From: Janibacter corallicola NBRC 107790
Lineage (GTDB): Bacteria > Actinomycetota > Actinomycetes > Actinomycetales > Dermatophilaceae
Assembly (NCBI RefSeq): GCF_001570965.1
Contig: NZ_BCSR01000010.1
Span: forward strand, 1 to 64,000
Length of the DNA: 64,000 bases
Reading direction: 5' to 3'
The notes beneath the pieces are model-generated. The model was not told where the DNA came from, did not search any database, and was given only the letters and a program-made list of their open reading frames with translations. Positions 1-64,000 of this stretch are shown here, piece by piece (within the stretch, counting starts at the first letter, position 1; each line of letters opens with the position of its first letter). A program made the translations under genes and the position numbers.

Positions 1-168
1 GGCGAGCGGCTCGGCCTGCGCACCGACGAGGACGCCACCCGCCTCGAGGAGGTCGCGACCGACCTCGGCCCCGACGACCCGGCCCTCTTCGTGCTGAGCG
101 TCTACGACTTCTTCACCTGGTTGCAGGAGTCGCTCACCCGCGCCCTCACCGCCGGGGGCGGGGAGTGA
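1..168 (+). CDS. DUF2017 family protein, C-terminal part
   Basis: Frame 1 is open from the window edge to a TGA at 166-168 and encodes the last 55 residues of a protein. The peptide contains [15 protein letters not shown] and a tail with [13 protein letters not shown], which fits the C terminus of the actinobacterial DUF2017 family usually found upstream of murI, often near clpS. The function of DUF2017 is unknown. The stop codon overlaps the GTG of murI (GTGA), so the two genes are translationally coupled. The N-terminal part lies outside the window. Confidence 0.75.
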
Positions 169-983
169 GCCAGCAGGACCCGAGCGGGCCCATCGGCATC
201 TTCGACTCCGGGTTCGGCGGGCTCACCGTGGCCCGGGCGGTCATCGACCAGCTGCCGCACGAACCCGTCGCCTACCTCGGGGACACCGCCCGCGCACCGT
301 ACGGCCCGCGCCCCATCGCGCAGACGCGCGGCTTCGCCCTGGAGTGCCTCGACCGGCTCGTGGACCACGGGGTCAAGCTCCTCGTCATCGCCTGCAACAC
401 CGCCAGCGCGGCGGTGCTGCACGACGCCCGGGAGCGCTACTCGGTGCCCGTCGTCGAGGTCATCCGCCCGGCGGTCCGCCGGGCCGTGCTCGCGACGCGC
501 AACAACCGGGTGGGCGTGATCTCCACCGAGGGGACCCACCGTTCGCGCGCCTACCTGGACGCCTTCGCGGCCGCCCCGCAGACGCACGTGATCTCCCAGC
601 CGTGCCCACGCTTCGTCGAGCTCGTCGAGGCAGGGACGACCTCCGGCCCGGACGTCCTCGAGGTCGCCCACCGCTACCTCGACCCCCTTCGTGGTGCGGG
701 GGTGGACACCCTCGTCCTGGGCTGCACCCACTACCCGCTGCTGACCGGCGCCCTCTCCTACGTGATGGGTGAGGATGTCACGCTCGTCTCATCTGCCGAG
801 GAAACGGCCAAGGGCGTCTACCGTGTCCTTGCAGACCAGGGTCTGCTGCGCCCCGAGTCGCTGCCGGAGCCGGAGCACGGCTTCACCACGACCGGCGACC
901 CGGAGCGCTTCCGGGTCCTGGCCGGCCGCTTCCTCGGCCCCGAGGTGGCGGACGTGTTCGGCGACCGAGGAGGAGACGGGTGA
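165..983 (+). CDS. murI: Glutamate racemase
   Basis: This 272-residue protein interconverts L- and D-glutamate and supplies D-Glu for peptidoglycan precursors in the cytoplasm. The N-terminal [13 protein letters not shown] motif and both catalytic cysteines are present: Cys77 in ACNTASAA and Cys187 in LGCTHYPLL. Length is normal for the family. The GTG start overlaps the upstream stop, and the TGA overlaps the GTG of the next gene, so DUF2017, murI and the MBL gene form one tightly coupled operon. The Leu codon CTT near 686 belongs to a copy of the dispersed CGAAGGGGG element. Confidence 0.97.
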
Positions 984-1747
984 GGCTGACCGTCATCGGC
1001 TGCTCCGGCTCCTTCGCGGGACCCGAGTCCCCGGCGTCGTGCTACCTGGTCAGCGCCGAGCACGAGGGGAGAACCCACCACCTGGTCCTCGACCTCGGCA
1101 ACGGGGCGCTCGGAGCCCTGCAGCGGCACGTGGACCCGGCGGACGTCGATGCCGTGCTCGTCAGCCACCTGCACCCCGACCACTGCATCGACCTGACGGG
1201 GCTCTACGTCACCCGGACCTACCACCCCGAGGGCGTGCCCTCCGACCGGCTGCCCATCCACGGGCCGAGCCGGACCGAGCAGCGGCTGCACGAGGCCTAC
1301 GAGGGTCTCGGGGCGGAGGGGATGAGCAGCGTCTTCGAGTTCCACACGCTCGCCCCGGGGACGCCGACCCGCATCGGGCCCTTCGTCGTCGACGCCTTCC
1401 CCGTGAACCACCCCGTCGAGGCCTTCGGCTTCCGGGTCACCGCCGACGGCGCCGTCCTGGCCTACAGCGGTGACACCGACACCTGCGAGGAGCTGACCCC
1501 GCTGCTCACGGGGGCGGACCTGGCGCTCGTGGACTCGGCCTTCGTCGAGGGTCGGGACGAGGTCCGTGACATCCATCTGACCGGGCGCAGGGCCGCTGAG
1601 GCGGCGGTCGCGGCCGGTGGCGTGCGCCGACTGATGCTCACGCACATCCCGGCGTGGAACGACCCGGAGGTCTGCCGGTCGGATGCCGCGGCGGTCTGGC
1701 CGGGCGAGGTCGAGCTGGCCCGCCCGGACACGACCTACGAGGTCTGA
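980..1747 (+). CDS. MBL-fold hydrolase, Rv1339-type cyclic nucleotide phosphodiesterase homologue
   Basis: The 255-residue protein has the metallo-beta-lactamase metal motif H63-L-H65-P-D67-H68 and a [10 protein letters not shown] terminus typical of RNase Z-like hydrolases. Position between murI and rph matches mycobacterial Rv1339, reported as an atypical class II cAMP phosphodiesterase, so a cyclic nucleotide or RNA phosphodiester substrate is likely. The function is transferred by synteny and fold, not proven. GTG at 980 overlaps the murI stop. The 3' end overlaps the convergent HAD gene by 13 nt. Confidence 0.85.
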
Positions 1748-2382
1748 GCCGGGGCGAGGGCGAGCAGCCCGTGCAGCGACTCCTCGAGCCGGTCCGGTGC
1801 GGCCGACGCGAGGACGTCGCGGGGATGGGTGGCCTCCGGGCGGCACACGGCGTAGGTGGCCAGCCCCGCGGCGCGCCCCGCCTCGATGTCGTGCGTGGTG
1901 TCGCCGACCATCCAGCTCCCTTCTGCGCCGAGGGCCCCCAGCGCCCGGTGGATGACGTGCGGGGCCGGCTTGGCGGGGAAGCCGTCGGTGCCCTGCACGT
2001 GGTCGAGGTGCTCCGCGAGCCCCAGTGCCGTGACGAGATCGCGCGCCATCGCCGTGCCCTTGGTCGTGGTCACCGCGAGCAGCCAGCCGCGTTCCCGGAG
2101 CGTCGCCAGCACCTCCGGCACCTCGGCGAAGGGGGCCGAGCTGCGGGTGAAGCGCGCCGGGTAGATCCGGCGGTAGCTCGCCGAGAGCGCGGCCGGGTCA
2201 CCGTCGGGTGCCAGCCGGGCGAAGGTGTCCTCCAGCGGCAGCCCGATGAGCGGGCGCACGAGATCTGCAGGTGGGACCGGCAGCCCGTGCTCGGCGATCG
2301 CCTCGCGCTGGCTGGCGATGATGTCGGGCAGCGAGTCCACGAGCGTGCCGTCGAGGTCGAAGCAGATCGCAGGTACAGGCAT
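1735..2382 (-). CDS. HAD-superfamily phosphatase, phosphoglycolate-phosphatase-like
   Basis: The 215-residue protein has all four HAD motifs: the nucleophile pair D9/D11 in CFDLDGTLVDS, a Thr motif in AVTTTKG, Lys in FPAKPAP, and the acidic motif VGDTTHDIEAG. It resembles Gph/PGP-type phosphatases that hydrolyse small phosphate esters; the true substrate cannot be told from sequence. The reading frame is open far upstream, but ATG at 2380-2382 is chosen because it begins the conserved N terminus and lies 7 nt after a TAACGT hexamer. Confidence 0.88.
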   Translation of the reverse strand: MPVPAICFDLDGTLVDSLPDIIASQREAIAEHGLPVPPADLVRPLIGLPLEDTFARLAPDGDPAALSASYRRIYPARFTRSSAPFAEVPEVLATLRERGWLLAVTTTKGTAMARDLVTALGLAEHLDHVQGTDGFPAKPAPHVIHRALGALGAEGSWMVGDTTHDIEAGRAAGLATYAVCRPEATHPRDVLASAAPDRLEESLHGLLALAPAQTS

Positions 2383-2389
2383 GGGGGAG

Positions 2390-2395
2390 ACGTTA
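2390..2395 (-). promoter_or_regulatory. Putative leaderless -10 of the HAD gene
   Basis: TAACGT on the minus strand ends 7 nt before the ATG at 2382, with no Shine-Dalgarno sequence between. Transcription would start at or next to the start codon. Confidence 0.45.
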
Positions 2396-2436
2396 ACCCG
2401 ATCGACCTCGCCCCTACGGGCTGGTTGGATGGAGCC

Positions 2437-3462
2437 ATGCCCGCGCGCCTGCCCGACCCCCTTCGCCCCGGTGACACGATCGCGGTCACCGCCCCCAGCA
2501 GCGGTGTGCCGGCCCCGCTGCTGCCGCGTCTCGACGCAGCCGTGGAGCAGCTGCGGGGGCGTGGCTTCGAGGTGGTCGAGGGTGCCTGCCTGCGCGAGGG
2601 GGAGCATCACGTCAGCGGTTCGAAGCAGGCGCGTGCCGACGAGCTCATGGCCTTCCTCGTCGATCCCGACATCGCCGCCGTCGTCCCGCCGTGGGGCGGC
2701 GAGACCGGGATCGACCTGCTGCCGCTGCTGGACACCGACCTGCTCGCCGAGTGCGAACCCTGTTGGTACGTGGGCTTCTCCGACACCACGACGACGATGC
2801 TCCCGCTGACGCTGCGTGCCGGGTGGGCGACGCTGCACGGGTGCAACCTGATGGACACGCCCTACGAGCCGGCGCCGGGGCTGCTGCACTGGCTCGACGT
2901 GGCCACGAGCGAAGGGGGGACCCTCACCCAGACCGCCGCGACGCACCGGCGCGCCGCAGGGTGGGACGACTACGAGGCCGATCCACGGGTGTCGCGGATG
3001 ACGCTGACCGAGCCGACGCGGTGGCGCAGCCTCTCGGGGGAGACGGTGGACGTCGCGGGGCCGCTCGTCGGTGGCTGTCTGGAGGTGCTGTCGCCGCTGG
3101 CGGGGACCCCCTTCGGTGATGTGCCACGGTGGGCGGCGGAGCAGCCCGACCCACCCGTGGTGCTGCTGGAGGTGGCCGAGCGGGACGCCTACGACGCCTG
3201 CCGGATGCTGCACGGGCTGCGACTGTCCGGGTGGTTCGACCGGTGCGCCGGAGTCGTGCTCGGCCGCACCCCGGCGCCGGACTCACCGACGATGACCCAC
3301 CACGAGGCGGTGCTCGATGCGCTGGGGGACCTCGACGTGCCGGTGGTCCTCGACATGGACTTCGGGCACCAGCAGCCGATGATGCCGCTCGTGCTCGGGG
3401 CGCCCACCCGGGTCGAGGTGAGCGCGGGGCACCAGCGGGTGACCCAGGACCTCAGCCGGTAG
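2437..3462 (+). CDS. S66-family LD-carboxypeptidase-like peptidase
   Basis: The 341-residue protein matches family S66 (LdcA / MccF type), serine peptidases acting on L,D-bonds of murein tetrapeptides or on peptide antibiotics. The nucleophile is probably Ser115 in YVGFSDTTTT, with a late His in DFGHQQPMMPL; PPWGGETGIDLLP is the conserved segment that comes before. ATG at 2437 is used because the open frame upstream overlaps the divergent HAD gene. A weak TTGGAT hexamer lies 6 nt before the start. Whether it recycles murein or gives resistance cannot be decided here. Confidence 0.88.
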   Translation: MPARLPDPLRPGDTIAVTAPSSGVPAPLLPRLDAAVEQLRGRGFEVVEGACLREGEHHVSGSKQARADELMAFLVDPDIAAVVPPWGGETGIDLLPLLDTDLLAECEPCWYVGFSDTTTTMLPLTLRAGWATLHGCNLMDTPYEPAPGLLHWLDVATSEGGTLTQTAATHRRAAGWDDYEADPRVSRMTLTEPTRWRSLSGETVDVAGPLVGGCLEVLSPLAGTPFGDVPRWAAEQPDPPVVLLEVAERDAYDACRMLHGLRLSGWFDRCAGVVLGRTPAPDSPTMTHHEAVLDALGDLDVPVVLDMDFGHQQPMMPLVLGAPTRVEVSAGHQRVTQDLSR

Positions 3463-4321
3463 GTCGGTCGGACGGGTGACGATCTCCCGTGGCGCCGACG
3501 ACCCACTCCGCGACCCGCTCGCCGATGATCTCGGGGGAGCGGGCGAAGGAGAAGTGGTTCACCGGCTTGCCCGGGTCGTCCGCGTCCTTGGTGAAGGTGA
3601 ACCGCTCGGTGCGCGCCGAGGGCAGCTTCTCGATCAGGGCGTCGACGGCCGCCCGAGGAGCGAGGTGGTCGCCGTCGAGGTCGACGACGAGCACCGGCAG
3701 GCTCCGATCGCGCAGCGCCTCGCGGATCGGGTGGCCGTCCGGCGCCAGCCGGCCGGTGCGGGCGAACGCCGCCCACTCGCGCACCAGCGTGCGCGCCTGC
3801 CGGCCGCCGAAGCCGAGCCGCTCACCGGGCCAGTAGCCCACCACTCGCGAGACGAGCGACATGAGCTGGGTCTGGGCCAGGGTCTTCAGTCCCTGCTGCC
3901 GCCGCCAGAAGGGGGTGCCCGCGCCGATGAGCACCGCCGCGTCCGGCAGCGGGTGGCCGCCCGCGAGGTGGGCGAGCAGGACGTGCCCGCCGAGGGAGTG
4001 GCCGAGCAGGACGAGCGGGCCCCCGTGCCCGGCCCGGAGCTCGGCGACGACCTTCGGCAGCCAGTCGTGGGCGATCTGGACGTACCCGTGGTCGTGGTGG
4101 CGGTCCACGGCGGGCACCGCCTCACCCTGGCCGGGGTAGTCCGCGACGGCCGCCGTGACGCCGGTCCGGGCCAGGTCGTCGACGAAGGGCTCGTAGTAGC
4201 CGGCCGGCACGCCCATGGCGGGCAGCACGAGCACGACGGGAGCCTGCGCATCGGCGGCCCGGGCCGTGTGCAGCACCGTGCGGCCGCCGTCGGACAGGGG
4301 GATCTCCGCGTGCTGCTGCAT
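3452..4321 (-). CDS. Alpha/beta-fold hydrolase
   Basis: The 289-residue protein has the lipase-type nucleophile elbow LLGHSLGGH with Ser109, an oxyanion region [12 protein letters not shown], and a late [10 protein letters not shown] segment that probably carries the acid and is followed by His near KPVNHFSF. The layout is that of a serine alpha/beta hydrolase with a helical lid; substrate unknown. It converges with the LD-carboxypeptidase with an 11-nt overlap. ATG 4321 is chosen over a longer open frame that would run into rph. Confidence 0.85.
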
Positions 4322-4328
4322 GGGCCCG

Positions 4329-4334
4329 AGCCTA
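4329..4334 (-). promoter_or_regulatory. Putative leaderless -10 of the alpha/beta hydrolase gene
   Basis: TAGGCT on the minus strand ends 7 nt before ATG 4321. The divergent rph hexamer lies only 20 bp away, so the two promoters must overlap. Confidence 0.5.
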
Positions 4335-4354
4335 TGGGACGTGCTCGCGGTCGT

Positions 4355-4360
4355 TAGCCT
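4355..4360 (+). promoter_or_regulatory. Putative leaderless -10 of rph
   Basis: TAGCCT ends 7 nt before the rph ATG at 4368 and no ribosome binding site precedes the ATG. Confidence 0.5.
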
Positions 4361-4367
4361 GACGGTC

Positions 4368-5123
4368 ATGACTGAGACGCCACGACACGACGGACGCACC
4401 CCCGAGCAGCTGCGCGAGGTGCGTATCACCCGGAACTGGCTGGACCACGCGGAGGGCTCGGTCCTCGTCGAGTTCGGGCGCACCCGGGTGCTCGTCGCCG
4501 CCTCCTTCGAGGCCGGCGTCCCGCGTTGGCTGAAGGGCCAGGGCAAGGGCTGGGTCACCGCGGAGTACGAGATGCTCCCGCGCAGCACCAACACCCGGAG
4601 CGGGCGCGAGTCCCGCAAGGGCAAGGTCGGCGGCCGCACCCACGAGATCTCCCGCCTCATCGGTCGTGCCCTGCGCGCCGTCATCGACACGAAGGCGTTG
4701 GGGGAGAACACGATCGTCCTCGACTGCGACGTCCTGCAGGCGGACGGCGGTACCCGCACGGCGGCGATCACCGGTGCCTACGTCGCACTCGTCGACGCCA
4801 TCGCCGACGCGAAGGTCCAGGGGCTCGTGCCCGAGAAGGCGCAGCCGCTCACCGGCTCGATCGCCGCGGTGTCGGTCGGCGTGGTCGACGGTCGTCCGGT
4901 CTGCGACCTGGACTACCCCGAGGACTCGACCGCCGGCACCGACATGAACGTCGTCATGACCGGCGCGGGGGACTTCGTCGAGGTGCAGGGGACGGCGGAG
5001 GGGACTCCCTTCGACCGGGGCGTGCTGGACCACTTGCTCGACCTGGCCGTTGGCGGCTGCGAGCAGCTGACGAGGGCCCAGGAGGCGGCACTCGCCGACA
5101 CCCCGCGGGAGCGCGTCCGATGA
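4368..5123 (+). CDS. rph: Ribonuclease PH
   Basis: The 251-residue phosphorolytic 3'-5' exoribonuclease trims tRNA 3' ends. Recognisable parts are the N-terminal [11 protein letters not shown], the RNA/phosphate-binding segment with many basic residues ([18 protein letters not shown]), and the core segments [21 protein letters not shown] and [18 protein letters not shown]. Length and order are normal for the family. The ATG is preceded by a TAGCCT hexamer, so a leaderless transcript is likely. rdgB follows with a 4-nt ATGA overlap, the standard actinobacterial rph-rdgB pair. Confidence 0.97.
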
Positions 5124-5752
5124 CCTCCCGGGTCGTGCTCGCGACCCACAACGAGCACAAGGTGCACGAGCTGCAGGAGATCCTCGGCGGGGCTGAGCTC
5201 GACGTCGAGATCCTCTCGATGGCCGCCTTCCCCGAGGTCGGCGAGATCCCCGAGACCGCGGTGACCTTCGCCGGCAATGCCGGCCTCAAGGCCGATCACG
5301 TCGCCCGACGCACCGACCTGCCGGCGCTCGCGGACGACTCCGGCCTGAGCGTCGATGTCCTCGGCGGCAGTCCCGGCATCTTCTCCGCGCGGTGGTCCGG
5401 GCTGCACGGCGGCGCCGACCTGCCCCGCGAGGAGAAGGACCGGCGCAACCTCCAGCTGCTCCTCGACCAGCTCGCCGACGTGCCGGACGAGCACCGCCGG
5501 GCCGCCTTCCGCTGCGCCGCGGTCCTCGCGCTCCCGGACGGCACCACCGTGACGAGCGAAGGGGAGGTCCCCGGCCTCCTCGTGCGGGCGCCCGTGGGGG
5601 AGAACGGCTTCGGTTACGACCCGATCTTCGTCCCCGATGGCGGCACCCGCACGCTGGCCGAGTACAGCGATGCGGAGAAGAACGCGATCAGCCACCGGGG
5701 TCGGGCCTTCCGGGCCCTCGCGGAGCAGCTGCCCCGCTACCTCACCGACTGA
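5120..5752 (+). CDS. rdgB: XTP/dITP pyrophosphatase (HAM1/RdgB family)
   Basis: The 210-residue enzyme removes ITP, dITP and XTP from the nucleotide pool, preventing their incorporation. The signature N terminus [17 protein letters not shown], the catalytic [22 protein letters not shown] segment split around D and the C-terminal [13 protein letters not shown] and ISHRGRAF motifs are all present. ATG 5120 overlaps the rph stop. The gene ends 5 nt before the 3' end of the opposing tRNA-Leu gene. Confidence 0.97.
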
Positions 5753-5757
5753 GCCGG

Positions 5758-5840
5758 TGCCGAAGGCGGGACTTGAACCCGCACACCCATCGGGCACGAG
5801 AACCTAAATCTCGCGTGTCTGCCTGTTCCACCACTTCGGC
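5758..5840 (-). tRNA. tRNA-Leu (anticodon UAG)
   Basis: A cloverleaf with a long variable arm is readable on the minus strand. Acceptor arms GCCGAAG / CTTCGGC pair fully and the anticodon loop TTTAGGT is closed by GAGA/TCTC. The T arm carries GGTTCAAGT. CCA is not encoded. It reads CUA codons. Confidence 0.95.
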
Positions 5841-5849
5841 TTCGCACGC

Positions 5850-5855
5850 AGTCTA
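5850..5855 (-). promoter_or_regulatory. Putative -10 of tRNA-Leu
   Basis: TAGACT on the minus strand lies 9 nt before the mature tRNA 5' end. No convincing -35 was seen. Confidence 0.35.
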
Positions 5856-5865
5856 GGCGCCCGGC

Positions 5866-6621
5866 TCACCGCGGCCCCGGCGCCACGTTGGCCGGGTCGA
5901 AGCCGTACGGCAGCTCGAGCCGGTGGGCGGCCATCAGCTCCCGGTCCCCGAGCACCTCGGCCGTCGACCCGTCCCCGACGATCTCTCCGTCGGAGAGGAC
6001 GACCGAGCGCTCGCACAGCTCGAGGGCGTAGGGCAGGTCGTGGGTGACCATGAGCACGGTGACCTCGAGGCGGCGCAGGAGGTCGGCGACCTCGCGACGA
6101 GCGGCCGGGTCCAGATTGCTGCTCGGCTCGTCGAGCACGAGGATCTCCGGCCGCATCGCCAGCACGGTCGCGATCGCCACCCGGCGCCGCTGGCCGAAGG
6201 AGAGGTGGTGCGGCGGGCGGTCGGCGAGCTCGGCCACGTCGACCGCAGCCAGCGCCTCCTCGACCCGCTCCTGCAGCTCCTGACCCCGCAGACCGAGGTT
6301 GCGTGGTCCGAAGGCGACGTCCTGGGCCACGGTGGGCATGAAGAGCTGGTCCTCCGGGTCCTGGAAGACGATGCCGACCCGGCGCCTGACCTCCAGGAGC
6401 GAGTCGTCGGCCACCGGCAGCCCGGAGATGGTGACGTGGCCCGAGTCGGGCCGCAGGATGCCGTTCAGGTGCAGCACGAGGGTGGTCTTGCCGGCGCCGT
6501 TGGGTCCGAGCAGGGCGACGCGCTCACCCGGGTGCACGTGCAGGTCCACCCCGCGCAGGGCCGCGTGGCCGTCGGGGTAGGTGTGTCGGAGGTGGCGCAG
6601 CTCGACCACGGGGGTGCTCAT
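5866..6621 (-). CDS. cbiO: ECF transporter ATPase, cobalt/nickel type (CbiO/EcfA)
   Basis: The 251-residue ABC ATPase powers the adjacent metal ECF transporter. It has Walker A GPNGAGKTT, the Q-loop FQDPEDQLF typical of CbiO/EcfA, a signature variant LSFGQRRRVAIA, Walker B ILVLDEPSSNLD and the switch His in VTHDLPYAL. ATG 6621 overlaps the stop of ecfT by 4 nt. It is the last gene of the cbiM-PDGLE-ecfT-ecfA operon; one ATPase presumably forms a homodimer. Confidence 0.93.
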   Translation of the reverse strand: MSTPVVELRHLRHTYPDGHAALRGVDLHVHPGERVALLGPNGAGKTTLVLHLNGILRPDSGHVTISGLPVADDSLLEVRRRVGIVFQDPEDQLFMPTVAQDVAFGPRNLGLRGQELQERVEEALAAVDVAELADRPPHHLSFGQRRRVAIATVLAMRPEILVLDEPSSNLDPAARREVADLLRRLEVTVLMVTHDLPYALELCERSVVLSDGEIVGDGSTAEVLGDRELMAAHRLELPYGFDPANVAPGPR

Positions 6622-7391
6622 GCCCGCCACCCCATCACGAGCGTCGCCGCCGCGAGGAGGACGGCCACGAGCGGCAGCGCCAGGGCGCCCAGCCACACCC
6701 GGGAGCTCGCCGGGGCTCCGTCCCCGAGGTGCAGGTCGCCGCTGTACCCCCGCGAGAGCATCGCGAGATGCACCCGCTCGCCCCGCTCGAAGGAGCGGAT
6801 GAAGAGCGCCCCGGCGGACTCGGCGACGACCGGCCAGGCGGCGAGCGAGCGGCCGGCGAAGCCCCGCGACTCCCGCGCGACGCGCATCCGGCGCAGGTCC
6901 CCGGTGACGACCTCGAGATAGCGCACCATGAAGGCGAGGATCTCCACGAGGCGCCGTGGCAGGCGCAGCCGCGCCATCCCGGCCACGAGGTCCGGCGGGC
7001 GGGTGCTCGAGGCGAGGAGCAGCGAGGCCAGGGCGCCGAGGGTCCCCTTCGCCAGCAGCGCCCAGGCCCCCCACAGCCCGGCGACGGACAGCGACAGCGG
7101 ACCGACCTCGACCGTTCGCCCGACGGCCACGAAGGGCATGAGCACCGCGAAGACGACGAAGGGGACCTCGACGACGAGCCGCTTGGCCAGGAGGAGGGGG
7201 GACACCCGGGAGATCACGATGGCGACCGCGAGCACGAGGGCGTGCCCGCCGAAGGCCCAGATGGACTCCCGAGGGGTGGCCACGACCGCCATGACGAAGA
7301 CGAGCAGCGCGATGACCTTCACATGGGCCGGGAGCCGGTGGACGGGGGAGTCGCCGGTGGGCCTCGAGGGTCGGTCGTGCCGACCGCCCAC
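6618..7391 (-). CDS. cbiQ: ECF transporter transmembrane subunit (CbiQ/EcfT)
   Basis: The 257-residue membrane protein has about five hydrophobic segments (near residues 25-45, 48-64, 72-90, 95-125 and 230-254). It carries the EcfT coupling-helix motif RSFERGERVHLAMLSRGYSG, whose Ala-Arg-Gly-like element binds the ATPase. It joins CbiO to the substrate-binding CbiM. The GTG start comes directly after the TGA of the PDGLE gene. Confidence 0.9.
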   Translation of the reverse strand: MGGRHDRPSRPTGDSPVHRLPAHVKVIALLVFVMAVVATPRESIWAFGGHALVLAVAIVISRVSPLLLAKRLVVEVPFVVFAVLMPFVAVGRTVEVGPLSLSVAGLWGAWALLAKGTLGALASLLLASSTRPPDLVAGMARLRLPRRLVEILAFMVRYLEVVTGDLRRMRVARESRGFAGRSLAAWPVVAESAGALFIRSFERGERVHLAMLSRGYSGDLHLGDGAPASSRVWLGALALPLVAVLLAAATLVMGWRA

Positions 7392-7715
7392 TCAGTCCTC
7401 CTCGGAGGATCCGGTGCCGCGGCGGTGCAGCAGCCGCGTCAGGCCGAACATGAGTACTCCGACGACCACGACGCCGATGATGCCGGCGAGCCCGCCGGAG
7501 AGTCGGTCGCTATCAACGCCGGCGATGCCGTAGTCGGCCAGCGGCGAGGCGGAGCTCGCGTGCTCTCCGGCCGTGTCGGCGAAGCCGAGCCCCGCCGCGA
7601 CGTGCTCCAGCCCGTCGGGGGAGGAGGAGGCGTAGAAGGAGACGACGCCGGCCAGCAGCAGCGCGACGACGACGCCGACGAGGACCACGGTCCGCACCGT
7701 GGTGCGGGGCCTCAT
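7392..7715 (-). CDS. PDGLE-domain subunit of metal ECF transporter (CbiN-like)
   Basis: The 107-residue protein has two membrane segments (about residues 8-27 and 74-96) flanking a periplasmic loop that begins with SSPDGLEHVA, the motif that names the PDGLE family. PDGLE proteins replace or extend CbiN in Co/Ni transporters. ATG 7715 overlaps the cbiM stop by 4 nt. This specific arrangement fits either nickel or cobalt uptake. Confidence 0.88.
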   Translation of the reverse strand: MRPRTTVRTVVLVGVVVALLLAGVVSFYASSSPDGLEHVAAGLGFADTAGEHASSASPLADYGIAGVDSDRLSGGLAGIIGVVVVGVLMFGLTRLLHRRGTGSSEED

Positions 7716-8404
7716 GCCGCCACCTCCCGGGAACCGGCGGTCGCGAGGTCGGCGGGGCGCCGCCCCACGCTCCCGGAGACCAGGTCGGGGCGCGTCGCGC
7801 TGATCGAGGCGACGACGAGGAAGGTGATGACCGACTCCCCGAGCCCGATGAGCACGTGCCAGCCGACCATCGCCGTGGTCAACGCCTCCAGCGGGATCGG
7901 CGCCTGCCCCCCGATCGCGTACAGACCGACGAAGCCCAGCGCCGCCACGGGGACGGAGACGAAGGCGCCGATCGCCGCGGCCACCGGCACCGACCCGGTC
8001 CGGCGCGGCAGCAGCGCGAGGGCGGCGCGGAAGGCCAACCACCCGACCCAGACGCCGACGATGCCCATGAGGGTGACATTCGTGCCCAGGGCGGTGATGC
8101 CGCCGTCGGCGAAGAGCAGTGCCTGGACCACGAGGACCACGCTCACGCAGAGAGTGGCCGTCCAGGGCCCGACGAGGACGGCGGCCAGTGCCCCTCCGAG
8201 CATGTGTCCGGAGGTCCCGGCGCCCACCGGGAAGTTGAGCATCTGCGCCGCGAAGATGAAGACCGCGACCATCCCCGCCATCGGTGCGCTGCGGTCGTCC
8301 AGGGTGGATCGGCTCCGCCACAGCGCGATCCCGATCCCGGCAGCTGCGATGACGGCGGTCCCCACGGACGTGGGGGCGTCGAGGAATCCGTCGGGTACGT
8401 GCAT
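7712..8404 (-). CDS. cbiM: Cobalt/nickel ECF transporter substrate-binding subunit CbiM
   Basis: The 230-residue integral membrane protein begins MHVPDGFLD, the family's hallmark N terminus, in which the free amino group and His2 bind the metal ion. Further conserved features are PMAGMVAVFIFAAQMLNFPV and the H in TSGHMLGGALAA. Upstream in-frame codons exist, but the conserved metal-binding N terminus fixes the start at 8404; AGGGAG lies about 13 nt before it. It leads a four-gene operon. Confidence 0.94.
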   Translation of the reverse strand: MHVPDGFLDAPTSVGTAVIAAAGIGIALWRSRSTLDDRSAPMAGMVAVFIFAAQMLNFPVGAGTSGHMLGGALAAVLVGPWTATLCVSVVLVVQALLFADGGITALGTNVTLMGIVGVWVGWLAFRAALALLPRRTGSVPVAAAIGAFVSVPVAALGFVGLYAIGGQAPIPLEALTTAMVGWHVLIGLGESVITFLVVASISATRPDLVSGSVGRRPADLATAGSREVAA

Positions 8405-8448
8405 CGACGGACACTCCCTTCGATGGATGCGGCGAGGACCCTCCACTA

Positions 8449-8465
8449 TTGCACAGGGCTCGCAA
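8449..8465 (-). promoter_or_regulatory. Candidate Nur-type (nickel) operator upstream of cbiM
   Basis: TTGC-N9-GCAA lies 45 bp upstream of cbiM. This matches the streptomycete Nur box (tTGCaa-N5-ttGCAA as I recall it) at 10 of 12 defined positions. Its place before a Ni/Co importer makes nickel repression plausible. Confidence 0.5.
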
Positions 8466-8577
8466 CTCTGGATCCGTCAGCCGAAGGGGGCCGGGCCCCG
8501 TTCCTCGGCGGCCCCGTCGGCGGCGGGATAGGTTTGGGGGCGAACCACAGGCAACGACGGCAGATTGCGAGGAACTC

Positions 8578-9045
8578 GTGGCCGAGCGACTGGCTCCGGG
8601 CGATCCGGCCCCCGACTTCACCCTCCCCGACGACGCCGGCGGCTCGGTGTCGCTGTCGGACTTCCGCGGGAAGCGCGTCATCGTCTACTTCTACCCGGCG
8701 GCGATGACTCCCGGGTGCACCACCCAGGCCTGCGACTTCAGCGACTCCCTGGAGGCGCTGCAGGCGGAGGACACCGAGGTCGTGGGCATCTCGCCGGACG
8801 GCCCGGCGAAGCTCGCGAAGTTCCGCGAGCGCGATGGGTTGACCATCACACTGCTCTCCGACGAGGACAAGTCGGTGATGACGGCCTGGGGCGCTTATGG
8901 TGAGAAGAAGCTGTACGGCAAGGTCGTCGAGGGAGTCATCCGCTCGACACTCGTCGTCGGTCCCGACGGCGTGGTGACCCACGCCCGGTACAACGTGAAG
9001 GCGACCGGCCACGTGGCCCGGATCCGCCGCGACCTCGGCATCTGA
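8578..9045 (+). CDS. bcp: Thioredoxin-dependent thiol peroxidase (Bcp/PrxQ-type peroxiredoxin)
   Basis: The 155-residue cytoplasmic peroxidase reduces hydroperoxides. The peroxidatic Cys47 sits in TPGCTTQAC with the resolving Cys52 five residues later, the atypical two-Cys PrxQ layout. Thioredoxin-fold elements VIVYFYP and a late VVGPDG are present. The GTG at 8578 is chosen because GAGGA lies 5 nt before it and it starts the conserved domain. Divergent from cbiM. Confidence 0.95.
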   Translation: MAERLAPGDPAPDFTLPDDAGGSVSLSDFRGKRVIVYFYPAAMTPGCTTQACDFSDSLEALQAEDTEVVGISPDGPAKLAKFRERDGLTITLLSDEDKSVMTAWGAYGEKKLYGKVVEGVIRSTLVVGPDGVVTHARYNVKATGHVARIRRDLGI

Positions 9046-9062
9046 GAAGGACGGAACACCGC

Positions 9063-9383
9063 GTGAGCAACGAGAACCCGAGCATGACCAAGCTCGAGAA
9101 CGACATCGTGACCAGCCGCGACCGGCTCGCCCAGACGATCGACGAGCTCGCCGAGCGGGCGGCGCCGAAGAACGTCTTCGCGCGCCAGAAGGAGCAGGCC
9201 AAGGCCTCCTTCGACAACGCGACCCGCACCGAGTCCGGTGAGCTGCGCATGGACCGCGTCGCCATCGCCGGGGCCGTCGTCGGCGGGATCATCCTGCTGA
9301 AGCTGATCTCGTCCCGTCGTTCCAAGAACAAGAAGATGACCTTCGCGGACTGGGAGCGCCAGCGGGCCAAGCGCTCCTGGTGA
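9063..9383 (+). CDS. DUF3618 domain protein, small single-pass membrane protein
   Basis: The 106-residue protein has an N-terminal segment LENDIVTSRDRLAQTIDELAER (shown in parts: charged, amphipathic) typical of DUF3618, then one membrane helix at about residues 67-80 (AIAGAVVGGIILLKLI) and a basic C-terminal tail. Its function is not known; the family often sits near peroxiredoxin or stress genes in actinobacteria. It follows bcp by 17 nt with AGAAGGACGG as ribosome binding site, and a strong terminator follows. Confidence 0.8.
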   Translation: MSNENPSMTKLENDIVTSRDRLAQTIDELAERAAPKNVFARQKEQAKASFDNATRTESGELRMDRVAIAGAVVGGIILLKLISSRRSKNKKMTFADWERQRAKRSW

Positions 9384-9399
9384 TCCGAGGAGCGGACAC

Positions 9400-9440
9400 A
9401 GCAGCAGGGCCCCGGTCGCGATGACCGGGGCCCTGCTGCT
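9400..9440 (+). terminator. Strong intrinsic hairpin
   Basis: An 18-bp perfect stem (AGCAGCAGGGCCCCGGTC and its complement) encloses a 5-nt loop. It lies after the DUF3618 gene and 7 nt from the tRNA-Lys 3' end, so it can terminate both strands. There is no long T tract. Confidence 0.8.
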
Positions 9441-9446
9441 TGGTGG

Positions 9447-9519
<73 letters not shown>

Positions 9520-9529
9520 GCGAGGAGAG

Positions 9530-9558
9530 ACATTAGCACCGTGGACGCCGGCTGCGAA
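9530..9558 (-). promoter_or_regulatory. Putative tRNA-Lys promoter
   Basis: TTCGCA at 9553-9558 and TAATGT at 9530-9535 are 17 nt apart on the minus strand, just upstream of the tRNA 5' end. Confidence 0.4.
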
Positions 9559-9587
9559 ATCCGGGTGCCGCAGGCTCCCTTCGGCCG

Positions 9588-10262
9588 CTATCCGCGGTGG
9601 TCGTCGAGGTCGATGTCCTCCTCCTCGGAGCTGCTTCGACGACCCCGGGCGAGCAGCGTGACGGCGATGATGACGAGGATCACGCCGAGTGCGCCCACGC
9701 CCCAGATCCACCCCGGCAGGCCGCTGTCCTCGCCGGAGGCGGGGGCGGCGGAGTCGCTCGGGCCGGAGGTGGCGCTCGGCGCCGCGCCCTGCGAGGAGCT
9801 GCTGGGGGAGCTGGTGCCGCTGGAGGTGCTCGTGGCGGAGTCCGAGTCCTGCTCGCCGCCCCCCGGCGCCGTGTAGGTGAAGTCGAAGGTTCCCGAGACC
9901 GGGTGCCCGTCGGCGCTGACGACCTTGTAGGTCACGGTGTAGTCGCCCTCGGGCATGTCGGAGTCCAGCGGCTGGTAGAGCGAGTCGCCCTCGACGTCGA
10001 CGGAGCCCTTGGCGACGTCCGTCGAGCCGGTCTTGACGGTGACCTCGCTCAGGTCCCCGTTGACCACCTCGTTGAAGCGCAACATGATCTCCGGAGGGGC
10101 CGCGGTCAGGCTGGCGCCGTCGGCCGGGCTGGTCTTCTCCAGGCGCGCGTGCGCCGACGCGGGGGCCGAGACCACCACCTGCGCGCAGAGCAGTGCCAGG
10201 AGGCCCGCGAGCGCGGCGGCGACGCGGAGGACGGGCGGTCGGGTGGTCCGTGTTGTGCTCAC
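9588..10262 (-). CDS. copC: CopC-domain copper-binding membrane-anchored protein
   Basis: The 224-residue protein has a signal peptide (about 1-36) ending in ASAHARLEK, so the mature N-terminal His is the usual CopC copper ligand. The CopC beta-barrel spans about 37-130 and ends with the conserved ADGHPVSGTFDFTY. A long Ser/Thr-rich low-complexity linker follows, then a membrane helix at about 190-210 and a short acidic cytoplasmic tail. The open frame runs on upstream through tRNA-His, so GTG 10262 is chosen; CACCAT lies 6 nt before it. No CopD or YcnJ partner is adjacent, unlike many homologues. Confidence 0.88.
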   Translation of the reverse strand: MSTTRTTRPPVLRVAAALAGLLALLCAQVVVSAPASAHARLEKTSPADGASLTAAPPEIMLRFNEVVNGDLSEVTVKTGSTDVAKGSVDVEGDSLYQPLDSDMPEGDYTVTYKVVSADGHPVSGTFDFTYTAPGGGEQDSDSATSTSSGTSSPSSSSQGAAPSATSGPSDSAAPASGEDSGLPGWIWGVGALGVILVIIAVTLLARGRRSSSEEEDIDLDDHRG

Positions 10263-10308
10263 CCGTCCATGGTGCCGGACGGTGCCCGAGGGGGTGGGGG
10301 GAGGTGCG

Positions 10309-10338
10309 TTCGGAGCACCGCGGGAGAGCCTGTACAGT
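10309..10338 (+). promoter_or_regulatory. Putative tRNA-His promoter
   Basis: TTCGGA at 10309-10314 and TACAGT at 10333-10338 are 18 nt apart, about 29 nt before the mature tRNA. Confidence 0.45.
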
Positions 10339-10366
10339 GGTCCGCGCTGCCCCGGAGGGTGGCCAC

Positions 10367-10443
10367 GGTGGGTGTAGCTCAGTTGGTAGAGCATCGCGTT
10401 GTGGTCGCGAGGGTCGCGGGTTCGAATCCCGTCACTCACCCCA
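10367..10443 (+). tRNA. tRNA-His (anticodon GUG), CCA encoded
   Basis: Acceptor GTGGGTG pairs with CACTCAC, with the extra encoded G-1 at 10367 opposite C73, the tRNA-His identity feature. The anticodon loop contains GTG, and CCA is encoded at 10441-10443, unlike the other tRNAs in the window. Confidence 0.96.
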
Positions 10444-10445
10444 GT

Positions 10446-10496
10446 GTCCTGAGCCGCGACGCCGTCCTACGAGGGGTCGCGGCTCAGGACTTTTCT
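10446..10496 (+). terminator. Intrinsic terminator after tRNA-His
   Basis: A 15-bp stem (GTCCTGAGCCGCGAC and its complement) with a 15-nt loop is followed by TTTTCT. It is a classic Rho-independent terminator and overlaps the 3' end of the opposing permease remnant. Confidence 0.85.
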
Positions 10497-10687
10497 GTCG
10501 TCGTGTCCCGGGCCCTCAGCGCTGCGGGACCTGCGATCTGGGAGGCGTAGAGGGCGCCGAAGAGCCAGCCGGAGCCGATGATCGCCCCGACACCCGTGAA
10601 GAGCAGGCTGACCCCTGCCGACATCCCGCTTCAGCCCCGTGTCGAGGTGGACGTCCACCTTGGTCGGGGGTGCTGGACACTCGTCAT
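10484..10687 (-). pseudogene. Remnant of an APC-family amino-acid permease N terminus
   Basis: The minus strand keeps AGGAGG 6 nt before an ATG at 10687, then pieces of a permease N terminus in different frames: TKVDVHLDTGLKRDVG in one frame and, after a shift, SLLFTGVGAIIGSGWLFGAL followed by YASQIAGPAAL in another. IIGSGWLFGALYA-x-x-AGPAA is the first membrane helix of APC aspartate/amino-acid symporters. Two frameshifts are needed, and homology stops after about 45 residues where a normal permease continues for more than 400. It is a decayed, truncated gene beside tRNA-His. Confidence 0.8.
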
Positions 10688-10823
10688 CGAGGTCCTCCTC
10701 GTCATCGTCGACGGGACCGGGGTCGGTCGGCCCCCTGGTCAGGACAGGGGGTGACGGTACTCCTGGCGCCCCCGGACGATGGCGCTCGTGGGGTGTCGAT
10801 TAACCATTTGTATGCGAACACGT

Positions 10824-10829
10824 CATAAT
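10824..10829 (+). promoter_or_regulatory. Putative leaderless -10 of the PAP2 gene
   Basis: CATAAT ends 6 nt before the ATG at 10836, inside an unusually AT-rich stretch (about 10798-10835). The region from the permease remnant to here holds no other gene I can support. Confidence 0.5.
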
Positions 10830-10835
10830 TGATCG

Positions 10836-11888
10836 ATGCAGTTCGTCCGCAGGTCTCCCTACGGCGTGATCCTCATCGTGTCCTTCGTGGTATTGGTGGT
10901 CGCGCTCGTGGGGTCGCAGTCCGCGGGGATTCCGCTCCAGGACCCTGAGGGCTTCCTCGGACCTGCCTACATCCGTTTCCCGCTCCTGGCGATCGGTCTG
11001 CTCTCCGTGGCCATCGTGCCGATGGCGATCCAGCGGTACGGCTGGCGTCACATCCCGAGCGGTGTGGTTCAGGTGATCCGGTCCGAGTGGAGCTGGCAGC
11101 GGGTCCTGTCCATCGCGCTGGGTTTCTTCAGCTTCTACGTCTGCTACGTCTCCTACCGGAACCTGAAGAACTTCCTCCCGGTCTACCGGGAGGGTGTCCT
11201 CTACGACGAGCAGCTGCTGGACTTCGACAAGTGGATCTTCGGCGGGACCAGCCCGGCCATCATCCTGCACGAGCTCCTCGGGACGGACGTCGCGGCACAG
11301 CTGCTCTCCCTCGTCTACCTCTCCTACCTCCCCCTCGTGCCGATCACCCTCGCGATCGTGCTCGTGATGAGCCGCAGCCACGCGGTCGGGGCCTGGTTCG
11401 CCACCGCCGTCAGCCTGAACTGGGTGCTCGGCGCCCTCAGCTACTACCTGCTGCCGGCCCTGGGGCCCATCTACGTGCGCCCCGACCACTACACCGGCCT
11501 CGCGGACACCGGCGTGAGCGGGCTGCAGCAGGCGCTGCTCGGCAACCGTCTGGAGTTCCTGGCCAACCCCATGCACAGCGAGGCCATCCACGGCGTCGCC
11601 GCCTTCGCCTCGCTGCACGTCTCCGTGGCCTTCGCGGTGGCCCTCTTCCTGCAGCGCACCGCTCAGAGCCGGACGCTGCGTGTCATCGGGTGGACCTTCT
11701 TCGTGCTGACCTTCGTGGCGACGCTCTACTTCGGATGGCACTACATCGCCGACAACATCGCCGGCGTCGCCATCGGCTACATCTCCGTCTCGGTGGGCGC
11801 CTGGGCCACCGGGTGCAGCGGCTACCGGCAGGGCGCGACGGCGCCCTCCGGTCTCGTCGAGACCTACGGCAGCCGGCAGGCCGCCTGA
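10836..11888 (+). CDS. PAP2-superfamily membrane phosphatase / inositolphosphotransferase-like
   Basis: The 350-residue protein has about seven to eight membrane helices. The active-site motifs are AFASLHVSVAF (C2, with the catalytic His) and FGWHYIADNIAG (C3, H-x3-D); the basic first motif is less clear. The layout resembles the PAP2_3 / Aur1-like subgroup that transfers or removes lipid phosphates, but no substrate can be assigned. ATG 10836 is 6 nt from a CATAAT hexamer. The gene converges with orn across 27 nt. Confidence 0.83.
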   Translation: MQFVRRSPYGVILIVSFVVLVVALVGSQSAGIPLQDPEGFLGPAYIRFPLLAIGLLSVAIVPMAIQRYGWRHIPSGVVQVIRSEWSWQRVLSIALGFFSFYVCYVSYRNLKNFLPVYREGVLYDEQLLDFDKWIFGGTSPAIILHELLGTDVAAQLLSLVYLSYLPLVPITLAIVLVMSRSHAVGAWFATAVSLNWVLGALSYYLLPALGPIYVRPDHYTGLADTGVSGLQQALLGNRLEFLANPMHSEAIHGVAAFASLHVSVAFAVALFLQRTAQSRTLRVIGWTFFVLTFVATLYFGWHYIADNIAGVAIGYISVSVGAWATGCSGYRQGATAPSGLVETYGSRQAA

Positions 11889-11915
11889 GCGACGCCGGTC
11901 GGTCCGGGCCCCCGG

Positions 11916-12527
11916 TCAGTCGACAGTGTGCCGGGCCGCGATGTCCTTCAGCGCCGCGGTCTCCAGTCCGGGCTGTGGCCGGAAGACCGCCTCCCGGTAG
12001 TACCGCAGCTCCGCGATCGACTCGGTGATGTCGGCCAGCGCCCGGTGCCCTCCGTGCTTCTCCGGTGAGGCGAAGTAGGCCCGGGGGTACCAGCGGCGGG
12101 CCAGCTGCTTGATCGAGGAGACGTCGATGAGCCGGTAGTGCAGGTGGCTCTCGAGGTCGGGCATGTCCCGCAGGAGAAAGGCGCGGTCGGTGGCGACGCT
12201 GTTGCCGCCGAGCGGCGCCCTGCCGGCCTCGGGCACGAGTTCCTTGACGTGGGCGAGCACCGCATCCTCGGCGTCACCGAGGGTCATGCCCTCAGCGAGG
12301 ACGTCGAGCAGGCCCGAGGTGGTGTGCATGTCTCGCACGAAGTCGTTCATCTGGGTCAGCGCCTCCTCCGGAGGCCGGATGACCACATCGATGCCTTCAC
12401 CGATCTGCGTCAGCTCGTAGTCCGTGACCAGGGCGGCGACCTCGATGAGCGCGTCGTCGCGCAGGTCGAGACCGGTCATCTCGCAGTCGATCCAGATGAT
12501 GCGTTCGGAGGAGGTGGAGGAACTCAC
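11916..12527 (-). CDS. orn: Oligoribonuclease
   Basis: The 203-residue DEDDh 3'-5' exonuclease degrades 2-5-mer RNAs and pGpG. Exo motifs are visible: IWIDCEMTGLD (Asp/Glu), the middle NSVATDRAFL (Asp), and HRALADI (His/Asp). ATG codons exist at 12539 and 12554, but GTG 12527 is preferred because TATGGT ends 7 nt before it and conserved sequence starts only nine residues later. Divergent from prsW across 79 nt. Confidence 0.93.
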   Translation of the reverse strand: MSSSTSSERIIWIDCEMTGLDLRDDALIEVAALVTDYELTQIGEGIDVVIRPPEEALTQMNDFVRDMHTTSGLLDVLAEGMTLGDAEDAVLAHVKELVPEAGRAPLGGNSVATDRAFLLRDMPDLESHLHYRLIDVSSIKQLARRWYPRAYFASPEKHGGHRALADITESIAELRYYREAVFRPQPGLETAALKDIAARHTVD

Positions 12528-12534
12528 GCCCGTC

Positions 12535-12540
12535 ACCATA
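12535..12540 (-). promoter_or_regulatory. Putative leaderless -10 of orn
   Basis: TATGGT on the minus strand ends 7 nt before GTG 12527; it overlaps the alternative ATG at 12539, arguing against that start. Confidence 0.45.
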
Positions 12541-12594
12541 GCGATCCGCCCCACAGGAGATGGTTCGGACCACCGGGTTCGGCTCCCGGTGAAC

Positions 12595-12600
12595 TACATT
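12595..12600 (+). promoter_or_regulatory. Putative leaderless -10 of prsW
   Basis: TACATT ends 6 nt before ATG 12607 and there is no Shine-Dalgarno sequence. Confidence 0.5.
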
Positions 12601-12606
12601 GCGGCC

Positions 12607-13902
12607 ATGAGCACGCCCCCTTCGCACCAGCCGGCGTGGCACCGCGAACAGGTGGAGGCGGTCACCGGCGGACATCTGCGCCAACCGCCGATCCCGCAGC
12701 AACCACCTGCACCCCAGCAGCACCCGCAGGTACCGCAGCCCACGTGGCCGCAGCAGCGCTACACCCCGCAGTACGTGCCCACGCAGGCGCACGCGAACCC
12801 GACCGTCCGCCCGGGGCTGCGTACGTGGCTGCTCGCCGGGTCGATCGGCGTCGTCTCGGTCTTCCTCGCGATGCTCTTCGCGCTCTACTACGGCTTCAGC
12901 TTCGGTGTCGTGGCGACGCTGGTGGGGCTGATCTTCGCGCTCATCCCGCTGGTGATCGTGCTACCGATCTTCCTGTGGCTGGACCGCCTCGAGGCGGAGC
13001 CCTGGCAGTACCTCGTCACCGCCTTCCTGTACGGGGCGCTCGGCTCGACCTTCATCGCGCTCATCGTCAACACCTCGTTCGGGATCTTCCTCACGGCCTT
13101 CACCGACCCGGCATCCGCGGGCATGCTGGGCGCGGTCCTCGTCGCGCCGCCGGTCGAGGAGTCGGTCAAGGGCGTCTTCATCCTCATCATGTGGGCCGTC
13201 GCCCGGAAGCGCTTCAACGGGCTCACCGACGGCATCGTCTATGCCGGTGTCGTCGCGGCCGGTTTCGCCTTCACCGAGAACATCATGTACCTCGCCGGTG
13301 CCCTCCAGGAGGGTGGCGTTTACGGTTTCGCCGCCACGTTCGTCATTCGTGGAATCCTCAGCCCGTTCGGGCACCCGATCTACACGAGCATGATCGGGAT
13401 CGGGATCGGCATCGCCGCCACGACGGGTTCGGTGGCCCTGCGCTTCGTGGCGCCCGTGGCCGGTTGGACCGCCGGGGTGGTGCTCCACGGTCTGTGGAAC
13501 TTCAGCGCCGGCTTCGGTCTCGCCGGACTGCTCATCGGGCTCGGGGTCGGCTTCGTCATCTTCTGCTGCTTCGTCGGCTTCGTGGTCTGGACCCGCTCCC
13601 GTGAGGCCCAGATCATCACCGAACACCTGCGGCCCTACGTCGCGACCGGGTGGCTGGCACCGGCCGAGCTGTCGATGTTGAGCTCGATGAAGGAGCGCCG
13701 TCTGGCGCGCGGTTGGGCCCGCAACTACGGTCGGCCGGGCAGCCTGAAGGCGATGCGCGCCTTCCAGGACACCGCCTCGGAGCTGGCCCTGCTGCGCTTC
13801 CGCATGACCCGGCAGTTCGCGGACCCGGAGACCCTCCACGATGAGCTGGTGCTGCTGGACTCGATGACGGCGCGGCGCCGGGAGTTCGCGGGGGTCGGTT
13901 AG
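12607..13902 (+). CDS. PrsW-family intramembrane metalloprotease
   Basis: The 431-residue protein starts with a Pro/Gln-rich cytoplasmic region (1-70), followed by about eight membrane helices and a soluble C-terminal tail of about 100 residues. The PrsW catalytic elements are present: E184-E185 in PPVEESVKG, E224 in FTENIMYL, H256 in FGHPIYTSM and H294 in LHGLWNF. Bacillus PrsW cleaves an anti-sigma factor; no anti-sigma gene lies nearby, so the substrate is unknown. The 3' end overlaps the convergent phosphopantetheinyl transferase gene by 4 nt. Confidence 0.92.
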   Translation: MSTPPSHQPAWHREQVEAVTGGHLRQPPIPQQPPAPQQHPQVPQPTWPQQRYTPQYVPTQAHANPTVRPGLRTWLLAGSIGVVSVFLAMLFALYYGFSFGVVATLVGLIFALIPLVIVLPIFLWLDRLEAEPWQYLVTAFLYGALGSTFIALIVNTSFGIFLTAFTDPASAGMLGAVLVAPPVEESVKGVFILIMWAVARKRFNGLTDGIVYAGVVAAGFAFTENIMYLAGALQEGGVYGFAATFVIRGILSPFGHPIYTSMIGIGIGIAATTGSVALRFVAPVAGWTAGVVLHGLWNFSAGFGLAGLLIGLGVGFVIFCCFVGFVVWTRSREAQIITEHLRPYVATGWLAPAELSMLSSMKERRLARGWARNYGRPGSLKAMRAFQDTASELALLRFRMTRQFADPETLHDELVLLDSMTARRREFAGVG

Positions 13903-14582
13903 CCCCGGCCGAGGTCGATGCGCAGCGGTCGGTCGGTGAGAGCCGCGACGGCCGCCCGGTGGTCCTGGGCCTCCGGCTCGAGGTCGGCCAGCGTGGCGAA
14001 GGGGGGCCGGGGCTCCTCGGCGCGCCAGTCCACCATGGTCGGGGGCTGCGATGGTCCGCTGACGAGGACCTCCGCGGGGTCGACGACGAGCCCGTGGCCG
14101 GTCGCCTTGAGGATCGCCTCCTTGCGGGCCCAGACACGGGCCCGGGCGACGAGCAGCTCATGACCGGACAATCCGTCGAAGGCGGGCACCTCCTCGGGCG
14201 CCAGTGTGGCCGGTGCGAATCCCTCGAAGCCGGCGTCGTCGAGCTCCTCGACGTCGACACCCACGTCGACCCCTTCGGTGACGGCGACGATGGCCAGGTT
14301 CGCGGTGTAGGAGAGGGAGAAGAACCACCCGGGTGCATCGATGGGGCTCGGCTTGCCGTGCTGCTCACTGCCGCAGGTGGCGCAGCGCCGCACGAATGCC
14401 AGCTCGGCGGGGTCCCGATCGAGCAGCTCCCCGAGGGAGCGCCGCACGAGGGCATGGCCGGTGACGAAGGGGGTGGAGTCCCGCTTGCGCTCCGCCCGAG
14501 CGCGTTCCGAGGCATCGAGCACGGTGAGGTCGGCAGAGGACTCGCTGACGCGTGCCTCACGCACGAAGACACTCAGGGACAT
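13899..14582 (-). CDS. 4'-phosphopantetheinyl transferase (Sfp superfamily)
   Basis: The 227-residue enzyme transfers phosphopantetheine from CoA to carrier proteins. The magnesium-binding GVDVGVDVEELDD and the WARKEAILKATGHGL motif define the Sfp/AcpT group, and HGKPS precedes FSLSYT as usual. A CATGAT hexamer lies 6 nt before the ATG. No polyketide or peptide synthetase is in the window, so its partner is elsewhere. It may serve fatty-acid ACP or an aldehyde reductase. Confidence 0.9.
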   Translation of the reverse strand: MSLSVFVREARVSESSADLTVLDASERARAERKRDSTPFVTGHALVRRSLGELLDRDPAELAFVRRCATCGSEQHGKPSPIDAPGWFFSLSYTANLAIVAVTEGVDVGVDVEELDDAGFEGFAPATLAPEEVPAFDGLSGHELLVARARVWARKEAILKATGHGLVVDPAEVLVSGPSQPPTMVDWRAEEPRPPFATLADLEPEAQDHRAAVAALTDRPLRIDLGRG

Positions 14583-14613
14583 GTGCCGATCATGGCAGGT
14601 CGGTGTGGCTCAT

Positions 14614-14619
14614 TACACT
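14614..14619 (+). promoter_or_regulatory. Putative -10 of tRNA-Arg
   Basis: TACACT lies 45 nt before the mature tRNA 5' end; the -35 is not clear. Confidence 0.3.
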
Positions 14620-14664
14620 GTGACCCGTCCGCAGGTGCTGCATCCGCCGCCCTGCCGGGCGCCA

Positions 14665-14738
14665 GCCCCCGTAGCTCAGCTGGACAGAGCAAGGGCCTTC
14701 TAATCCCGAGGTCGCAGGTTCGAATCCTGCCGGGGGCG
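14665..14738 (+). tRNA. tRNA-Arg (anticodon UCU)
   Basis: A 74-nt cloverleaf is present with acceptor GCCCCCG / CGGGGGC, anticodon loop CTTCTAA and T arm GCAGG/CCTGC around TTCGAAT. The anticodon stem AGGGC / TCCCG has only three Watson-Crick pairs, with mismatches at 27-43 and 31-39. CCA is not encoded. Confidence 0.9.
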
Positions 14739-14846
14739 CTCGTGTCCTGGGTCGCGTCATCGTTGACACGGTGACGTGCCCCAGAGGTGCCCACCCCTGC
14801 AGCTCGCAGGTGATCCGTCGCGGCATGCGGGAGGGCCCCGGGCGTA

Positions 14847-14852
14847 TATGTT
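14847..14852 (+). promoter_or_regulatory. Putative leaderless -10 of the first dynamin-like gene
   Basis: TATGTT ends 6 nt before ATG 14859, which favours this ATG over GTG 14853. Confidence 0.5.
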
Positions 14853-14858
14853 GTGCCC

Positions 14859-16571
14859 ATGGCGACGAGCGGCGACACCCGTGACCTGCTCGCCCGGGTG
14901 GTGGCACTGCGCGACGAGGTGGAGCGCAGCCGGCTGACCCTCGAGCTCGCCTCGACCCGCGAGGCGCGTGCCGAGCGCGAGGCATTGCTGGACCAGCTCG
15001 ACGACCACGTCATCCCACGGCTGGAGTCCATCGACGCCCCGCTGCTCGCGGTGGTGGGTGGTTCGACCGGTGCGGGCAAGTCCACGCTGGTCAACTCGGT
15101 GCTGCGCCAGGAGGTCAGCCGGCCGGGCGTGCTGCGTCCGACGACGACGAGACCGGTCCTCATCCACCATCCCGAGGACGAGGCGTGGTTCCGGGAGAGG
15201 AGGGTGCTCCCTTCGCTCCCGAGGGTCACCGGAGCGATCGACCCGGAGTCCGGCGCCCGTACCCTGCAGCTCGCGCCGACGGAGCTCGTCCCGCCGGGCA
15301 TGGCGATCCTGGACGCCCCGGACATCGATTCGGTCGTCGCGGCCAACCGGGAGCTGGCCGCCCAGCTGCTCGCCGCGGCGGACCTGTGGATCTTCGTGAC
15401 GACGGCGGCTCGCTATGCTGACGCGATCCCGTGGCACCTGCTGCGGCGGGCCGGCGACCGGGGTACCGCCGTCGCGATCGTGCTGGACCGGGTGGACCGC
15501 CCCGCCATGGCGGAGATCAAGTCCCATCTCAGCGAGATGCTCCGGGAGCAGGGGATGGGCACGACGCCGGTCTTCGCCGTCCCGGAGGTGACCCTGGACC
15601 CCAACGGACTGGTCCCCGACGAGGACATCGAGCGGGTGCGCTCCTGGCTGCACGCGCTGGCCGTCGACGAGCAGGCCCGCGCGAGCATCGTCCAGCAGAC
15701 CCTCGACGGGGCGGTGCGCTCGATCGAGGAGCGCGTCGCCGCCCTCGTCGAGGCCGCCCGCGGTGAGCGGGAGCAGGTCAGTGGACTCGCGGCCGCCGCC
15801 TACCTCGCCTATGACGAGGCGGAGGAGGGTGTCGGCGAGGGGATGCGCGACGGGCAGCTGCTGCGCGGAGAGGTCCTGGCCCGGTGGCAGGAGTTCGTCG
15901 GCACGGGGGAGTTCTTCCGGCGGGTCGAGCGCGGTGTCGCCCGGCTGCGTGACCGCATCGGCGCGGCCGTGCGCAGCGGACCTCCGCCCTCACGGGAGCT
16001 GGACGAGGCCCTGCAGAGCGGCGTCAGCGCGATGATCGTCTCCGCCGCGGACACCGCGGCCGCCGACCTCACGCGCACCTGGCGGGGCACCGAGGCGGGA
16101 GAGGTGGTCCTCGCCGGTCACCCGGGCCTCTCCCGCTCCTCCGCCTCCCTCGAGGGCGACGTGGAGCGGCTCGTGCGTGACTGGCAGTCCGACGTGCTCG
16201 ACATCGTCCGCTCCGAGGGCAGCAGCCGACGGGTCAATGCCCGGATCGCGGCCTACGGGGTCAACGGCGTCGGGCTCTTCCTCATGCTCGTCTCCTTCGC
16301 GCACACCGGCGGTGTCCTCGTCGCGCCCGAGGTCGCCATCGCCGGCGGTACGACAGCGCTGGCGCAGAAGGTGCTCGAGGCGATCTTCGGTGACCAGGCC
16401 GTGCGACGGATGGCCAAGCGCGCCCGGGAGCTGCTGCTGGAGCGGGTGGCCGACCTGTACGGGAGGGAGCGCGGGCGCTACACGGCCCTGCTGGACGGGG
16501 CCGCGCTCAGCGAGGCGCAGATCCGCAGGCTCGAGCGGGCCAGTCAGTCGATCGGGGAGGTGACGTCGTGA
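14859..16571 (+). CDS. Dynamin-like membrane-associated GTPase, first of pair
   Basis: The 570-residue protein has an N-terminal helical stretch, P-loop GGSTGAGKS at 67-75, switch-type Thr in PTTTRP, a G3 variant DAPDIDS and a G4-like LDRVD. Long helical regions follow and a hydrophobic hairpin lies near residues 465-505 (GVNGVGLFLMLVSF and VAPEVAIAGG). It resembles paired actinobacterial dynamin-like proteins, such as streptomycete DynA/DynB, which act at the membrane during division or stress. The TGA overlaps the GTG of its partner, indicating a fixed complex. Confidence 0.82.
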   Translation: MATSGDTRDLLARVVALRDEVERSRLTLELASTREARAEREALLDQLDDHVIPRLESIDAPLLAVVGGSTGAGKSTLVNSVLRQEVSRPGVLRPTTTRPVLIHHPEDEAWFRERRVLPSLPRVTGAIDPESGARTLQLAPTELVPPGMAILDAPDIDSVVAANRELAAQLLAAADLWIFVTTAARYADAIPWHLLRRAGDRGTAVAIVLDRVDRPAMAEIKSHLSEMLREQGMGTTPVFAVPEVTLDPNGLVPDEDIERVRSWLHALAVDEQARASIVQQTLDGAVRSIEERVAALVEAARGEREQVSGLAAAAYLAYDEAEEGVGEGMRDGQLLRGEVLARWQEFVGTGEFFRRVERGVARLRDRIGAAVRSGPPPSRELDEALQSGVSAMIVSAADTAAADLTRTWRGTEAGEVVLAGHPGLSRSSASLEGDVERLVRDWQSDVLDIVRSEGSSRRVNARIAAYGVNGVGLFLMLVSFAHTGGVLVAPEVAIAGGTTALAQKVLEAIFGDQAVRRMAKRARELLLERVADLYGRERGRYTALLDGAALSEAQIRRLERASQSIGEVTS

Positions 16572-18229
16572 GCGGGGCCGTCCCCCTTCGTGCGGATCGC
16601 GCGGAGGCGCTCACCACCGAGGAGCTGGCCACGCGGGTCGATGCCCTCTCCGGCGCCCTGGACGCCGGAGGTGACCGCTTGGACCCGCGGGCGGCGGAGG
16701 ACGCCCGCGCCGTGGCGGAGAAGGTCTCGGAGCGCACCCGGATCGTCGGGGGCCACACGGTGGTGGCCCTCGCCGGCGCCACCGGGTCGGGCAAGTCATC
16801 CCTCTTCAACACCCTCGTGGGTGCGGACGTGGCCACGGTCGGGATGCGACGGCCGACGACGTCGACACCGACGGCCGCGGTGTGGGGCACGGAGCCGGCG
16901 GGCGAGCTGCTCGACTGGCTCTCCGTGGGCAGCCGTCACCAGGTGCCCCCCGACGAAGGGGACGACCTCGACGGGCTCGTGCTGATCGACCTGCCCGACT
17001 TCGACTCCCGGCAGGTGGAGCACCGGGCCGAGGCCGAGCGCGTCCTCGAGCTCGTCGACGTCTTCGTGTGGGTGACCGACCCGCAGAAGTACGCCGACGC
17101 CGTGCTGCACGAGGATTACGTGGGCGTGCTGCGCGAGTACGGCGCGGTGACCGTCGTCGTGCTCAACCAGGTCGACCGGCTGCCCCGGGGCGGTGCCGAC
17201 GAGGTGAGCGCGGACCTCTCCCGGCTGCTCACGCGCGACGGCCTGACCGACCACGAGGTGATCGCGACCTCCACCCTCAGCGGCGCAGGCACGCAGACCC
17301 TGCGCGCCCGGCTGCAGGAGGCCGTGGAGCGCTCCGACGCCTCGCGGCACCGGCTGGCCGCGGACCTGCGCTCGGCGGCCGAGTCCCTCTCGGCATCGGT
17401 GGCGGAGGGCGAGCCGCGGATCCCGCGACGGGCCGGCGGGGAGCTGGTCGACGCGCTCGCTCGCACCGCCGGGGTACCGACGGTCGTGGACGCGGTCGCC
17501 AGGGACCACCGGTTGGCGGCGTGGGCGCAGACCGGGTGGCCCTTCACCCGCTGGGTGCACGCCCTCCGGCCGGCACCGCTGCGCCGGCTCCGGCTGGACC
17601 GGGAGCGCGACCCCGATGCGCCCGACATCACCGACCGGGACGTGCGCGCGGTGCTGGGCCGCTCGTCCCTCCCGCCCCCGGCCCCGTCGGCGCGGGCCTC
17701 CGTCGACCTGGCGGTCCGGCGGGTCGGGGCGCAGGCCGGCGAGGGGCTGCCGACCCGGTGGGCGGACGCGGTCGCGCACGCGGCACGACCGGTCGAGGAC
17801 GATCTCGCCGACGAGCTGGACCTGGTCCTCGTGCGCACCCCGCTGCGTGGTCGTCGACCGCTGTGGTGGGCAGTCGCGGGGGCACTCCAGGCGATCCTCG
17901 CGCTCGCGGCCGTCGTGGGCCTGGTCTGGCTCCTGCTCGGCGGCATCGTCGCGTGGTTGCAGCTGCCCGAGCTGCCCCGGGTCGAGGTCGTGGGGGCGAT
18001 CACCCTGCCCTTCGTGCTGTTCGTGGGCGGGCTCCTGGCGGGGCTGCTGCTCGCCGGCCTCTCCCGGTGGCTGGCCGGCCTCGGCGCCCGGCGGCGGGCC
18101 AGGGACGCGGACCGGGCCCTGCGCAAGGCCATCGGTCAGGTGGCACGGGAGCAGGTCCTGGACCCGGTCGAGCGGGTCCTCGCCGACCACGCCCGGACCC
18201 GGGAGGGCCTGGCGGTCGTCGCCGGCTGA
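16568..18229 (+). CDS. Dynamin-like membrane GTPase, second of pair
   Basis: The 553-residue protein has P-loop GATGSGKSS at 70-78, PTTSTPTAAVWG as switch I, G3 variant DLPDFDS and G4-like NQVD. Two strong membrane helices lie near 435-465 and 475-510, then a basic tail. The GTP-binding and paired-helix layout matches the YfjP/Dyn-like GTPases. It is coupled to the upstream gene by a 4-nt overlap. The role in septation or membrane repair is inferred from the family. Confidence 0.82.
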   Translation: MSGAVPLRADRAEALTTEELATRVDALSGALDAGGDRLDPRAAEDARAVAEKVSERTRIVGGHTVVALAGATGSGKSSLFNTLVGADVATVGMRRPTTSTPTAAVWGTEPAGELLDWLSVGSRHQVPPDEGDDLDGLVLIDLPDFDSRQVEHRAEAERVLELVDVFVWVTDPQKYADAVLHEDYVGVLREYGAVTVVVLNQVDRLPRGGADEVSADLSRLLTRDGLTDHEVIATSTLSGAGTQTLRARLQEAVERSDASRHRLAADLRSAAESLSASVAEGEPRIPRRAGGELVDALARTAGVPTVVDAVARDHRLAAWAQTGWPFTRWVHALRPAPLRRLRLDRERDPDAPDITDRDVRAVLGRSSLPPPAPSARASVDLAVRRVGAQAGEGLPTRWADAVAHAARPVEDDLADELDLVLVRTPLRGRRPLWWAVAGALQAILALAAVVGLVWLLLGGIVAWLQLPELPRVEVVGAITLPFVLFVGGLLAGLLLAGLSRWLAGLGARRRARDADRALRKAIGQVAREQVLDPVERVLADHARTREGLAVVAG

Positions 18230-18263
18230 GACACCCCGGGCGTTGCGTCGAGCAGGACGGGCG

Positions 18264-18518
18264 TCAGGCCCCGTCGCGGCGCCCTCCCAGGGCCTCCTCG
18301 AGCGGGATGCTGCCGTCCTGCCACGGTGTGACGGCCCAGGCCACGAGGTACGCGGCGACGCCGACGACCGGCAGGCAGAAGGAGATGAGGACCAGCAGGC
18401 GCACCAGCCACACGTTGAGGCCGGACTGCTCGGCGAGACTTCCGCAGATCCCTGCCACGAGACGTTTCGGCCCTCGCCGGAAGCCCAGACCACGGATGGA
18501 TTCGAAGACGCTGTTCAT
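18264..18518 (-). CDS. PspC-domain small membrane protein
   Basis: The 84-residue protein is a single PspC domain: LVAGICGSLAEQSGLN, then hydrophobic WLVRLLVLISFCLPVVG and a second short membrane segment ending AVTPW. PspC proteins sense envelope stress. ATG 18518 is 7 nt after a TAGCGT hexamer; the open frame further upstream is not conserved. Confidence 0.87.
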   Translation of the reverse strand: MNSVFESIRGLGFRRGPKRLVAGICGSLAEQSGLNVWLVRLLVLISFCLPVVGVAAYLVAWAVTPWQDGSIPLEEALGGRRDGA

Positions 18519-18525
18519 GGCCTCG

Positions 18526-18531
18526 ACGCTA
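18526..18531 (-). promoter_or_regulatory. Putative leaderless -10 of the pspC-domain gene
   Basis: TAGCGT on the minus strand ends 7 nt before ATG 18518. Confidence 0.5.
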
Positions 18532-18870
18532 GGCGTGCTCGGCCTCGCGCGCAGTGGGGGTAGCCCCCGAGTCGGACGTGGGACCAGCACCGGCTCGGGT
18601 CAGCGCACGACGACGGTCGAGCGGAGCAGTGCCCGCCACGGTGCGCGCCTGCCGGGCCGGCCGCGGCCGCGGTCCGAGCCGCGTGCCGCAGCGCCCCGAG
18701 GCCACGGTTGCACTTCACAACCGGCGGCAGGTGCTGAGCGCTCCGCCCACATCCCCTCGCCGCGGTCCGGCGTCGTCCACAGGTGTGGTCCGCCCCTCCG
18801 AGTGCGTCCGGTGCCGAGGCGAAGGTGGTGGCACGCGCCCGGCGACGAGGCCGGGGCGTCACCGAAAGGG
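18532..18870. other. Intergenic region between pspC and ssb
   Basis: About 340 nt hold no gene I can support. The plus-strand frame that joins ssb is open through part of it, but the peptide is Arg/Pro-rich and unlike an SSB. One feature is the inverted repeat CGGTTG-N7-CAACCG at 18705-18723, a possible operator of unknown factor. Confidence 0.4.
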
Positions 18871-18877
18871 GAGTGCC

Positions 18878-19351
18878 ATGAACGAGACCGAACTGACCAT
18901 CGGCGGCCGGGTCGTCGCCGACCCGGAGCACCGGACCACGCGGGCGGGGATGCAGTTCACGATCTTCCGCATCGCGAGCACCGTGCGGCGGCGCAACAAG
19001 GAGGGGGTCTTCGTCGACGTGTCGACGAGCTTCTACAACGTCGCCGCGTACCGGTCGCTCGGGATGAACGCCTTCGCCTCGCTGCGCAAGGGTGACCCGG
19101 TGGTCGTCCACGGCCGCCAGACCGTCAACTCCTGGCAACGGGCCGACGAGTCGTGGGGCAGCTCGGCCGAGATCGAGGCGATGAAGATCGGCCACGACCT
19201 GACTTACGGCACCACGCAGTACGCCAAGTCCGGCACGGGCAGCGTCGAGGCCGACAGCGAGGAGGAGGCCCGGCGGGCCGACACGGGGGCGCCGGACCCG
19301 TTCGTGGCCGGGAGCGAGGAGCACGAAGGGGGTGTGCCACTGTCGGCGTGA
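18878..19351 (+). CDS. ssb: Single-stranded DNA-binding protein, secondary paralogue
   Basis: The 157-residue protein has one OB fold (about 1-110): ELTIGGRVVADPEH, FTIFRIAST, FYNVAAYRSLGMNA and LRKGDPVVVHGR. The tail is short, acidic and lacks the DDDIPF tip of the replicative SSB, so it is probably the accessory paralogue that sits beside ettA in actinobacteria (compare Rv2478c). ATG 18878 is preceded by AAAGGGGA. Confidence 0.88.
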   Translation: MNETELTIGGRVVADPEHRTTRAGMQFTIFRIASTVRRRNKEGVFVDVSTSFYNVAAYRSLGMNAFASLRKGDPVVVHGRQTVNSWQRADESWGSSAEIEAMKIGHDLTYGTTQYAKSGTGSVEADSEEEARRADTGAPDPFVAGSEEHEGGVPLSA

Positions 19352-19389
19352 GCCTGGCCGACGATTCGGGCGTGGGGGCGGGGAGTGGA

Positions 19390-19395
19390 TAGCCT
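19390..19395 (+). promoter_or_regulatory. Putative leaderless -10 of ettA
   Basis: TAGCCT ends 6 nt before ATG 19402. Confidence 0.5.
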
Positions 19396-19401
19396 GCCTC
19401 C

Positions 19402-21084
19402 ATGGCCGACTACATCTACACCATGGTGCGTGCGCGCAAGGCGCACAACGAGAAGGTCATCCTCGATGACGTCTCGATGTCCTTCTTCCCCGGAGCCAAG
19501 ATCGGGATGGTCGGCCCCAACGGGGCCGGCAAGTCGACCATCCTGAAGATCATGGCCGGGCTGGACCAGCCGAGCAACGGCGAGGCGAGCCTCAAGCCGG
19601 GCGCGACGGTGGGCATCCTGCAGCAGGAGCCGCCGCTGAACGAGGAGAAGACCGTCCTCGGCAATGTCGAGGAGGGCGCCGGCGAGATCAAGGCCAAGCT
19701 GGACCGGTACAACGAGATCTCCGAGCAGATGGCCGACCCGGACGCGGACTTCGACGCGCTCATGGAGGAGATGGGCAAGCTCCAGGAGGACATCGACCAC
19801 GCGGACGCGTGGGACCTGGACTCCCAGCTGGAGCAGGCCATGGACGCGCTGCGCTGCCCGCCGGCCGACGAGCCGGTCACCAAGCTCTCCGGCGGTGAGC
19901 GCCGCCGCGTGGCGCTGTGCAAGCTGCTCCTGCAGAAGCCGGACCTGCTGCTACTCGACGAGCCGACCAACCACCTGGACGCCGAGTCGGTGCTGTGGCT
20001 GGAGCAGCACCTCGCGGAGTACCCCGGTGCCGTCGTCGCCGTCACGCACGACCGGTACTTCATGGACAACGTCGCGCAGTGGATCGCCGAGGTCGACCGC
20101 GGACGCCTCTACCCCTACGAGGGCAACTACTCCACGTACCTGGAGAAGAAGCAGGAGCGCCTGCAGGTCCAGGGCAAGAAGGACGCCAAGCTCGCCAAGC
20201 GGCTGAAGAACGAGCTGGAGTGGGTCCGCTCGAACCCCAAGGCGCGCCAGAGCAAGAACAAGGCGCGACTCGAGCGCTACGAGGAGATGGCGGCCGAGGC
20301 GGAGCGGACCCGGAAGCTGGACTTCGAGGAGATCCAGATCCCGCCGGGCCCGCGCTTGGGCAGCAAGGTCATCGAGGTCACCGACCTCAAGCAGGGTTAC
20401 GGCGAGCGTGTGCTCATCGACGACCTGTCCTTCACGCTTCCGCGCAACGGCATCGTCGGTGTCATCGGTCCCAACGGCGTCGGCAAGACGACCCTCTTCA
20501 AGACGATCGTCGGCCTCGAGGAGCCGATGGGCGGGACCGTCGACATCGGGGACACCGTCAAGCTGTCCTATGTCGACCAGTCCCGCGCGGGGATCGACTC
20601 CGAGAAGAACGTCTGGGAGGTCGTCTCCGACGGTCTGGACCACATCCAGGTCGGCAACGTGGAGATCCCCAGCCGCGCCTACGTCAGCCAGTTCGGCTTC
20701 AAGGGCCCGGACCAGCAGAAGAAGTCCGGCGTGCTCTCCGGCGGTGAGCGCAACCGGCTCAACCTGGCCCTGACGCTCAAGCAGGGGGGCAACGTGCTGC
20801 TCCTCGACGAGCCGACCAACGACCTGGACGTCGAGACGCTCGGCTCGCTGGAGAACGCACTGCTGTCCTTCCCCGGTTGTGCCGTGGTCATCTCCCACGA
20901 CCGGTGGTTCCTCGACCGCGTCGCGACCCACATCCTCGCCTACGAGGGCACCGAGGAGAACCCGACCGCTTGGTACTGGTACGAGGGCAACTTCGAGGGC
21001 TACGAGGCCAACAAGGTCGAGCGTCTCGGTGAGGAGGCCGCGCGCCCCCACCGCGTGACCCACCGCCGCCTCACCCGCGACTGA
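19402..21084 (+). CDS. ettA: Energy-dependent translational throttle protein (ABC-F)
   Basis: The 560-residue soluble tandem ABC protein gates ribosomal elongation according to ATP/ADP. Domain 1 has GPNGAGKST, LSGGERRRVALC and LLDEPTNHLD; domain 2 has GPNGVGKTT, LSGGERNRLNLA and LLDEPTNDLD. Both H-switches occur in ITHDR/SHDRWF-like segments. The linker between domains is helical and charged, and the length matches EttA. It follows ssb as in mycobacteria, and ends at a strong hairpin. Confidence 0.96.
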   Translation: MADYIYTMVRARKAHNEKVILDDVSMSFFPGAKIGMVGPNGAGKSTILKIMAGLDQPSNGEASLKPGATVGILQQEPPLNEEKTVLGNVEEGAGEIKAKLDRYNEISEQMADPDADFDALMEEMGKLQEDIDHADAWDLDSQLEQAMDALRCPPADEPVTKLSGGERRRVALCKLLLQKPDLLLLDEPTNHLDAESVLWLEQHLAEYPGAVVAVTHDRYFMDNVAQWIAEVDRGRLYPYEGNYSTYLEKKQERLQVQGKKDAKLAKRLKNELEWVRSNPKARQSKNKARLERYEEMAAEAERTRKLDFEEIQIPPGPRLGSKVIEVTDLKQGYGERVLIDDLSFTLPRNGIVGVIGPNGVGKTTLFKTIVGLEEPMGGTVDIGDTVKLSYVDQSRAGIDSEKNVWEVVSDGLDHIQVGNVEIPSRAYVSQFGFKGPDQQKKSGVLSGGERNRLNLALTLKQGGNVLLLDEPTNDLDVETLGSLENALLSFPGCAVVISHDRWFLDRVATHILAYEGTEENPTAWYWYEGNFEGYEANKVERLGEEAARPHRVTHRRLTRD

Positions 21085-21098
21085 GCCCCGCTCCGAAA

Positions 21099-21140
21099 CG
21101 AAGGGCGTTCGCCCCCCGATCCGGGGGCGAACGCCCTTCG
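21099..21140 (+). terminator. Intrinsic hairpin after ettA
   Basis: An 18-bp perfect stem with a 6-nt loop starts 15 nt after the ettA stop. The arms contain CGAAGGGC, close to but not the dispersed 9-mer. Confidence 0.85.
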
Positions 21141-21178
21141 TCGTGTGGTGCGGGACGGTGGTGGGCGGGGACGCTCGG

Positions 21179-21184
21179 TAGCGT
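21179..21184 (+). promoter_or_regulatory. Putative leaderless -10 of the pentapeptide gene
   Basis: TAGCGT ends 6 nt before ATG 21191. Confidence 0.5.
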
Positions 21185-21190
21185 GCGGGC

Positions 21191-21796
21191 ATGCCGTCAC
21201 TCACCGAGGAGATCGCTGGTCGCTCCAGCGTCGTCGAGGAGGTCCTCACCGGCTCCCTGGCCGAGGGGGACGTGCTCGGGGACGTCGAGCTGGTCGGCTG
21301 CACCCTCCGCGACACGGAGCTGGCCGGAGCCACCCTCGCGCGGGTGCGGTTGGAGGGCTGCACGCTCGAGCGGGTCGACCTGTCCCGGCTGCGGCTCCCC
21401 GACTCCGTGGTGGACGGGTGCACGTTCACCGGCTGCCGGGCGCTCGCGACGTCGTGGTCGATGCAGCGGGCCCCGACCCTGGCGCCCGAGCCCTCGAGGT
21501 GGGTGGACTGCCAGCTGTCGATGGGCAGCTTCAGCGGGCTGGACCTCACGGGCGCGCGCCTCACGAGGTGCGTCTTGACCGAGGCCGACTTCGACGAGGC
21601 GGTGCTGCGCGAGGTGGTCTTCGACGACTGCTCGCTCGCGGGCGCCAGGTTCGTGCGGGCCGACCTGCGGGATGCCGACCTGCGCACCGCGCGTGACTAC
21701 GCCATCGACCTGCGTGAGGCACGGGCGAAGGGGATGCGCGTCGACCCGGTCGGGGCGCAGGGGCTGCTCGCCCCCTTCGGCGTCGACGTCGGGTGA
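21191..21796 (+). CDS. Pentapeptide-repeat protein
   Basis: The 201-residue protein is built of A(D/N)Lxx-like pentapeptides in two blocks, about 25-75 and 110-165, for example GVELVGCTLRDTELAGATL-like steps and ADFDEAVLREVVF. They should fold as a right-handed quadrilateral helix. Some family members protect gyrase from quinolones (MfpA, Qnr), but here the two blocks are separated by a Trp/Met-containing insert, and no specific role can be claimed. Confidence 0.85.
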   Translation: MPSLTEEIAGRSSVVEEVLTGSLAEGDVLGDVELVGCTLRDTELAGATLARVRLEGCTLERVDLSRLRLPDSVVDGCTFTGCRALATSWSMQRAPTLAPEPSRWVDCQLSMGSFSGLDLTGARLTRCVLTEADFDEAVLREVVFDDCSLAGARFVRADLRDADLRTARDYAIDLREARAKGMRVDPVGAQGLLAPFGVDVG

Positions 21797-21837
21797 GCGG
21801 GGGGGGGGCGGTGGACGAACGCCGCGGCGCGAGGGGA

Positions 21838-22446
21838 TCACCCCCTCGCGGCCCCCACCAGACGCAGGGCCAGCATCGCGTAGGTCTCGCCGATCTCCTG
21901 CTGCGTGCGTCGCACGCCCGGGTGGTACCACCGCGCCACGTCGACCACGAGGGAGAGGGCGGCCAGCGCCGTGGACTGCGGGTCGGTCACGTCGAACTCT
22001 CCGCTCGCGACGCCGTCCGTGATGATCCGCTCCACCACCGCGTCGATCTCGCGCCGGAGGGTGAGCACCTCGCGACGGTGCTCGGGGGAGAGGTGACGGA
22101 ACTCGTACTGGACGATGCGCGCCACCTGGTGCTCGCGCACGTGCCACCGGACGAAGACCGAGATCACCTCCGCCAGCGCCTCGCTCGGGGAGGCCGCGGT
22201 CTCGGCCGCCTGCGCGAGGGCGTCTCGGGCCTGGCTGTGACCGACCCGGCTCAGCTGGAAGAGCAGGTCCTCCTTGCTCGCGAAGTGCACGTACACCCCG
22301 GCGGGGGACAGGCCCGCGCGGGAGGCGATGTCCCGCGTCGTCGTGCCATGGAAACCCTTCTCCGCGAAGGCATCCGCGGCCGCCTCGAAGAGGCGTCGCA
22401 CGGTGGGGTTGTCGGGCACGGTCTGGCTCGGAGTGGTCGCGGACAC
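21838..22446 (-). CDS. TetR-family transcriptional regulator
   Basis: The 202-residue protein has an N-terminal TetR DNA-binding domain: ADAFAEKGFHGTTTRDIASRAG-type helix-turn-helix, then GVYVHFASKEDLL. The C-terminal domain probably binds an acyl-CoA ligand, judging by the divergent acyl-CoA dehydrogenase. GTG 22446 is chosen over the upstream TTG at 22482 because a CATGCT hexamer lies 6 nt before it and the palindromic operator at 22475-22490 would otherwise be inside the gene. Confidence 0.88.
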   Translation of the reverse strand: MSATTPSQTVPDNPTVRRLFEAAADAFAEKGFHGTTTRDIASRAGLSPAGVYVHFASKEDLLFQLSRVGHSQARDALAQAAETAASPSEALAEVISVFVRWHVREHQVARIVQYEFRHLSPEHRREVLTLRREIDAVVERIITDGVASGEFDVTDPQSTALAALSLVVDVARWYHPGVRRTQQEIGETYAMLALRLVGAARG

Positions 22447-22452
22447 TTTGAC

Positions 22453-22458
22453 AGCATG
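22453..22458 (-). promoter_or_regulatory. Putative leaderless -10 of the TetR gene
   Basis: CATGCT ends 6 nt before GTG 22446; its -35 region would fall on the palindrome at 22475-22490. Confidence 0.35.
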
Positions 22459-22474
22459 CAGGGCGGGCAGGAGA

Positions 22475-22490
22475 CTAAGCAAGCGCTTAG
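22475..22490. promoter_or_regulatory. Palindromic TetR operator candidate
   Basis: CTAAGC-AAGC-GCTTAG has 6-bp arms and a 4-bp centre, and contains the AAGCGCTT core common to acyl-CoA-responsive TetR regulators. It lies between the divergent TetR and acyl-CoA dehydrogenase genes, fitting control of both. Confidence 0.65.
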
Positions 22491-22531
22491 GCCCCGTTTC
22501 CGCACGTCACGTGCCAGAGAGGTGACAGTCC

Positions 22532-23686
22532 ATGCCCCGCAGCATCTACGACCAGGACCACGAGTCCTTCCGGTCCTCCGTCCGTGAGTTCGTCGACCGG
22601 ACGCTCGTGCCCCGGGCCGAGTCGATGATCGCCGAGCACACCATCCCGCGGGAGGTCTGGCTCGAGGCGGGCAAGCAGGGCTTCTTCGGGCTGACCATCC
22701 CCGAGGAGTTCGGTGGTGCCGGGATCGATGACTACCGCTTCAACGCGATCCTGGGGGAGGAACTGGGGAAGTTCAACGCCGCCACCTCCTCCTGCTTCGG
22801 CATCCACGGGGACATCACTGCCCCCTACATCGTGGCCCTGGGGACGCAGGAGCAGAAGCAGCGCTGGCTCCCGCAGGTGGCCTCGGGAGAGAAGATCCTC
22901 TCGATCGGCATGACCGAGCCCTCCGGCGGCTCCGACCTGGCCGCGCTGAAGACCACGGCCGTCAAGGCCGACGATGGCTCCGGGGACTGGATCATCAACG
23001 GGTCCAAGACCTTCATCACCAACGGGTACCAGTGCGACCTCGCGGTGGTGGCCGTGCGCACCGACCCGACCAAGGGTGCCAAGGGGATCTCGCTCTTCGT
23101 CCTCGAGAAGGAGGACGAGGGCTTCACCAAGGGCAAACCGCTGGACAAGGTGGGCCAGCCGGAGTCCGACACCTCCGAGCTCTTCTTCGACAACGTCCGC
23201 GTCCCTGCCGACCGGCTCCTGGGGGATGAGGGGATGGGCTTCATCTCGATGATGCAGAAGCTCCCGCAGGAGCGCCTCGGCAACGCGGTCGGGAACATCG
23301 CCAATGCCCGCCAGATCCTCGAGGAGACGATCGAGTACACCAAGGAGCGCAAGGCCTTCGGCCAGCCGATCGGCTCCTTCCAGCACAACAAGTTCAAGAT
23401 CGCCGAGCTGGTCACGAAGGTCGAGGTCACCGAGGCCTACATCAACGACTGCGTCATGGCCCACACCGAGGGCGACCTCACAGCGGTGGACGCCGCCAAG
23501 GCGAAGTGGTGGGCCGGCGAGATCCAGTGCGACGTCCTCGACGAGTGCGTGCAGCTGCACGGCGGGTACGGCTTCATGAACGAGTACCGCGTCGCCCGCG
23601 CCTGGAAGGACGCCCGCGTGCACAAGATCTGGGCGGGCACCAACGAGATCATGAAGGAGCTCATCGGCCGCGATCTCGGTCTCTGA
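22532..23686 (+). CDS. Acyl-CoA dehydrogenase
   Basis: The 384-residue FAD enzyme oxidises acyl-CoA to enoyl-CoA. Family motifs are MTEPSGGSD near 127, the FAD/CoA-binding QLHGGYGF and IWAGTNEIMKELIGRDL at the C terminus. The Glu in LPQERLGNAVG is at the place used as catalytic base by long-chain and isovaleryl-type dehydrogenases, so a short straight-chain substrate is less likely. ATG 22532 follows GAGAGGTGA. It is divergent from, and probably repressed by, the TetR protein. Confidence 0.93.
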   Translation: MPRSIYDQDHESFRSSVREFVDRTLVPRAESMIAEHTIPREVWLEAGKQGFFGLTIPEEFGGAGIDDYRFNAILGEELGKFNAATSSCFGIHGDITAPYIVALGTQEQKQRWLPQVASGEKILSIGMTEPSGGSDLAALKTTAVKADDGSGDWIINGSKTFITNGYQCDLAVVAVRTDPTKGAKGISLFVLEKEDEGFTKGKPLDKVGQPESDTSELFFDNVRVPADRLLGDEGMGFISMMQKLPQERLGNAVGNIANARQILEETIEYTKERKAFGQPIGSFQHNKFKIAELVTKVEVTEAYINDCVMAHTEGDLTAVDAAKAKWWAGEIQCDVLDECVQLHGGYGFMNEYRVARAWKDARVHKIWAGTNEIMKELIGRDLGL

Positions 23687-23692
23687 GCACCC

Positions 23693-23742
23693 TGTTGGTG
23701 GGTTCCCGACGTGACCTGAGACACTGGGGGAACCCACCAACA
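23693..23742. repeat. 14-bp perfect inverted repeat between the acyl-CoA dehydrogenase gene and mogA
   Basis: TGTTGGTGGGTTCC and its exact complement are separated by 22 nt. The stem could be a terminator for the dehydrogenase gene (no T tract) or a regulatory element for mogA, whose ribosome binding site directly follows. Confidence 0.7.
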
Positions 23743-23757
23743 CGAAGGGGGCAGCCG

Positions 23758-24246
23758 ATGGTCGTCGCCCACGTCATCACCGTCTCCGACCGGGTCGCCC
23801 GCGGCGAACGGGAGGACCGCTCAGGGGAGCTCGCCCGTGACGCACTCACCGGAGCCGGTCACCAGGTCACCTCCAGCGTCGTCGAGGACGGCGTGGAGTC
23901 GGTATCCCACTCGCTGCACGCCGCGCTGACCGCCGGCGCCCGGGTGATCATCACCTCCGGCGGCACCGGGGTCCATCCGAAGGACCGCACCCCCGAGGGG
24001 ACTCGCGCGGTCATCGACCGTGAGATCCCCGGCATCGCCGAGATGCTGCGGGCGGAGGGCGCCAGGAAGACCCCGATGGCGGCGCTGAGCCGCGGCCTCG
24101 TCGGAGTCGTCGACGACTCCGCGACGTCGGAGGGGGCCGTCATCGCCAACCTCCCCGGCAGCCCGAAGGGGGTGGACGAGGGGCTCTCCGTCATCGTGCC
24201 CCTCCTGCCCCATCTCATCGACCAGCTGGACGGGGGTGACCACTGA
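23758..24246 (+). CDS. mogA: Molybdopterin adenylyltransferase (MogA/MoaB family)
   Basis: The 162-residue protein adenylylates molybdopterin before metal insertion. The MoCF-binding motif TSGGTGVHPKDRTPEG and the later NLPGSPKGVDEGL are typical. ATG 23758 is preceded by GAAGGGGG, which is both a ribosome binding site and a copy of the dispersed 9-mer. It starts the mogA-moaE-moaA operon. Confidence 0.94.
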   Translation: MVVAHVITVSDRVARGEREDRSGELARDALTGAGHQVTSSVVEDGVESVSHSLHAALTAGARVIITSGGTGVHPKDRTPEGTRAVIDREIPGIAEMLRAEGARKTPMAALSRGLVGVVDDSATSEGAVIANLPGSPKGVDEGLSVIVPLLPHLIDQLDGGDH

Positions 24247-24683
24247 TGAGCATCGTGCGAGCAGAGGTGACCGCGGAGGCGATCGACCTCACGGCGGCCC
24301 TGGCCGACGTCGACGACGCGACCCACGGCGCCGTCGCCTCGTTCGTCGGCCAGGTGCGCGACCACGACCCCGAGGTCCGCGGCCCGGTGGCCTCGTTGGA
24401 TTACTCCTGCCACCCCGACGCCCCGGCGATGATCGAGTCGATCGTCGCGGAGGCACTGGCTTCGGCGGACCCACACGGGGATGCGCGCGTCGTCGCGCTG
24501 CACCGGGTCGGTCACCTCGAGATCGGGGACCTCGCGCTGGTCGTGACGGTCGGCACCGCCCACCGCGGCCTGGCCTTCGAGGTCTGCCGCGCCGTCGTGG
24601 AGGCGGTCAAGCACGAGTTGCCGGTGTGGAAGAAGCAACACGGGGCCCACGGCGGCCACGTGTGGTCGGGGATGGCCTCATGA
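24246..24683 (+). CDS. moaE: Molybdopterin synthase large subunit
   Basis: The 145-residue MoaE pairs with MoaD to put the dithiolene sulfurs onto precursor Z. Conserved parts are SFVGQVRDHD, YSCHPDAPAM, RVGHLEIGD and the catalytic VWKKQ near the C terminus. ATG 24246 shares one base with the mogA stop; its own stop overlaps moaA. Confidence 0.95.
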   Translation: MSIVRAEVTAEAIDLTAALADVDDATHGAVASFVGQVRDHDPEVRGPVASLDYSCHPDAPAMIESIVAEALASADPHGDARVVALHRVGHLEIGDLALVVTVGTAHRGLAFEVCRAVVEAVKHELPVWKKQHGAHGGHVWSGMAS

Positions 24684-25675
24684 AGCCGCTCATGGACACG
24701 CACGGTCGGCTGCACCGCGACCTGCGCATCTCCCTCACCGACCACTGCAACCTGCGCTGCACCTACTGCATGCCCGCCGAGGGGGTCCCGTGGATCCCCA
24801 AGCAGGAGCTGCTGACCACCGAGGAGCTGCTGCGGGTCGTCGGGATCGCCGTCGACGCGGGCATCGAGGAGGTTCGGCTGACCGGGGGCGAGCCACTACT
24901 GCGCCCGGACGCGGTCGACATCGTGGCAGGAATCTCGGCGATGGAGAGCGCGGCCGGGCCCGTCGAGGTCTCGATGACCACGAACGCCCTGCGCCTGCCG
25001 AAGCTGGCCCAGCCGTTGAAGGAGGCCGGTCTCGCCCGGGTCAACATCAGCCTGGACACCTTGGACCCGGAGCGCTTCAAGGCGATGAGCCGGCGGGACC
25101 GTTTCGCCGACACCATGGCCGGCATCGACGCCGCGGACGAGGCGGGCTTCCACCCGCTGAAGGTCAACACGGTCCTGCTGCGCGGGGTCAACGACGACGA
25201 GCCGGTCCGGCTGCTGCACTGGGCGCTGGAGCGCGGCTTCGAGCTGCGCTTCATCGAGCAGATGCCCCTCGACGGCGGCCATGAGTGGAAGCGCGCGAAC
25301 ATGATCACCGGGGCGGAGATCCTGGAGAAGCTGCGCACCGAGTTCACCCTCACCGAGGTACCCGGGCGGGGCGCGGCGCCCGCCGAGCTCTTCCACGTGG
25401 ACGGCGGACCCGCGAAGGTCGGCGTCATCGCGTCCGTGACGATGCCCTTCTGCGGGGCGTGCGACCGGCTGCGGCTGACGGCGGACGGTCAGCTGCGCTC
25501 GTGCCTCTTCGCACGGGGCGAGACCGATCTGCGGGGCCCGTTGCGCGACAACGACGACCCGAACGAGATCGTCGACCTCATCCACTCCTGCCTGGCGGGC
25601 AAGAAGCCGGGCCACGGGATCAACGAGCCCGGCTTCCTGCAGCCACCGCGCCCGATGAGCGCCATCGGGGGCTGA
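24680..25675 (+). CDS. moaA: GTP 3',8-cyclase
   Basis: The 331-residue radical SAM enzyme starts molybdopterin synthesis from GTP. The N-terminal cluster ligands are C23, C27, C30 (CNLRCTYC); the C-terminal cluster ligands are C258, C261 and C275 (FCGACDRLRL, RSCLF). The GGEP motif occurs in LTGGEPLLRP, and the C terminus ends in the required GG. ATG 24680 overlaps moaE by 4 nt. It converges with moaD. Confidence 0.97.
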   Translation: MKPLMDTHGRLHRDLRISLTDHCNLRCTYCMPAEGVPWIPKQELLTTEELLRVVGIAVDAGIEEVRLTGGEPLLRPDAVDIVAGISAMESAAGPVEVSMTTNALRLPKLAQPLKEAGLARVNISLDTLDPERFKAMSRRDRFADTMAGIDAADEAGFHPLKVNTVLLRGVNDDEPVRLLHWALERGFELRFIEQMPLDGGHEWKRANMITGAEILEKLRTEFTLTEVPGRGAAPAELFHVDGGPAKVGVIASVTMPFCGACDRLRLTADGQLRSCLFARGETDLRGPLRDNDDPNEIVDLIHSCLAGKKPGHGINEPGFLQPPRPMSAIGG

Positions 25676-25682
25676 CCGGCAC

Positions 25683-25922
25683 TCACCCCCCGGCGAAGGG
25701 GGGCAGCACGTCGATCGTGTCGCCGTCCGCGACGGGCCGGTCCCGGGTGTCGACGTACCGGCCGTCGTGCAGCACCGAGCAGCGCTCGAGCACGTCGGTG
25801 AGCCGGTCCCCGTGGACGGAGCGGGCGGCATCGAGGACCGCCCCGATCGTGCTGCCCTGCAGCTCCTCCTCGTCCTTCCCGGCGGCCTCGGCCGCCGCAG
25901 CGAAGTACCTCACGTGGGCCAT
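25683..25922 (-). CDS. moaD: Molybdopterin synthase sulfur carrier (MoaD/ThiS fold)
   Basis: The 79-residue ubiquitin-like protein begins HVRYFAAAAEAAGK and ends PPFAGG, with the C-terminal Gly-Gly that is adenylylated by MoeB and then thiocarboxylated. It is last in the minus-strand Moco run and shares one base with mobA. Confidence 0.94.
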   Translation of the reverse strand: MAHVRYFAAAAEAAGKDEEELQGSTIGAVLDAARSVHGDRLTDVLERCSVLHDGRYVDTRDRPVADGDTIDVLPPFAGG

Positions 25923-26791
25923 CAGTGATCGTCCTTTCGTGGTTGGTCCCGGGCCGTGGCGGCGATCGCCTGCCGCAACGACTCCTTGTCGATCGGGCGC
26001 CCCTGCTCCTCGAGGCGCCCGACGGCGACCCCGAGGATGTAGGCGCCCACGGGTGCCATGGGGCGTTCGAAGTCGTGGGCGACCTGCCGGGCCAGGGTCT
26101 GGATGCCCGGCACGTCGACCGACTCGGGGTCGATCCCCACCGCCTCGCTGGCGTCCTCGATCCAGTCCGCCCAGCGCTCCTGCGCGAGGCGTTCACTCCA
26201 CCGGGCGTGGTCGCCCCACGTGTCGATGTCCGCGACGTCGTCGTCGCCGGCAGCCATGGTCACGAGCGTGGACTCGGCGAAGAGACTCCTCATGGAGCGG
26301 TCCCTGGGGTCCCCGAGGCGGGTCAACGCCGTGCGGAGGGAGTCGGTGCGGTGGATGCCGAAGAGCCACTGCGGGCTGCCGCCGGAGTCCTCGAGGCACC
26401 AGCCGTCGTGCTCCTCGCTCGCCACGTCCGGGGAGGACTGCGCGTGGGCCCAGGCGGCCACGAGCCGGCCGAGCGCGGGCACCGGGTCGGCCAGGTCGCA
26501 GGCGAGCAGCACCGTCCAGGGCGCGGGCCCGCCCACCCGGGCGAGCTCGTCCAGGCCCGCTGCGACTCCGGCGGCGGGTCCGCCGTACGGCGGGTCCTCG
26601 AGGGTCCGGTGCACGCCCTTCGGCACCTCGACGTCGCCGACGACGACGATCTCACGGGCGTCGGAGACCGCGACGAGCACGCCGTCGACGAGACGCCGGC
26701 CGGCCAGCTCGACGTCGGGCTTGCTGATCCCGCCGAGTCGCTGGCCAGCACCCCCGGCGAGGACCACGGCGTCGAAGTCGGGGATGCTCAC
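25922..26791 (-). CDS. mobA: MobA-type NTP transferase fused to a DUF6457 domain
   Basis: The 289-residue protein has an N-terminal molybdenum cofactor guanylyltransferase domain (about 7-195): VLAGGAGQRLGG, SKPDVELAG, DPPYGGPAAGVAAGL and LLACDLADPVP. The C-terminal about 85 residues (WADWIEDASEAVG to AATARDQP) match the actinobacterial DUF6457 domain, which is often joined to Moco proteins; its role is unknown. It overlaps moaC by 4 nt. Confidence 0.87.
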   Translation of the reverse strand: MSIPDFDAVVLAGGAGQRLGGISKPDVELAGRRLVDGVLVAVSDAREIVVVGDVEVPKGVHRTLEDPPYGGPAAGVAAGLDELARVGGPAPWTVLLACDLADPVPALGRLVAAWAHAQSSPDVASEEHDGWCLEDSGGSPQWLFGIHRTDSLRTALTRLGDPRDRSMRSLFAESTLVTMAAGDDDVADIDTWGDHARWSERLAQERWADWIEDASEAVGIDPESVDVPGIQTLARQVAHDFERPMAPVGAYILGVAVGRLEEQGRPIDKESLRQAIAATARDQPRKDDH

Positions 26792-27273
26792 GAGCCCTCC
26801 CGGCGCCAGGTGCCGCTGCGCCCACCGGTCTTCTCGAGCAGCTGCACGTCGGCGATGTGGGCCCAGCGGTCCTTCCCCTTGACCATGTCGATGACGGCCA
26901 GGGCCGCGACGGACACGCAGGTCAACGCCTCCATCTCCACCCCGGTCCGGTCGGCGGTGCGCACGGTGGCGGTGACGTCGACGCCGTCGTCGGTGATGTC
27001 CAGGTCCACGGTGGCCCCGTGCACACCGATGACGTGGGCGAGGGGCAGCAGCTCCGGGGTCTTCTTGGCGGCCTGGATGCCGGCGATGCGCGCGACGGCG
27101 AGCACGTCCCCCTTCGGCACGGCGTCGTCGCGCAGCAGCGCCACGACGTCGGGGGAGATGCGCACCCGCCCGGTGGCGGTGGCCGAGCGCACGGTCGGGA
27201 CCTTCTCCGTGACGTCCACCATCCGGGCCTCGCCCCGTGGGTCCAGGTGGGTCAGTGCATGTTCCTCGGTCAT
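26788..27273 (-). CDS. moaC: Cyclic pyranopterin monophosphate synthase
   Basis: The 161-residue enzyme completes precursor Z formation. Conserved segments are ARMVDVTEK, KGDVLAVARIAGIQAAK and the active-site region GVEMEALTCVSVAALAVIDMVKG (seen in parts, with the final Asp and Lys). It overlaps moeA and mobA by 4 nt on each side. Confidence 0.96.
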   Translation of the reverse strand: MTEEHALTHLDPRGEARMVDVTEKVPTVRSATATGRVRISPDVVALLRDDAVPKGDVLAVARIAGIQAAKKTPELLPLAHVIGVHGATVDLDITDDGVDVTATVRTADRTGVEMEALTCVSVAALAVIDMVKGKDRWAHIADVQLLEKTGGRSGTWRREGS

Positions 27274-28502
27274 CCGAGCCTCCTGATGGTCACGACGTCA
27301 CCCGGCGCGACCTCGTCGACGTCCGCGGCCACGACGGCCAGCGCGTCGGCGCCGGCGAGCGAGGTGACCATGTGCGACGCGGACCCGCGGCGGTGTGCGG
27401 GAGTGGCCACGAGCCGACCGGACTCGTCGCTGTTGAGCCGGACCGGCAGGTACTGGCGCCGCCCGGAGGGGGAGCGCCACCCGGTCGCGGCGACGGCGGC
27501 GTCCGGCCCCGGTCGGAGCTGGCGCCCGAGCAGCCGGTCCAGCACCGGACGCCCGAAGACCTCGAAGGAGATCGCGGTGCTCATCGGGTTGCCGGGAAAG
27601 GCGAGCACGGGGGTGCGGCCGCGCCAACGGCCCCACCCCTGGGGCTTTCCCGGCTGCATCCGCACGTGACGGAAGACCCCCTCGCCGGACTCCTCGAGGG
27701 CGATCCGGGAGACGTCGAAGGCACCGACGCTGACCCCGCCGGTGAGGAGGACCAGGTCGCAGTCGGCAAGCTCGTCCAGGGCGGCGCCGAAGGTCGTGAC
27801 GTCGTCCGCGACGGCCGCGACGTGGCGGGTGCTCACGCCCATGTCGATGAGGGAGGCGACGAGGTGGGTGCCGTTGGACTCGTAGATCTGGCCGCGCCGC
27901 AGCGTGCCCCCCGGGGCGACCAGCTCGTCGCCGGTCGTCACGACGGCCACGACCGGCCGGCGTCGCACGAGGACGCTCGGGGCCCCGGCGGCGGCGATCG
28001 CGCTCAGGTGACCGGGGGTCAGCGTCGTGCCGGCCGGGACCACGACGTCACCGGCGGCGAGGTCGCCCCCGGCGGCGCGCACGTGCCGGCCCGCGCCGGG
28101 CGCCTCCGTGATCGTCACGGTCTCGGCGCCGCCGTCGGTCAGCTCCACGGGCACGACCGTGTCGGCGTCGGAGGGCATGGGCGCGCCGGTCATGATCCGC
28201 ACGCAGTCACCACCGGCGAGGACGGGGTCGCGGCGTGAGCCGGCCGGCACGTCGGCGACGACGCGGAGGGTGGCGGGCAGGGTCTGCACGTCGGCCTGCC
28301 GCACGGCGTAGCCGTCCATCGCGGAGTTGTCGAAGGCCGGGACGTCCCCGCTGCTGCTCACGTCGCGGGCGAGCACCCGGCCGAGCCCGTCCACGAGCGC
28401 CACCTCCTCGGTCCCGGGGAGGGCCCCCGAGCCGGCCAGCAGGTGCTCGAGGAGCTCATCGCGGTACTCCTCCACGTCCAGCACGGTGCGCCGCGTGCTC
28501 AT
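27270..28502 (-). CDS. moeA: Molybdopterin molybdenumtransferase
   Basis: The 410-residue MoeA inserts molybdate into adenylylated molybdopterin. It has PAFDNSAMDGYAV near 55, IMTGAPMPSDADTVVP, the MoCF-binding TTGDELV and SNGTHL region, LTGGVSVGAFD, and AFPGNPMSTAISFEV. Domain order is normal. ATG 28502 overlaps moeB by 4 nt. Confidence 0.96.
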   Translation of the reverse strand: MSTRRTVLDVEEYRDELLEHLLAGSGALPGTEEVALVDGLGRVLARDVSSSGDVPAFDNSAMDGYAVRQADVQTLPATLRVVADVPAGSRRDPVLAGGDCVRIMTGAPMPSDADTVVPVELTDGGAETVTITEAPGAGRHVRAAGGDLAAGDVVVPAGTTLTPGHLSAIAAAGAPSVLVRRRPVVAVVTTGDELVAPGGTLRRGQIYESNGTHLVASLIDMGVSTRHVAAVADDVTTFGAALDELADCDLVLLTGGVSVGAFDVSRIALEESGEGVFRHVRMQPGKPQGWGRWRGRTPVLAFPGNPMSTAISFEVFGRPVLDRLLGRQLRPGPDAAVAATGWRSPSGRRQYLPVRLNSDESGRLVATPAHRRGSASHMVTSLAGADALAVVAADVDEVAPGDVVTIRRLG

Positions 28503-29686
28503 GCGCTGCTCCTTGTCATCTCTTCGGGTGTCCGCGTCGGTCCCTCCCAGGCCAGCATCCCGCCCTCGAGGACGGCCAGGCGGGTGAAGCCCCGTGCCCG
28601 CAGCGCCGTCGCGGCCAGGCGGGCGCGGGCACCGGAGCGACAGACGAGCACCACGTCGCGGTCGGTCGGCAGGTCGGCGCTCGCGGCGGTGTCCGAGGTG
28701 AGCGTCGCGACGGGGATGTGGTCGGCGCCGGGGATGACGCCCGTGGCCACCTCCGCCGCGTCCCGCACGTCGAGGACGAAGGGGGCCTGCCCGCCACCGA
28801 GGCGGCCGGCCAGGTCGGCGGCGGAGACGGTCGGCGCGGGTTCCTGCGCCTCGGCGCCGCTGGCCGCTTCGCCGGTGTCCCGGACGGCCGTGGGGACGGC
28901 CCGGGGTCGTGCGGGGTCCCGCGGCCGGACCGGGATCTCGCGCTGGGTCGTGGCGAGCACGTCGATGAAGAGCAGCCGACCGAGCAGGGGGGTGCCGGTG
29001 CCGGTGATGAGCTTGATCGCCTCGGTGGCCATCATCGCCCCCACCTGGCCGACGAGCGGCCCGATGACGCCGGCATCGCCGCACGCGGGGACCGACCCCG
29101 GTGCCGGGGGCGTCGGGAAGAGGTCGCGCAGCACGGTCGCGGGCAGCCCCTCCGGGGCGGCGGACCAGAAGAGCGTGAGGTGGGCCTCGGTGCGGTACAC
29201 CGCGGCCCACACGAGCGGGATGCCGAGCTCGGCGCAGGCATCGCCCACCGTGTAGCGGGTGTCGAAGTTGTCGCTCCCGTCGAGGACGATGTCGTGCCCG
29301 CCGAGCAGATCGCGCACGTTGCCCGGGTCGAGGTGCTCGCTGACGCCGACGACCTCGACGTCCGGGTTGAGCGCGCGCACTCGCTCCACGGCGCTGTCCA
29401 CCTTCGGGCGGCCCACGTCCTCGGTGGCGTGGATGACCTGGCGCTGCAGGTTCGTCGTGTCCACGAGGTCGTCGTCGATGACGGTGATCCGGCCGACCCC
29501 GGCGGCGGCGAGGTAGAGCAGCGAGGGTGAGCCGAGCCCGCCGGCACCCACGACGGCCACCCGCGCAGCGAGGAGGCGGCGTTGGCCCCCTTCGCCGACC
29601 GTCGGCATGAGCAGGTGCCGGGAGTACCGGCTCACCTCGTCCGCGGTCAGGGGAGGGCCGGCTGGGACCAGCGGTGGAACTGTCAT
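28499..29686 (-). CDS. moeB: MoeB/MoeZ-type adenylyltransferase with rhodanese domain
   Basis: The 395-residue protein joins a ThiF-type E1 domain (about 15-245; GAGGLGSPSLLYLAAAGVG, then DDDLVDTTNLQRQ) to a C-terminal rhodanese domain with the catalytic Cys in VCRSGARA. It adenylylates and sulfurates MoaD. The CxxC zinc pairs of many MoeB proteins are not visible; only isolated cysteines remain. ATG 29686 is chosen over GTG 29692 because TAGGTT lies 7 nt before it. Confidence 0.92.
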   Translation of the reverse strand: MTVPPLVPAGPPLTADEVSRYSRHLLMPTVGEGGQRRLLAARVAVVGAGGLGSPSLLYLAAAGVGRITVIDDDLVDTTNLQRQVIHATEDVGRPKVDSAVERVRALNPDVEVVGVSEHLDPGNVRDLLGGHDIVLDGSDNFDTRYTVGDACAELGIPLVWAAVYRTEAHLTLFWSAAPEGLPATVLRDLFPTPPAPGSVPACGDAGVIGPLVGQVGAMMATEAIKLITGTGTPLLGRLLFIDVLATTQREIPVRPRDPARPRAVPTAVRDTGEAASGAEAQEPAPTVSAADLAGRLGGGQAPFVLDVRDAAEVATGVIPGADHIPVATLTSDTAASADLPTDRDVVLVCRSGARARLAATALRARGFTRLAVLEGGMLAWEGPTRTPEEMTRSSA

Positions 29687-29693
29687 ACCCACG

Positions 29694-29699
29694 AACCTA
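29694..29699 (-). promoter_or_regulatory. Putative leaderless -10 of moeB
   Basis: TAGGTT on the minus strand ends 7 nt before ATG 29686, right after the narI stop, so the moe/moa genes may also be transcribed apart from nar. Confidence 0.45.
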
Positions 29700-29708
29700 G
29701 TCCACTCC

Positions 29709-30458
29709 TCATCGGCGCTGCTTCAGCTCCGGCTTGTCCCAACCCCGCTGCGGTCCGCTGATGCCCGCGCCGCGGCGGTGGTCGTCGCGGCTGCGGTAGA
29801 CGATGTAGGGCCGGGTCAGGTAGCCCACGGGTGCGGAGAAGACGTGCACGAGCCGGGTGAAGGGCCACATCGCGAAGAGGATCATCGCGGCGAGGGCGTG
29901 CAGCTTGAAGCCCAGCGGAGCCTCCGCCATGAGCTGCGCATCCGGCTGGAGCAGGAAGACCCCGCGCCACCAGGGTGAGACGCCCTCGCGGTAGTTGTAG
30001 TGCCCGCCGAACTCCAGCAGCGACCCGGCCACGGTGTTCCACATGCCGAAGACGATGACGGCCGCGAGGAAGACGTACATGACCTTGTCGTTGGTCGTCG
30101 TCACCGAGAAGACCGGGCCGTTGGTGCGTCGCCGGTAGATGAGGATGGCCAGCCCGACGAGGGCGGCGATGCCGGCCGGGATGCCGCCGGCGAGGGCGAT
30201 GACGTGGTACACCTCGTCGCTGATGCCGAGGAAGTCGGTCCACAGCTTCGGGATGACCAGGCCGATGACGTGCCCGATGACGACGCCGAGGATGCCGAAG
30301 TGGAAGAGCGGGCTGCCGATCCGCAGCAGCCGGCTCTCGTACAGCTGGGAGGAGCGGGTGGTCCACCCGAACTTGTCGTAGCGGTAGCGCCAGATGTGGC
30401 CGATGACGAAGGTGGCCAGGGACAGGTACGGGACGATCACCCACAGGACGGTGCTCAT
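29709..30458 (-). CDS. narI: Respiratory nitrate reductase gamma subunit
   Basis: The 249-residue membrane cytochrome b has five hydrophobic helices starting with STVLWVIVPYLSLATFVIGHIWRY-like sequence. Histidines that would bind the two hemes are visible in IGHIWRY, FHFGILGVVIGHVIG and LHALAAMILFAMWPFTRLVHVF. It passes quinol electrons to NarH. The ATG overlaps the narJ stop by 4 nt. Confidence 0.96.
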   Translation of the reverse strand: MSTVLWVIVPYLSLATFVIGHIWRYRYDKFGWTTRSSQLYESRLLRIGSPLFHFGILGVVIGHVIGLVIPKLWTDFLGISDEVYHVIALAGGIPAGIAALVGLAILIYRRRTNGPVFSVTTTNDKVMYVFLAAVIVFGMWNTVAGSLLEFGGHYNYREGVSPWWRGVFLLQPDAQLMAEAPLGFKLHALAAMILFAMWPFTRLVHVFSAPVGYLTRPYIVYRSRDDHRRGAGISGPQRGWDKPELKQRR

Positions 30459-31219
30459 CGCGGGACTCCTACGGGGATGTCGGGGCCGAGGTCGGCCCGG
30501 GTGGGCGAAGGGGAGGAGGCGCAGCCCTCACCGCTCGTGGGGGAGGACATGCGTTCGTCGAGCTCGGGGTCCACGGCGTAGGGAGAGGTGTCGATGCCGA
30601 CGTCCTCCTGTGGCGGACCCTGTGCGATGAGCGCCGCCAGCGCCTGTTCGTCGTCCCCGTCGAGAGTGGGCAGGGTCGCCCGCAGCGCCTGCACGACCGG
30701 GAGCCACGGGGAGGAGCGGGAGAGAAGCGCCGCGTGGAGCAGCTCGATGCTGACCCGGTGGTCGTTGAGCAGCTTCCAGGCGGTGGCGGGGTCGGCGCTC
30801 GCGCCGAACTCGAGGAGCACGCACAGGTGGTCGGGCAGCTCGCCGTCGGTGTCGGACAGCTCGACCCCCGCCCGGCGGTAGGCCTGCCGGAACTCGACGA
30901 GGGCGGCCCCCCGCCGTCGGGTGTCGCCGTGCAGGGCGTAGGTCAGGTGCAGTGCGCACTTGCGGGTGTAGTCGAAGGTGTCGACGTACTCGGCCCGGAG
31001 CTCCTCCGGGTCCGCAGAGATCGCGTGCTCGACGAAGGTGGTGAGGGGGCCGCCCACGTGCTCCGGCAGCCCGGCGGCGGTCTCGCCCAGCAGCGGCAGC
31101 AACGAGAGGAGCCGCTCGTCGGGGTAGTCCAGGAGGAGGGAGACGGCCTGCCACGCGTCGGCCTGGGCCCGCTCGTCGAGGGCCGGCCGCTTCCTCCGGT
31201 GCCGTCGCCACGGCATCAT
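30455..31219 (-). CDS. narJ: Nitrate reductase molybdenum cofactor assembly chaperone
   Basis: The 254-residue chaperone has the NarJ/TorD-like pattern: AVSLLLDYPDERLL near 25, then EYVDTFDYTRKCALHLTYALHGDTRRRG-type core in parts. It binds apo-NarG during cofactor insertion and is not part of the final enzyme. A C-terminal Ser/Pro-rich tail of about 40 residues is extra. It overlaps the narH stop; ATG 31216 is an equal alternative start. Confidence 0.94.
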   Translation of the reverse strand: MMPWRRHRRKRPALDERAQADAWQAVSLLLDYPDERLLSLLPLLGETAAGLPEHVGGPLTTFVEHAISADPEELRAEYVDTFDYTRKCALHLTYALHGDTRRRGAALVEFRQAYRRAGVELSDTDGELPDHLCVLLEFGASADPATAWKLLNDHRVSIELLHAALLSRSSPWLPVVQALRATLPTLDGDDEQALAALIAQGPPQEDVGIDTSPYAVDPELDERMSSPTSGEGCASSPSPTRADLGPDIPVGVPR

Positions 31220-32898
31220 CGGGAGTCCCCCGCCGTGTCCTCGGAGCGCCTCTCGGGGAAGAGCCCCTCGGGGGTTCCCTTGCCGTCCCAGTTGAGCAGG
31301 TTGACCCGACCGGCCTTGTCGCCCCCGCCGACGAGCTGGTCGGAGGTCTGGCGCTGCTGCAGCATGTGGAAGTTCTCCACGGCGACCGGCGTCATGGATG
31401 CCGTCCCGGACCCCTCGCCGAAGGGGCCGGAGGCCTCGTCGAGCTGGGTGTCGTACCCGGAGACGGCGCAGTCCGTCGCCAGCTCCTCCAGGGAGTGGGC
31501 CTGCTCGCCGTGGGCCGTGGGGATGACGTACCGCTCGTCGTACTTGGCCAGCGCGAGCAGCCGGTACATCTCGTACATCTCCTCCTCGCCCATGCCGACG
31601 GCGGCGGGGATCGACTCGTCCGGGTCGCGGCCGAGGTTGATGTCGCGCATGTAGGAGCGCATCGCTGCGAGCTTGCGCAGCACCGTGTCGACCGGCCCCA
31701 CGTCGCCGGCCGTGAAGAGGTTGGCCAGGTACTCGACGGGGATGCGGAGGGTCTCGATCGCCGCGAAGAGGTTGTCGTGGCTCTCCCCGTCGAAGCCGGT
31801 GTCCTTGATGACGTCGACCACGGGGGACAGCGGCGGGATGTACCAGACCATCGGCATGGTCCGGTACTCCGGGTGCAGCGGCAGCGCCACCTTGTAGTCC
31901 ATGATCAGCCGGCGTACCGGGGAGCGCTGGGCGGCCTCCACCCAGTCGCCGGGGATCCCGGCCCGCTCGGCCTCGCGCTGGACGTCCGGGTCGTAGGGGT
32001 CGAGGAAGACCTCGCGCTGGGACTCGTAGAGGTCGTGGTCGTCCTCGACCGAGGCGGCGTCGAGCACCTTGTCCGCGTCGTAGAGCATGATCCCGATGTA
32101 GCGCAGCCGCCCGACGCAGGTCTCGGCGCACACGGTCGGGATGCCCACCTCGATCCTCGGGTAGCAGAAGGTGCACTTCTCGGCCTTGCCCGTCTTGTGG
32201 TTGAAGTAGATCTTCTTGTACGGGCAGCCGGTGACGCACATCCGCCAGCCGCGGCACGTGTCCTGGTCGACGAGGACGATCCCGTCCTCGGAGCGCTTGT
32301 AGATCGCGCCGGAGGGGCAGGACGCCGCGCAGCTGGGGTTGAGGCAGTGCTCGCAGATGCGCGGCAGGTAGAACATGAAGGTCTGGTCGAACTCGAACTT
32401 CACCTTGTCCTCGATGCCCTTCAGCATCGGGTCCTTGGCGGCGTGCTCGCCGCTGCCGGCGAGGTCGTCGTCCCAGTTCGCCGACCAGGTGATGTTCGTC
32501 GGCTTGCCGGAGATGAGCGAGTACGGACGGCTGACCGGGAAGTACTTCTGCGTCGGCGCGTTGAGGACCGTCTCGTAGTCGTAGCTCCACGGCTCGTAGT
32601 AGTCCTGGATGCTCGGCATGAGCGGGTTGGAGAAGATGTTGAGCAGCTTCTTCAGCCGGCCGCCGGCCTTGAGCTTCAGCCGCCCGTTCGCGGTCCGGGT
32701 CCACCCGCCCTGCCACTTCTCCTGGTCCTCGTAGGAGCGCGGGTAGCCGAGCCCGGGTCGGGTCTCGACGTTGTTGAACCACACGTACTCCATGCCGGCG
32801 CGGTTGGTCCACGCCTGCTTGCAGGTCACCGAGCAGGTGTGGCACCCGATGCACTTGTCGAGGTTCATCACCATCGCCATCTGTGCCATGACGCGCAT
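31216..32898 (-). CDS. narH: Respiratory nitrate reductase beta subunit
   Basis: The 560-residue iron-sulfur protein carries four clusters. Cys groups are C16/C19/C22/C26 (CIGCHTCSVTC), CEHCLNPSCAASC, CRGWRMCVTGC (with the Trp that marks the 3Fe-4S site) and KCTFCYPR with VCAETC. It relays electrons from NarI to NarG on the cytoplasmic face. ATG 32898 overlaps the narG stop by 3-4 nt. Confidence 0.98.
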   Translation of the reverse strand: MRVMAQMAMVMNLDKCIGCHTCSVTCKQAWTNRAGMEYVWFNNVETRPGLGYPRSYEDQEKWQGGWTRTANGRLKLKAGGRLKKLLNIFSNPLMPSIQDYYEPWSYDYETVLNAPTQKYFPVSRPYSLISGKPTNITWSANWDDDLAGSGEHAAKDPMLKGIEDKVKFEFDQTFMFYLPRICEHCLNPSCAASCPSGAIYKRSEDGIVLVDQDTCRGWRMCVTGCPYKKIYFNHKTGKAEKCTFCYPRIEVGIPTVCAETCVGRLRYIGIMLYDADKVLDAASVEDDHDLYESQREVFLDPYDPDVQREAERAGIPGDWVEAAQRSPVRRLIMDYKVALPLHPEYRTMPMVWYIPPLSPVVDVIKDTGFDGESHDNLFAAIETLRIPVEYLANLFTAGDVGPVDTVLRKLAAMRSYMRDINLGRDPDESIPAAVGMGEEEMYEMYRLLALAKYDERYVIPTAHGEQAHSLEELATDCAVSGYDTQLDEASGPFGEGSGTASMTPVAVENFHMLQQRQTSDQLVGGGDKAGRVNLLNWDGKGTPEGLFPERRSEDTAGDSR

Positions 32899-35800
32899 CA
32901 GTAGGTCACCTCCTGGTTCGAGCGCTTGCGGATGGTCGTCACTTCGTCGCGGTTGTTGCCGGTCGGCCCGATGTAGTTGAAGAAGTAGGACAGCTGGGCG
33001 TACCCGCCGATGAGGTGGCTGGGCTTCATGAGGATCCGGGTGAGGCTGTTGTGGATGCCGCCCCGCGTGCCGCTCGTCTCCGTCAGTGGCACGTCGATGA
33101 GCCGGTCCTGGGCGTGGTGCATGTAGACCGTGCCCTCGGGCATGCGGTGGCTGACGATCGCGCGGCACGCGACGACGCCGTTGCGGTTGACCGCCTCGAT
33201 CCAGTCGTTGTCGCGGATGCCGGCCTTCGCGGCGTCCTTGTCGGAGAGCCAGATCGCCTGCCCGCCTCGGCTCAGGCTGAGCATGAAGAGGTTGTCCTGG
33301 TACTCGCTGTGGATGGACCACTTGTTGTGCGGCGTCAGGTAGCGCACCGCCACCGAGATCTCCTGCTGGTCCTCCCGCCGGGTGTCGCCGATCTCGCGCT
33401 CGCCGAAGAGCCGGGTCATGTTCAGCGGTGGTCGGTAGGTCGGCAGCTCCTCGCCCATCCCGAGGATCCAGTCGTGGTCGAGGTAGAACTGCTGACGCCC
33501 GGTGAGGGTGTGGAAGGGCTTGAGCCGTTCGATGTTCTGGGTGAAGGGGGCGTAGCGCCGACCGCCGGCCTCGCTGCCGGACCACTCCGGGGAGGTGATC
33601 ACGGGGGTGGGGGCCTGCTGGGTGTCGGCGAAGCTGATCTTGCGCCCCTCCTGCTCCGCGGCCATGTCGCGCATCTCCTGGCCGGTCTGGCGTTCGAGGT
33701 CCCTGAAGCCCTCCGTCGCCAGGCGACCGTTGGAGGTGCCGGAGAGACGCAGGATGGCCTCGGCGACGTGGACGTCGGTCTCGAGCCGAGGCTGGCCCTT
33801 GGCCGGGCCGCGGGTGACGGCGCCGTTGGTGCGGCGCAGCTCCTCGACCTCCCGGGTCGGGTCGTACCTGACTCCCTTCGTCACCATGCCGAGGTCCTCG
33901 AGCAGCGGCCCGACGGCGGTCATCTTCGCGTGGATCGCGGGGTAGTCCCGCTCCACGACCGCCAGGACCGGCAGGGTCTTGCCGGGCACCGGCTCGACGT
34001 CACCGTCCTTCCAGTCCAGGACCCGGCCGTGCACGCTGGCCATGGCCTCGGCGGTGTCGTGCCAGAGCGGCTTGGCGACGACGTCGGTCCGCGTGCCCAG
34101 GTGGTCCTCGGCCATCTCGGAGAAGCGTGCCGCGATGATCTTCCAGGCGTCCCAGTCGTTCTTGGACTGCCACGGCGGCGCGATCGCCGGGTTGAACGAG
34201 TTGATGTACGGGTGCATGTCCGTGGTGTTGAGGTCGTACTTCTCGTACCACGTCGCCGCCGGCAGGACGACGTCGGAGAGGATCGTCGAGCTCGTCATCC
34301 GGAAGTCGATCGTCATGAGCAGGTCGAGCTTGCCCTCGGGGGCCTCCTCGGGCCACGCGACGTCCGTCGGTCGCATGTCCTCCGGCGCCTGGCTCGCCCG
34401 CACCGCGTTGTCCGTGCCGAGCAGGTGCTTGAGGAAGTACTCGTTGCCCTTCGCCGAGGACCCGAAGAGGTTGGAGCGCCAGAGGGAGAGCACCCGGGGG
34501 AAGTTGTCCGGGTCCTCGGGGGCCTCGACCGCGAAGGTGAGGCTGCCCTCCTTGAGCGACCGGGCGACGTAGTCACCCACGGTCATCCCGGCCTCGGACG
34601 CCTCGTCGGCGACGGCCAGCGAGCTGCGGTCGAACTGCGGGTAGGACGGTGCCCAGCCCAGCCGGACGGCCTGGGCGAAGAGGTCCATGGTCGTCTTCCC
34701 GGGGAAGGCGCCCGGCGAGCCGTTGATCTCCTCGGCGGTGAAGGTGTCGTAGCGGTACTGGCTGGTGTTCACGTACCAGTAGGACGTCTGGTTCATGTGG
34801 CGTGGCGGGCGCACCCAGTCCAGGGCGAAGGCCATCTGCTGGAAGCCCATCAGCGGGCGGACCTTCTCCTGGCCGACGTAGTGGGCCCAGCCGCCGCCGT
34901 TGCGCCCCTGGCACCCGGTGATCGTCGTGAGCACCATCATCGTGCGGTATGCCTGGTCGGCGTGGAACCAGTGGTTCACGCCCGCCCCCATGATGATCAT
35001 CCCGCGACCCTCGGTGTCGATCGCGTTCTGCGCCCACTCGCGGGCGATCCGCACGATCTGCTGCGGCGGGACCCCGGCGATCTCGGCACCCCAGGCGGGG
35101 GTGGCCGGCACGCTCGGGTCGTGGTAGTCCCGCGGCCAGGTACCCGGCAGGCCCTCCCGGGCCACGCCGTAGTGCGCGAGCATCAGGTCCAGGACGGTGG
35201 TGACCAGCCGTCCGCCGACACGGCGCACCGGCACTCCGCGCCGCTCCCGGCCCAGCGCGCCCTCGACGTTGTCGAAGCGGGGGAAGGACACCTGCACCGA
35301 CTCCGTGGCCTGCGGGTCGTCGTAGAGGGTCAGGCGGGGCCGCACGTCGCCGAGGTCGAGGTTCCAGCGGCCCTCCTCGGAGCCGAAGCGGTGACCGATC
35401 GAGCCACCCGGGATGACCACCTCGCCGGTTGCCTCGTCGATGACCGCCGGCTTCCACATCGCGTGCTCGGAGCCGGACTCCGGGTGCTCCAGGTCCCCGG
35501 CGACGACGAACTTGCCGGGGCGGTGGCCCCCTTCGTCGGTCTCGTCCAGGGCGACGAGGTACGGGGCATCGGTGAACCGCTGGTTGTACTCCGTGAAGAA
35601 GTCCACCTGCCGGTCGACGAAGTACTCCTTGAGCACGACGTGCGCCATGGCCATGGCCAGCGCCCCGTCGGTGCCGGGGGCCGAGCTGACCCACTCGTCG
35701 GCGAACTTGACGTTCTCGGCGTAGTCGGGGGAGATCGCGATGACCTTCTGCCCCCGGTAGCGGGCCTCGGTCATCCAGTGCGCGTCGGGGGTCCGCGTGA

Positions 35801-36638
35801 GCGGGACGTTGGAGCCCCACATCATGAGGTACCCGGCATCCCACCAGTCACCGGACTCGGGGACGTCGGTCTGGTCGCCGAACATCTCCGGGGAGGCCGG
35901 GGGCAGGTCGGCGTACCAGTCGTAGAAGGAGAGCATCGGGGCGCCGATGAGCTCGTGGTAGCGGGCGCCGGAGGCGTAGCTGACCTGCGACATGGCGGGG
36001 ATGGGGGAGAAGCCGGCGATCCGGTCCGGGCCCCAGCGCTTGATCGTGTAGACGTGCGCGGCGGCGATCATCTCGATCGCCTCCTCCCACGAGGTCCGCA
36101 CGAGACCGCCCTTGCCGCGGGCCTGCTTGTAGCTGCGGCTGGCCTCCTCGTCCTGGACGATCGCGCCCCACGCGACGACGGGGTCCCCGTAGGTGGCCTT
36201 GGCGCGGCGGTAGAGCTCGAGCAGCTGGGTGCGCGCGTAGGGGTAGCGCACCCGGGTGGGGGAGTAGGTGTACCAGGAGAAGGCGGCGCCTCGGGGGCAC
36301 CCGCGCGGCTCGTACTCGGGGCGGTCGGCTCCGGTGCTCGGGTAGTCGGTCTGCTGCGCCTCCCAGGTGATGATCCCGTCCTTGACGTAGACCTTCCACG
36401 AGCAGGACCCGGTGCAGTTCACCCCGTGGGTGGAGCGGACCACCTTGTCGTGGCTCCACCGGTCGCGGTAGAAGACGTCTCCGGAGCGGCCCCCTTCGAG
36501 GAACATCGCCCGCTGGTCCGGGCTGACGCCGGCCTTGGTGAAGAACCGTCGGGTGCCCACCAGGGCCGAGGAGAGGGGGCCGTCCACCCCCGCGGACCGG
36601 GGCAGGCCGGAGTCCGGGCGTCCGCTCGTCGTGGTCAT
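32898..36638 (-). CDS. narG: Respiratory nitrate reductase alpha subunit
   Basis: The 1246-residue catalytic subunit reduces nitrate to nitrite with Mo-bisMGD. The N-terminal FS0 cluster ligands are H71, C75, C79 and C114 (HGVNCTGSC, PRGCPRG). The Mo/MGD region includes MMWGSNVPLTRTPDAHW, whose Asp family members use on Mo. There is no Tat signal, as expected for cytoplasm-facing NarG. ATG 36638 overlaps the regulator stop (ATGA) and follows GGAGGAAG. Length is full. Confidence 0.98.
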   Translation of the reverse strand: MTTTSGRPDSGLPRSAGVDGPLSSALVGTRRFFTKAGVSPDQRAMFLEGGRSGDVFYRDRWSHDKVVRSTHGVNCTGSCSWKVYVKDGIITWEAQQTDYPSTGADRPEYEPRGCPRGAAFSWYTYSPTRVRYPYARTQLLELYRRAKATYGDPVVAWGAIVQDEEASRSYKQARGKGGLVRTSWEEAIEMIAAAHVYTIKRWGPDRIAGFSPIPAMSQVSYASGARYHELIGAPMLSFYDWYADLPPASPEMFGDQTDVPESGDWWDAGYLMMWGSNVPLTRTPDAHWMTEARYRGQKVIAISPDYAENVKFADEWVSSAPGTDGALAMAMAHVVLKEYFVDRQVDFFTEYNQRFTDAPYLVALDETDEGGHRPGKFVVAGDLEHPESGSEHAMWKPAVIDEATGEVVIPGGSIGHRFGSEEGRWNLDLGDVRPRLTLYDDPQATESVQVSFPRFDNVEGALGRERRGVPVRRVGGRLVTTVLDLMLAHYGVAREGLPGTWPRDYHDPSVPATPAWGAEIAGVPPQQIVRIAREWAQNAIDTEGRGMIIMGAGVNHWFHADQAYRTMMVLTTITGCQGRNGGGWAHYVGQEKVRPLMGFQQMAFALDWVRPPRHMNQTSYWYVNTSQYRYDTFTAEEINGSPGAFPGKTTMDLFAQAVRLGWAPSYPQFDRSSLAVADEASEAGMTVGDYVARSLKEGSLTFAVEAPEDPDNFPRVLSLWRSNLFGSSAKGNEYFLKHLLGTDNAVRASQAPEDMRPTDVAWPEEAPEGKLDLLMTIDFRMTSSTILSDVVLPAATWYEKYDLNTTDMHPYINSFNPAIAPPWQSKNDWDAWKIIAARFSEMAEDHLGTRTDVVAKPLWHDTAEAMASVHGRVLDWKDGDVEPVPGKTLPVLAVVERDYPAIHAKMTAVGPLLEDLGMVTKGVRYDPTREVEELRRTNGAVTRGPAKGQPRLETDVHVAEAILRLSGTSNGRLATEGFRDLERQTGQEMRDMAAEQEGRKISFADTQQAPTPVITSPEWSGSEAGGRRYAPFTQNIERLKPFHTLTGRQQFYLDHDWILGMGEELPTYRPPLNMTRLFGEREIGDTRREDQQEISVAVRYLTPHNKWSIHSEYQDNLFMLSLSRGGQAIWLSDKDAAKAGIRDNDWIEAVNRNGVVACRAIVSHRMPEGTVYMHHAQDRLIDVPLTETSGTRGGIHNSLTRILMKPSHLIGGYAQLSYFFNYIGPTGNNRDEVTTIRKRSNQEVTY

Positions 36639-37396
36639 GTGCTTCCTCCTGGTGCGCTGGGATCGGCGGGCGTGGTCACGAGTGCCCGGCAGCGGTTCGG
36701 GCCGACGAAGGGCTCGAGCGTCATCCGCGCGTCCTCCTCGCCGAGCCGGTCGAGGGTGCCCCGCATGAGGCCGCGGTGGATGCCGCAGGCGACGTCCGGG
36801 TGGCTGCGGGCCAGCTCGATGAAGGGGCAGCCGACGAGGTCGATGCGCGCGGTGCGCCCGCCCTCCTCGGAGCCCACGTCCGGGTGGTAGCCCCACGCGC
36901 GCAGGACGTCGACGAGGGCCGTGACCACCGCCCACCACGGGACGGTGGTGTCGGTCGGTCCCTGCCCGGCCGCGTCGGCCGGAGCCTGCCGACGTGCCCA
37001 CCGGGCACCGGCCTCCTCGGGGCGAAGGGGGCTGCCGTCCCCGTGGCGGGCGCCGAAGGACTCGGTCAGCAGCCGCGCGAGCAGCTCGTGGGGGCGCTCC
37101 GGTGCCTCCGGGGGGAGGGACCGGTAGCGCTTCGGGGGGCGGCCGGCGCCGGGCGTGGGCACCGACTGGCTCGCGATGAGCCCGCCCTCGAGGAGGCGGG
37201 TGAGGTGGAAGCGCACCGTGGTCACGTGCAGCCCGACGTGCACGGCGAGCTCGGCGGCGCTCAGGCCGTCGGCGCGGCGCTCCGGCGGCAGGTCGGCGAG
37301 GACGTCGACGAGCTCGCGGCGCACGGCAGAGCGGAGCAGTCCCTCGGGGGTGTCACCGGCGCCGGTGCCTCCCGGCGAGCCCGCCGCTGAGACCAT
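36635..37396 (-). CDS. SufR-like winged-helix regulator (ArsR-related, COG2345 type) leading the nar operon
   Basis: The 253-residue protein has a winged helix at about 25-95 (RRELVDVLADL, LSAAELAVHVGLHVTTVRFHL, RPPKRYRSL). The C-terminal domain carries three cysteines, C190 (VGCPF), C204 (VACGIHRGL) and C236 (PNRCRAL), in the place where SufR-type regulators bind an iron-sulfur cluster. It overlaps narG by 4 nt, so a redox, Fe-S or NO-sensing control of narGHJI is inferred. GTG 37399 is an alternative start. Confidence 0.8.
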   Translation of the reverse strand: MVSAAGSPGGTGAGDTPEGLLRSAVRRELVDVLADLPPERRADGLSAAELAVHVGLHVTTVRFHLTRLLEGGLIASQSVPTPGAGRPPKRYRSLPPEAPERPHELLARLLTESFGARHGDGSPLRPEEAGARWARRQAPADAAGQGPTDTTVPWWAVVTALVDVLRAWGYHPDVGSEEGGRTARIDLVGCPFIELARSHPDVACGIHRGLMRGTLDRLGEEDARMTLEPFVGPNRCRALVTTPADPSAPGGST

Positions 37397-37399
37397 CAC

Positions 37400-37604
37400 G
37401 AGCCTGACGGTGCCAGATAAAGATGATGGTGGCGAGGGACTGCCGGGCGATCGTTACGCTCTCGATTTGGGCAACGACGAGGTGGCCGAATTCACCGGCA
37501 CGTCGGCGATCCGGCGCCTGCAGCACTCCGCCGGACGGGATCGGGTGCCGGTGCCGAGCGGCGTGCGCGCCCGATCCGGACGGGAGATTTGGAGGAACCC
37601 CCGG
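37400..37604. other. Intergenic region upstream of the nar run
   Basis: About 205 nt contain no convincing gene. The minus strand has the relatively AT-rich stretch around 37415-37428 (TTTATCT and CATCATC), a candidate -10/operator zone for the regulator-nar transcript; no clear FNR box was seen. Confidence 0.4.
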
Positions 37605-38558
37605 TCAGCTCTCCTTGACCCGGATCATGCCCTCCTGGGTGATCGTCGTCGTCAGGGTCCCGTCCCGGGTGAAGACCCGCCCGATCCCGAGCCCGCGGCC
37701 GCCCTGCGCGGAGGGCGACTCCTGGGAGTAGAGCAGCCACTGCGAGGGGTCGACGGGGCGGTGGAACCACATCGAGTGGTCGAGGCTGGCCACGCGCAGG
37801 CTGGTGTCGGTCCAGACCCGGCCGTGCCGGCGCAGGACCGACTCCAGCAGCGTGTAGTCCGAGAGGTAGGCCATGACGCAGGCGCGGAGGAACGGGTCCT
37901 CGCCGACGTCGGAGACGACGCGGATCCACACGTTCTGCCGGGCCTCGTGGGGCCCGTCGATGCGCATGGCGATGTCACCCTCGACGTAGCGGTGGTCCAC
38001 CGGGCGGGCGATCAGGTGCTGCGCGCGGGCGTTGTCGAACTGCCCGTACTTCGAGGCGAGCGAGGGCAGCTCCTCGGGGCCCGGGACGTCCGGCATCGGG
38101 TCGTGGTGGTCCAGCCCCCCGGCCGGGTCCTCGTAGGAGGCGGTGAGGGAGAGGATCGGTCGGTCGTTCTGCAGCGCGTGCACCCGTCGGGCGGAGAAGG
38201 AGCGCCCGTCGCGCATCCGCTCGACCGAGAAGCGGACCGGCTGGGTGTCGTCGCCGGGCCGCAGGAAGTAGGCGTGCAGCGAGTGCGGCAGCCGCTGCGG
38301 GAACTGCTCGCGCACCGTGAGGTTGGCCGCCATGAGGGACTGGGCCAGCACCTGCCCGCCGTAGATCCGGTGGTGCGGCTGCTCGAGGCTGTCGCCCTCG
38401 TAGACGTCGATCTCCTGGGCCCCGACACCGACGGAGGCCTCGTCGGACCCGCTGACGGTGATCCTGCCCGTGCCCATGTGCCGCAGCCGCAGGACCGCGA
38501 GCATGTCGGACAACGAGCGTGCCTGGCGCTCGGCGGCGGTGGTGGGATCAGGGCTCAC
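37605..38558 (-). CDS. tesB: Acyl-CoA thioesterase II
   Basis: The 317-residue double hot-dog protein hydrolyses medium and long acyl-CoA. Conserved parts are IYGGQVLAQSLMAAN near 65, HSLHAYFLRPGD, the VSDVGEDPFLRACVMAYLSDYTLL block in parts and SLDHSMWFHRP (catalytic Asp). The GTG start at 38558 follows AAGGAGA at good spacing, so this gene is leadered. Confidence 0.94.
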   Translation of the reverse strand: MSPDPTTAAERQARSLSDMLAVLRLRHMGTGRITVSGSDEASVGVGAQEIDVYEGDSLEQPHHRIYGGQVLAQSLMAANLTVREQFPQRLPHSLHAYFLRPGDDTQPVRFSVERMRDGRSFSARRVHALQNDRPILSLTASYEDPAGGLDHHDPMPDVPGPEELPSLASKYGQFDNARAQHLIARPVDHRYVEGDIAMRIDGPHEARQNVWIRVVSDVGEDPFLRACVMAYLSDYTLLESVLRRHGRVWTDTSLRVASLDHSMWFHRPVDPSQWLLYSQESPSAQGGRGLGIGRVFTRDGTLTTTITQEGMIRVKES

Positions 38559-38597
38559 GCGATCTCCTTGGTGACGGTCTGTCCGAAGACTATGCGA

Positions 38598-40730
<2,133 letters not shown>

Positions 40731-40736
40731 CCCGCA

Positions 40737-40742
40737 ACGGTA
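40737..40742 (-). promoter_or_regulatory. Putative leaderless -10 of recQ
   Basis: TACCGT on the minus strand ends 6 nt before ATG 40730. Confidence 0.5.
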
Positions 40743-40818
40743 GGCGAGGGCACCGACCTCGCACTCCCGGCGGGGAGACCCTGGGGACGGTGGGGATGGC
40801 CTCTGCGAGGATGTGGAC

Positions 40819-41286
40819 ATGGTCCAGCCGAACGTCGCCCACCACCCCTTCGGCGTCGAGGTCCCGATGCGCTGGGGCGACATGGACGCCTTCGGTCACG
40901 TGAACAACGTCGCCTTCCACCGGTACCTCGAGGAAGCGCGGATCCTGGCCTTCGCCGAGTGGTTCGAGGGGTGGACCGGTGGTGCCCAGGACCGGCCGGT
41001 CGTGCTGCTCGCCCGGCAGGAGGTCGAGTACCTCGCCCAGCTGCACTACGGCCCGAGGCCCGTGTTCATCGAGATGTGGGTCAGCGACGTCGGCGGGGCC
41101 AGCTGGGACCTCGGCTACGAGATGCGCTCGGGTCCCGACCCGGAGGAGACGCTCTACCTGCGGGCCGAGTCCACGATCGTCGCCTTCGACGTCGAGCGCC
41201 AGAGCCCCCGGTCGCTCACCGACCACGAGCGCACGGTGCTCGGTCGGTACACCGGTGAGCCGGTGGCGATGAGGCGGCGCCGGTGA
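40819..41286 (+). CDS. Hot-dog acyl-CoA thioesterase (4-hydroxybenzoyl-CoA type)
   Basis: The 155-residue protein has the 4HBT motif RWGDMDAFGHVNNVAFHRYLEE-like core (Asp as catalytic residue) at about 18-35. It is the counterpart of Rv2475c, downstream of ssb/ettA in mycobacteria. ATG 40819 is used; GAGGAT lies 6 nt before it, so GTG 40813 is less likely. Divergent from recQ; its stop overlaps the next gene. Confidence 0.9.
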   Translation: MVQPNVAHHPFGVEVPMRWGDMDAFGHVNNVAFHRYLEEARILAFAEWFEGWTGGAQDRPVVLLARQEVEYLAQLHYGPRPVFIEMWVSDVGGASWDLGYEMRSGPDPEETLYLRAESTIVAFDVERQSPRSLTDHERTVLGRYTGEPVAMRRRR

Positions 41287-41912
41287 CCACCTTCCGGCTG
41301 CCCGACGACGCCAGCGCCGGCGACCTGCGGACCTATCTCGCCAGGGCCCGCAAGGCCGACCCCGACGGTGACGTGCGGCTGCAGGCCGTGGGCCCGGTCC
41401 TCGCCGCCTGGACCTGCGTCGTGCCGGGCCGGGGCATCAGCAGCTCCGGTCTCGTCCTCGGCCTGCGGACCTTCGCCCTCGCCGAGCACCTCACCCACGA
41501 CGTCACCGTGCCGGTCAAGGCGGTGAGCGACCGGTTGGCCCGTGGCGGCCGCGAGATCCCCGAGCCCCCGGTCACCTCGGACCCCACGTGGCGGGCGCTC
41601 TCCCCGCCGCGCTCGGGCTGGGAGCGGGTCGGGGGACTGCCTGCCGAGGACCTGCGCCAGGTCGCGCTCGCCGGCATCGCCGAGGTGACCCGCGGAGCGC
41701 CCGAGGGGTCCGGCTCGGCGGCGGTCGCCGATCTGCGCTCGCGGATCTGGGGACGTCCCACCGACACCGTCCCACCGGTGCCCGCCGGGGGCGCCTACGG
41801 CCTGCACGTTCTCGGCTTCCTCGGTGGCGGGGCAGCGGACGAGGTCGAGGTGCACGCCGTCGGGCCCTGGACCCGGCTGAGCACCCCACGCGGCTTCGTC
41901 GTCTGCCGCTGA
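41283..41912 (+). CDS. Conserved hypothetical protein
   Basis: I do not recognise a domain in this 209-residue protein. It has no signal peptide or membrane helix; it begins TTFRLPDDASAGDLRTYLARARK and has a central VLGLRTFALAEH segment and a Gly-rich region near the C terminus. It overlaps the thioesterase stop by 4 nt, and the same position is filled by Rv2474c in mycobacteria, so it may work with the thioesterase. Confidence 0.75.
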   Translation: MTTFRLPDDASAGDLRTYLARARKADPDGDVRLQAVGPVLAAWTCVVPGRGISSSGLVLGLRTFALAEHLTHDVTVPVKAVSDRLARGGREIPEPPVTSDPTWRALSPPRSGWERVGGLPAEDLRQVALAGIAEVTRGAPEGSGSAAVADLRSRIWGRPTDTVPPVPAGGAYGLHVLGFLGGGAADEVEVHAVGPWTRLSTPRGFVVCR

Positions 41913-41920
41913 GCCCGACC

Positions 41921-41926
41921 TAGGGT
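41921..41926 (+). promoter_or_regulatory. Putative leaderless -10 of the IMPase gene
   Basis: TAGGGT ends 6 nt before ATG 41933. Confidence 0.5.
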
Positions 41927-41932
41927 GGGGCC

Positions 41933-42733
41933 ATGCAGCACTCCACCGTGCCCGGGACCGAGGACATCCCCGAGGGGATCTCCGACGCCGACCTCGCGGC
42001 GGAGCTGACCCGCCGCGCCGCCGAGCTCGCGCAGCGCATGCGCGAGGAGGGGGTGCGGGGCCGGCGCAAGACCTCGGTCTCCGACGTCGTGACCGAGGCC
42101 GACCACGCCGCCGAGGAGCTCGTCGCCGGCACCCTCGCCCGGCTGCGTCCGCAGGACGGGATCGTCGGCGAGGAGGGGGCGGCGCGCCCTTCGTCCTCCG
42201 GGCGCACGTGGGTCATCGACCCCGTGGACGGCACCTACAACTTCCTCGCCGGGCTGGACACCTGGTGCAGCGCCCTCGCCCTGCGCGGGGGCGATGAGCT
42301 GCTCCTCGGGTCGGTGCACCGGCCGGCCTCCGGGGAGGCCTGGCGCGGCGGTCGGGAGCTGCCGACCACGCTCGGCGGCCGGCCCCTCGGGGAGCTGGCC
42401 GACCTGCCACTGGCCGAGGTCGCGATGGCGACCTACCTGCACCCGGGCGTGCTCGACCGGGAGGACCTGCGCGAGCCGTGGCTGGCCGCGATCTCCGGCG
42501 CGGCGACGGTGCGGATGTTCGGGTCCGGGTCCTGCGACCTCGGGGCCGTCGCGACCGGCCGGGTCGGTGTGTGGGCCCAGCAGTCCGTCCCCGACTGGGA
42601 CTGGCTCCCCGGCGCCGCCCTCGTGCAGGGGGTCGGAGGTCGCACCGAGCAGGTGCGCGTGCGGGGGACGGTGTGGAGCGTCGCCGGTCGGCCGACCGCC
42701 GTCGAGGAGGTTCTCACGGCGCTACGGCGCTGA
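41933..42733 (+). CDS. Inositol-monophosphatase-family phosphatase
   Basis: The 266-residue metal-dependent phosphatase has the FIG motifs: EEGAARP (first Glu), DPVDGTYNF (Asp pair) and PDWDWLPGAALV (late Asp). Candidate substrates are inositol 1-phosphate, histidinol phosphate or PAP. Since mycothiol and phosphatidylinositol need inositol phosphatases in actinobacteria, that role is plausible but unproven. Confidence 0.9.
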   Translation: MQHSTVPGTEDIPEGISDADLAAELTRRAAELAQRMREEGVRGRRKTSVSDVVTEADHAAEELVAGTLARLRPQDGIVGEEGAARPSSSGRTWVIDPVDGTYNFLAGLDTWCSALALRGGDELLLGSVHRPASGEAWRGGRELPTTLGGRPLGELADLPLAEVAMATYLHPGVLDREDLREPWLAAISGAATVRMFGSGSCDLGAVATGRVGVWAQQSVPDWDWLPGAALVQGVGGRTEQVRVRGTVWSVAGRPTAVEEVLTALRR

Positions 42734-42751
42734 GTCCACCTCCACTCTGGG

Positions 42752-43621
42752 TCAGGGGCGAAGGGGGTGGCCCCGCTCCGCGAGCACGTCCCGGAGGGTG
42801 TCGATCCGGTCGCTGACGATCCCGTCGACCCCGAGGTCGAAGAGGCGGTTCATCTCGGCGGCGTCGTCGATGGTCCACACGTGCACGTGCTTGCCCAGTC
42901 GGTGGGCGGTCTCGAGCAGTCGGCGCGTCACGAGGGTCACCGTCACCGGCCCGACCGGGTGCGTGACGGGGATCTGCAGCGCCTGGGCGGGGGAGCGCAG
43001 CAGCCGGGAGATCGTCGCGGGCAGCAGCCGCAGCGAGGCGACACCGGCCGGCCCGGCGGAGGTCGCCAGGTGCGGGCCGAGGGCCTTGCGCACCGCGCGC
43101 AGCCGGGTGTCGCTGAAGGAGCCGACGCAGACCCGTTCCAGCGCACCGTGGCGGCGGACGGCCGCGACGAGCGGCTCGACGGCGCCGGGCGCCTTGACGT
43201 CGATGTTGAAGCGGACGTCGGGGAAAGTCTCGAAGAGCTCGTCCATGAGCGGCACGCCCTCGCTGCCACCGATGCGCGCCTCGGCCACCCGGGCCCACGG
43301 CAGGTCCGCGATCGCGCCCTGCGCGTCCGTCACCCGGTCGAGGACCTCGTCGTGGAAGGCGACCAGGCGCCCGTCCGCCGTCGCGTGCACGTCGGTCTCG
43401 AGGTACCGGTAACCCATGTCGACCGCCCGCCGGAAGGCCGCGACGGTGTTCTCCCGCCCGACGTTCGGCGCGTATGTCGACCCGCCCCGGTGGGCCAGGC
43501 CTACGGGCCTCGTGTCGGCGAAGTAGGGGAAGTCCGCGGCGGCTCTCACGTGCTCACCGTACGCGCGTGCGCGTGCTCGCCGCAGGAACGCGTCGATCCA
43601 GTGGGCCGCTGCGGCAGGCAC
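42752..43621 (-). CDS. Glycerophosphodiester phosphodiesterase
   Basis: The 289-residue TIM-barrel enzyme cleaves glycerophosphodiesters to glycerol 3-phosphate. Catalytic motifs are LAHRGGST (His), RENTVAAF (Glu), YLETDVHATADG (Glu/Asp) and VAFHDEVLDR (His). There is no signal peptide, so it is cytoplasmic. The GTG start at 43621 is taken from the longest supported N terminus. Confidence 0.93.
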   Translation of the reverse strand: MPAAAAHWIDAFLRRARARAYGEHVRAAADFPYFADTRPVGLAHRGGSTYAPNVGRENTVAAFRRAVDMGYRYLETDVHATADGRLVAFHDEVLDRVTDAQGAIADLPWARVAEARIGGSEGVPLMDELFETFPDVRFNIDVKAPGAVEPLVAAVRRHGALERVCVGSFSDTRLRAVRKALGPHLATSAGPAGVASLRLLPATISRLLRSPAQALQIPVTHPVGPVTVTLVTRRLLETAHRLGKHVHVWTIDDAAEMNRLFDLGVDGIVSDRIDTLRDVLAERGHPLRP

Positions 43622-43642
43622 CGTGACGCGAAGGAGTGGGCC

Positions 43643-43660
43643 CCCGGGCCGCCGCCCGGG
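43643..43660 (-). terminator. GC hairpin downstream of the alpha-glucosidase gene
   Basis: CCCGGGC-CGCC-GCCCGGG is a 7-bp stem with a 4-nt loop after the stop of the minus-strand glucosidase gene, without a T tract. Confidence 0.35.
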
Positions 43661-43690
43661 AACGGAGCAGCAGGGGCACCGTCGCGGTGA

Positions 43691-45382
43691 TCAGATCTCC
43701 GCCCAGACGCAGGTGTCGGTGGGCAGCCCACCTTCGACGAGCTCATCGGAGGCGACGAGCACCCTTGTGCCCGCGGGCAGCTCGATCGACTCGGGGGAGA
43801 GGTTGGCGACCACCAGCGTCCGGGTCCCGTCGGGAGCGGTGGCGAGGTAGGCGAGCACCTCATCGCCGAGGCCTTCGACCTCGGCGAGCCCGGCGCGTCC
43901 CAGGTCCCGCTCCCGGCGCAGCGCCAGCAGCTGCCGGTAGAGCTCGAGCGTGGAGCCGGGGACGCCGTCCTGCTGGTCCACCGCGAGGTCGGCGTAGGAG
44001 TCCGGCTGCGGCAGCCACGCGGCGCCGGTGTCGTTGAAGCCGAGGGCGGGAGCCCCCTTCGTCCACGGCATCGGCACGCGGCAGCCGTCCCGTCCCTTCT
44101 CCGCCCCGCGGGTGCGGGTGAAGGTGGGGTCCGCCCGTGCCTCGTCGGGCAGGGTGGTGTGCTCGGGCAGTCCGAGCTCCTCCCCCTGGTAGACGTAGGC
44201 GCCACCGGGGAGTCCGAGCATGAGGGTCGTGGCGGCACGCGCGCGGCGCAGCCCGAGTGCGGCGTCCGGCTGCAGGTCCTCCGGCCCGATGCCGTTCGGG
44301 GGCTCCTCGTCCTGCGGCAGACCGAGACGGCTGGCGTGGCGCAGCACGTCGTGGTTGCTCAGGACCCACGTCGTCGGGGCGCCGACGGCGTCGCTCGCGG
44401 CGAGCGATCCGGCGATGACATCGCGCATCGGCTCTGCGAGCCACGGGGTGTCGAGGAACTCGAAGTTGAAGGCCTGGTGGAACTCGTCCTCGCGCACGTA
44501 GCGCGCGGCCCGGTCGGCCGGGCTCACCCACGCCTCGGCACACATGATCCGCTCGGGGGAGTACTCCTGCAGCAGCTCCCGCCAGTCGCGGTAGATCTCG
44601 TGCACGCCGTCCTGGTCCCAGAAGGGGGCATCGGAGGTCACCTCGAGCAGTCCACCCGGGGGAGTGCCGAAGGGCGGGAAGGTCGGGTCCTTGACGAGCC
44701 CGTGGGCGACGTCGACGCGGAAGCCGTCCACGCCACGGTCGAGCCAGAAGCGCAGCGTCGACCGGAAGTCCGCCCGCACGTCGCAGTTCTGCCAGTTCAG
44801 GTCCGGCTGGCTGGGGTCGAAGAGGTGCAGGTACCACTGGCCGGGGCGGCCGTCGGGCTCGGTGACCCGGGTCCACGCCGCGCCCCCGAAGTTGCTCTGC
44901 CAGTTGGTCGGCGGCTCCGAACCGTCCTCGCCGAGGCCGTCGCGGAAGTGGTACCGGTCCCGCTCCGGGCTGCCCGGCCCGGCGGTGAGCGCCTCGCCGA
45001 ACCACGGGTGCTCGGAGGAGGTGTGGTTGGGCACGAGGTCGACGATGATCCGCAGGCCGAGCTCGTGGGCGCGGGCGATGAGGGCGTCGGCGTCCGTCAG
45101 GCTCCCGAAGAGCGGGTCGACGTCCCGGTGGTCCGCGACGTCGTACCCGGCGTCCCGCTGCGGGGAGGTGTAGAAGGGGGAGAGCCACACCGCGTCGACG
45201 CCCAGCGCGGCCAGGTGCGCCAGGCGGGAGGCGATGCCCCGCAGGTCCCCGATCCCGTCCCCGTCGGCGTCGGCCCACGAGCGTGGGTAGACCTGGTAGA
45301 TGACGGCGTCGCGCCACCAGGGGTCACCGGCGGACCCGGGCGCGTGCAGCTCGCGGGTGGCGAAGGGGGTCGCACCGGTCAC
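43691..45382 (-). CDS. Alpha-glucosidase (GH13, oligo-1,6-glucosidase type)
   Basis: The 563-residue enzyme has the GH13 barrel: VYPRSWADADGDGIGDL near 32, DLVPNHTSSEHPWF (region I), GFRVDVAHGL with the nucleophile Asp (region II), CAEAWVSP with the acid Glu (region III) and LSNHDVLRHASR (region IV). It probably releases glucose from maltose-type or 1,6-linked oligosaccharides. The GTG overlaps the globin stop by 4 nt, the same pairing as mycobacterial aglA-glbO. Confidence 0.94.
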   Translation of the reverse strand: MTGATPFATRELHAPGSAGDPWWRDAVIYQVYPRSWADADGDGIGDLRGIASRLAHLAALGVDAVWLSPFYTSPQRDAGYDVADHRDVDPLFGSLTDADALIARAHELGLRIIVDLVPNHTSSEHPWFGEALTAGPGSPERDRYHFRDGLGEDGSEPPTNWQSNFGGAAWTRVTEPDGRPGQWYLHLFDPSQPDLNWQNCDVRADFRSTLRFWLDRGVDGFRVDVAHGLVKDPTFPPFGTPPGGLLEVTSDAPFWDQDGVHEIYRDWRELLQEYSPERIMCAEAWVSPADRAARYVREDEFHQAFNFEFLDTPWLAEPMRDVIAGSLAASDAVGAPTTWVLSNHDVLRHASRLGLPQDEEPPNGIGPEDLQPDAALGLRRARAATTLMLGLPGGAYVYQGEELGLPEHTTLPDEARADPTFTRTRGAEKGRDGCRVPMPWTKGAPALGFNDTGAAWLPQPDSYADLAVDQQDGVPGSTLELYRQLLALRRERDLGRAGLAEVEGLGDEVLAYLATAPDGTRTLVVANLSPESIELPAGTRVLVASDELVEGGLPTDTCVWAEI

Positions 45383-45783
45383 AGGGGGTTGCCCTCCTCG
45401 TCGGCGTTGATGAGCATGTCCGCCGCGCGTGTGAAGTAGTCACGCATGGCCGCGTCGTGGGCCTCCGGCAGGTCGAGGGAGTCCATCGCGGCGAGCATGT
45501 GCCGCATCCACCGGTCCCGTTGGTCGGGGGTCACGGCGTAGTGCACGTGCCGCATCCGCAGCCGCGGGTGGCCCCGCTGCTGGCTGTAGGTGTTCGGGCC
45601 GCCGAAGTACTGCTCGAGGAACATCCGCAGCCGCCCCTCGGCGGGACCGAGGTCCTCCTCCGGGTACAGGGCGCGCAGCGTCGGGTCCTGCGCCACGCCC
45701 TCGTAGAACTTGTGGACGAGGGCCTCGAAGGTCTCGTGGCCCCCGACCTGGTCGTAGAAGCTGTCACCGGGTTGTGCCGTCAC
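45379..45783 (-). CDS. glbO: Truncated hemoglobin, group II (GlbO)
   Basis: The 134-residue globin has FYDQVGGHETFEALVHKFYEGVAQD, the proximal His in RMRHVHYAV and the conserved TrpG8 in RDRWMRHML; the YFGGPNTYSQQRGHP segment marks group II. It binds oxygen or NO. A GATGGT hexamer lies 6 nt before its GTG. Gap to mscS is 12 nt. Confidence 0.95.
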   Translation of the reverse strand: MTAQPGDSFYDQVGGHETFEALVHKFYEGVAQDPTLRALYPEEDLGPAEGRLRMFLEQYFGGPNTYSQQRGHPRLRMRHVHYAVTPDQRDRWMRHMLAAMDSLDLPEAHDAAMRDYFTRAADMLINADEEGNPL

Positions 45784-45795
45784 GGCACCACCATC

Positions 45796-46710
45796 TCAGA
45801 TCTCGTGCTCGCCCCCGGTCAGCGGGATGGGCGGTCCGGCGACGCCCTCGCGGTCGAAGGCCTCCTTGACCCGGCGGCGGATCTCCCGCTGGATGCCCCA
45901 GTTCTCATTGGGCGCGCACGTGGCGAAGACCCGCACCGTGACCGTGCCCCCGGTGATCGACTCGACGCCGAGCACGCTGGGTGCCTCACGGAGCACGGTG
46001 TGCCACTGCGGGTCCCGGTCCATGTGCTCGACCTGCTCGCGGATGATCCCGATGACGCGGGCGGTGTCCTCCCGGTAGGAGAAGGGCAGGTCGACCATGA
46101 CCGTGGACCACCCCTGCGAGCGGTTGCCGACGCGCAGGATCTCGCCGTTGCGCACGTACCAGACGACGCCGTCCAGGTCCCGCAGCCGGGTGACCCGCAG
46201 GGTGACCTCCTCGACGGTGCCGACGGCCTCGCCGGCGTCGATGTAGTCCCCGACGCCGTACTGGTCCTCGAGGATCATGAAGACGCCGGAGAGGTAGTCC
46301 CGCACGAGGGACTGCGCGCCGAAACCGAGTGCGACGCCACCGACACCGGCCGAGGCGAGCAGCGGGGCGAGTGGGATGTCCAGCAACGAGAGCACGGTGA
46401 GCACCGTGAGGATGATGATGACGAAGGTCGCGATGCTGCGCAGCAGCGATCCGGTCGTCCTCATCCGCTGCCGGTAGCGCTCGCCGGCAGCCACGCCGCG
46501 GTCGCGCCCGTGGTGGTCCCGTCGGGCACGCGTGGCCTCGCGTCGGGCGAGCGCCTGGTCCACCGCGCCGGAGATGGCGCGGTGGACCAGGTAGCGCGCG
46601 ACCCAGGCGAGGACCACCGTCAGGAGGATCCGCAGCGGTGCTCCGAGCAGGAAGTCCGCTGCGGCGGCCCACGTGAGGTCGATGGCCATCAGGTGGTGCA
46701 CGAAGTTCAT
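45796..46710 (-). CDS. Small-conductance mechanosensitive channel (MscS family)
   Basis: The 304-residue protein has membrane helices near 25-45 and 88-112 and the pore helix LLASAGVGGVALGFGAQSLVRDYLSG in parts, followed by the MscS beta domain (DYIDAGEAVGTVEEVTLRVT) and a C-terminal alpha/beta domain. It releases solutes on hypo-osmotic shock. GTG 46713 is an alternative start; ATG 46710 shares its first base region with the pepN stop. Confidence 0.92.
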   Translation of the reverse strand: MNFVHHLMAIDLTWAAAADFLLGAPLRILLTVVLAWVARYLVHRAISGAVDQALARREATRARRDHHGRDRGVAAGERYRQRMRTTGSLLRSIATFVIIILTVLTVLSLLDIPLAPLLASAGVGGVALGFGAQSLVRDYLSGVFMILEDQYGVGDYIDAGEAVGTVEEVTLRVTRLRDLDGVVWYVRNGEILRVGNRSQGWSTVMVDLPFSYREDTARVIGIIREQVEHMDRDPQWHTVLREAPSVLGVESITGGTVTVRVFATCAPNENWGIQREIRRRVKEAFDREGVAGPPIPLTGGEHEI

Positions 46711-49265
46711 CACCCCGAGTGTGCGTCCCGCTCCTGAGCAGCAACTGCACGGGCGACGGTGTCACGGCTCTCCGCGACGAGGCGCCGCAGGCCTGCGGGC
46801 GCCTGCGGGTGCTCCTCGAGCCAGGCCCGCGTCGCCGCGAACAGCACCGGGCCCGCCAGCGCCATCGGGTAGAAGCCCAGGACGATGCCCTCCGCGATGG
46901 CGTGGGTCCTCTCGGCCCAGACCTGCTCGATGACCTCGTGGTAGCGCGGGACGAAGGGGGCCAGCAGTGCCGGGTCGTTGGCCCGGCCGAAACCGAGCGC
47001 GTAGGCGTCGACGACCGAGTTCGGGGTGTCGGTGGCGACCACGCCGGAGGCCCAGGCCTCCTCCTTGGCCGCCGCCGTCGGGATGCTCGCGACCGCGCGG
47101 GCGGCGCGCTCCCGCCCGGTGGCAGTGTTGTCCCCCTTCGCCTCCGCCGCAACGGCATCGGCGTCGGCCGAGCCGGTGGCGGTGAGGGCGGTGAGCAGCG
47201 TCCACCGCATGTCGGCGTCGACGGCGAGGCCCTCCAGGGTGCGGCTGCCGTCGTAGAGCGCGGCGACGAGCGAGGTGTCGTCACCGGGGGCGAGCATGCC
47301 CGCGTGGGCGGTGACCAGCTGCAGCTGGGCGTCGCTGCCCGGGGCGGCCCGTTCGGCGAGCTCGCCGAGGAGGCTGACGACACGGGAGCGCAGCGCCTCG
47401 CGGTGCTCCGGTGCCGAGTAGGTGCCCACCGACGTCGCCAGCTGGGCCAGCAGCGTGCGCAGCAGCGTGGAGTCCTCGAGTCCGTCCAGGACCGGCAGGA
47501 CCAGCTCGACGTACTCGCTGGCGGCCATCTCCCCGTCGCGGGTCATGTCCCAGGCGGAGGCCAGGGCGAGGGATCGGGGCAGGGAGTCCTCGAAGGCGGT
47601 GGGGTGGGCCAGCAGGGTGGACAGCGACCGGTCGTCCAGACGCAGCTTGGCGTAGGTGAGGTCCTCGTCGTTGACGAGCAGCAGCGCGGGCTGCTCGTGC
47701 CCCACGAGGTCGCCGACCGGCGTGCGCTCGCCGTCGACGTCCAGCTCCACCCGGTGGGTCCGGGTCAGCCGGCCGTCGACCAGGTCGTAGCAGCCCACGG
47801 CGAGGCGGTGCGGGCGCAGCGTCGGGTGCTCCTCGGTGGCGGTCTGCTCGATGACGACGTCGACGATCCGGCCGCGGTCGTCGACGTCGACGTGGGTGCG
47901 GAGGGTGTTGACCCCGGCGGTCTCCAGCCACTGCGACGACCAGGAGCGCAGGTCCCGGCCGGAGGTGGCCTCGAGCTCGTCGAGCAGGTCATCGAGGGTG
48001 GTGTTGCCCCAGGCGTGCTTGCGGAAGTAGGCGCGGATGCCGTCGCGGAAGGACTCCCGCCCGACGTAGGCGACGAGCTGCTTGAGGACGGAGGCGCCCT
48101 TCGCGTAGGTGATCCCGTCGAAGTTGACCTCGACGTCGTCGAGGTCCCGGATCGGGGCGACGATCGGGTGGGTCGTCGAGAGCTGGTCCTGGCGGTAGGC
48201 CCAGGCCTTCTCGTGGGTCGCGAAGGTGGTCCAGGCATCGGACCACTGCGTGGCCTCGGCCTGGCAGGTGGTGGAGGCCCACTCGGCGAAGGACTCGTTG
48301 AGCCACAGGTCGTTCCACCACTTCATCGTCACGAGGTTGCCGAACCACATGTGGGCCAGCTCGTGCAGCACGGTGAGGGCACGCCGCTCGACCAGGGCGT
48401 CGGGGACCTTGGAGCGGAAGACGTACATCTCGTGGAAGGTCACGCACCCGGCGTTCTCCATCGCGCCCATGTTGTACTCCGGCGTGAACACCTGGTCGTA
48501 CTTGGTGAAGGGGTAGGCGCGGTCGAACTGCTCCTCGTAGAAGGCGAACCCGGCCTTCGTGAGGGCGAAGAGGTTGTCGGCGTCGAGGTACTGCCGCAGT
48601 GACCGGCGGCAGAAGATCCCGAGCGGGACCTCCTTGTCACGCGAGGTCAGCGAGTCCCGGACGACGTCGTAGGGGCCGGCGACCAGGGCGGTGATGTAGC
48701 TGCTGATCCGCTCCGTCGGCGCGAACGCCCACGTGGCCACGCCGTCCCGGCCGGGAACCGGCGTCGGCTCCGGGGTGGGGGAGTTGGCGATGACCTGCCA
48801 GTGGGCGGGGGCGGTCACGGTGAGGGTGAAGCTCGCCTTGAGGTCCGGCTGCTCGAAGACCGGGTACATCCGGCGGCTGTCCGGCACCTCGAACTGGGTG
48901 TAGAGGTAGACCTCGTCATCGACCGGGTCGACGAAGCGGTGCAGTCCCTCACCGGTGTTCATGTACGTCCCCGTCGCCCGGATGGTGACGACGTTGTCCT
49001 CGGCGAGGCCCTCGAGCCGGATGCGGTGGTCCGCGAAGACCTCCGCCGGGTCCAGGGCCGTGCCGTTGAGCTCGACCTCCTCCACGGACTCACCGATGAA
49101 GTCCACGAAGGTGGTGGCGCCCCCCTTCGCCGTGAAGCGGATGGTGCTGGTCGTCGCGAAGGTCGACTCCGAGGTCGTCAGGTCGAGGGTGATCGCGTGG
49201 CTGTCCACGTCGACGAGGGCGGCGCGGTCGGCGGCCTCCTCGCGGGTCAGGTTCTTCCCGGGCAC
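46710..49265 (-). CDS. pepN: Aminopeptidase N (M1 family)
   Basis: The 851-residue zinc aminopeptidase has the exopeptidase motif GAMEN and the zinc site HELAHMWFGNLVTMKWWNDLWLNE (HExxH-x18-E, here split). An ERAP1-like C-terminal helical domain follows. It has no secretion signal. The GTG start at 49265 is preceded by GAAGGAG, and the 3' end overlaps mscS by a few bases. Confidence 0.96.
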   Translation of the reverse strand: MPGKNLTREEAADRAALVDVDSHAITLDLTTSESTFATTSTIRFTAKGGATTFVDFIGESVEEVELNGTALDPAEVFADHRIRLEGLAEDNVVTIRATGTYMNTGEGLHRFVDPVDDEVYLYTQFEVPDSRRMYPVFEQPDLKASFTLTVTAPAHWQVIANSPTPEPTPVPGRDGVATWAFAPTERISSYITALVAGPYDVVRDSLTSRDKEVPLGIFCRRSLRQYLDADNLFALTKAGFAFYEEQFDRAYPFTKYDQVFTPEYNMGAMENAGCVTFHEMYVFRSKVPDALVERRALTVLHELAHMWFGNLVTMKWWNDLWLNESFAEWASTTCQAEATQWSDAWTTFATHEKAWAYRQDQLSTTHPIVAPIRDLDDVEVNFDGITYAKGASVLKQLVAYVGRESFRDGIRAYFRKHAWGNTTLDDLLDELEATSGRDLRSWSSQWLETAGVNTLRTHVDVDDRGRIVDVVIEQTATEEHPTLRPHRLAVGCYDLVDGRLTRTHRVELDVDGERTPVGDLVGHEQPALLLVNDEDLTYAKLRLDDRSLSTLLAHPTAFEDSLPRSLALASAWDMTRDGEMAASEYVELVLPVLDGLEDSTLLRTLLAQLATSVGTYSAPEHREALRSRVVSLLGELAERAAPGSDAQLQLVTAHAGMLAPGDDTSLVAALYDGSRTLEGLAVDADMRWTLLTALTATGSADADAVAAEAKGDNTATGRERAARAVASIPTAAAKEEAWASGVVATDTPNSVVDAYALGFGRANDPALLAPFVPRYHEVIEQVWAERTHAIAEGIVLGFYPMALAGPVLFAATRAWLEEHPQAPAGLRRLVAESRDTVARAVAAQERDAHSG

Positions 49266-49356
49266 GGGCGGGCTCCTTCGGGTCGGGGATGCTGCTCATG
49301 CTGCCACGCCGTGGCCGGGAGCACCGACCGCGCGGCTGCGTGCGACGATTGGGCTC

Positions 49357-49962
49357 ATGAGTGCGCAATCCGTGGAGATGTGGTTCGACCCGCTGTGCCC
49401 GTGGGCGTGGATGACCTCGCGCTGGCTGATGGAGGTCGAGCAGGTCCGCGACATCGACGTCACCTGGTCGCAGATGAGCCTGTCGGTCCTCAACGAGGGA
49501 CGGGACCTGGACGAGGGCTACGCCGAGCTGATGACGCGGGGCTGGACGCCCGTGCGGGTCATCGCCGCCGCGCGGAAGGCCCACGGCGACACGGTTACCA
49601 AGCCGCTCTACGACGCCATCGGCCGCCAGATCCACCTGGAGGAGCAGAAGGACTTCCGTCTGGCCTGCACCGAGGCCCTCGCCGAGGTCGGTCTGCCGGC
49701 CGATCTCATCGGGGCCGCGGACACCGACGAGCACGACGACTTCCTGCGGCAGAGCCACGCGCGTGCCATCGACCTCGTCGGCGACGACGTGGGCACCCCG
49801 GTGATCTCCGTGGGTGACGTCGCCTTCTTCGGCCCCGTTGTCTCCCCGGCACCGAAGGGGGAGGAGGCCGGCCGCCTCTTCGACGGCTGCGTCCTCGTCG
49901 CCGGCACCGACGGCTTCTTCGAGATCAAGCGCAGCCGCACCCGCGGCCCCATCTTCGACTGA
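49357..49962 (+). CDS. DsbA-fold mycothiol-linked oxidoreductase (Rv2466c family)
   Basis: The 201-residue protein begins with the thioredoxin-like FDPLCPWAWMTSRW, placing a single active-site Cys14 in CPWA rather than CxxC. In mycobacteria Rv2466c lies beside pepN and rpiB and uses mycothiol or mycoredoxin; the same order here supports the assignment. The missing second Cys suggests a monothiol mechanism. GACGAT lies 7 nt before the ATG. Confidence 0.87.
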   Translation: MSAQSVEMWFDPLCPWAWMTSRWLMEVEQVRDIDVTWSQMSLSVLNEGRDLDEGYAELMTRGWTPVRVIAAARKAHGDTVTKPLYDAIGRQIHLEEQKDFRLACTEALAEVGLPADLIGAADTDEHDDFLRQSHARAIDLVGDDVGTPVISVGDVAFFGPVVSPAPKGEEAGRLFDGCVLVAGTDGFFEIKRSRTRGPIFD

Positions 49963-49987
49963 CCCCCACACACACCAGGAGACTGCC

Positions 49988-50455
49988 GTGCGCGTCCACA
50001 TCGGTGGCGACCACGCCGCCTTCGAGCTGCACCAGGAGCTGCTCACCTTCCTCGAGGCCGAGGGCCACGAGGTCACCGACCACGGCCCCTTCGAGCTGGA
50101 CCCCGTCGATGACTACCCGGTCTTCGTGCTGCGTGCCGCGGAGGCCGTGGCCGCCGACCCCGGCAGCCGCGGCATCGTCCTCGGGGGATCCGGCAACGGC
50201 GAGCAGATGGCCGCGAACAAGGTCGCCGGCATCCGGGCGGCGCTGTGCTGCAACACCGAGCTGGCACGGTTGGCCCGCGAGCACAACGACGCGCAGATCA
50301 TCTCGCTCGGGGGCCGGATGCAGCCGGTCGCCGAGGCCAAGGAGATGGTCCGGGTCTTCCTCGGGACCGACTTCACCGGCGAGGAGCGACACCAGCGGCG
50401 GATCGACATGGTGAGCGGCTACGAGGCCGACGGGAGCCTGCCCCCGCTGCCCTGA
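49988..50455 (+). CDS. rpiB: Ribose-5-phosphate isomerase B
   Basis: The 155-residue enzyme interconverts ribose 5-phosphate and ribulose 5-phosphate. Family motifs are HIGGDHAAFELH near the N terminus, GIVLGGSGNGEQMAANKVAGIRAA in parts and EHNDAQIISLGGRM. The actinobacterial GSGNGE takes the place of GSGIG, giving a Glu base instead of Cys. GTG 49988 follows CAGGAGA. Confidence 0.95.
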   Translation: MRVHIGGDHAAFELHQELLTFLEAEGHEVTDHGPFELDPVDDYPVFVLRAAEAVAADPGSRGIVLGGSGNGEQMAANKVAGIRAALCCNTELARLAREHNDAQIISLGGRMQPVAEAKEMVRVFLGTDFTGEERHQRRIDMVSGYEADGSLPPLP

Positions 50456-50573
50456 GCGACCGCCCCGGATGTTTCCGAACGGTCACAAGCCCTTCCCCGC
50501 AGCCGAATTCGGTCTTATGGTGCCTCTGAGCCGCTCACCGGAGCGGGACGCCACAGCTTGGGGAGCCATTCAC

Positions 50574-51656
50574 GTGTCCGCGATCCTTCCTGGTAGGGCC
50601 CCGGCGCTGGGGCACCGCCCGATCCGGATCCGGCGGACCGTCTCCATCGAGGGGACCGCGCTGCTGCTCATCCTCTTCACCGGGGTGGTCGGGGTCGCGG
50701 TCGGCCACTACGTCTGGCCCGAGCACCTCCCGCTCGCGGGCCTGCTGCCGGCCTGCCTGCTGGCGACGACGCTGTGCCACATCGGTCAGGCACGGCTCAT
50801 CCTCGTCACCGCCGTCGCTGCCGCCGGCTGGATGGTGCTCGTCTCCGGCGAGGGCCTCACCCGGTACGTGCCCCTGCTCATCTCGATCGCGCTGCTCTAC
50901 GGGGTGGCCGTCTCCCGGGCCCACCACGGCGCGGCCACCTTCGCCGGGGACCGGATGCTCGGCGACCTGCGCTCCCGGCTGCACGCGATGGGGGCCATCC
51001 CGCCGCTGCCCGCCGGGTACCACGCGGAGCGCTCGATCGCGACGGCCCACGGCAGCGCCTTCGCCGGCGACTTCCTCATCATGGCCCAGCGCGAGGCCGG
51101 TGAGGTGGAGCTCGTGCTCGCCGACGTCAGCGGCAAGGGCCAGGAGGCCGGGACCCGCGCGCTCATGCTCGCCGGCGCCCTCGGCGGCGTCCTCGGCTCG
51201 GCGCAGCCGCAGCGGGTACTGCCCATGGCGAACGAGTTCCTCGACCGGGCCAGCTGGAAGGAGGGCTTCGCTACCGCGGTGCACGTGCGGATCGACTTCA
51301 CGACCGGTGCCACGACGATCGCCTCGGCGGGCCACCCCCCGGCCCTGCACTACGACGCCGGATCCGGTCGCTGGTCGCGGGTCGACGCCGATTGTGGCCC
51401 CGCCCTGGGGATCCTCGGCCACGCGGAGTACCCGCAGGTGGAGACCGTCCTGGGCCGTGGCGACGCGCTGCTGGTCTACACCGACGGTGTCATCGAGTCC
51501 CGCTCCCGCTGCCTCGACGACGGCATCGACTGGGTGCTCGGCGAGGCAGAGTCCCGTCTGCCGCAGGGGCTCTCTGGACTGGCCGACGTGCTCGTGCAGG
51601 AGGGGCGCGCCGGGGTCTCGGACGACCGCGCGGCCGTGGTGATCTGGCGCGACTGA
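50574..51656 (+). CDS. Membrane-anchored PP2C/SpoIIE-type serine phosphatase
   Basis: The 360-residue protein has about five N-terminal membrane helices (about 25-125) and a cytoplasmic PP2C-like SpoIIE domain from 150 on, with metal-binding Asp in FAGDFLIM, VLADVSGKGQEAG and VYTDGVIE. Such phosphatases act on anti-anti-sigma factors; no STAS gene is adjacent. GTG 50574 is preferred because GGGGAG lies 8 nt before it; ATG 50517 and GTG 50469 are longer options in the same frame. Confidence 0.87.
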   Translation: MSAILPGRAPALGHRPIRIRRTVSIEGTALLLILFTGVVGVAVGHYVWPEHLPLAGLLPACLLATTLCHIGQARLILVTAVAAAGWMVLVSGEGLTRYVPLLISIALLYGVAVSRAHHGAATFAGDRMLGDLRSRLHAMGAIPPLPAGYHAERSIATAHGSAFAGDFLIMAQREAGEVELVLADVSGKGQEAGTRALMLAGALGGVLGSAQPQRVLPMANEFLDRASWKEGFATAVHVRIDFTTGATTIASAGHPPALHYDAGSGRWSRVDADCGPALGILGHAEYPQVETVLGRGDALLVYTDGVIESRSRCLDDGIDWVLGEAESRLPQGLSGLADVLVQEGRAGVSDDRAAVVIWRD

Positions 51657-51665
51657 CCGGGTCGG

Positions 51666-51671
51666 TATCCT
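51666..51671 (+). promoter_or_regulatory. Putative leaderless -10 of trmB
   Basis: TATCCT ends 8 nt before GTG 51680. Confidence 0.45.
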
Positions 51672-51679
51672 CGTCGGCC

Positions 51680-52399
51680 GTGACCACCTCCGAGCCGGAC
51701 CACCACCGATCCCCGTTGGGGGACACCCCCGTGACGCCCGAGGGGCGCCACCGCGCGACCGTGCGCACCTTCACCCCCCGGTGGCGGATCTCCCGTCTGA
51801 CCGAGGAGCGGATGGAGCGCCTGCTGCCCCGCTACACGGTCCCGGAGGGCCCACTGGAGGCCGCGGCCGCCTTCGGGCGCGAGCTGCCGGTCGTCCTGGA
51901 GATCGGTTCCGGGCACGGCGATGCCGCGATCGCGTACGCGCGCGCCCACCCCGAGCACGGCATCCTCACCGCGGAGGTCCACGTCCCCGGAGTGGCCCGG
52001 ATGATGGCCGCCGCCGAGGAGGCGGGGGTCGAGAACCTGCGGGTCTTCCGCGGCGACGCGATCGAGTACCTCACCCGCTGCGTGGCCACCGACCAGCTGG
52101 AGGCCGTCCACCTCTTCTTCCCGGACCCGTGGCCGAAGGCACGCCACGCCAAGCGCCGCTTCGTCCAGCAGGACACCCTGGACCTCGTGCTGGACCGGCT
52201 GCGTCCCGGCGGGCACCTGCTCATCGCGACCGACCACGCCGTCTACGCCGAGCACGTGCGCAGCCAGCTGGCGGCGCACGAGGGACTTCGGTGGAGCGAA
52301 GGGGACCGCCCGGCCTGGCGTCCCGACGCCGGCTTCGAGGCGAAGGGGGTCAGCGCCGGCCGGAGCATCCACGAGTTCCGCGTGGTCGGCGCCGCCTGA
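51680..52399 (+). CDS. trmB: tRNA (guanine-N7-)-methyltransferase
   Basis: The 239-residue SAM enzyme makes m7G46 in tRNA. Motif I is LEIGSGHGD and the family signature is FFPDPWPKARHAKRRF; the C-terminal DHAVYAEHV is also conserved. The first 40 residues are variable. GTG 51680 is used because of the TATCCT hexamer; a start at GTG 51731 would also keep all motifs. Confidence 0.94.
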   Translation: MTTSEPDHHRSPLGDTPVTPEGRHRATVRTFTPRWRISRLTEERMERLLPRYTVPEGPLEAAAAFGRELPVVLEIGSGHGDAAIAYARAHPEHGILTAEVHVPGVARMMAAAEEAGVENLRVFRGDAIEYLTRCVATDQLEAVHLFFPDPWPKARHAKRRFVQQDTLDLVLDRLRPGGHLLIATDHAVYAEHVRSQLAAHEGLRWSEGDRPAWRPDAGFEAKGVSAGRSIHEFRVVGAA

Positions 52400-52403
52400 G
52401 CCC

Positions 52404-53723
52404 TCAGGTGAAGAGCGGCTCGGCCACGTACTCGCCCTCGCCGATGCCGGGCGGGATCGCGAAGAGCGCCGAACCGGTGAACTCCAGGTACTCCATCATC
52501 GCGTCGCTGTTGGCCATCGAGTTCTGCATCGGGATGAACTGCGTGCTCGGGTCGCGCACGTAGGCGAGGAAGAACAGCCCGGCGTCGAGATTGCCGAGGT
52601 CGGTGGAGCCGTCGACGAAGTTGTAGCCACGCCGCAGGATCCGCGCGCCGTCGTTGTGGCTGGGATGGACGACGCCCACGTGGGCGTCCTTCGGGATGAT
52701 GGGGCCGGTGGACCCCTTCATGGCGAAATCCGGGTCGGAGTGCTCCTTGCCGCCGGACAGGGGGGCGCCGGACCCCTTCGCACGGCCGATGATCTCGTTC
52801 TGGGAGCCCAGGCTCTGCCGGTCCCAGGTCTCGATGCGCATGTTGATCCGCCGCACCGCGAGGTAGGACCCGTCGGCGAGCCAGTCGGCGCCCTCGTCGT
52901 CGCCGCGCTGGACCCACACGTGCTTCTTCAGCGCCCGCTCCTCCTCGCCCGTGATGTTCGCCGTCCCGTCCTTGTACCCGAAGAGGTTGCGGGGGGTCTC
53001 CTCGCCGGAGGTCGTGCTCGAGGTCTTGCCGAAGCCGAGCTGGGACCAACGGATGGAGACCGTCCCGAAGCCGATGCGGGCGAGGTTGCGGATGGCGTGC
53101 ACGGCGACCTGCGGGTCGTCGGCGCAGGCCTGGATGCACAGGTCGCCGTTGCTGCGGGCGGGGTCGAGGGCGTCCCCGGGGAAGTGGGGGAGGGGCTCGA
53201 GGACCTCCGGCCGCCGGTCGGCGAGACCGAACCGGTCCCGGCCCTTCCCGTCGACGAAGAGGGAGGGGCCGAGGCCGAAGGTGATCGTCAGCCGTGAGGG
53301 GGGCAGCCCGATCGCCTCGCCGGTGTCGTCCGGGGGCATGGCGTAGTCCCCCTGGGTGGGCCCGACCGGTCCCGCGGAGTGGCCGTGCACGAGGCGCTCG
53401 GCGGCCTTCGTCCACTCCTTGAGCAGACTGATCAGCCGCGCGCGCGACGTCGTCGTCACGTCGAAGGCGGCGAAGTGGAGCCGGTCCTGCACGGGAGTGG
53501 CGATCCCCGCCTGGTGGGAGCCACGCAGCGCGAAGGATCCCGGCCCGTTGCCGCCGGTGTCGGCGCTGGCCCGCCCGGCCGCGAAGCCTCCCGCGAGGCC
53601 CGCGACACCGAGGGCGCCACCGCCGCCGAGCAACGCGGCCCGCCGGGACAGCCGGCCGCGACCGGCCTGCTCCGGCTGGTCGGTGCCGGTCCCCGTCGGG
53701 TCCTGCTCGCTCTCGCGGGTCAC
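52404..53723 (-). CDS. efeB: DyP-type heme peroxidase of the iron importer (EfeB)
   Basis: The 439-residue peroxidase has a Tat signal (RLSRRAALLGGGGALG) near 23-50, the DyP motif GYKDGTANI with distal Asp, and the proximal His plus Arg in VHPSHNDGARILRRGYNF. EfeB proteins oxidise ferrous iron or take iron from heme at the outer face. The GTG start overlaps the efeO stop by 4 nt. Confidence 0.95.
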   Translation of the reverse strand: MTRESEQDPTGTGTDQPEQAGRGRLSRRAALLGGGGALGVAGLAGGFAAGRASADTGGNGPGSFALRGSHQAGIATPVQDRLHFAAFDVTTTSRARLISLLKEWTKAAERLVHGHSAGPVGPTQGDYAMPPDDTGEAIGLPPSRLTITFGLGPSLFVDGKGRDRFGLADRRPEVLEPLPHFPGDALDPARSNGDLCIQACADDPQVAVHAIRNLARIGFGTVSIRWSQLGFGKTSSTTSGEETPRNLFGYKDGTANITGEEERALKKHVWVQRGDDEGADWLADGSYLAVRRINMRIETWDRQSLGSQNEIIGRAKGSGAPLSGGKEHSDPDFAMKGSTGPIIPKDAHVGVVHPSHNDGARILRRGYNFVDGSTDLGNLDAGLFFLAYVRDPSTQFIPMQNSMANSDAMMEYLEFTGSALFAIPPGIGEGEYVAEPLFT

Positions 53724-54883
53724 ACGATCTCCCCCGTCAGCCGCGAGAGGGGCTCGGAGAGGGCGCTCACCTGGTCCGAGAGCTCCTTGACCTCCTTGTC
53801 GGAGAGCTCGGTGTAGGAGACGAAGCCGTCCTTGCCGTCGCGGTGCTGGTCCAGCGAGGCCTGCAGCTCCTTGAAGCGCTTGTCCAGCTCCTTGGCCAGC
53901 GCCTTGTCCTTCGTGAGCAGGATCGGGCGCACCCCCTCGTAGGCGACGCGGGCGCCGTCGACATTGGCCTGGAAGTCGTAGAGGTCGGTGTGGCTCCAGA
54001 TCTCCTCCTCACCGGTGATCTTGCCGCTCGCGACCTCCTCGAGCAGGCCGATGGAGCCGTTGGAGATCTGGTCGATGGTGAAGTCCATCTTCTGCACCCG
54101 CCGGTCCAGCGTCCGGGTGTTCGCCAGCAGGTCCTCGGCGTAGTCGGCGCGCTCCTTCTTCGTCAGCGGCGTGTACTCCTTGCCCTTCGGCGGCCACAGG
54201 TCCTTCTCGATCCGGTGCCAGCCGGTCCACTTCTGGCCCTCCTCGAGGTCGGCCTCGCGGGCGTCCATCTTCGGGTCGAGGTCGCCGAAGGACTCGGCGA
54301 CGGTCTCGATCCGCTCCCAGTGCTCGCGCGCCCGCGGGTAGAGGTCACGGGCCTGCTCGTCCTGACCGGAGGTGTAGAGACGGGCGAACTTCTCGGTCTT
54401 CTGCAGCAGCTGGTCGGACTGGTCGGTGACGTACGTGGCGTAGTTGCTCTCGGCCTGCGTGACGGTGGCGGAATCGCCGGCGTCGACCTTGCCGTCCTTT
54501 GAGGCCTTGACGGTGAAGTCGGCGCGGATGCCCTCGCCCTTCATCCCCGGCTTGCACGCGGTGACGTAGTCCCCCTTCGGCACCGTCACGACGAGGTCGC
54601 GGTCCAGGTTGGGGCCGATGTTCTCGACCTCGCCGACGATGCGCTGGCCGTCCTCTCCGAGGAGGTAGAACTCGGTGACCTTCGATCCGGAGTTGCTCAC
54701 CTGGAAGGTGAGCGGCCCGGCGGGCACCTCGGTGCTGGAGAGCTCGCACTTCTCGTTGCTCGAGGTGACCTCGATGGTGCGGCCGTCGCCGCCCCCTTCG
54801 CCGGAGGAGTTGCTGGTGCAGGCGGCGAGGGTGGGGACCAGGAGTGCCAGGGCGGTGCCGGCGGCGAGGGCGTGCAACTTCAT
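53720..54883 (-). CDS. efeO: EfeO-type periplasmic iron-binding lipoprotein
   Basis: The 387-residue protein has a lipobox (LVPTLAAC, Cys22), an N-terminal cupredoxin-like domain (about 35-125) and a C-terminal M75 imelysin-like helical domain from 130 with the HxxE metal motif in GWHRIEKDLW. It delivers iron to EfeU. Gap to efeU is 31 nt. Confidence 0.94.
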   Translation of the reverse strand: MKLHALAAGTALALLVPTLAACTSNSSGEGGGDGRTIEVTSSNEKCELSSTEVPAGPLTFQVSNSGSKVTEFYLLGEDGQRIVGEVENIGPNLDRDLVVTVPKGDYVTACKPGMKGEGIRADFTVKASKDGKVDAGDSATVTQAESNYATYVTDQSDQLLQKTEKFARLYTSGQDEQARDLYPRAREHWERIETVAESFGDLDPKMDAREADLEEGQKWTGWHRIEKDLWPPKGKEYTPLTKKERADYAEDLLANTRTLDRRVQKMDFTIDQISNGSIGLLEEVASGKITGEEEIWSHTDLYDFQANVDGARVAYEGVRPILLTKDKALAKELDKRFKELQASLDQHRDGKDGFVSYTELSDKEVKELSDQVSALSEPLSRLTGEIV

Positions 54884-54914
54884 CGAAGTGTCCTTGGGGG
54901 TGGGTGGTGTCGGG

Positions 54915-55775
54915 TCAGTGGGTGGTGGCGGGCGCGGGGGCGGGGCTCTCCCGGCGCTTGGGGGCGCGGGTGCGTCGCAGGTACAAGGGCATGACGACGA
55001 CCACGTAGGCGACCCAGGCGATCGCCTGGAGCACCGTCGTGGCGGGGGTGAAGTTGAAGACGCCCTTGAGCACGGTCGCGTACCAGCTGCTGGGGTCGAT
55101 CGTCCCGGAGACGTCGAAGGCCAACGTGTTCAGACCGGGCAGGAAGCGGGCCTCCTGCAGGTCGTGGATGCCGTAGGCGAGCACGCCCGCCGCGATGATG
55201 ATGAGGAAGGCCCCGGTCCAGGTGAAGAAGGTGTTGAGATTGATCGAGATGGCGCCCCGGTAGATGAGCCAGCCGAGGACCACGGCGGTGGCGATGCCGA
55301 GCAACGCCCCCAGCAGCGGGGACCACGGCGAGATCGCGGCCGACCCACTGGTGAGGGCCTCGGTGGAGGCCCACAGGAAGAGCGCGGTCTCCAGGCCCTC
55401 CCGGCCGACGGCGAGGACGGCCACGATCACGAGGCCCCACCAGCCGCCGCGGGCCCGGTCCATCCGGTCGCGCAGCTCCTTGCCCATGCCGCGGGCCGCG
55501 GTGGCCATCCAGAAGACCATCCACGTCACGAAGCCGACGGCGATGATCGAGAGCGACCCGCCGATGAGCTCCTGGGCCTCGAAGGTCAGCCCCCGTGGGC
55601 CGAAGGTCAGCAGGGCGCCGAAGCCCAGGCTGACGAGGACGGCCAGGGCGACGCCGGACCAGATCCGGGGGAGGAGGTGCCGGCGGTCGGACTTGACGAG
55701 GTAGGCGACGAGGATGCTGACGACGAGGGCGGCCTCGAGTCCCTCTCGCAGCCCGATGAGGTAATTGGCTAGCAC
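54915..55775 (-). CDS. efeU: FTR1-family high-affinity iron permease
   Basis: The 286-residue protein has seven membrane helices and the two iron-binding REGLE motifs: GLREGLEAALVV near 8-19 and VGREGLETALFL near 121-132. It carries iron into the cell. GTG 55775 lies 6 nt after TATGTT and close to an iron box, so it heads an efeUOB operon. Confidence 0.96.
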   Translation of the reverse strand: MLANYLIGLREGLEAALVVSILVAYLVKSDRRHLLPRIWSGVALAVLVSLGFGALLTFGPRGLTFEAQELIGGSLSIIAVGFVTWMVFWMATAARGMGKELRDRMDRARGGWWGLVIVAVLAVGREGLETALFLWASTEALTSGSAAISPWSPLLGALLGIATAVVLGWLIYRGAISINLNTFFTWTGAFLIIIAAGVLAYGIHDLQEARFLPGLNTLAFDVSGTIDPSSWYATVLKGVFNFTPATTVLQAIAWVAYVVVVMPLYLRRTRAPKRRESPAPAPATTH

Positions 55776-55781
55776 CTACGC

Positions 55782-55787
55782 AACATA
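55782..55787 (-). promoter_or_regulatory. Putative leaderless -10 of efeU
   Basis: TATGTT on the minus strand ends 6 nt before GTG 55775. Confidence 0.5.
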
Positions 55788-55794
55788 CACCCGG

Positions 55795-55813
55795 TGAGGC
55801 CAGCCTTGCCTTG
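55795..55813 (-). promoter_or_regulatory. Candidate IdeR/DtxR iron box before efeU
   Basis: CAAGGCAAGGCTGGCCTCA (minus strand) matches the 19-bp DtxR/IdeR consensus at 12 positions, including AGG-n2-AGGCT-n2-CCT. It covers the spacer/-35 zone of the efeU promoter, where a bound repressor would block transcription in iron-rich cells. Confidence 0.6.
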
Positions 55814-55879
55814 CCCCGTTCTGTGGTCTGGAACGGGACGGGCGAGCGGGTGGCGATGTCGTCCACGACATCGCCCGAG

Positions 55880-55950
55880 AGCGGGCGACGGGAATCGAAC
55901 CCGCGTAGCCAGTTTGGAAGACTGGGGCTCTACCATTGAGCTACGCCCGC
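55880..55950 (-). tRNA. tRNA-Gly (anticodon UCC)
   Basis: A 71-nt cloverleaf has acceptor GCGGGCG / CGCCCGC, anticodon stem CCAGT/ACTGG around CTTCCAA and T arm GGTTCGATT. CCA is not encoded. Confidence 0.95.
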
Positions 55951-56040
55951 GCTGCTCCTCGAACGCTCGGGTGGTGTCCGTGCGTCGAGAAGGCACGGGT
56001 TAGCCTAGTCCCCGCTGGTCGGCCGAGCACAATCGGCCTC

Positions 56041-56114
56041 CGGGGTATGGCGCAGGTTGGTAGCGCGTCCGCTTTGGGAGCGGAAGGTCGTCGGTTCGAA
56101 TCCGGCTACCCCGA
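56041..56114 (+). tRNA. tRNA-Pro (anticodon UGG)
   Basis: A 74-nt cloverleaf has acceptor CGGGGTA / TACCCCG, anticodon loop TTTGGGA and T arm with GGTTCGAAT. CCA is not encoded. TAGCCT at 56000-56005 may be its -10. Confidence 0.95.
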
Positions 56115-56137
56115 CACGTGTGGAAGGATCTCGCGCC

Positions 56138-57970
56138 GTGCTCCTTGCCCCCGCGTCGTATCTCGCCCTGGTCGTCGTCCTGGCCGTGGGCGCGCGCATC
56201 CTCGCCTGGGCCGTCCGCGTGCCCGCCATCCTCCTGCTGCTGCTGATCGGCTTCGCCCTCGGGCACGTCGTCAGCCCCGATGCGGTGCTCGGGCGCGACG
56301 TCCTCTTCGGCGGCGTGACCCTCGCGGTCGGCATCGTCCTCTTCGAGGGCAGCCTCTCGCTGCGGCTGCGGGGCGCCCGCGGCCTCGGCCGCTCCATCCT
56401 CGGGCTGTGCACGGTCACGGTGGCCGTGGCCTGGGTGCTCATCACGCTCACCGCGTGGCTCCTGGGCTACTCCGTCGGCGTGGCGATGCTCGTCGCCTCG
56501 CTGCTCGTCGTCACCGGCCCCACCGTCATCGCCCCGATCCTGCAGCAGTTGCGCCCGACCCGGCGCGTGGCGGCGCTGCTGCGCTGGGAGGGCATCGTCG
56601 TCGACCCGATCGGTGCGGTCCTGGCCGTCCTCGTCTTCCAGGCGCTCGTGGCCGGCACCTCGGAGGAGCCGCTCGTCGTCGTCGTGACCGCGCTGCTGAC
56701 GACGGTCGGGGTGGCCGTGGGCACCGCGCTCGTCCTCGGCATCCTGCTCGAGGTCGCGATGAAGCGTCACCTCGTGCCGGACTACCTGCACGGCGCCACC
56801 TTCCTCGCCGCCGCGGTCGGGGCGATGGAGCTGTCGAACCACGTCCAGGACGAGAGCGGGCTGCTCACCGTGACGATCCTCGGCATCTACCTCGCCAACC
56901 GGCCGGGGCTGCACCTCGAGCACGTCATGGAGTTCAAGGAGCACCTCCAGGTGGTGCTCGTGGGCGTGCTCTTCGTCATCCTCGCCGGGCGGGTGTCGTA
57001 CGGGGACGTGCTCGACATCCTCCCGACGGCCGTCCCGATGGTCCTGGCCCTCGTGCTGCTCATCCGCCCGATCAGCGTCGTCGCCGGGCTGCTCGGCCGC
57101 GGGGCGACCAAGGAGGAGCGCCGGCTGCTGTCCTTCATGGCGCCGCGGGGCATCGTCGCGGCCGCGGTCACGAGCGTCTTCGCGCTGCAGCTGGGCCGTG
57201 CCTCGGAGTCGGTGAGCGACCCCGCGCACGCCGCGAAGCTGGCCCGGCTGGGGGAGGAGGCCCAGTCCCTCGTCCCCCTCGTCTTCGTCGTCATCGTCGC
57301 GACCGTGACGATCTACGGCCTGGGTATCGGGCGCCTCGCCGAGCGGCTCGGCCTGGCGACGACGTCGCCCCAGGGCGTCGTCCTCGCGGGTGGCTCCGAC
57401 TGGCTCGTCCGCCTCGCGCAGACCCTGCAGGAGCTGAAGGTCAACGTCCTGCTGGTCTCCGGCGACCAGGAGGAGCTCTCCCGTGCCCGCGAGGCCGGGG
57501 TGCGGGTCGAGCGGGCCAACATCCTCAGCGACTACGCCGTGCGCGACATGGACCTGGCCGGCGTGAAGTCGCTGCTCGCCGCCACCGGTGACGACGAGCG
57601 CAACTCGACCGCGAGCCGCGAGTTCGCCCGCGTCCTCGGCAGCGCCAAGGTCTTCCAGCTCGCCCGTGGGGACGAGTCCCCGGGGCGCCGCACAGGGGCC
57701 GCCGACCACCTCACCGGGCGGACCGCCTTCCGCCCGCCCGCGGGCTTCGCCGAGCTGGAGGAGCGCTCGGGGACCCTGGCGGTGCGCGCCATCCGGCTGA
57801 CCGCCCGGTACACGGTCAAGGACTTCCGCGCCGAGCGCCCCGGGGCGATCATCTGCTTCACCGTGAGGGGCCGCGAGGTGGAGGTCGCCACCGAGCGGAC
57901 CTCGCTCGGCGGGGAGCTGACCGTGGTCTCCCTCGTCCCCGTATTCGGTCCTGAGCGATCTGGCCGATAG
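56138..57970 (+). CDS. CPA-type Na+(K+)/H+ antiporter with RCK domain
   Basis: The 610-residue protein has about 12 membrane helices with the CPA1 core TGPTVIAPIL and RWEGIVVDPIGAV (Asp pair region), then FMAPRGIVAAAV. From about 415 a soluble RCK/TrkA-N-like domain begins with GVVLAGGSDWLVRLAQTL and binds a nucleotide. It exports Na+ or K+ in exchange for H+. GTG 56138 follows GGAAGGA by 8 nt; the frame upstream runs through tRNA-Pro and is not used. Confidence 0.92.
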   Translation: MLLAPASYLALVVVLAVGARILAWAVRVPAILLLLLIGFALGHVVSPDAVLGRDVLFGGVTLAVGIVLFEGSLSLRLRGARGLGRSILGLCTVTVAVAWVLITLTAWLLGYSVGVAMLVASLLVVTGPTVIAPILQQLRPTRRVAALLRWEGIVVDPIGAVLAVLVFQALVAGTSEEPLVVVVTALLTTVGVAVGTALVLGILLEVAMKRHLVPDYLHGATFLAAAVGAMELSNHVQDESGLLTVTILGIYLANRPGLHLEHVMEFKEHLQVVLVGVLFVILAGRVSYGDVLDILPTAVPMVLALVLLIRPISVVAGLLGRGATKEERRLLSFMAPRGIVAAAVTSVFALQLGRASESVSDPAHAAKLARLGEEAQSLVPLVFVVIVATVTIYGLGIGRLAERLGLATTSPQGVVLAGGSDWLVRLAQTLQELKVNVLLVSGDQEELSRAREAGVRVERANILSDYAVRDMDLAGVKSLLAATGDDERNSTASREFARVLGSAKVFQLARGDESPGRRTGAADHLTGRTAFRPPAGFAELEERSGTLAVRAIRLTARYTVKDFRAERPGAIICFTVRGREVEVATERTSLGGELTVVSLVPVFGPERSGR

Positions 57971-58090
57971 GGTGGGTGATCGGTCCCGACCCGTCGGGAC
58001 GTGCGGGCGCGCCCGCGCCGGGCCATCGGCCGCGGTGCGGAGGGCGCGTCGTAAACCCCCTTCGTCGTCCAGATCGTGTGGAGTCCTGCA

Positions 58091-59470
58091 GTGAAGAGTG
58101 CCGTCGAGAACCTCAGCCCGACCCGGGTCAAGCTGACCGTCGAGGTCCCGAGCGAGGAGCTCCAGCCCCACGTGGACGCGGCTCTGAAGTCCATCGGTGA
58201 GCAGATCCAGGTCCCCGGCTTCCGCAAGGGCAAGGTCCCCGCGCGCATCATCGAGCAGCGCGTCGGCAAGGGCGCCGTCCTCCAGGAGGCCGTCAACGAC
58301 TCCCTGCCGGAGTTCTTCGGCAAGGCCGTCGAGGAGACCGGCGTCGAGCCCATCGGCCAGCCCGAGGTGGACATCACCCAGGTGCCGATGAAGGACGAGG
58401 AGCAGCTGGAGTTCACCGTCGAGGTGGACGTGCGTCCCGAGGTCACCCTCCCGGACTACGACGGAATGCAGATCCAGGTCGACAACCTCGAGGTCACCGA
58501 CGCCGACGTCGAGGAGAAGATGACCGAGCTGCGCGAGCGGTTCGGCACCCTCACCGGCGTCGAGCGCCCCGTCGAGAGCGGCGACTTCGTCTCCATCGAC
58601 CTCAAGGCCACCATCGACGGGGAGGACATCGACTCCGTCGAGGGCGTTTCCTACGAGGTCGGCTCGGGCAACATGCTCGAGGGGCTCGACGACGCGCTCA
58701 CCGGCATGTCGGCCGGCGAGACCAAGGACTTCTCCGCCCCGCTCGCCGGAGGCGAGCAGGCCGGCCAGAGCGCCGACTGCACGGTGACCGTCCAGTCGGT
58801 CAAGGTTCGTGAGCTGCCCGAGGTCGACGACGACTTCGCCCAGATGGCCAGCGAGTTCGACACCGCCGAGGAGCTCAAGGCGGACGTCGCCACGCAGGCC
58901 GAGCAGTCCAAGAAGTTCGAGCAGGGCGTCCAGGCCCGCGACAAGGTCCTCGAGCACCTGCTGGAGAACACCGAGATCGCGCTGCCCGAGAGCATCATCG
59001 AGTCCGAGGTCCACCAGCACCTCGAGCAGGAGGGTCGCCTCGAGGACGAGGAGCACCGCGCCGAGGTCGACGAGCAGACGCGCAAGGCCCTCAAGACCCA
59101 GTTCCTGCTCGACGAGCTCGGCAAGACCGAGGAGGTCGAGGTCGGGCAGCAGGAGCTCATCGAGTACCTGATGATGCAGTCCCAGCAGTACGGGATGGAC
59201 CCCAACACCTTCGCGCAGATGATGGACCAGCAGGGCCAGGTCGAGGGCATCGTCGGCGAGGTCGCCCGACGCAAGGCACTCGCCGCCGCGCTGGACAAGG
59301 CATCGATCGTCGATGCCGACGGCAATGCGATCGACCTCGACGAGATCATGCCGGAGCGCCAGGGCGGCGAGGAGGAGTCCGCGGCCGGTGACGCCGCCGC
59401 CGACACCGCCACCGCGGACCCCGCGGAGGGCGAGACCCCCGACGAGTCCGCCGAGCGCACGCAGGCCTGA
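58091..59470 (+). CDS. tig: Trigger factor
   Basis: The 459-residue ribosome-bound chaperone has the ribosome-docking GFRKGKVP near 40, a PPIase (FKBP-like) domain at about 150-235 (GDFVSIDLKATIDG) and helical C-terminal arms. A Glu/Asp/Ala-rich acidic tail of about 35 residues follows. GTG 58091 starts the conserved KSAVENLSPTRVKLTVEV-like N terminus. TAGGGT at 57968 could be its promoter, giving a leader of about 110 nt that holds one copy of the dispersed 9-mer. Confidence 0.97.
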   Translation: MKSAVENLSPTRVKLTVEVPSEELQPHVDAALKSIGEQIQVPGFRKGKVPARIIEQRVGKGAVLQEAVNDSLPEFFGKAVEETGVEPIGQPEVDITQVPMKDEEQLEFTVEVDVRPEVTLPDYDGMQIQVDNLEVTDADVEEKMTELRERFGTLTGVERPVESGDFVSIDLKATIDGEDIDSVEGVSYEVGSGNMLEGLDDALTGMSAGETKDFSAPLAGGEQAGQSADCTVTVQSVKVRELPEVDDDFAQMASEFDTAEELKADVATQAEQSKKFEQGVQARDKVLEHLLENTEIALPESIIESEVHQHLEQEGRLEDEEHRAEVDEQTRKALKTQFLLDELGKTEEVEVGQQELIEYLMMQSQQYGMDPNTFAQMMDQQGQVEGIVGEVARRKALAAALDKASIVDADGNAIDLDEIMPERQGGEEESAAGDAAADTATADPAEGETPDESAERTQA

Positions 59471-59520
59471 TCCAGCTCGTCGAGGACCCGGGCCCCCGAC
59501 TGGGGTCCGCCCGGGTCGCG

Positions 59521-60702
59521 GTGCTGGTGACCTTCGCGGTCAACGGCTTCGCCTTCGCCTCCTGGGCCGCGCGGATCCCTGACATCCGTGACGGCCTCGA
59601 CCTGACCCCGGGCGTCCTCGGTCGCACGCTGCTCGCCGGCGCGCTCGGGTCGGTGCTCACCCTCCCGCTCGCGGGACGGGTCATCGGTGCCGTCGGTGCC
59701 GCACGCACCGTCCTCACCGGCGTGCTCCTCACCGTGCTCGGGCTGCTCGGCCTCGGTGTGATGCTCGACGTCGTCGGTGACGTGCGCGCCGTGGCGGCAG
59801 GGATCTTCGTCATCGCCGTCGGCGTCTCGCTGTGGGACGTCGCGATGAACCACGAGGGCGCCGCCGTCGAGCAGGGCCTGGGCCGGACGATCATGCCGGT
59901 CTTCCACGCCTGCTTCTCCGGCGGGACCGTCCTCGGTGCCCTGGCCGCGGCCGCCGTCGTGGCCCTCGGCGTGCCCGTGCTCGCCCACCTCGTCGGCACC
60001 GCGGTGCTGGCGCTCGTGGTGGGCCTGTGGACGCCCCGGGGGTTCCTGCCCTCGTCCCGGGACGAAGGGGGAGCGCCACCCCCTTCGTCGGTCGCCGGCA
60101 GCGCCTGGCGGGAGCCGCGCACCCTCGTCATCGGCATCGTCGTGCTCGTCGCCGCCCTCACCGAGGGCACCGCGAACGACTGGGTGGCCCTGGCCGTCAC
60201 CGAGGGGCACCACCAGCCGGGCTGGGTCGGGGTGCTCGGCTTCGCGGTCTTCCTCGGTGCGATGACCGTGGGGCGGCTCGTGGGGAGCCTGTTGCTGGAC
60301 CGGCACGGCCGCGTCATCGTGCTGCGGCTGCTCTTCGCCCTGGCTGCGGTCGGCAGCCTGCTCGTCGTCCTGGCGCCCACGCCGGTCGCCTTCGTCGGGA
60401 TCGCCCTCTGGGGGGTCGGCGCGAGCCTGGGCTTCCCCGTGGGCATGAGTGCCGCCGCGGACGACCCTGCGCGAGCCGCTGCCCGGCTGTCCGTCGTCTC
60501 GACCATCGGCTACGTCGCCTTCATCGTCGGGCCCCCGCTGCTCGGCCTGATCGGTGACCACGTGGGGGTGCTGCACTCCCTGCTGCTCGTCGGGGTGCTG
60601 GCCCTGCCGGCACTCCTCGCGGTGCCCGCGGTGTCCGAGCGGGACACCCCGTGGGCCGACGGTGCACCATGGGAGCGCACCCGACCCCAGGAGGAGCAGT
60701 GA
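59521..60702 (+). CDS. MFS transporter
   Basis: The protein has 12 membrane helices and the family-like FAVNGFAFASWAARIPDIRDGL start, seen in a sugar/small-molecule MFS group. GTG 59521 is the first normal start codon, but homology seems to extend upstream: the frame is open back to the tig stop with SARVAVLV before it, and no ATG/GTG/TTG occurs there. A non-canonical start such as CTG 59467, which overlaps the tig stop, is possible. An inverted pair of CGAAGGGGG elements encodes the cytoplasmic loop near residue 182. Confidence 0.87.
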   Translation: MLVTFAVNGFAFASWAARIPDIRDGLDLTPGVLGRTLLAGALGSVLTLPLAGRVIGAVGAARTVLTGVLLTVLGLLGLGVMLDVVGDVRAVAAGIFVIAVGVSLWDVAMNHEGAAVEQGLGRTIMPVFHACFSGGTVLGALAAAAVVALGVPVLAHLVGTAVLALVVGLWTPRGFLPSSRDEGGAPPPSSVAGSAWREPRTLVIGIVVLVAALTEGTANDWVALAVTEGHHQPGWVGVLGFAVFLGAMTVGRLVGSLLLDRHGRVIVLRLLFALAAVGSLLVVLAPTPVAFVGIALWGVGASLGFPVGMSAAADDPARAAARLSVVSTIGYVAFIVGPPLLGLIGDHVGVLHSLLLVGVLALPALLAVPAVSERDTPWADGAPWERTRPQEEQ

Positions 60703-61391
60703 CCGGACGTGGCCTGGTCTCCCCTGAGCCCGTGGCGGACCCCGAGGCGCTCGCGGTGCTCGAGCGCGCCCAGGCCGACCTCGCCGGGAGCCTGCGCGGG
60801 CTGCTCGACGCGTGCCTGCGCACCCGCGTCGAGGGGGAGGAGCTGACCGCGGTCGCGCAGCAGGCGCGCGAGCTGACCGACCGGCTGCTCGTCGCCGCCC
60901 GGGAGGAACCACTCGGGCTGGAGACGGCGAGCGACCACCGCGTGCGCGGCCACGGCAACGCGATGTCCGGGATGCGCAACCCGATCGCCCCACCCCTGGA
61001 CGTCACCGCGGACGACGAAGGGAACGTGCGGGCGCAGCTGCGCCTGGGCGCCGCCTACGAGGGACCGCCGGGATGCGTGCACGGCGGGATCCTCGCCGCG
61101 GTCCTGGACCAGGTCGTCGGCACCGTCCCCGCACGGGTCGGTCGCCCCGGGCTCACCGCCTACCTGAACACCACCTACCGCCGCCCGACGCTGCTGGACG
61201 CCACGCACACCGTCACGGCGCAGCTCGACCGCGTGGAGGGGTGGAAGACCTTCGCCAGCGGCCAGGTGCGCGACGAGGAGGGGCGGCTCACCGCCGAGGC
61301 GGAGGCGCTCTTCGTCGTCCCGCGGTGGGCACGGGAGTACATCGGCGACCCGGCCGGGGACGTCGCGCCCGCAGACGGGTCCGCGTCGTAG
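60699..61391 (+). CDS. PaaI-type hot-dog thioesterase
   Basis: The 230-residue protein has a helical N-terminal part of about 90 residues and a hot-dog domain with the PaaI signature CVHGGILAAVLDQVVG near 130, followed by LTAYLNTTYRRPT. It should hydrolyse acyl-CoA or aryl-CoA esters. GTG 60699 overlaps the MFS stop (GTGA) and has AGGAGGAG just before it. Confidence 0.88.
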   Translation: MTGRGLVSPEPVADPEALAVLERAQADLAGSLRGLLDACLRTRVEGEELTAVAQQARELTDRLLVAAREEPLGLETASDHRVRGHGNAMSGMRNPIAPPLDVTADDEGNVRAQLRLGAAYEGPPGCVHGGILAAVLDQVVGTVPARVGRPGLTAYLNTTYRRPTLLDATHTVTAQLDRVEGWKTFASGQVRDEEGRLTAEAEALFVVPRWAREYIGDPAGDVAPADGSAS

Positions 61392-61394
61392 CGT
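61389..61394 (+). promoter_or_regulatory. Putative leaderless -10 of the GH13 gene
   Basis: TAGCGT ends 6 nt before GTG 61401. Confidence 0.5.
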
Positions 61395-61400
61395 GGTGCC

Positions 61401-63629
61401 GTGACCGACACCGAGCGTCCGGGGCCCGGGGCCGACGAGCCGGCCGAGCCCAGCTTCGCCCAGCTCTGGTTCCCGGCACGGCCCCGGGCACTGCGGCCCC
61501 GGGCACGGCTGCGTCCCGGCGGCGCCACCTCGCCCGTGGAGGCCCGCTCCGGCGACCCGGTCGGCTCCAACCCGGTGTACGTGGACTGGCTGCGCCGGCA
61601 GTCGATGCTCCAGGACGCGAAGGACATCGCGAACCAGTTCAGCGGGATCGGCGCGATGTGGCAGAACCCCTTCGCGCAGCCGGACCCGCGGGAGGCCGCG
61701 CGGACCGCGTCGGTGTGGTTCACCGCCTACCCCATCTCGATGATCACCAAGCCCGGCCACTCCTTCCTCGCGACCCTCGCCGACCCGAGCCTGTGGCGGA
61801 CCTTCCAGCGCATCGGCATCCGGGCCGTGCACACCGGGCCGGTCAAGCGCGCGGGCGGGCTCTCGGGCTGGAGCTCGACGCCGAGCGTCGATGGGCACTT
61901 CGACCGGATCGGCACCGACATCGACAGTCTCTTCGGCACCGAGGATGACTTCCGCTCCATCTGCGAGGTCGCCGCCGAGCACGACGGGACCGTCATCGAC
62001 GACATCGTCCCGGGCCACACCGGGAAGGGCGCCGACTTCCGCCTCGCCGAGCTCGGCATCGGGGACTACCCCGGGATCTACCACATGGTCGGCATCCCGC
62101 CGGAGGACTGGCCGCTGCTGCCGGAGGTGCCCGAGGGGAGGGACTCGGTCAACCTCGACGAGGGGGCCGAGCTGGCCCTCGAGGAGGCGGGTCACATCGT
62201 CGGTGCCCTGCAGCGCACGATCTTCCACCGGCCGGGGGTGAAGGAGACCAACTGGTCGGTGACCGCACCGGTGACCGGGCCCGACGGGGTCACGCGCCGG
62301 TGGGCCTACCTCCACTACTTCAAGGAGGGGCAGCCCTCGATCAATTGGCTGGACCCCACCTTCGCCGGGATGCGGCTCGTCATCGGTGACGCCCTGCACA
62401 GCCTCGGCGACCTCGGCTCCGGTGGGCTGCGGCTGGACGCCAACGGGTTCCTCGGCGTGGAGAAGACCGTGGAGGTCGGCCCGGCGTGGTCCGAGGGCCA
62501 CCCGCTCTCGGAGGCCGCCAACCAGCTCATCGGGTCGATGGTGCGCAAGGTCGGCGGGTTCACCTTCCAGGAGCTGAACCTCTCGATGGACGACATCCGC
62601 GAGACCGCCCGGGCGGGTGCGGACCTCTCCTACGACTTCGTCACCCGCCCCGCCTACCACCACGCCCTCGCGACCGGGGACACCGAGTTCCTCCGGCTCA
62701 CCCTCCGGGAGGCGCAGCGGATCGGGGTCGACGCGGCCTCACTCGTGCACGCCCTGCAGAACCACGACGAGCTGACCTACGAGCTGGTGCACTTCGCGAG
62801 CAGGCACCGGGAGGAGCACTTCACCTTCCGTGGCAAGGAGGTCCCCGGGGAGGTCCTCGCGGAGACGATCCGCGAGGAGCTGACCGGCGCGCTGACGGGG
62901 GAGGCCGCGCCCTACAACCTCGTCTTCACCACGAACGGCATCTCCTCGACGACCGCTTCGGTCGTCACCGCCGCCCTCGGCATCCGGGACCTCGAGGAGA
63001 TGACCGAGGAGGACGTGGACCGGGTGCGCCGCGCGCACCTGCTGCTCGCGATGTTCAACGCCCTGCAGCCCGGTGTCTTCGCCCTCTCCGGCTGGGACCT
63101 GGTGGGCGCGCTGCCGATCCCGGCCGAGCAGGTCGAGGCGCTGCTGGTCGAGGGGGACACCCGCTGGATCCACCGGCCCGCCTACGACCTGCTGGACCTC
63201 GACCCCGACGCCACGCGGTCCATCTCCGGCATGCCGCGCGGCCGGGCCCTCTACGGACCGATCGACACCCAGCTGGAGACACCGGGATCCTTCGTGGACC
63301 GGCTGCGGGAGATCCTGCACCTGCGCGGGTACTTCGCCATCCCGACGACCCGCCAGGTGGACGTCCCCGACGTGGCCCACCCGGCGATGCTCGTCATGGT
63401 CCACGAGTACGAGCTGGCCCCCGGGCAGCTGGAGGTGACCGTGCTGAACTTCGGTGAGGAGCCGGTGAGCGGCACGGTCATCAGCACCTGGCTCGAGCCG
63501 GGCTCCCGGCTGATGGACATGGGGGACGGGAGTGAATTCGGCGAGGTGGACCAGCTGCACGGCTTCTCCGTCGAGCTGCCGGGCTTCGGCGGGCTGGCGC
63601 TCCTCGTCACCCCGCCCCAGGTCCCGTGA
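61401..63629 (+). CDS. Divergent GH13 glycoside hydrolase / trehalose-synthase-like protein
   Basis: The 742-residue protein has a barrel with GH13 catalytic regions: [12 protein letters not shown] (region I, usual Asn replaced by Gly), [11 protein letters not shown] with nucleophile Asp (II), [13 protein letters not shown] with acid Glu (III) and [10 protein letters not shown] (IV). Maltose alpha-glucosyltransferase/trehalose synthase relatives share this pattern. About 110 residues precede the barrel and a beta-sandwich domain ends the protein. No signal peptide is seen. It may act on intracellular maltose, trehalose or glycogen pieces; the exact reaction is unsure. Confidence 0.82.
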
Positions 63630-63637
63630 GCGGCAGC

Positions 63638-63655
63638 GTTGCGCTCAGGGCGAAC
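63638..63655 (+). promoter_or_regulatory. Candidate ClgR operator before clpP
   Basis: The 18-bp site CGCTCAGGGCGAAC with its 5' flank fits the actinobacterial ClgR consensus (CGCY-N-A-N-R-GCG-WWS core, as I recall it) at all but two flanking positions. clpP genes are the classic ClgR targets. Confidence 0.55.
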
Positions 63656-63694
63656 ACGGCTCGGGCACGGGAAACACTTCCTCCGCCCGGGCGT

Positions 63695-63700
63695 TAGGGT
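63695..63700 (+). promoter_or_regulatory. Putative -10 of clpP
   Basis: TAGGGT would start transcription near 63707, after ATG 63703, so GTG 63748 or ATG 63712 should be the translated start. GGGAAAC about 16 nt before CGTT could be an extra ECF-sigma-type promoter at the same place. Confidence 0.4.
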
Positions 63701-63747
63701 CCATGACAGTCATGCACCTGACGAGCCGCCCACGGGCGGAGAAGCGA

Positions 63748-64000
63748 GTGAGCGTGAGCAACAGCAGCGAGATCGTCGCCAACGGCCAGCAGGCCGGAGC
63801 TGGCCTCGACGACCACATCTACCAGCGCCTCCTCAAGGAGCGCATCATCTTCCTGGGGTCGGACGTGCGTGACGACAACGCCAACGCCATCTGTGCCCAG
63901 ATGCTGCTCCTGGCAGCCGAGGACCCCGACTCCGACATCTGGCTCTACATCAACAGCCCCGGTGGCTCGATCTCCGCGGGCATGGCGATCTACGACACGA
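63748..64000 (+). CDS. clpP: ATP-dependent Clp protease proteolytic subunit, N-terminal part
   Basis: The first 84 residues of ClpP are present and the gene runs off the window. [44 protein letters not shown] and [10 protein letters not shown] are conserved; the catalytic Ser, His and Asp lie beyond the edge. GTG 63748 is chosen because GGAGAA lies about 6 nt before it; ATG 63703 and 63712 are in frame upstream. In mycobacteria clpP1 follows tig directly, but here three genes lie between. Confidence 0.94.

Follow-up and report, generated by a model that had tools for sequence, protein, structure and literature searches.

In other bacteria, nitrate respiration is controlled by FNR, NarXL, and NsrR, which do the same physiological job as the regulator we propose here but belong to different protein families. 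FNR and NsrR use Fe-S clusters, and in Corynebacterium glutamicum, the closest described system, ArnR is a [4Fe-4S] repressor of nitrate reductase that is released by nitric oxide (NO) and represses narKGHJI and hmp (PMC12343034). A TRAPP-like sensor domain has been reported for ArnR, and each of its aligned cysteines is required for the cluster and for DNA binding (PMC12343034).

In the 64,000-nucleotide stretch of Janibacter corallicola DNA analyzed here (the window), a gene for a regulator of similar type leads a ten-gene run. The original prediction gave its order as regulator-narG-narH-narJ-narI-moeB-moeA-moaC-mobA-moaD on a single strand; both order and strand were borne out, and domain and profile searches confirmed the families, as follows.

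36635 to 37399, minus strand: regulator, 254 amino acids (PF12840, 5.4e-8; ArnR-type profile, E 2.4e-28; predicted structure)
32898 to 36638, minus strand: narG (TIGR01580, 1592 bits, over cut-off)
31216 to 32898, minus strand: narH (TIGR01660, 749.7 bits, over cut-off; profile scan from 32901, ATG at 32898 taken from the frame)
30455 to 31219, minus strand: narJ (TIGR00684, 112.5 bits, over cut-off)
29709 to 30458, minus strand: narI (TIGR00351, 200.4 bits, over cut-off)
28499 to 29686, minus strand: moeB/moeZ-type gene, ThiF plus rhodanese (PF00899, PF00581)
27270 to 28502, minus strand: moeA (PF03453, PF00994, PF03454)
26788 to 27273, minus strand: moaC (TIGR00581, over cut-off)
25922 to 26791, minus strand: mobA with C-terminal DUF6457 (PF12804, PF20058)
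25683 to 25922, minus strand: moaD (PF02597; TIGR01687, over cut-off)
24659 to 25675 (start not fixed), plus strand: moaA, convergent, outside the run (PF04055, PF06463)
24246 to 24683, plus strand: moaE, convergent, outside the run (PF02391)
23506 to 24246, plus strand: mog/moaB-type gene, convergent, outside the run (PF00994)

The junction coordinates agree with the predicted overlaps of 1 to 4 nucleotides and single 22-nucleotide gap: the spacing is −4 at regulator/narG, narH/narJ, narJ/narI, moeB/moeA, moeA/moaC, and moaC/mobA, −1 at mobA/moaD, and +22 at narI/moeB. At narG/narH, it is −4 from a CTG start or −1 from the ATG at 32898; the latter is more likely because the −4 start is a CTG, while the frame contains that ATG. 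Two gene labels needed amendment: the gene called moeB does contain ThiF but is a ThiF-rhodanese fusion of the MoeZ type, and mobA has DUF6457 at its C terminus in addition. The idea that the enzyme and its cofactor supply are controlled together fits the five molybdenum cofactor (Moco) genes in the run but not moaA, moaE, and mog, which lie outside it on the opposite strand. Between 25400 and 37800, which covers this putative transcription unit, we found nothing resembling a terminator and, ahead of the regulator, no sigma-70 promoter of consensus type, the sole promoter-like match falling within narG.

The regulator has a winged helix at its N terminus and a sensor domain at its C terminus that contains C191, C205, H208, and C237. 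These three cysteines, the only ones in the protein, are the predicted ones counted from the GTG at 37399; numbering from the ATG at 37396, the next codon, makes them 190, 204, and 236. The N-terminal half is ArsR/MarR-like according to PF12840, the predicted model, and PDB matches. In the predicted structure, an ArsR-like winged helix-turn-helix (wHTH) is joined to a Bet3/TPC6-like domain, which matches 2bjn_A with a Z of 12.8, the highest obtained in the structure comparison with the PDB and middling on the tool's own scale (134 aligned, 3.6 Å); other TRAPP chains also match. Sequence and profile searches of the PDB gave no usable sensor-domain match; with the profile, the five alignments displayed and nearly all listed matches lay in the wHTH half.

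Compared with a profile of nine Corynebacterium ArnR-type proteins, the regulator scored a probability of 99.8 (E 2.4e-28, 224 columns), and its cysteines, with their C-x13-C spacing, align with those of the Corynebacterium proteins. All three are invariant in 45 aligned rows (the window protein and 44 of the 66 sequences recovered in the named scan), and H208 is at least 90% conserved; the 22 unaligned sequences include L260, a Corynebacterium-type protein that is missing the middle cysteine. The window protein thus resembles the ArnR type, taken as a broad family, in its wHTH, its predicted TRAPPC3/Bet3-like sensor domain, its three cysteines and histidine, and its linkage to nar. It differs in that its gene comes first in the operon and overlaps narG, whereas C. 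glutamicum arnR follows narI, and in that the run is without narK. A NarK model found at best 40.4 bits in the same genome, but its cut-off of 311.7 is useless because a clear relative scores only 214.9. A search for Hmp with PF00042 gave 0 matches in this genome and likewise 0 in the C. glutamicum control.

Of 39 loci of the family, fetched as best matches, 36 have a regulator homologue immediately 5′ of narG and in the same orientation, which is more often than chance would give. Three cysteines are kept in 34 of these 36 homologues; L075 and L077, regulators beside narG, no longer have them. In a tree built from 162 of a possible 213 sequences (the window protein and 212 recovered ones), the window clade and the Corynebacterium ArnR-type clade are separate, with a support of 62 at the deep forks; C. 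glutamicum ArnR itself is absent from this tree, as are six names from the list, identical proteins, all but seven of the SufRs, most of L234 to L249, and about two thirds of L128 to L146. A protein with agreeing cysteine positions, L206, was considered as C. glutamicum ArnR, but its mass is 25,292 Da (26,114 or 26,357 Da His-tagged) versus the published 26,166 Da, and it is therefore only a relative. The window's genome also encodes a three-cysteine paralogue (L080, the C40 homologue) beside a NirK-like gene; given this position, and given the true SufR elsewhere in the genome (L011), the identification of L080 as SufR was rejected.

Upstream of the regulator, three candidate elements lie on its strand.

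37588 to 37596, minus strand: distal half-site-like sequence TCCTCCAAA at −197; a forward site is similarly placed in 9 of the 10 promoters from this and a sister genus
37466 to 37491, minus strand: degenerate palindrome ATTCGGCCAC-CTCGTC-GTTGCCCAAA at −92, with 6 of 20 mismatches to ATTACGCAAC-N6-GTTGCGTAAT
37411 to 37426, minus strand: proximal element TCATCTTTATCTGGCA, in which a half-site-like stretch passes into a probable −10 element

All 10 promoters have a TATCTGGCA-type element, the probable −10 element, and 8 have the half-site-like part. Counted from the GTG at 37399, the TATCTGGCA element is at −20, a place it also takes in 6 of the 9 related promoters; measured from assigned starts, its position ranges from −19 to −23. 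A palindrome of the ATTACGCAAC-N6-GTTGCGTAAT type lies at −91 to −95 in 9 of the 10. Exact TCCTCYAAA has three copies in the genome, two of them in unrelated-looking places, and the reversed control has one.

A second palindrome, TTTAGAGGA-N6-TCCTCTAAA, belongs to sister genera and has 22 copies in 42 genomes, of which 21 lie 21 to 240 bp upstream of such a regulator. Neither the window's genome nor its nearest relatives have it (0 of 10 genomes in the two genera), and their half-sites are weaker; the window holds one half-site-like copy of this type and one degenerate ATTACGCAAC-N6-GTTGCGTAAT copy. Motif discovery excluded 7 of 44 regulators, and the TCCTCTAAA palindrome recurs in four (G103, G118, G120, and G139) of five genomes not used in its discovery. 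Definition of the half-site expression and of the two palindromes followed inspection of promoters, those of L300 to L302, L041, L042, L049, and the window having been in view for ATTACGCAAC-N6; with the inspected promoters removed, it matches within 6 mismatches in 11 of 22 Corynebacterium and 3 of 6 window-group promoters, as well as in 5 of the other 28 nar-linked promoters. The window's promoter elements differ from those of Corynebacterium except for this one palindrome, which 14 of 25 Corynebacterium genomes carry ahead of narK; TTTAGAGGA-N6-TCCTCTAAA does not occur in those narK promoters (best, at least 7 mismatches in 25 of 25). We regard both palindromes as predicted operators, new here, and as putative sites of this regulator. 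A word search of PMC10436651 found no binding-site wording.

An alternative hypothesis, which we consider doubtful but the strongest of the competing ones, is that the palindromes belong to another factor, the regulator binding one type of element or none and nar being under joint control with a second regulator. The same promoters do carry two unlike elements, and the recognition-helix stretch reads HVTTVRFHL in the window clade versus HVNTARGHL in Corynebacterium, yet the ATTACGCAAC element is common to both. However, both elements are N6-spaced palindromes, one adjoins such a regulator in all but a single copy, and the other occurs within 4 mismatches only three times across 530,153 bases from loci of the family, each time at this regulator's promoter. 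In line with the prediction of nar control without FNR, the genome's one strong CRP/FNR hit (PF13545, 64.9 bits) has no cysteine, and two further PF13545 matches look GntR- and DtxR-like by eye, with four weaker matches beyond those read. A CRP-type site, TGTGA-N6-TCACA, was not found within 2 mismatches in the nar promoter.

Instead of a cluster, the cysteines might hold zinc or serve as a thiol switch, making the protein a sensor of metal or redox state rather than of NO. Zinc proteins occur among those with a Bet3-like fold, and ArnR as isolated contained about 0.5 Zn (PMC12343034); the DmpR sensor binds zinc through three cysteines and one glutamate (PMC7264223), although passages of that paper did not bear out a cysteine spacing shared with this zinc site. 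Because the aligned ArnR cysteines are each needed for the cluster and DNA binding, we think this improbable. Least probable of all is the SufR likeness that was originally predicted, by which the regulator would sense cellular Fe-S status and tie nar to cluster supply. SufR and the window protein share an ArsR/MarR-like wHTH with C-terminal cysteines, a cluster site in SufR, and one Corynebacterium ArnR-type protein weakly matches the SufR model (E 0.0018). The window protein, by contrast, has no match to that model (TIGR02702) at E ≤ 0.01, and its neighbors are nar rather than suf genes. The genome's own SufR, L011, lies directly before sufB and matches at 3.5e-19, itself below the cyanobacterial cut-off. 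SufRs beside sufB have a four-cysteine C-terminal pattern versus three cysteines here, and seven SufRs of Corynebacterium make up a separate clade (support 100), in a tree that does not contain L011 because SufRs beyond seven were excluded.

We return to an ArnR-type, NO-released Fe-S repressor that heads and controls the nar/Moco operon, a reading to which we assign a probability of roughly 0.57. The first gene would encode a dimeric wHTH repressor whose three cysteines, perhaps with His208, hold a [4Fe-4S] cluster in the TRAPP/Bet3-like domain. With its cluster intact, it would bind within 37400 to 37604, where a half-site-like element meets the likely −10 element, and repress all ten genes, its own included. 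As oxygen falls, NO from basal nitrate reductase, and perhaps from the NirK-like enzyme, would persist and nitrosylate the cluster, and the repressor would let go of the DNA. The cluster, the NO response, and repression are carried over from C. glutamicum ArnR. By that analogy, the predicted Fe-S/NO control of nar without FNR is likely, through an ArnR-type regulator and the published mechanism; what falls away is the comparison with SufR. Such control is plausible, and of a largely known kind, because the regulator resembles ArnR and faces conserved candidate sites.

More tentatively, and with less than even confidence, we speculate that ArnR-type NO sensors have a second lineage, not described before, that governs nitrate respiration throughout a large actinobacterial family in a closed, FNR-free NO circuit. 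The sensor would be encoded at the head of the very operon that generates its signal, with dedicated operators (TTTAGAGGA-N6-TCCTCTAAA in many genera and ATTACGCAAC-N6-GTTGCGTAAT in the window's group, almost nowhere else); the three-cysteine paralogue beside the NirK-like nitrite reductase would handle the next step, and part of the Moco pathway would be switched along with the enzyme. If so, the ArnR principle, in which NO switches nitrate respiration through an Fe-S repressor, would extend from Corynebacterium to another actinobacterial family, with concrete operator predictions gained and a possible second sensor in the NirK-adjacent paralogue. Our literature searches found nothing on this regulator outside Corynebacterium, which is not proof of absence. 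Moco genes also adjoin nar in Corynebacterium genomes. In the convergent mog/moaB-type gene of the window, the PF00994 domain spans residues 90 to 236, and a later true start is probable.

On its sequence and predicted fold, the 254-residue regulator that heads the nar genes in the window is ArnR-like and not SufR. Pfam recognized only a winged helix in it, and none of the NCBIfam models fits. A functionally close match in the literature is ArnR of Corynebacterium glutamicum, which has three conserved cysteines (179, 193, and 223) plus a conserved histidine, carries one [4Fe-4S] cluster per subunit, represses narKGHJI and hmp, and loses DNA binding in its di-nitrosyl form (PMC12343034). For a test of kinship, ArnR-type proteins were gathered near nar in Corynebacterium. 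One of them (locus L206, genome G905), encoded 0.8 kb past a narI match, carries its cysteines at the same three positions as ArnR (179, 193, and 223), and the C. gallinarum locus (L220) has the order narG-narH-narJ-narI-regulator. In a profile-profile comparison, 24 Dermatophilaceae regulators matched nine of these proteins over 224 columns with a probability of 99.8 (E = 2.4e-28); a single pair shared 26% identity (E = 1e-17). When the window protein was aligned with 44 of the 66 recovered named-scan sequences, C191, C205, and C237 did not vary at all, and conservation of H208 was at least 90%. One Corynebacterium protein outside that alignment (L260) is missing the middle cysteine.

The AlphaFold2 model of the window regulator (mean pLDDT of 83.9, pTM of 0.60) has an ArsR-like winged helix-turn-helix in its N-terminal part, and its C-terminal domain matches Bet3/TPC6 chains (Z up to 12.8 over 134 residues, 3.6 Å), although the Z values are middling and ArnR-type proteins were present in the model's own alignment. 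This predicted architecture is the one given by the ArnR authors, in whose report the sensor domain weakly resembles TRAPPC3 (PMC12343034).

The original prediction had called the regulator SufR-like, a description that did not hold up. The genome's own SufR (L011) lies immediately before sufB, matches the SufR model at 3.5e-19 (below the cyanobacterial cutoff), and has a four-cysteine pattern unlike that of the window regulator, which gave no comparable match to the model. In a tree of 162 of the 213 sequences, the window regulator was nested with narG-upstream regulators in sets of 3 (support of 98) and 10 (support of 99) within a 37-member group (support of 90), while the Corynebacterium ArnR-type proteins (49 rows) and seven Corynebacterium SufRs each formed a separate clade with support of 100. 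Because the clades are separate and the deep forks are weak (support of 62), we place the regulator in the ArnR type broadly, apparently as its own lineage, and do not claim strict orthology.

The genes that this regulator precedes lie in a 3.1-Mbp genome of 92 contigs, in a window with a G+C content of 68 to 75% (4-kb steps):

37399 to 25683, minus strand: ten-gene run, regulator-narG-narH-narJ-narI-moeB/moeZ-type gene-moeA-moaC-mobA-moaD (gene calls and family models)
23506-25675, plus strand: convergent genes (moaA, moaE, and one of mog/moaB type) that stop 7 nt short of moaD

The predicted run was confirmed in all ten families, with overlaps of 1 to 4 nt at every junction except that of narI and moeB, which are 22 nt apart. 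A search of 25400 to 37800 turned up no terminator-like site; together with the overlaps, this supports a single transcript, short of proof. Joint control of the enzyme and its cofactor supply had also been proposed. It would apply to the Moco genes inside the run; moaA, moaE, and the mog/moaB-type gene are convergent to moaD, so the Moco genes are divided between two sets, one of them beyond the reach of the nar promoter. Upstream, 205 intergenic bases separate the regulator from a same-strand gene for a tesB-type thioesterase (37605-38558), in the place where sister genera carry a divergent narK. The best NarK score in the window's genome was 40.4 bits, versus 214.9 bits for a relative's NarK. 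MobA (25922-26791, minus strand) ends in DUF6457, a C-terminal domain of unknown function (PF20058, 2.6e-16).

Homologues of the regulator were detected in 100 of 149 sampled Dermatophilaceae genomes (E ≤ 1e-5, paralogues counted). Among 39 loci fetched from other genomes, picked from the better matches, 36 had a homologue in the same orientation as narG and no more than 0.7 kb 5' of it; in the others the homologue was divergent to narG (L073), 3.2 kb upstream of it (L076), or on a stretch carrying no nar gene (L067). All three cysteines are kept in 34 of the 36 narG-adjacent homologues. The two exceptions (L075 and L077) each have a second copy, about 4.2 to 4.4 kb from narG, that bears cysteines and may have taken over sensing. 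The full moeB-moeA-moaC-mobA-moaD tail followed narI in all nine loci fetched from the window's genus and one sister genus (L041 to L049) and was partial or not seen in the other fetched loci. Eight other genomes of the window's genus were listed with a match, six at E ≤ 1e-68 and the other two (G132 and G144) at the paralogue level only. At L066, narG was matched in four pieces, as if its frame were broken, and at L079 the regulator frame continues for 1,543 amino acids toward narG; either may be a genuine change or a sequencing error.

Counting of k-mers found TCCTCTAAA in 19 of 38 nar-linked upstream regions (0.15 expected; no 9-mer exceeded 5 in 20 shuffles). At 39 sites, with perfect palindromes counted on both strands, an inverted copy with a 6-nt gap accompanied 14 (left half, ≤3 mismatches), versus 0 to 4 for six other gap lengths. 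Of 42 whole genomes, 17 contained the resulting palindrome, TTTARAGGA-N6-TCCTYTAAA (≤3 mismatches), at 22 places in total (reversed control, 2 places); four of five genomes outside motif discovery had it. All but one of the 22 copies lie 21 to 240 bp upstream of these regulators, measured to the matched stretch. The regulator is followed by narG in all 16 reported palindrome loci that have one, and for 10 of these loci the frame displayed on the opposite flank is similar to NarK of locus L283; the 21st case (G095) is on a fetched stretch without narG.

This palindrome was found in none of 10 genomes of the window's genus and sister genus, nor in any of 25 promoters from Corynebacterium, where even the closest sequences had 7 or more mismatches. 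The 10 window-group promoters instead have single half-site-like copies, distal in nine and proximal in eight (17 forward matches and 1 reverse; shuffle mean of 0.08, largest 1), by an expression picked after the promoters were inspected. The proximal copy runs into a TATCTGGCA-type element present in all 10, and a half-site over this probable -10 element would suit a repressor. Genome-wide, exact TCCTCYAAA has three copies (reversed control, 1), one at the window promoter and two at places without an obvious link. Sites in the window promoter are as follows:

37588-37596: distal half-site-like copy
37466-37491: copy of ATTACGCAAC-N6-GTTGCGTAAT, 6 mismatches
37411-37426: proximal half-site-like copy and TATCTGGCA-type element

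The second palindrome, ATTACGCAAC-N6-GTTGCGTAAT, is shared between the window group and Corynebacterium and is a candidate ArnR operator, but it could belong to another factor instead. Nine of the 10 window-group promoters carry it at -91 to -95: with up to 6 mismatches in 20 positions allowed, 7 of the 10 match (null, 0.3%), and with 7 allowed, 9 do (null, 2.6%). At the 6-mismatch limit, 14 of 25 Corynebacterium genomes also have it ahead of narK (null, 0.9%). With the promoters already inspected set aside, 3 of 6 window-group and 11 of 22 Corynebacterium promoters still match. Its 6-nt gap stands out too, and no 9-mer was more overrepresented in the Corynebacterium promoters than GTTGCGTAA (6 of 25; 0.07 expected). 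Within 4 mismatches, 530,153 bases of Dermatophilaceae loci hold only three copies of the palindrome, all at a regulator promoter. No such copy is present in 680,962 bases surrounding the regulator gene in Corynebacterium, where most of the loci stop short of the narK promoter.

Control of nar by Fe-S or NO state is thus likely in outline, by likeness to ArnR and not as a SufR variant. The mechanism would be the one already known for ArnR, with the lineage and the gene order being new; by the same analogy, a cluster, an NO response, and DNA binding are predicted for the window regulator. What appears to be new is the predicted operators, the family-wide regulator-narG linkage, and a paralogue beside a NirK-like gene. 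The one strong CRP/FNR-family match in the genome has no cysteine and is therefore Crp/GlxR-like rather than FNR, in keeping with the proposed absence of FNR control. The paralogue and its neighbor lie on another contig of this genome (C40, coordinates of locus L080):

8745-9410, minus strand: second three-cysteine ArnR-type homologue, divergent to the NirK-like gene
9777-12452, plus strand: 891-amino-acid protein, part of which resembles copper nitrite reductase (TIGR02376, 2.5e-39, below that model's cutoff)

Given this pairing, the organism could plausibly make NO from nitrite beside a sensor of the same type. In named Corynebacterium loci (e.g., L256 to L260), a match to this NirK-like protein is often found no more than about 4.3 kb from the ArnR-type gene, and three of these loci (L256, L258, and L259) carry two regulator copies in tandem.
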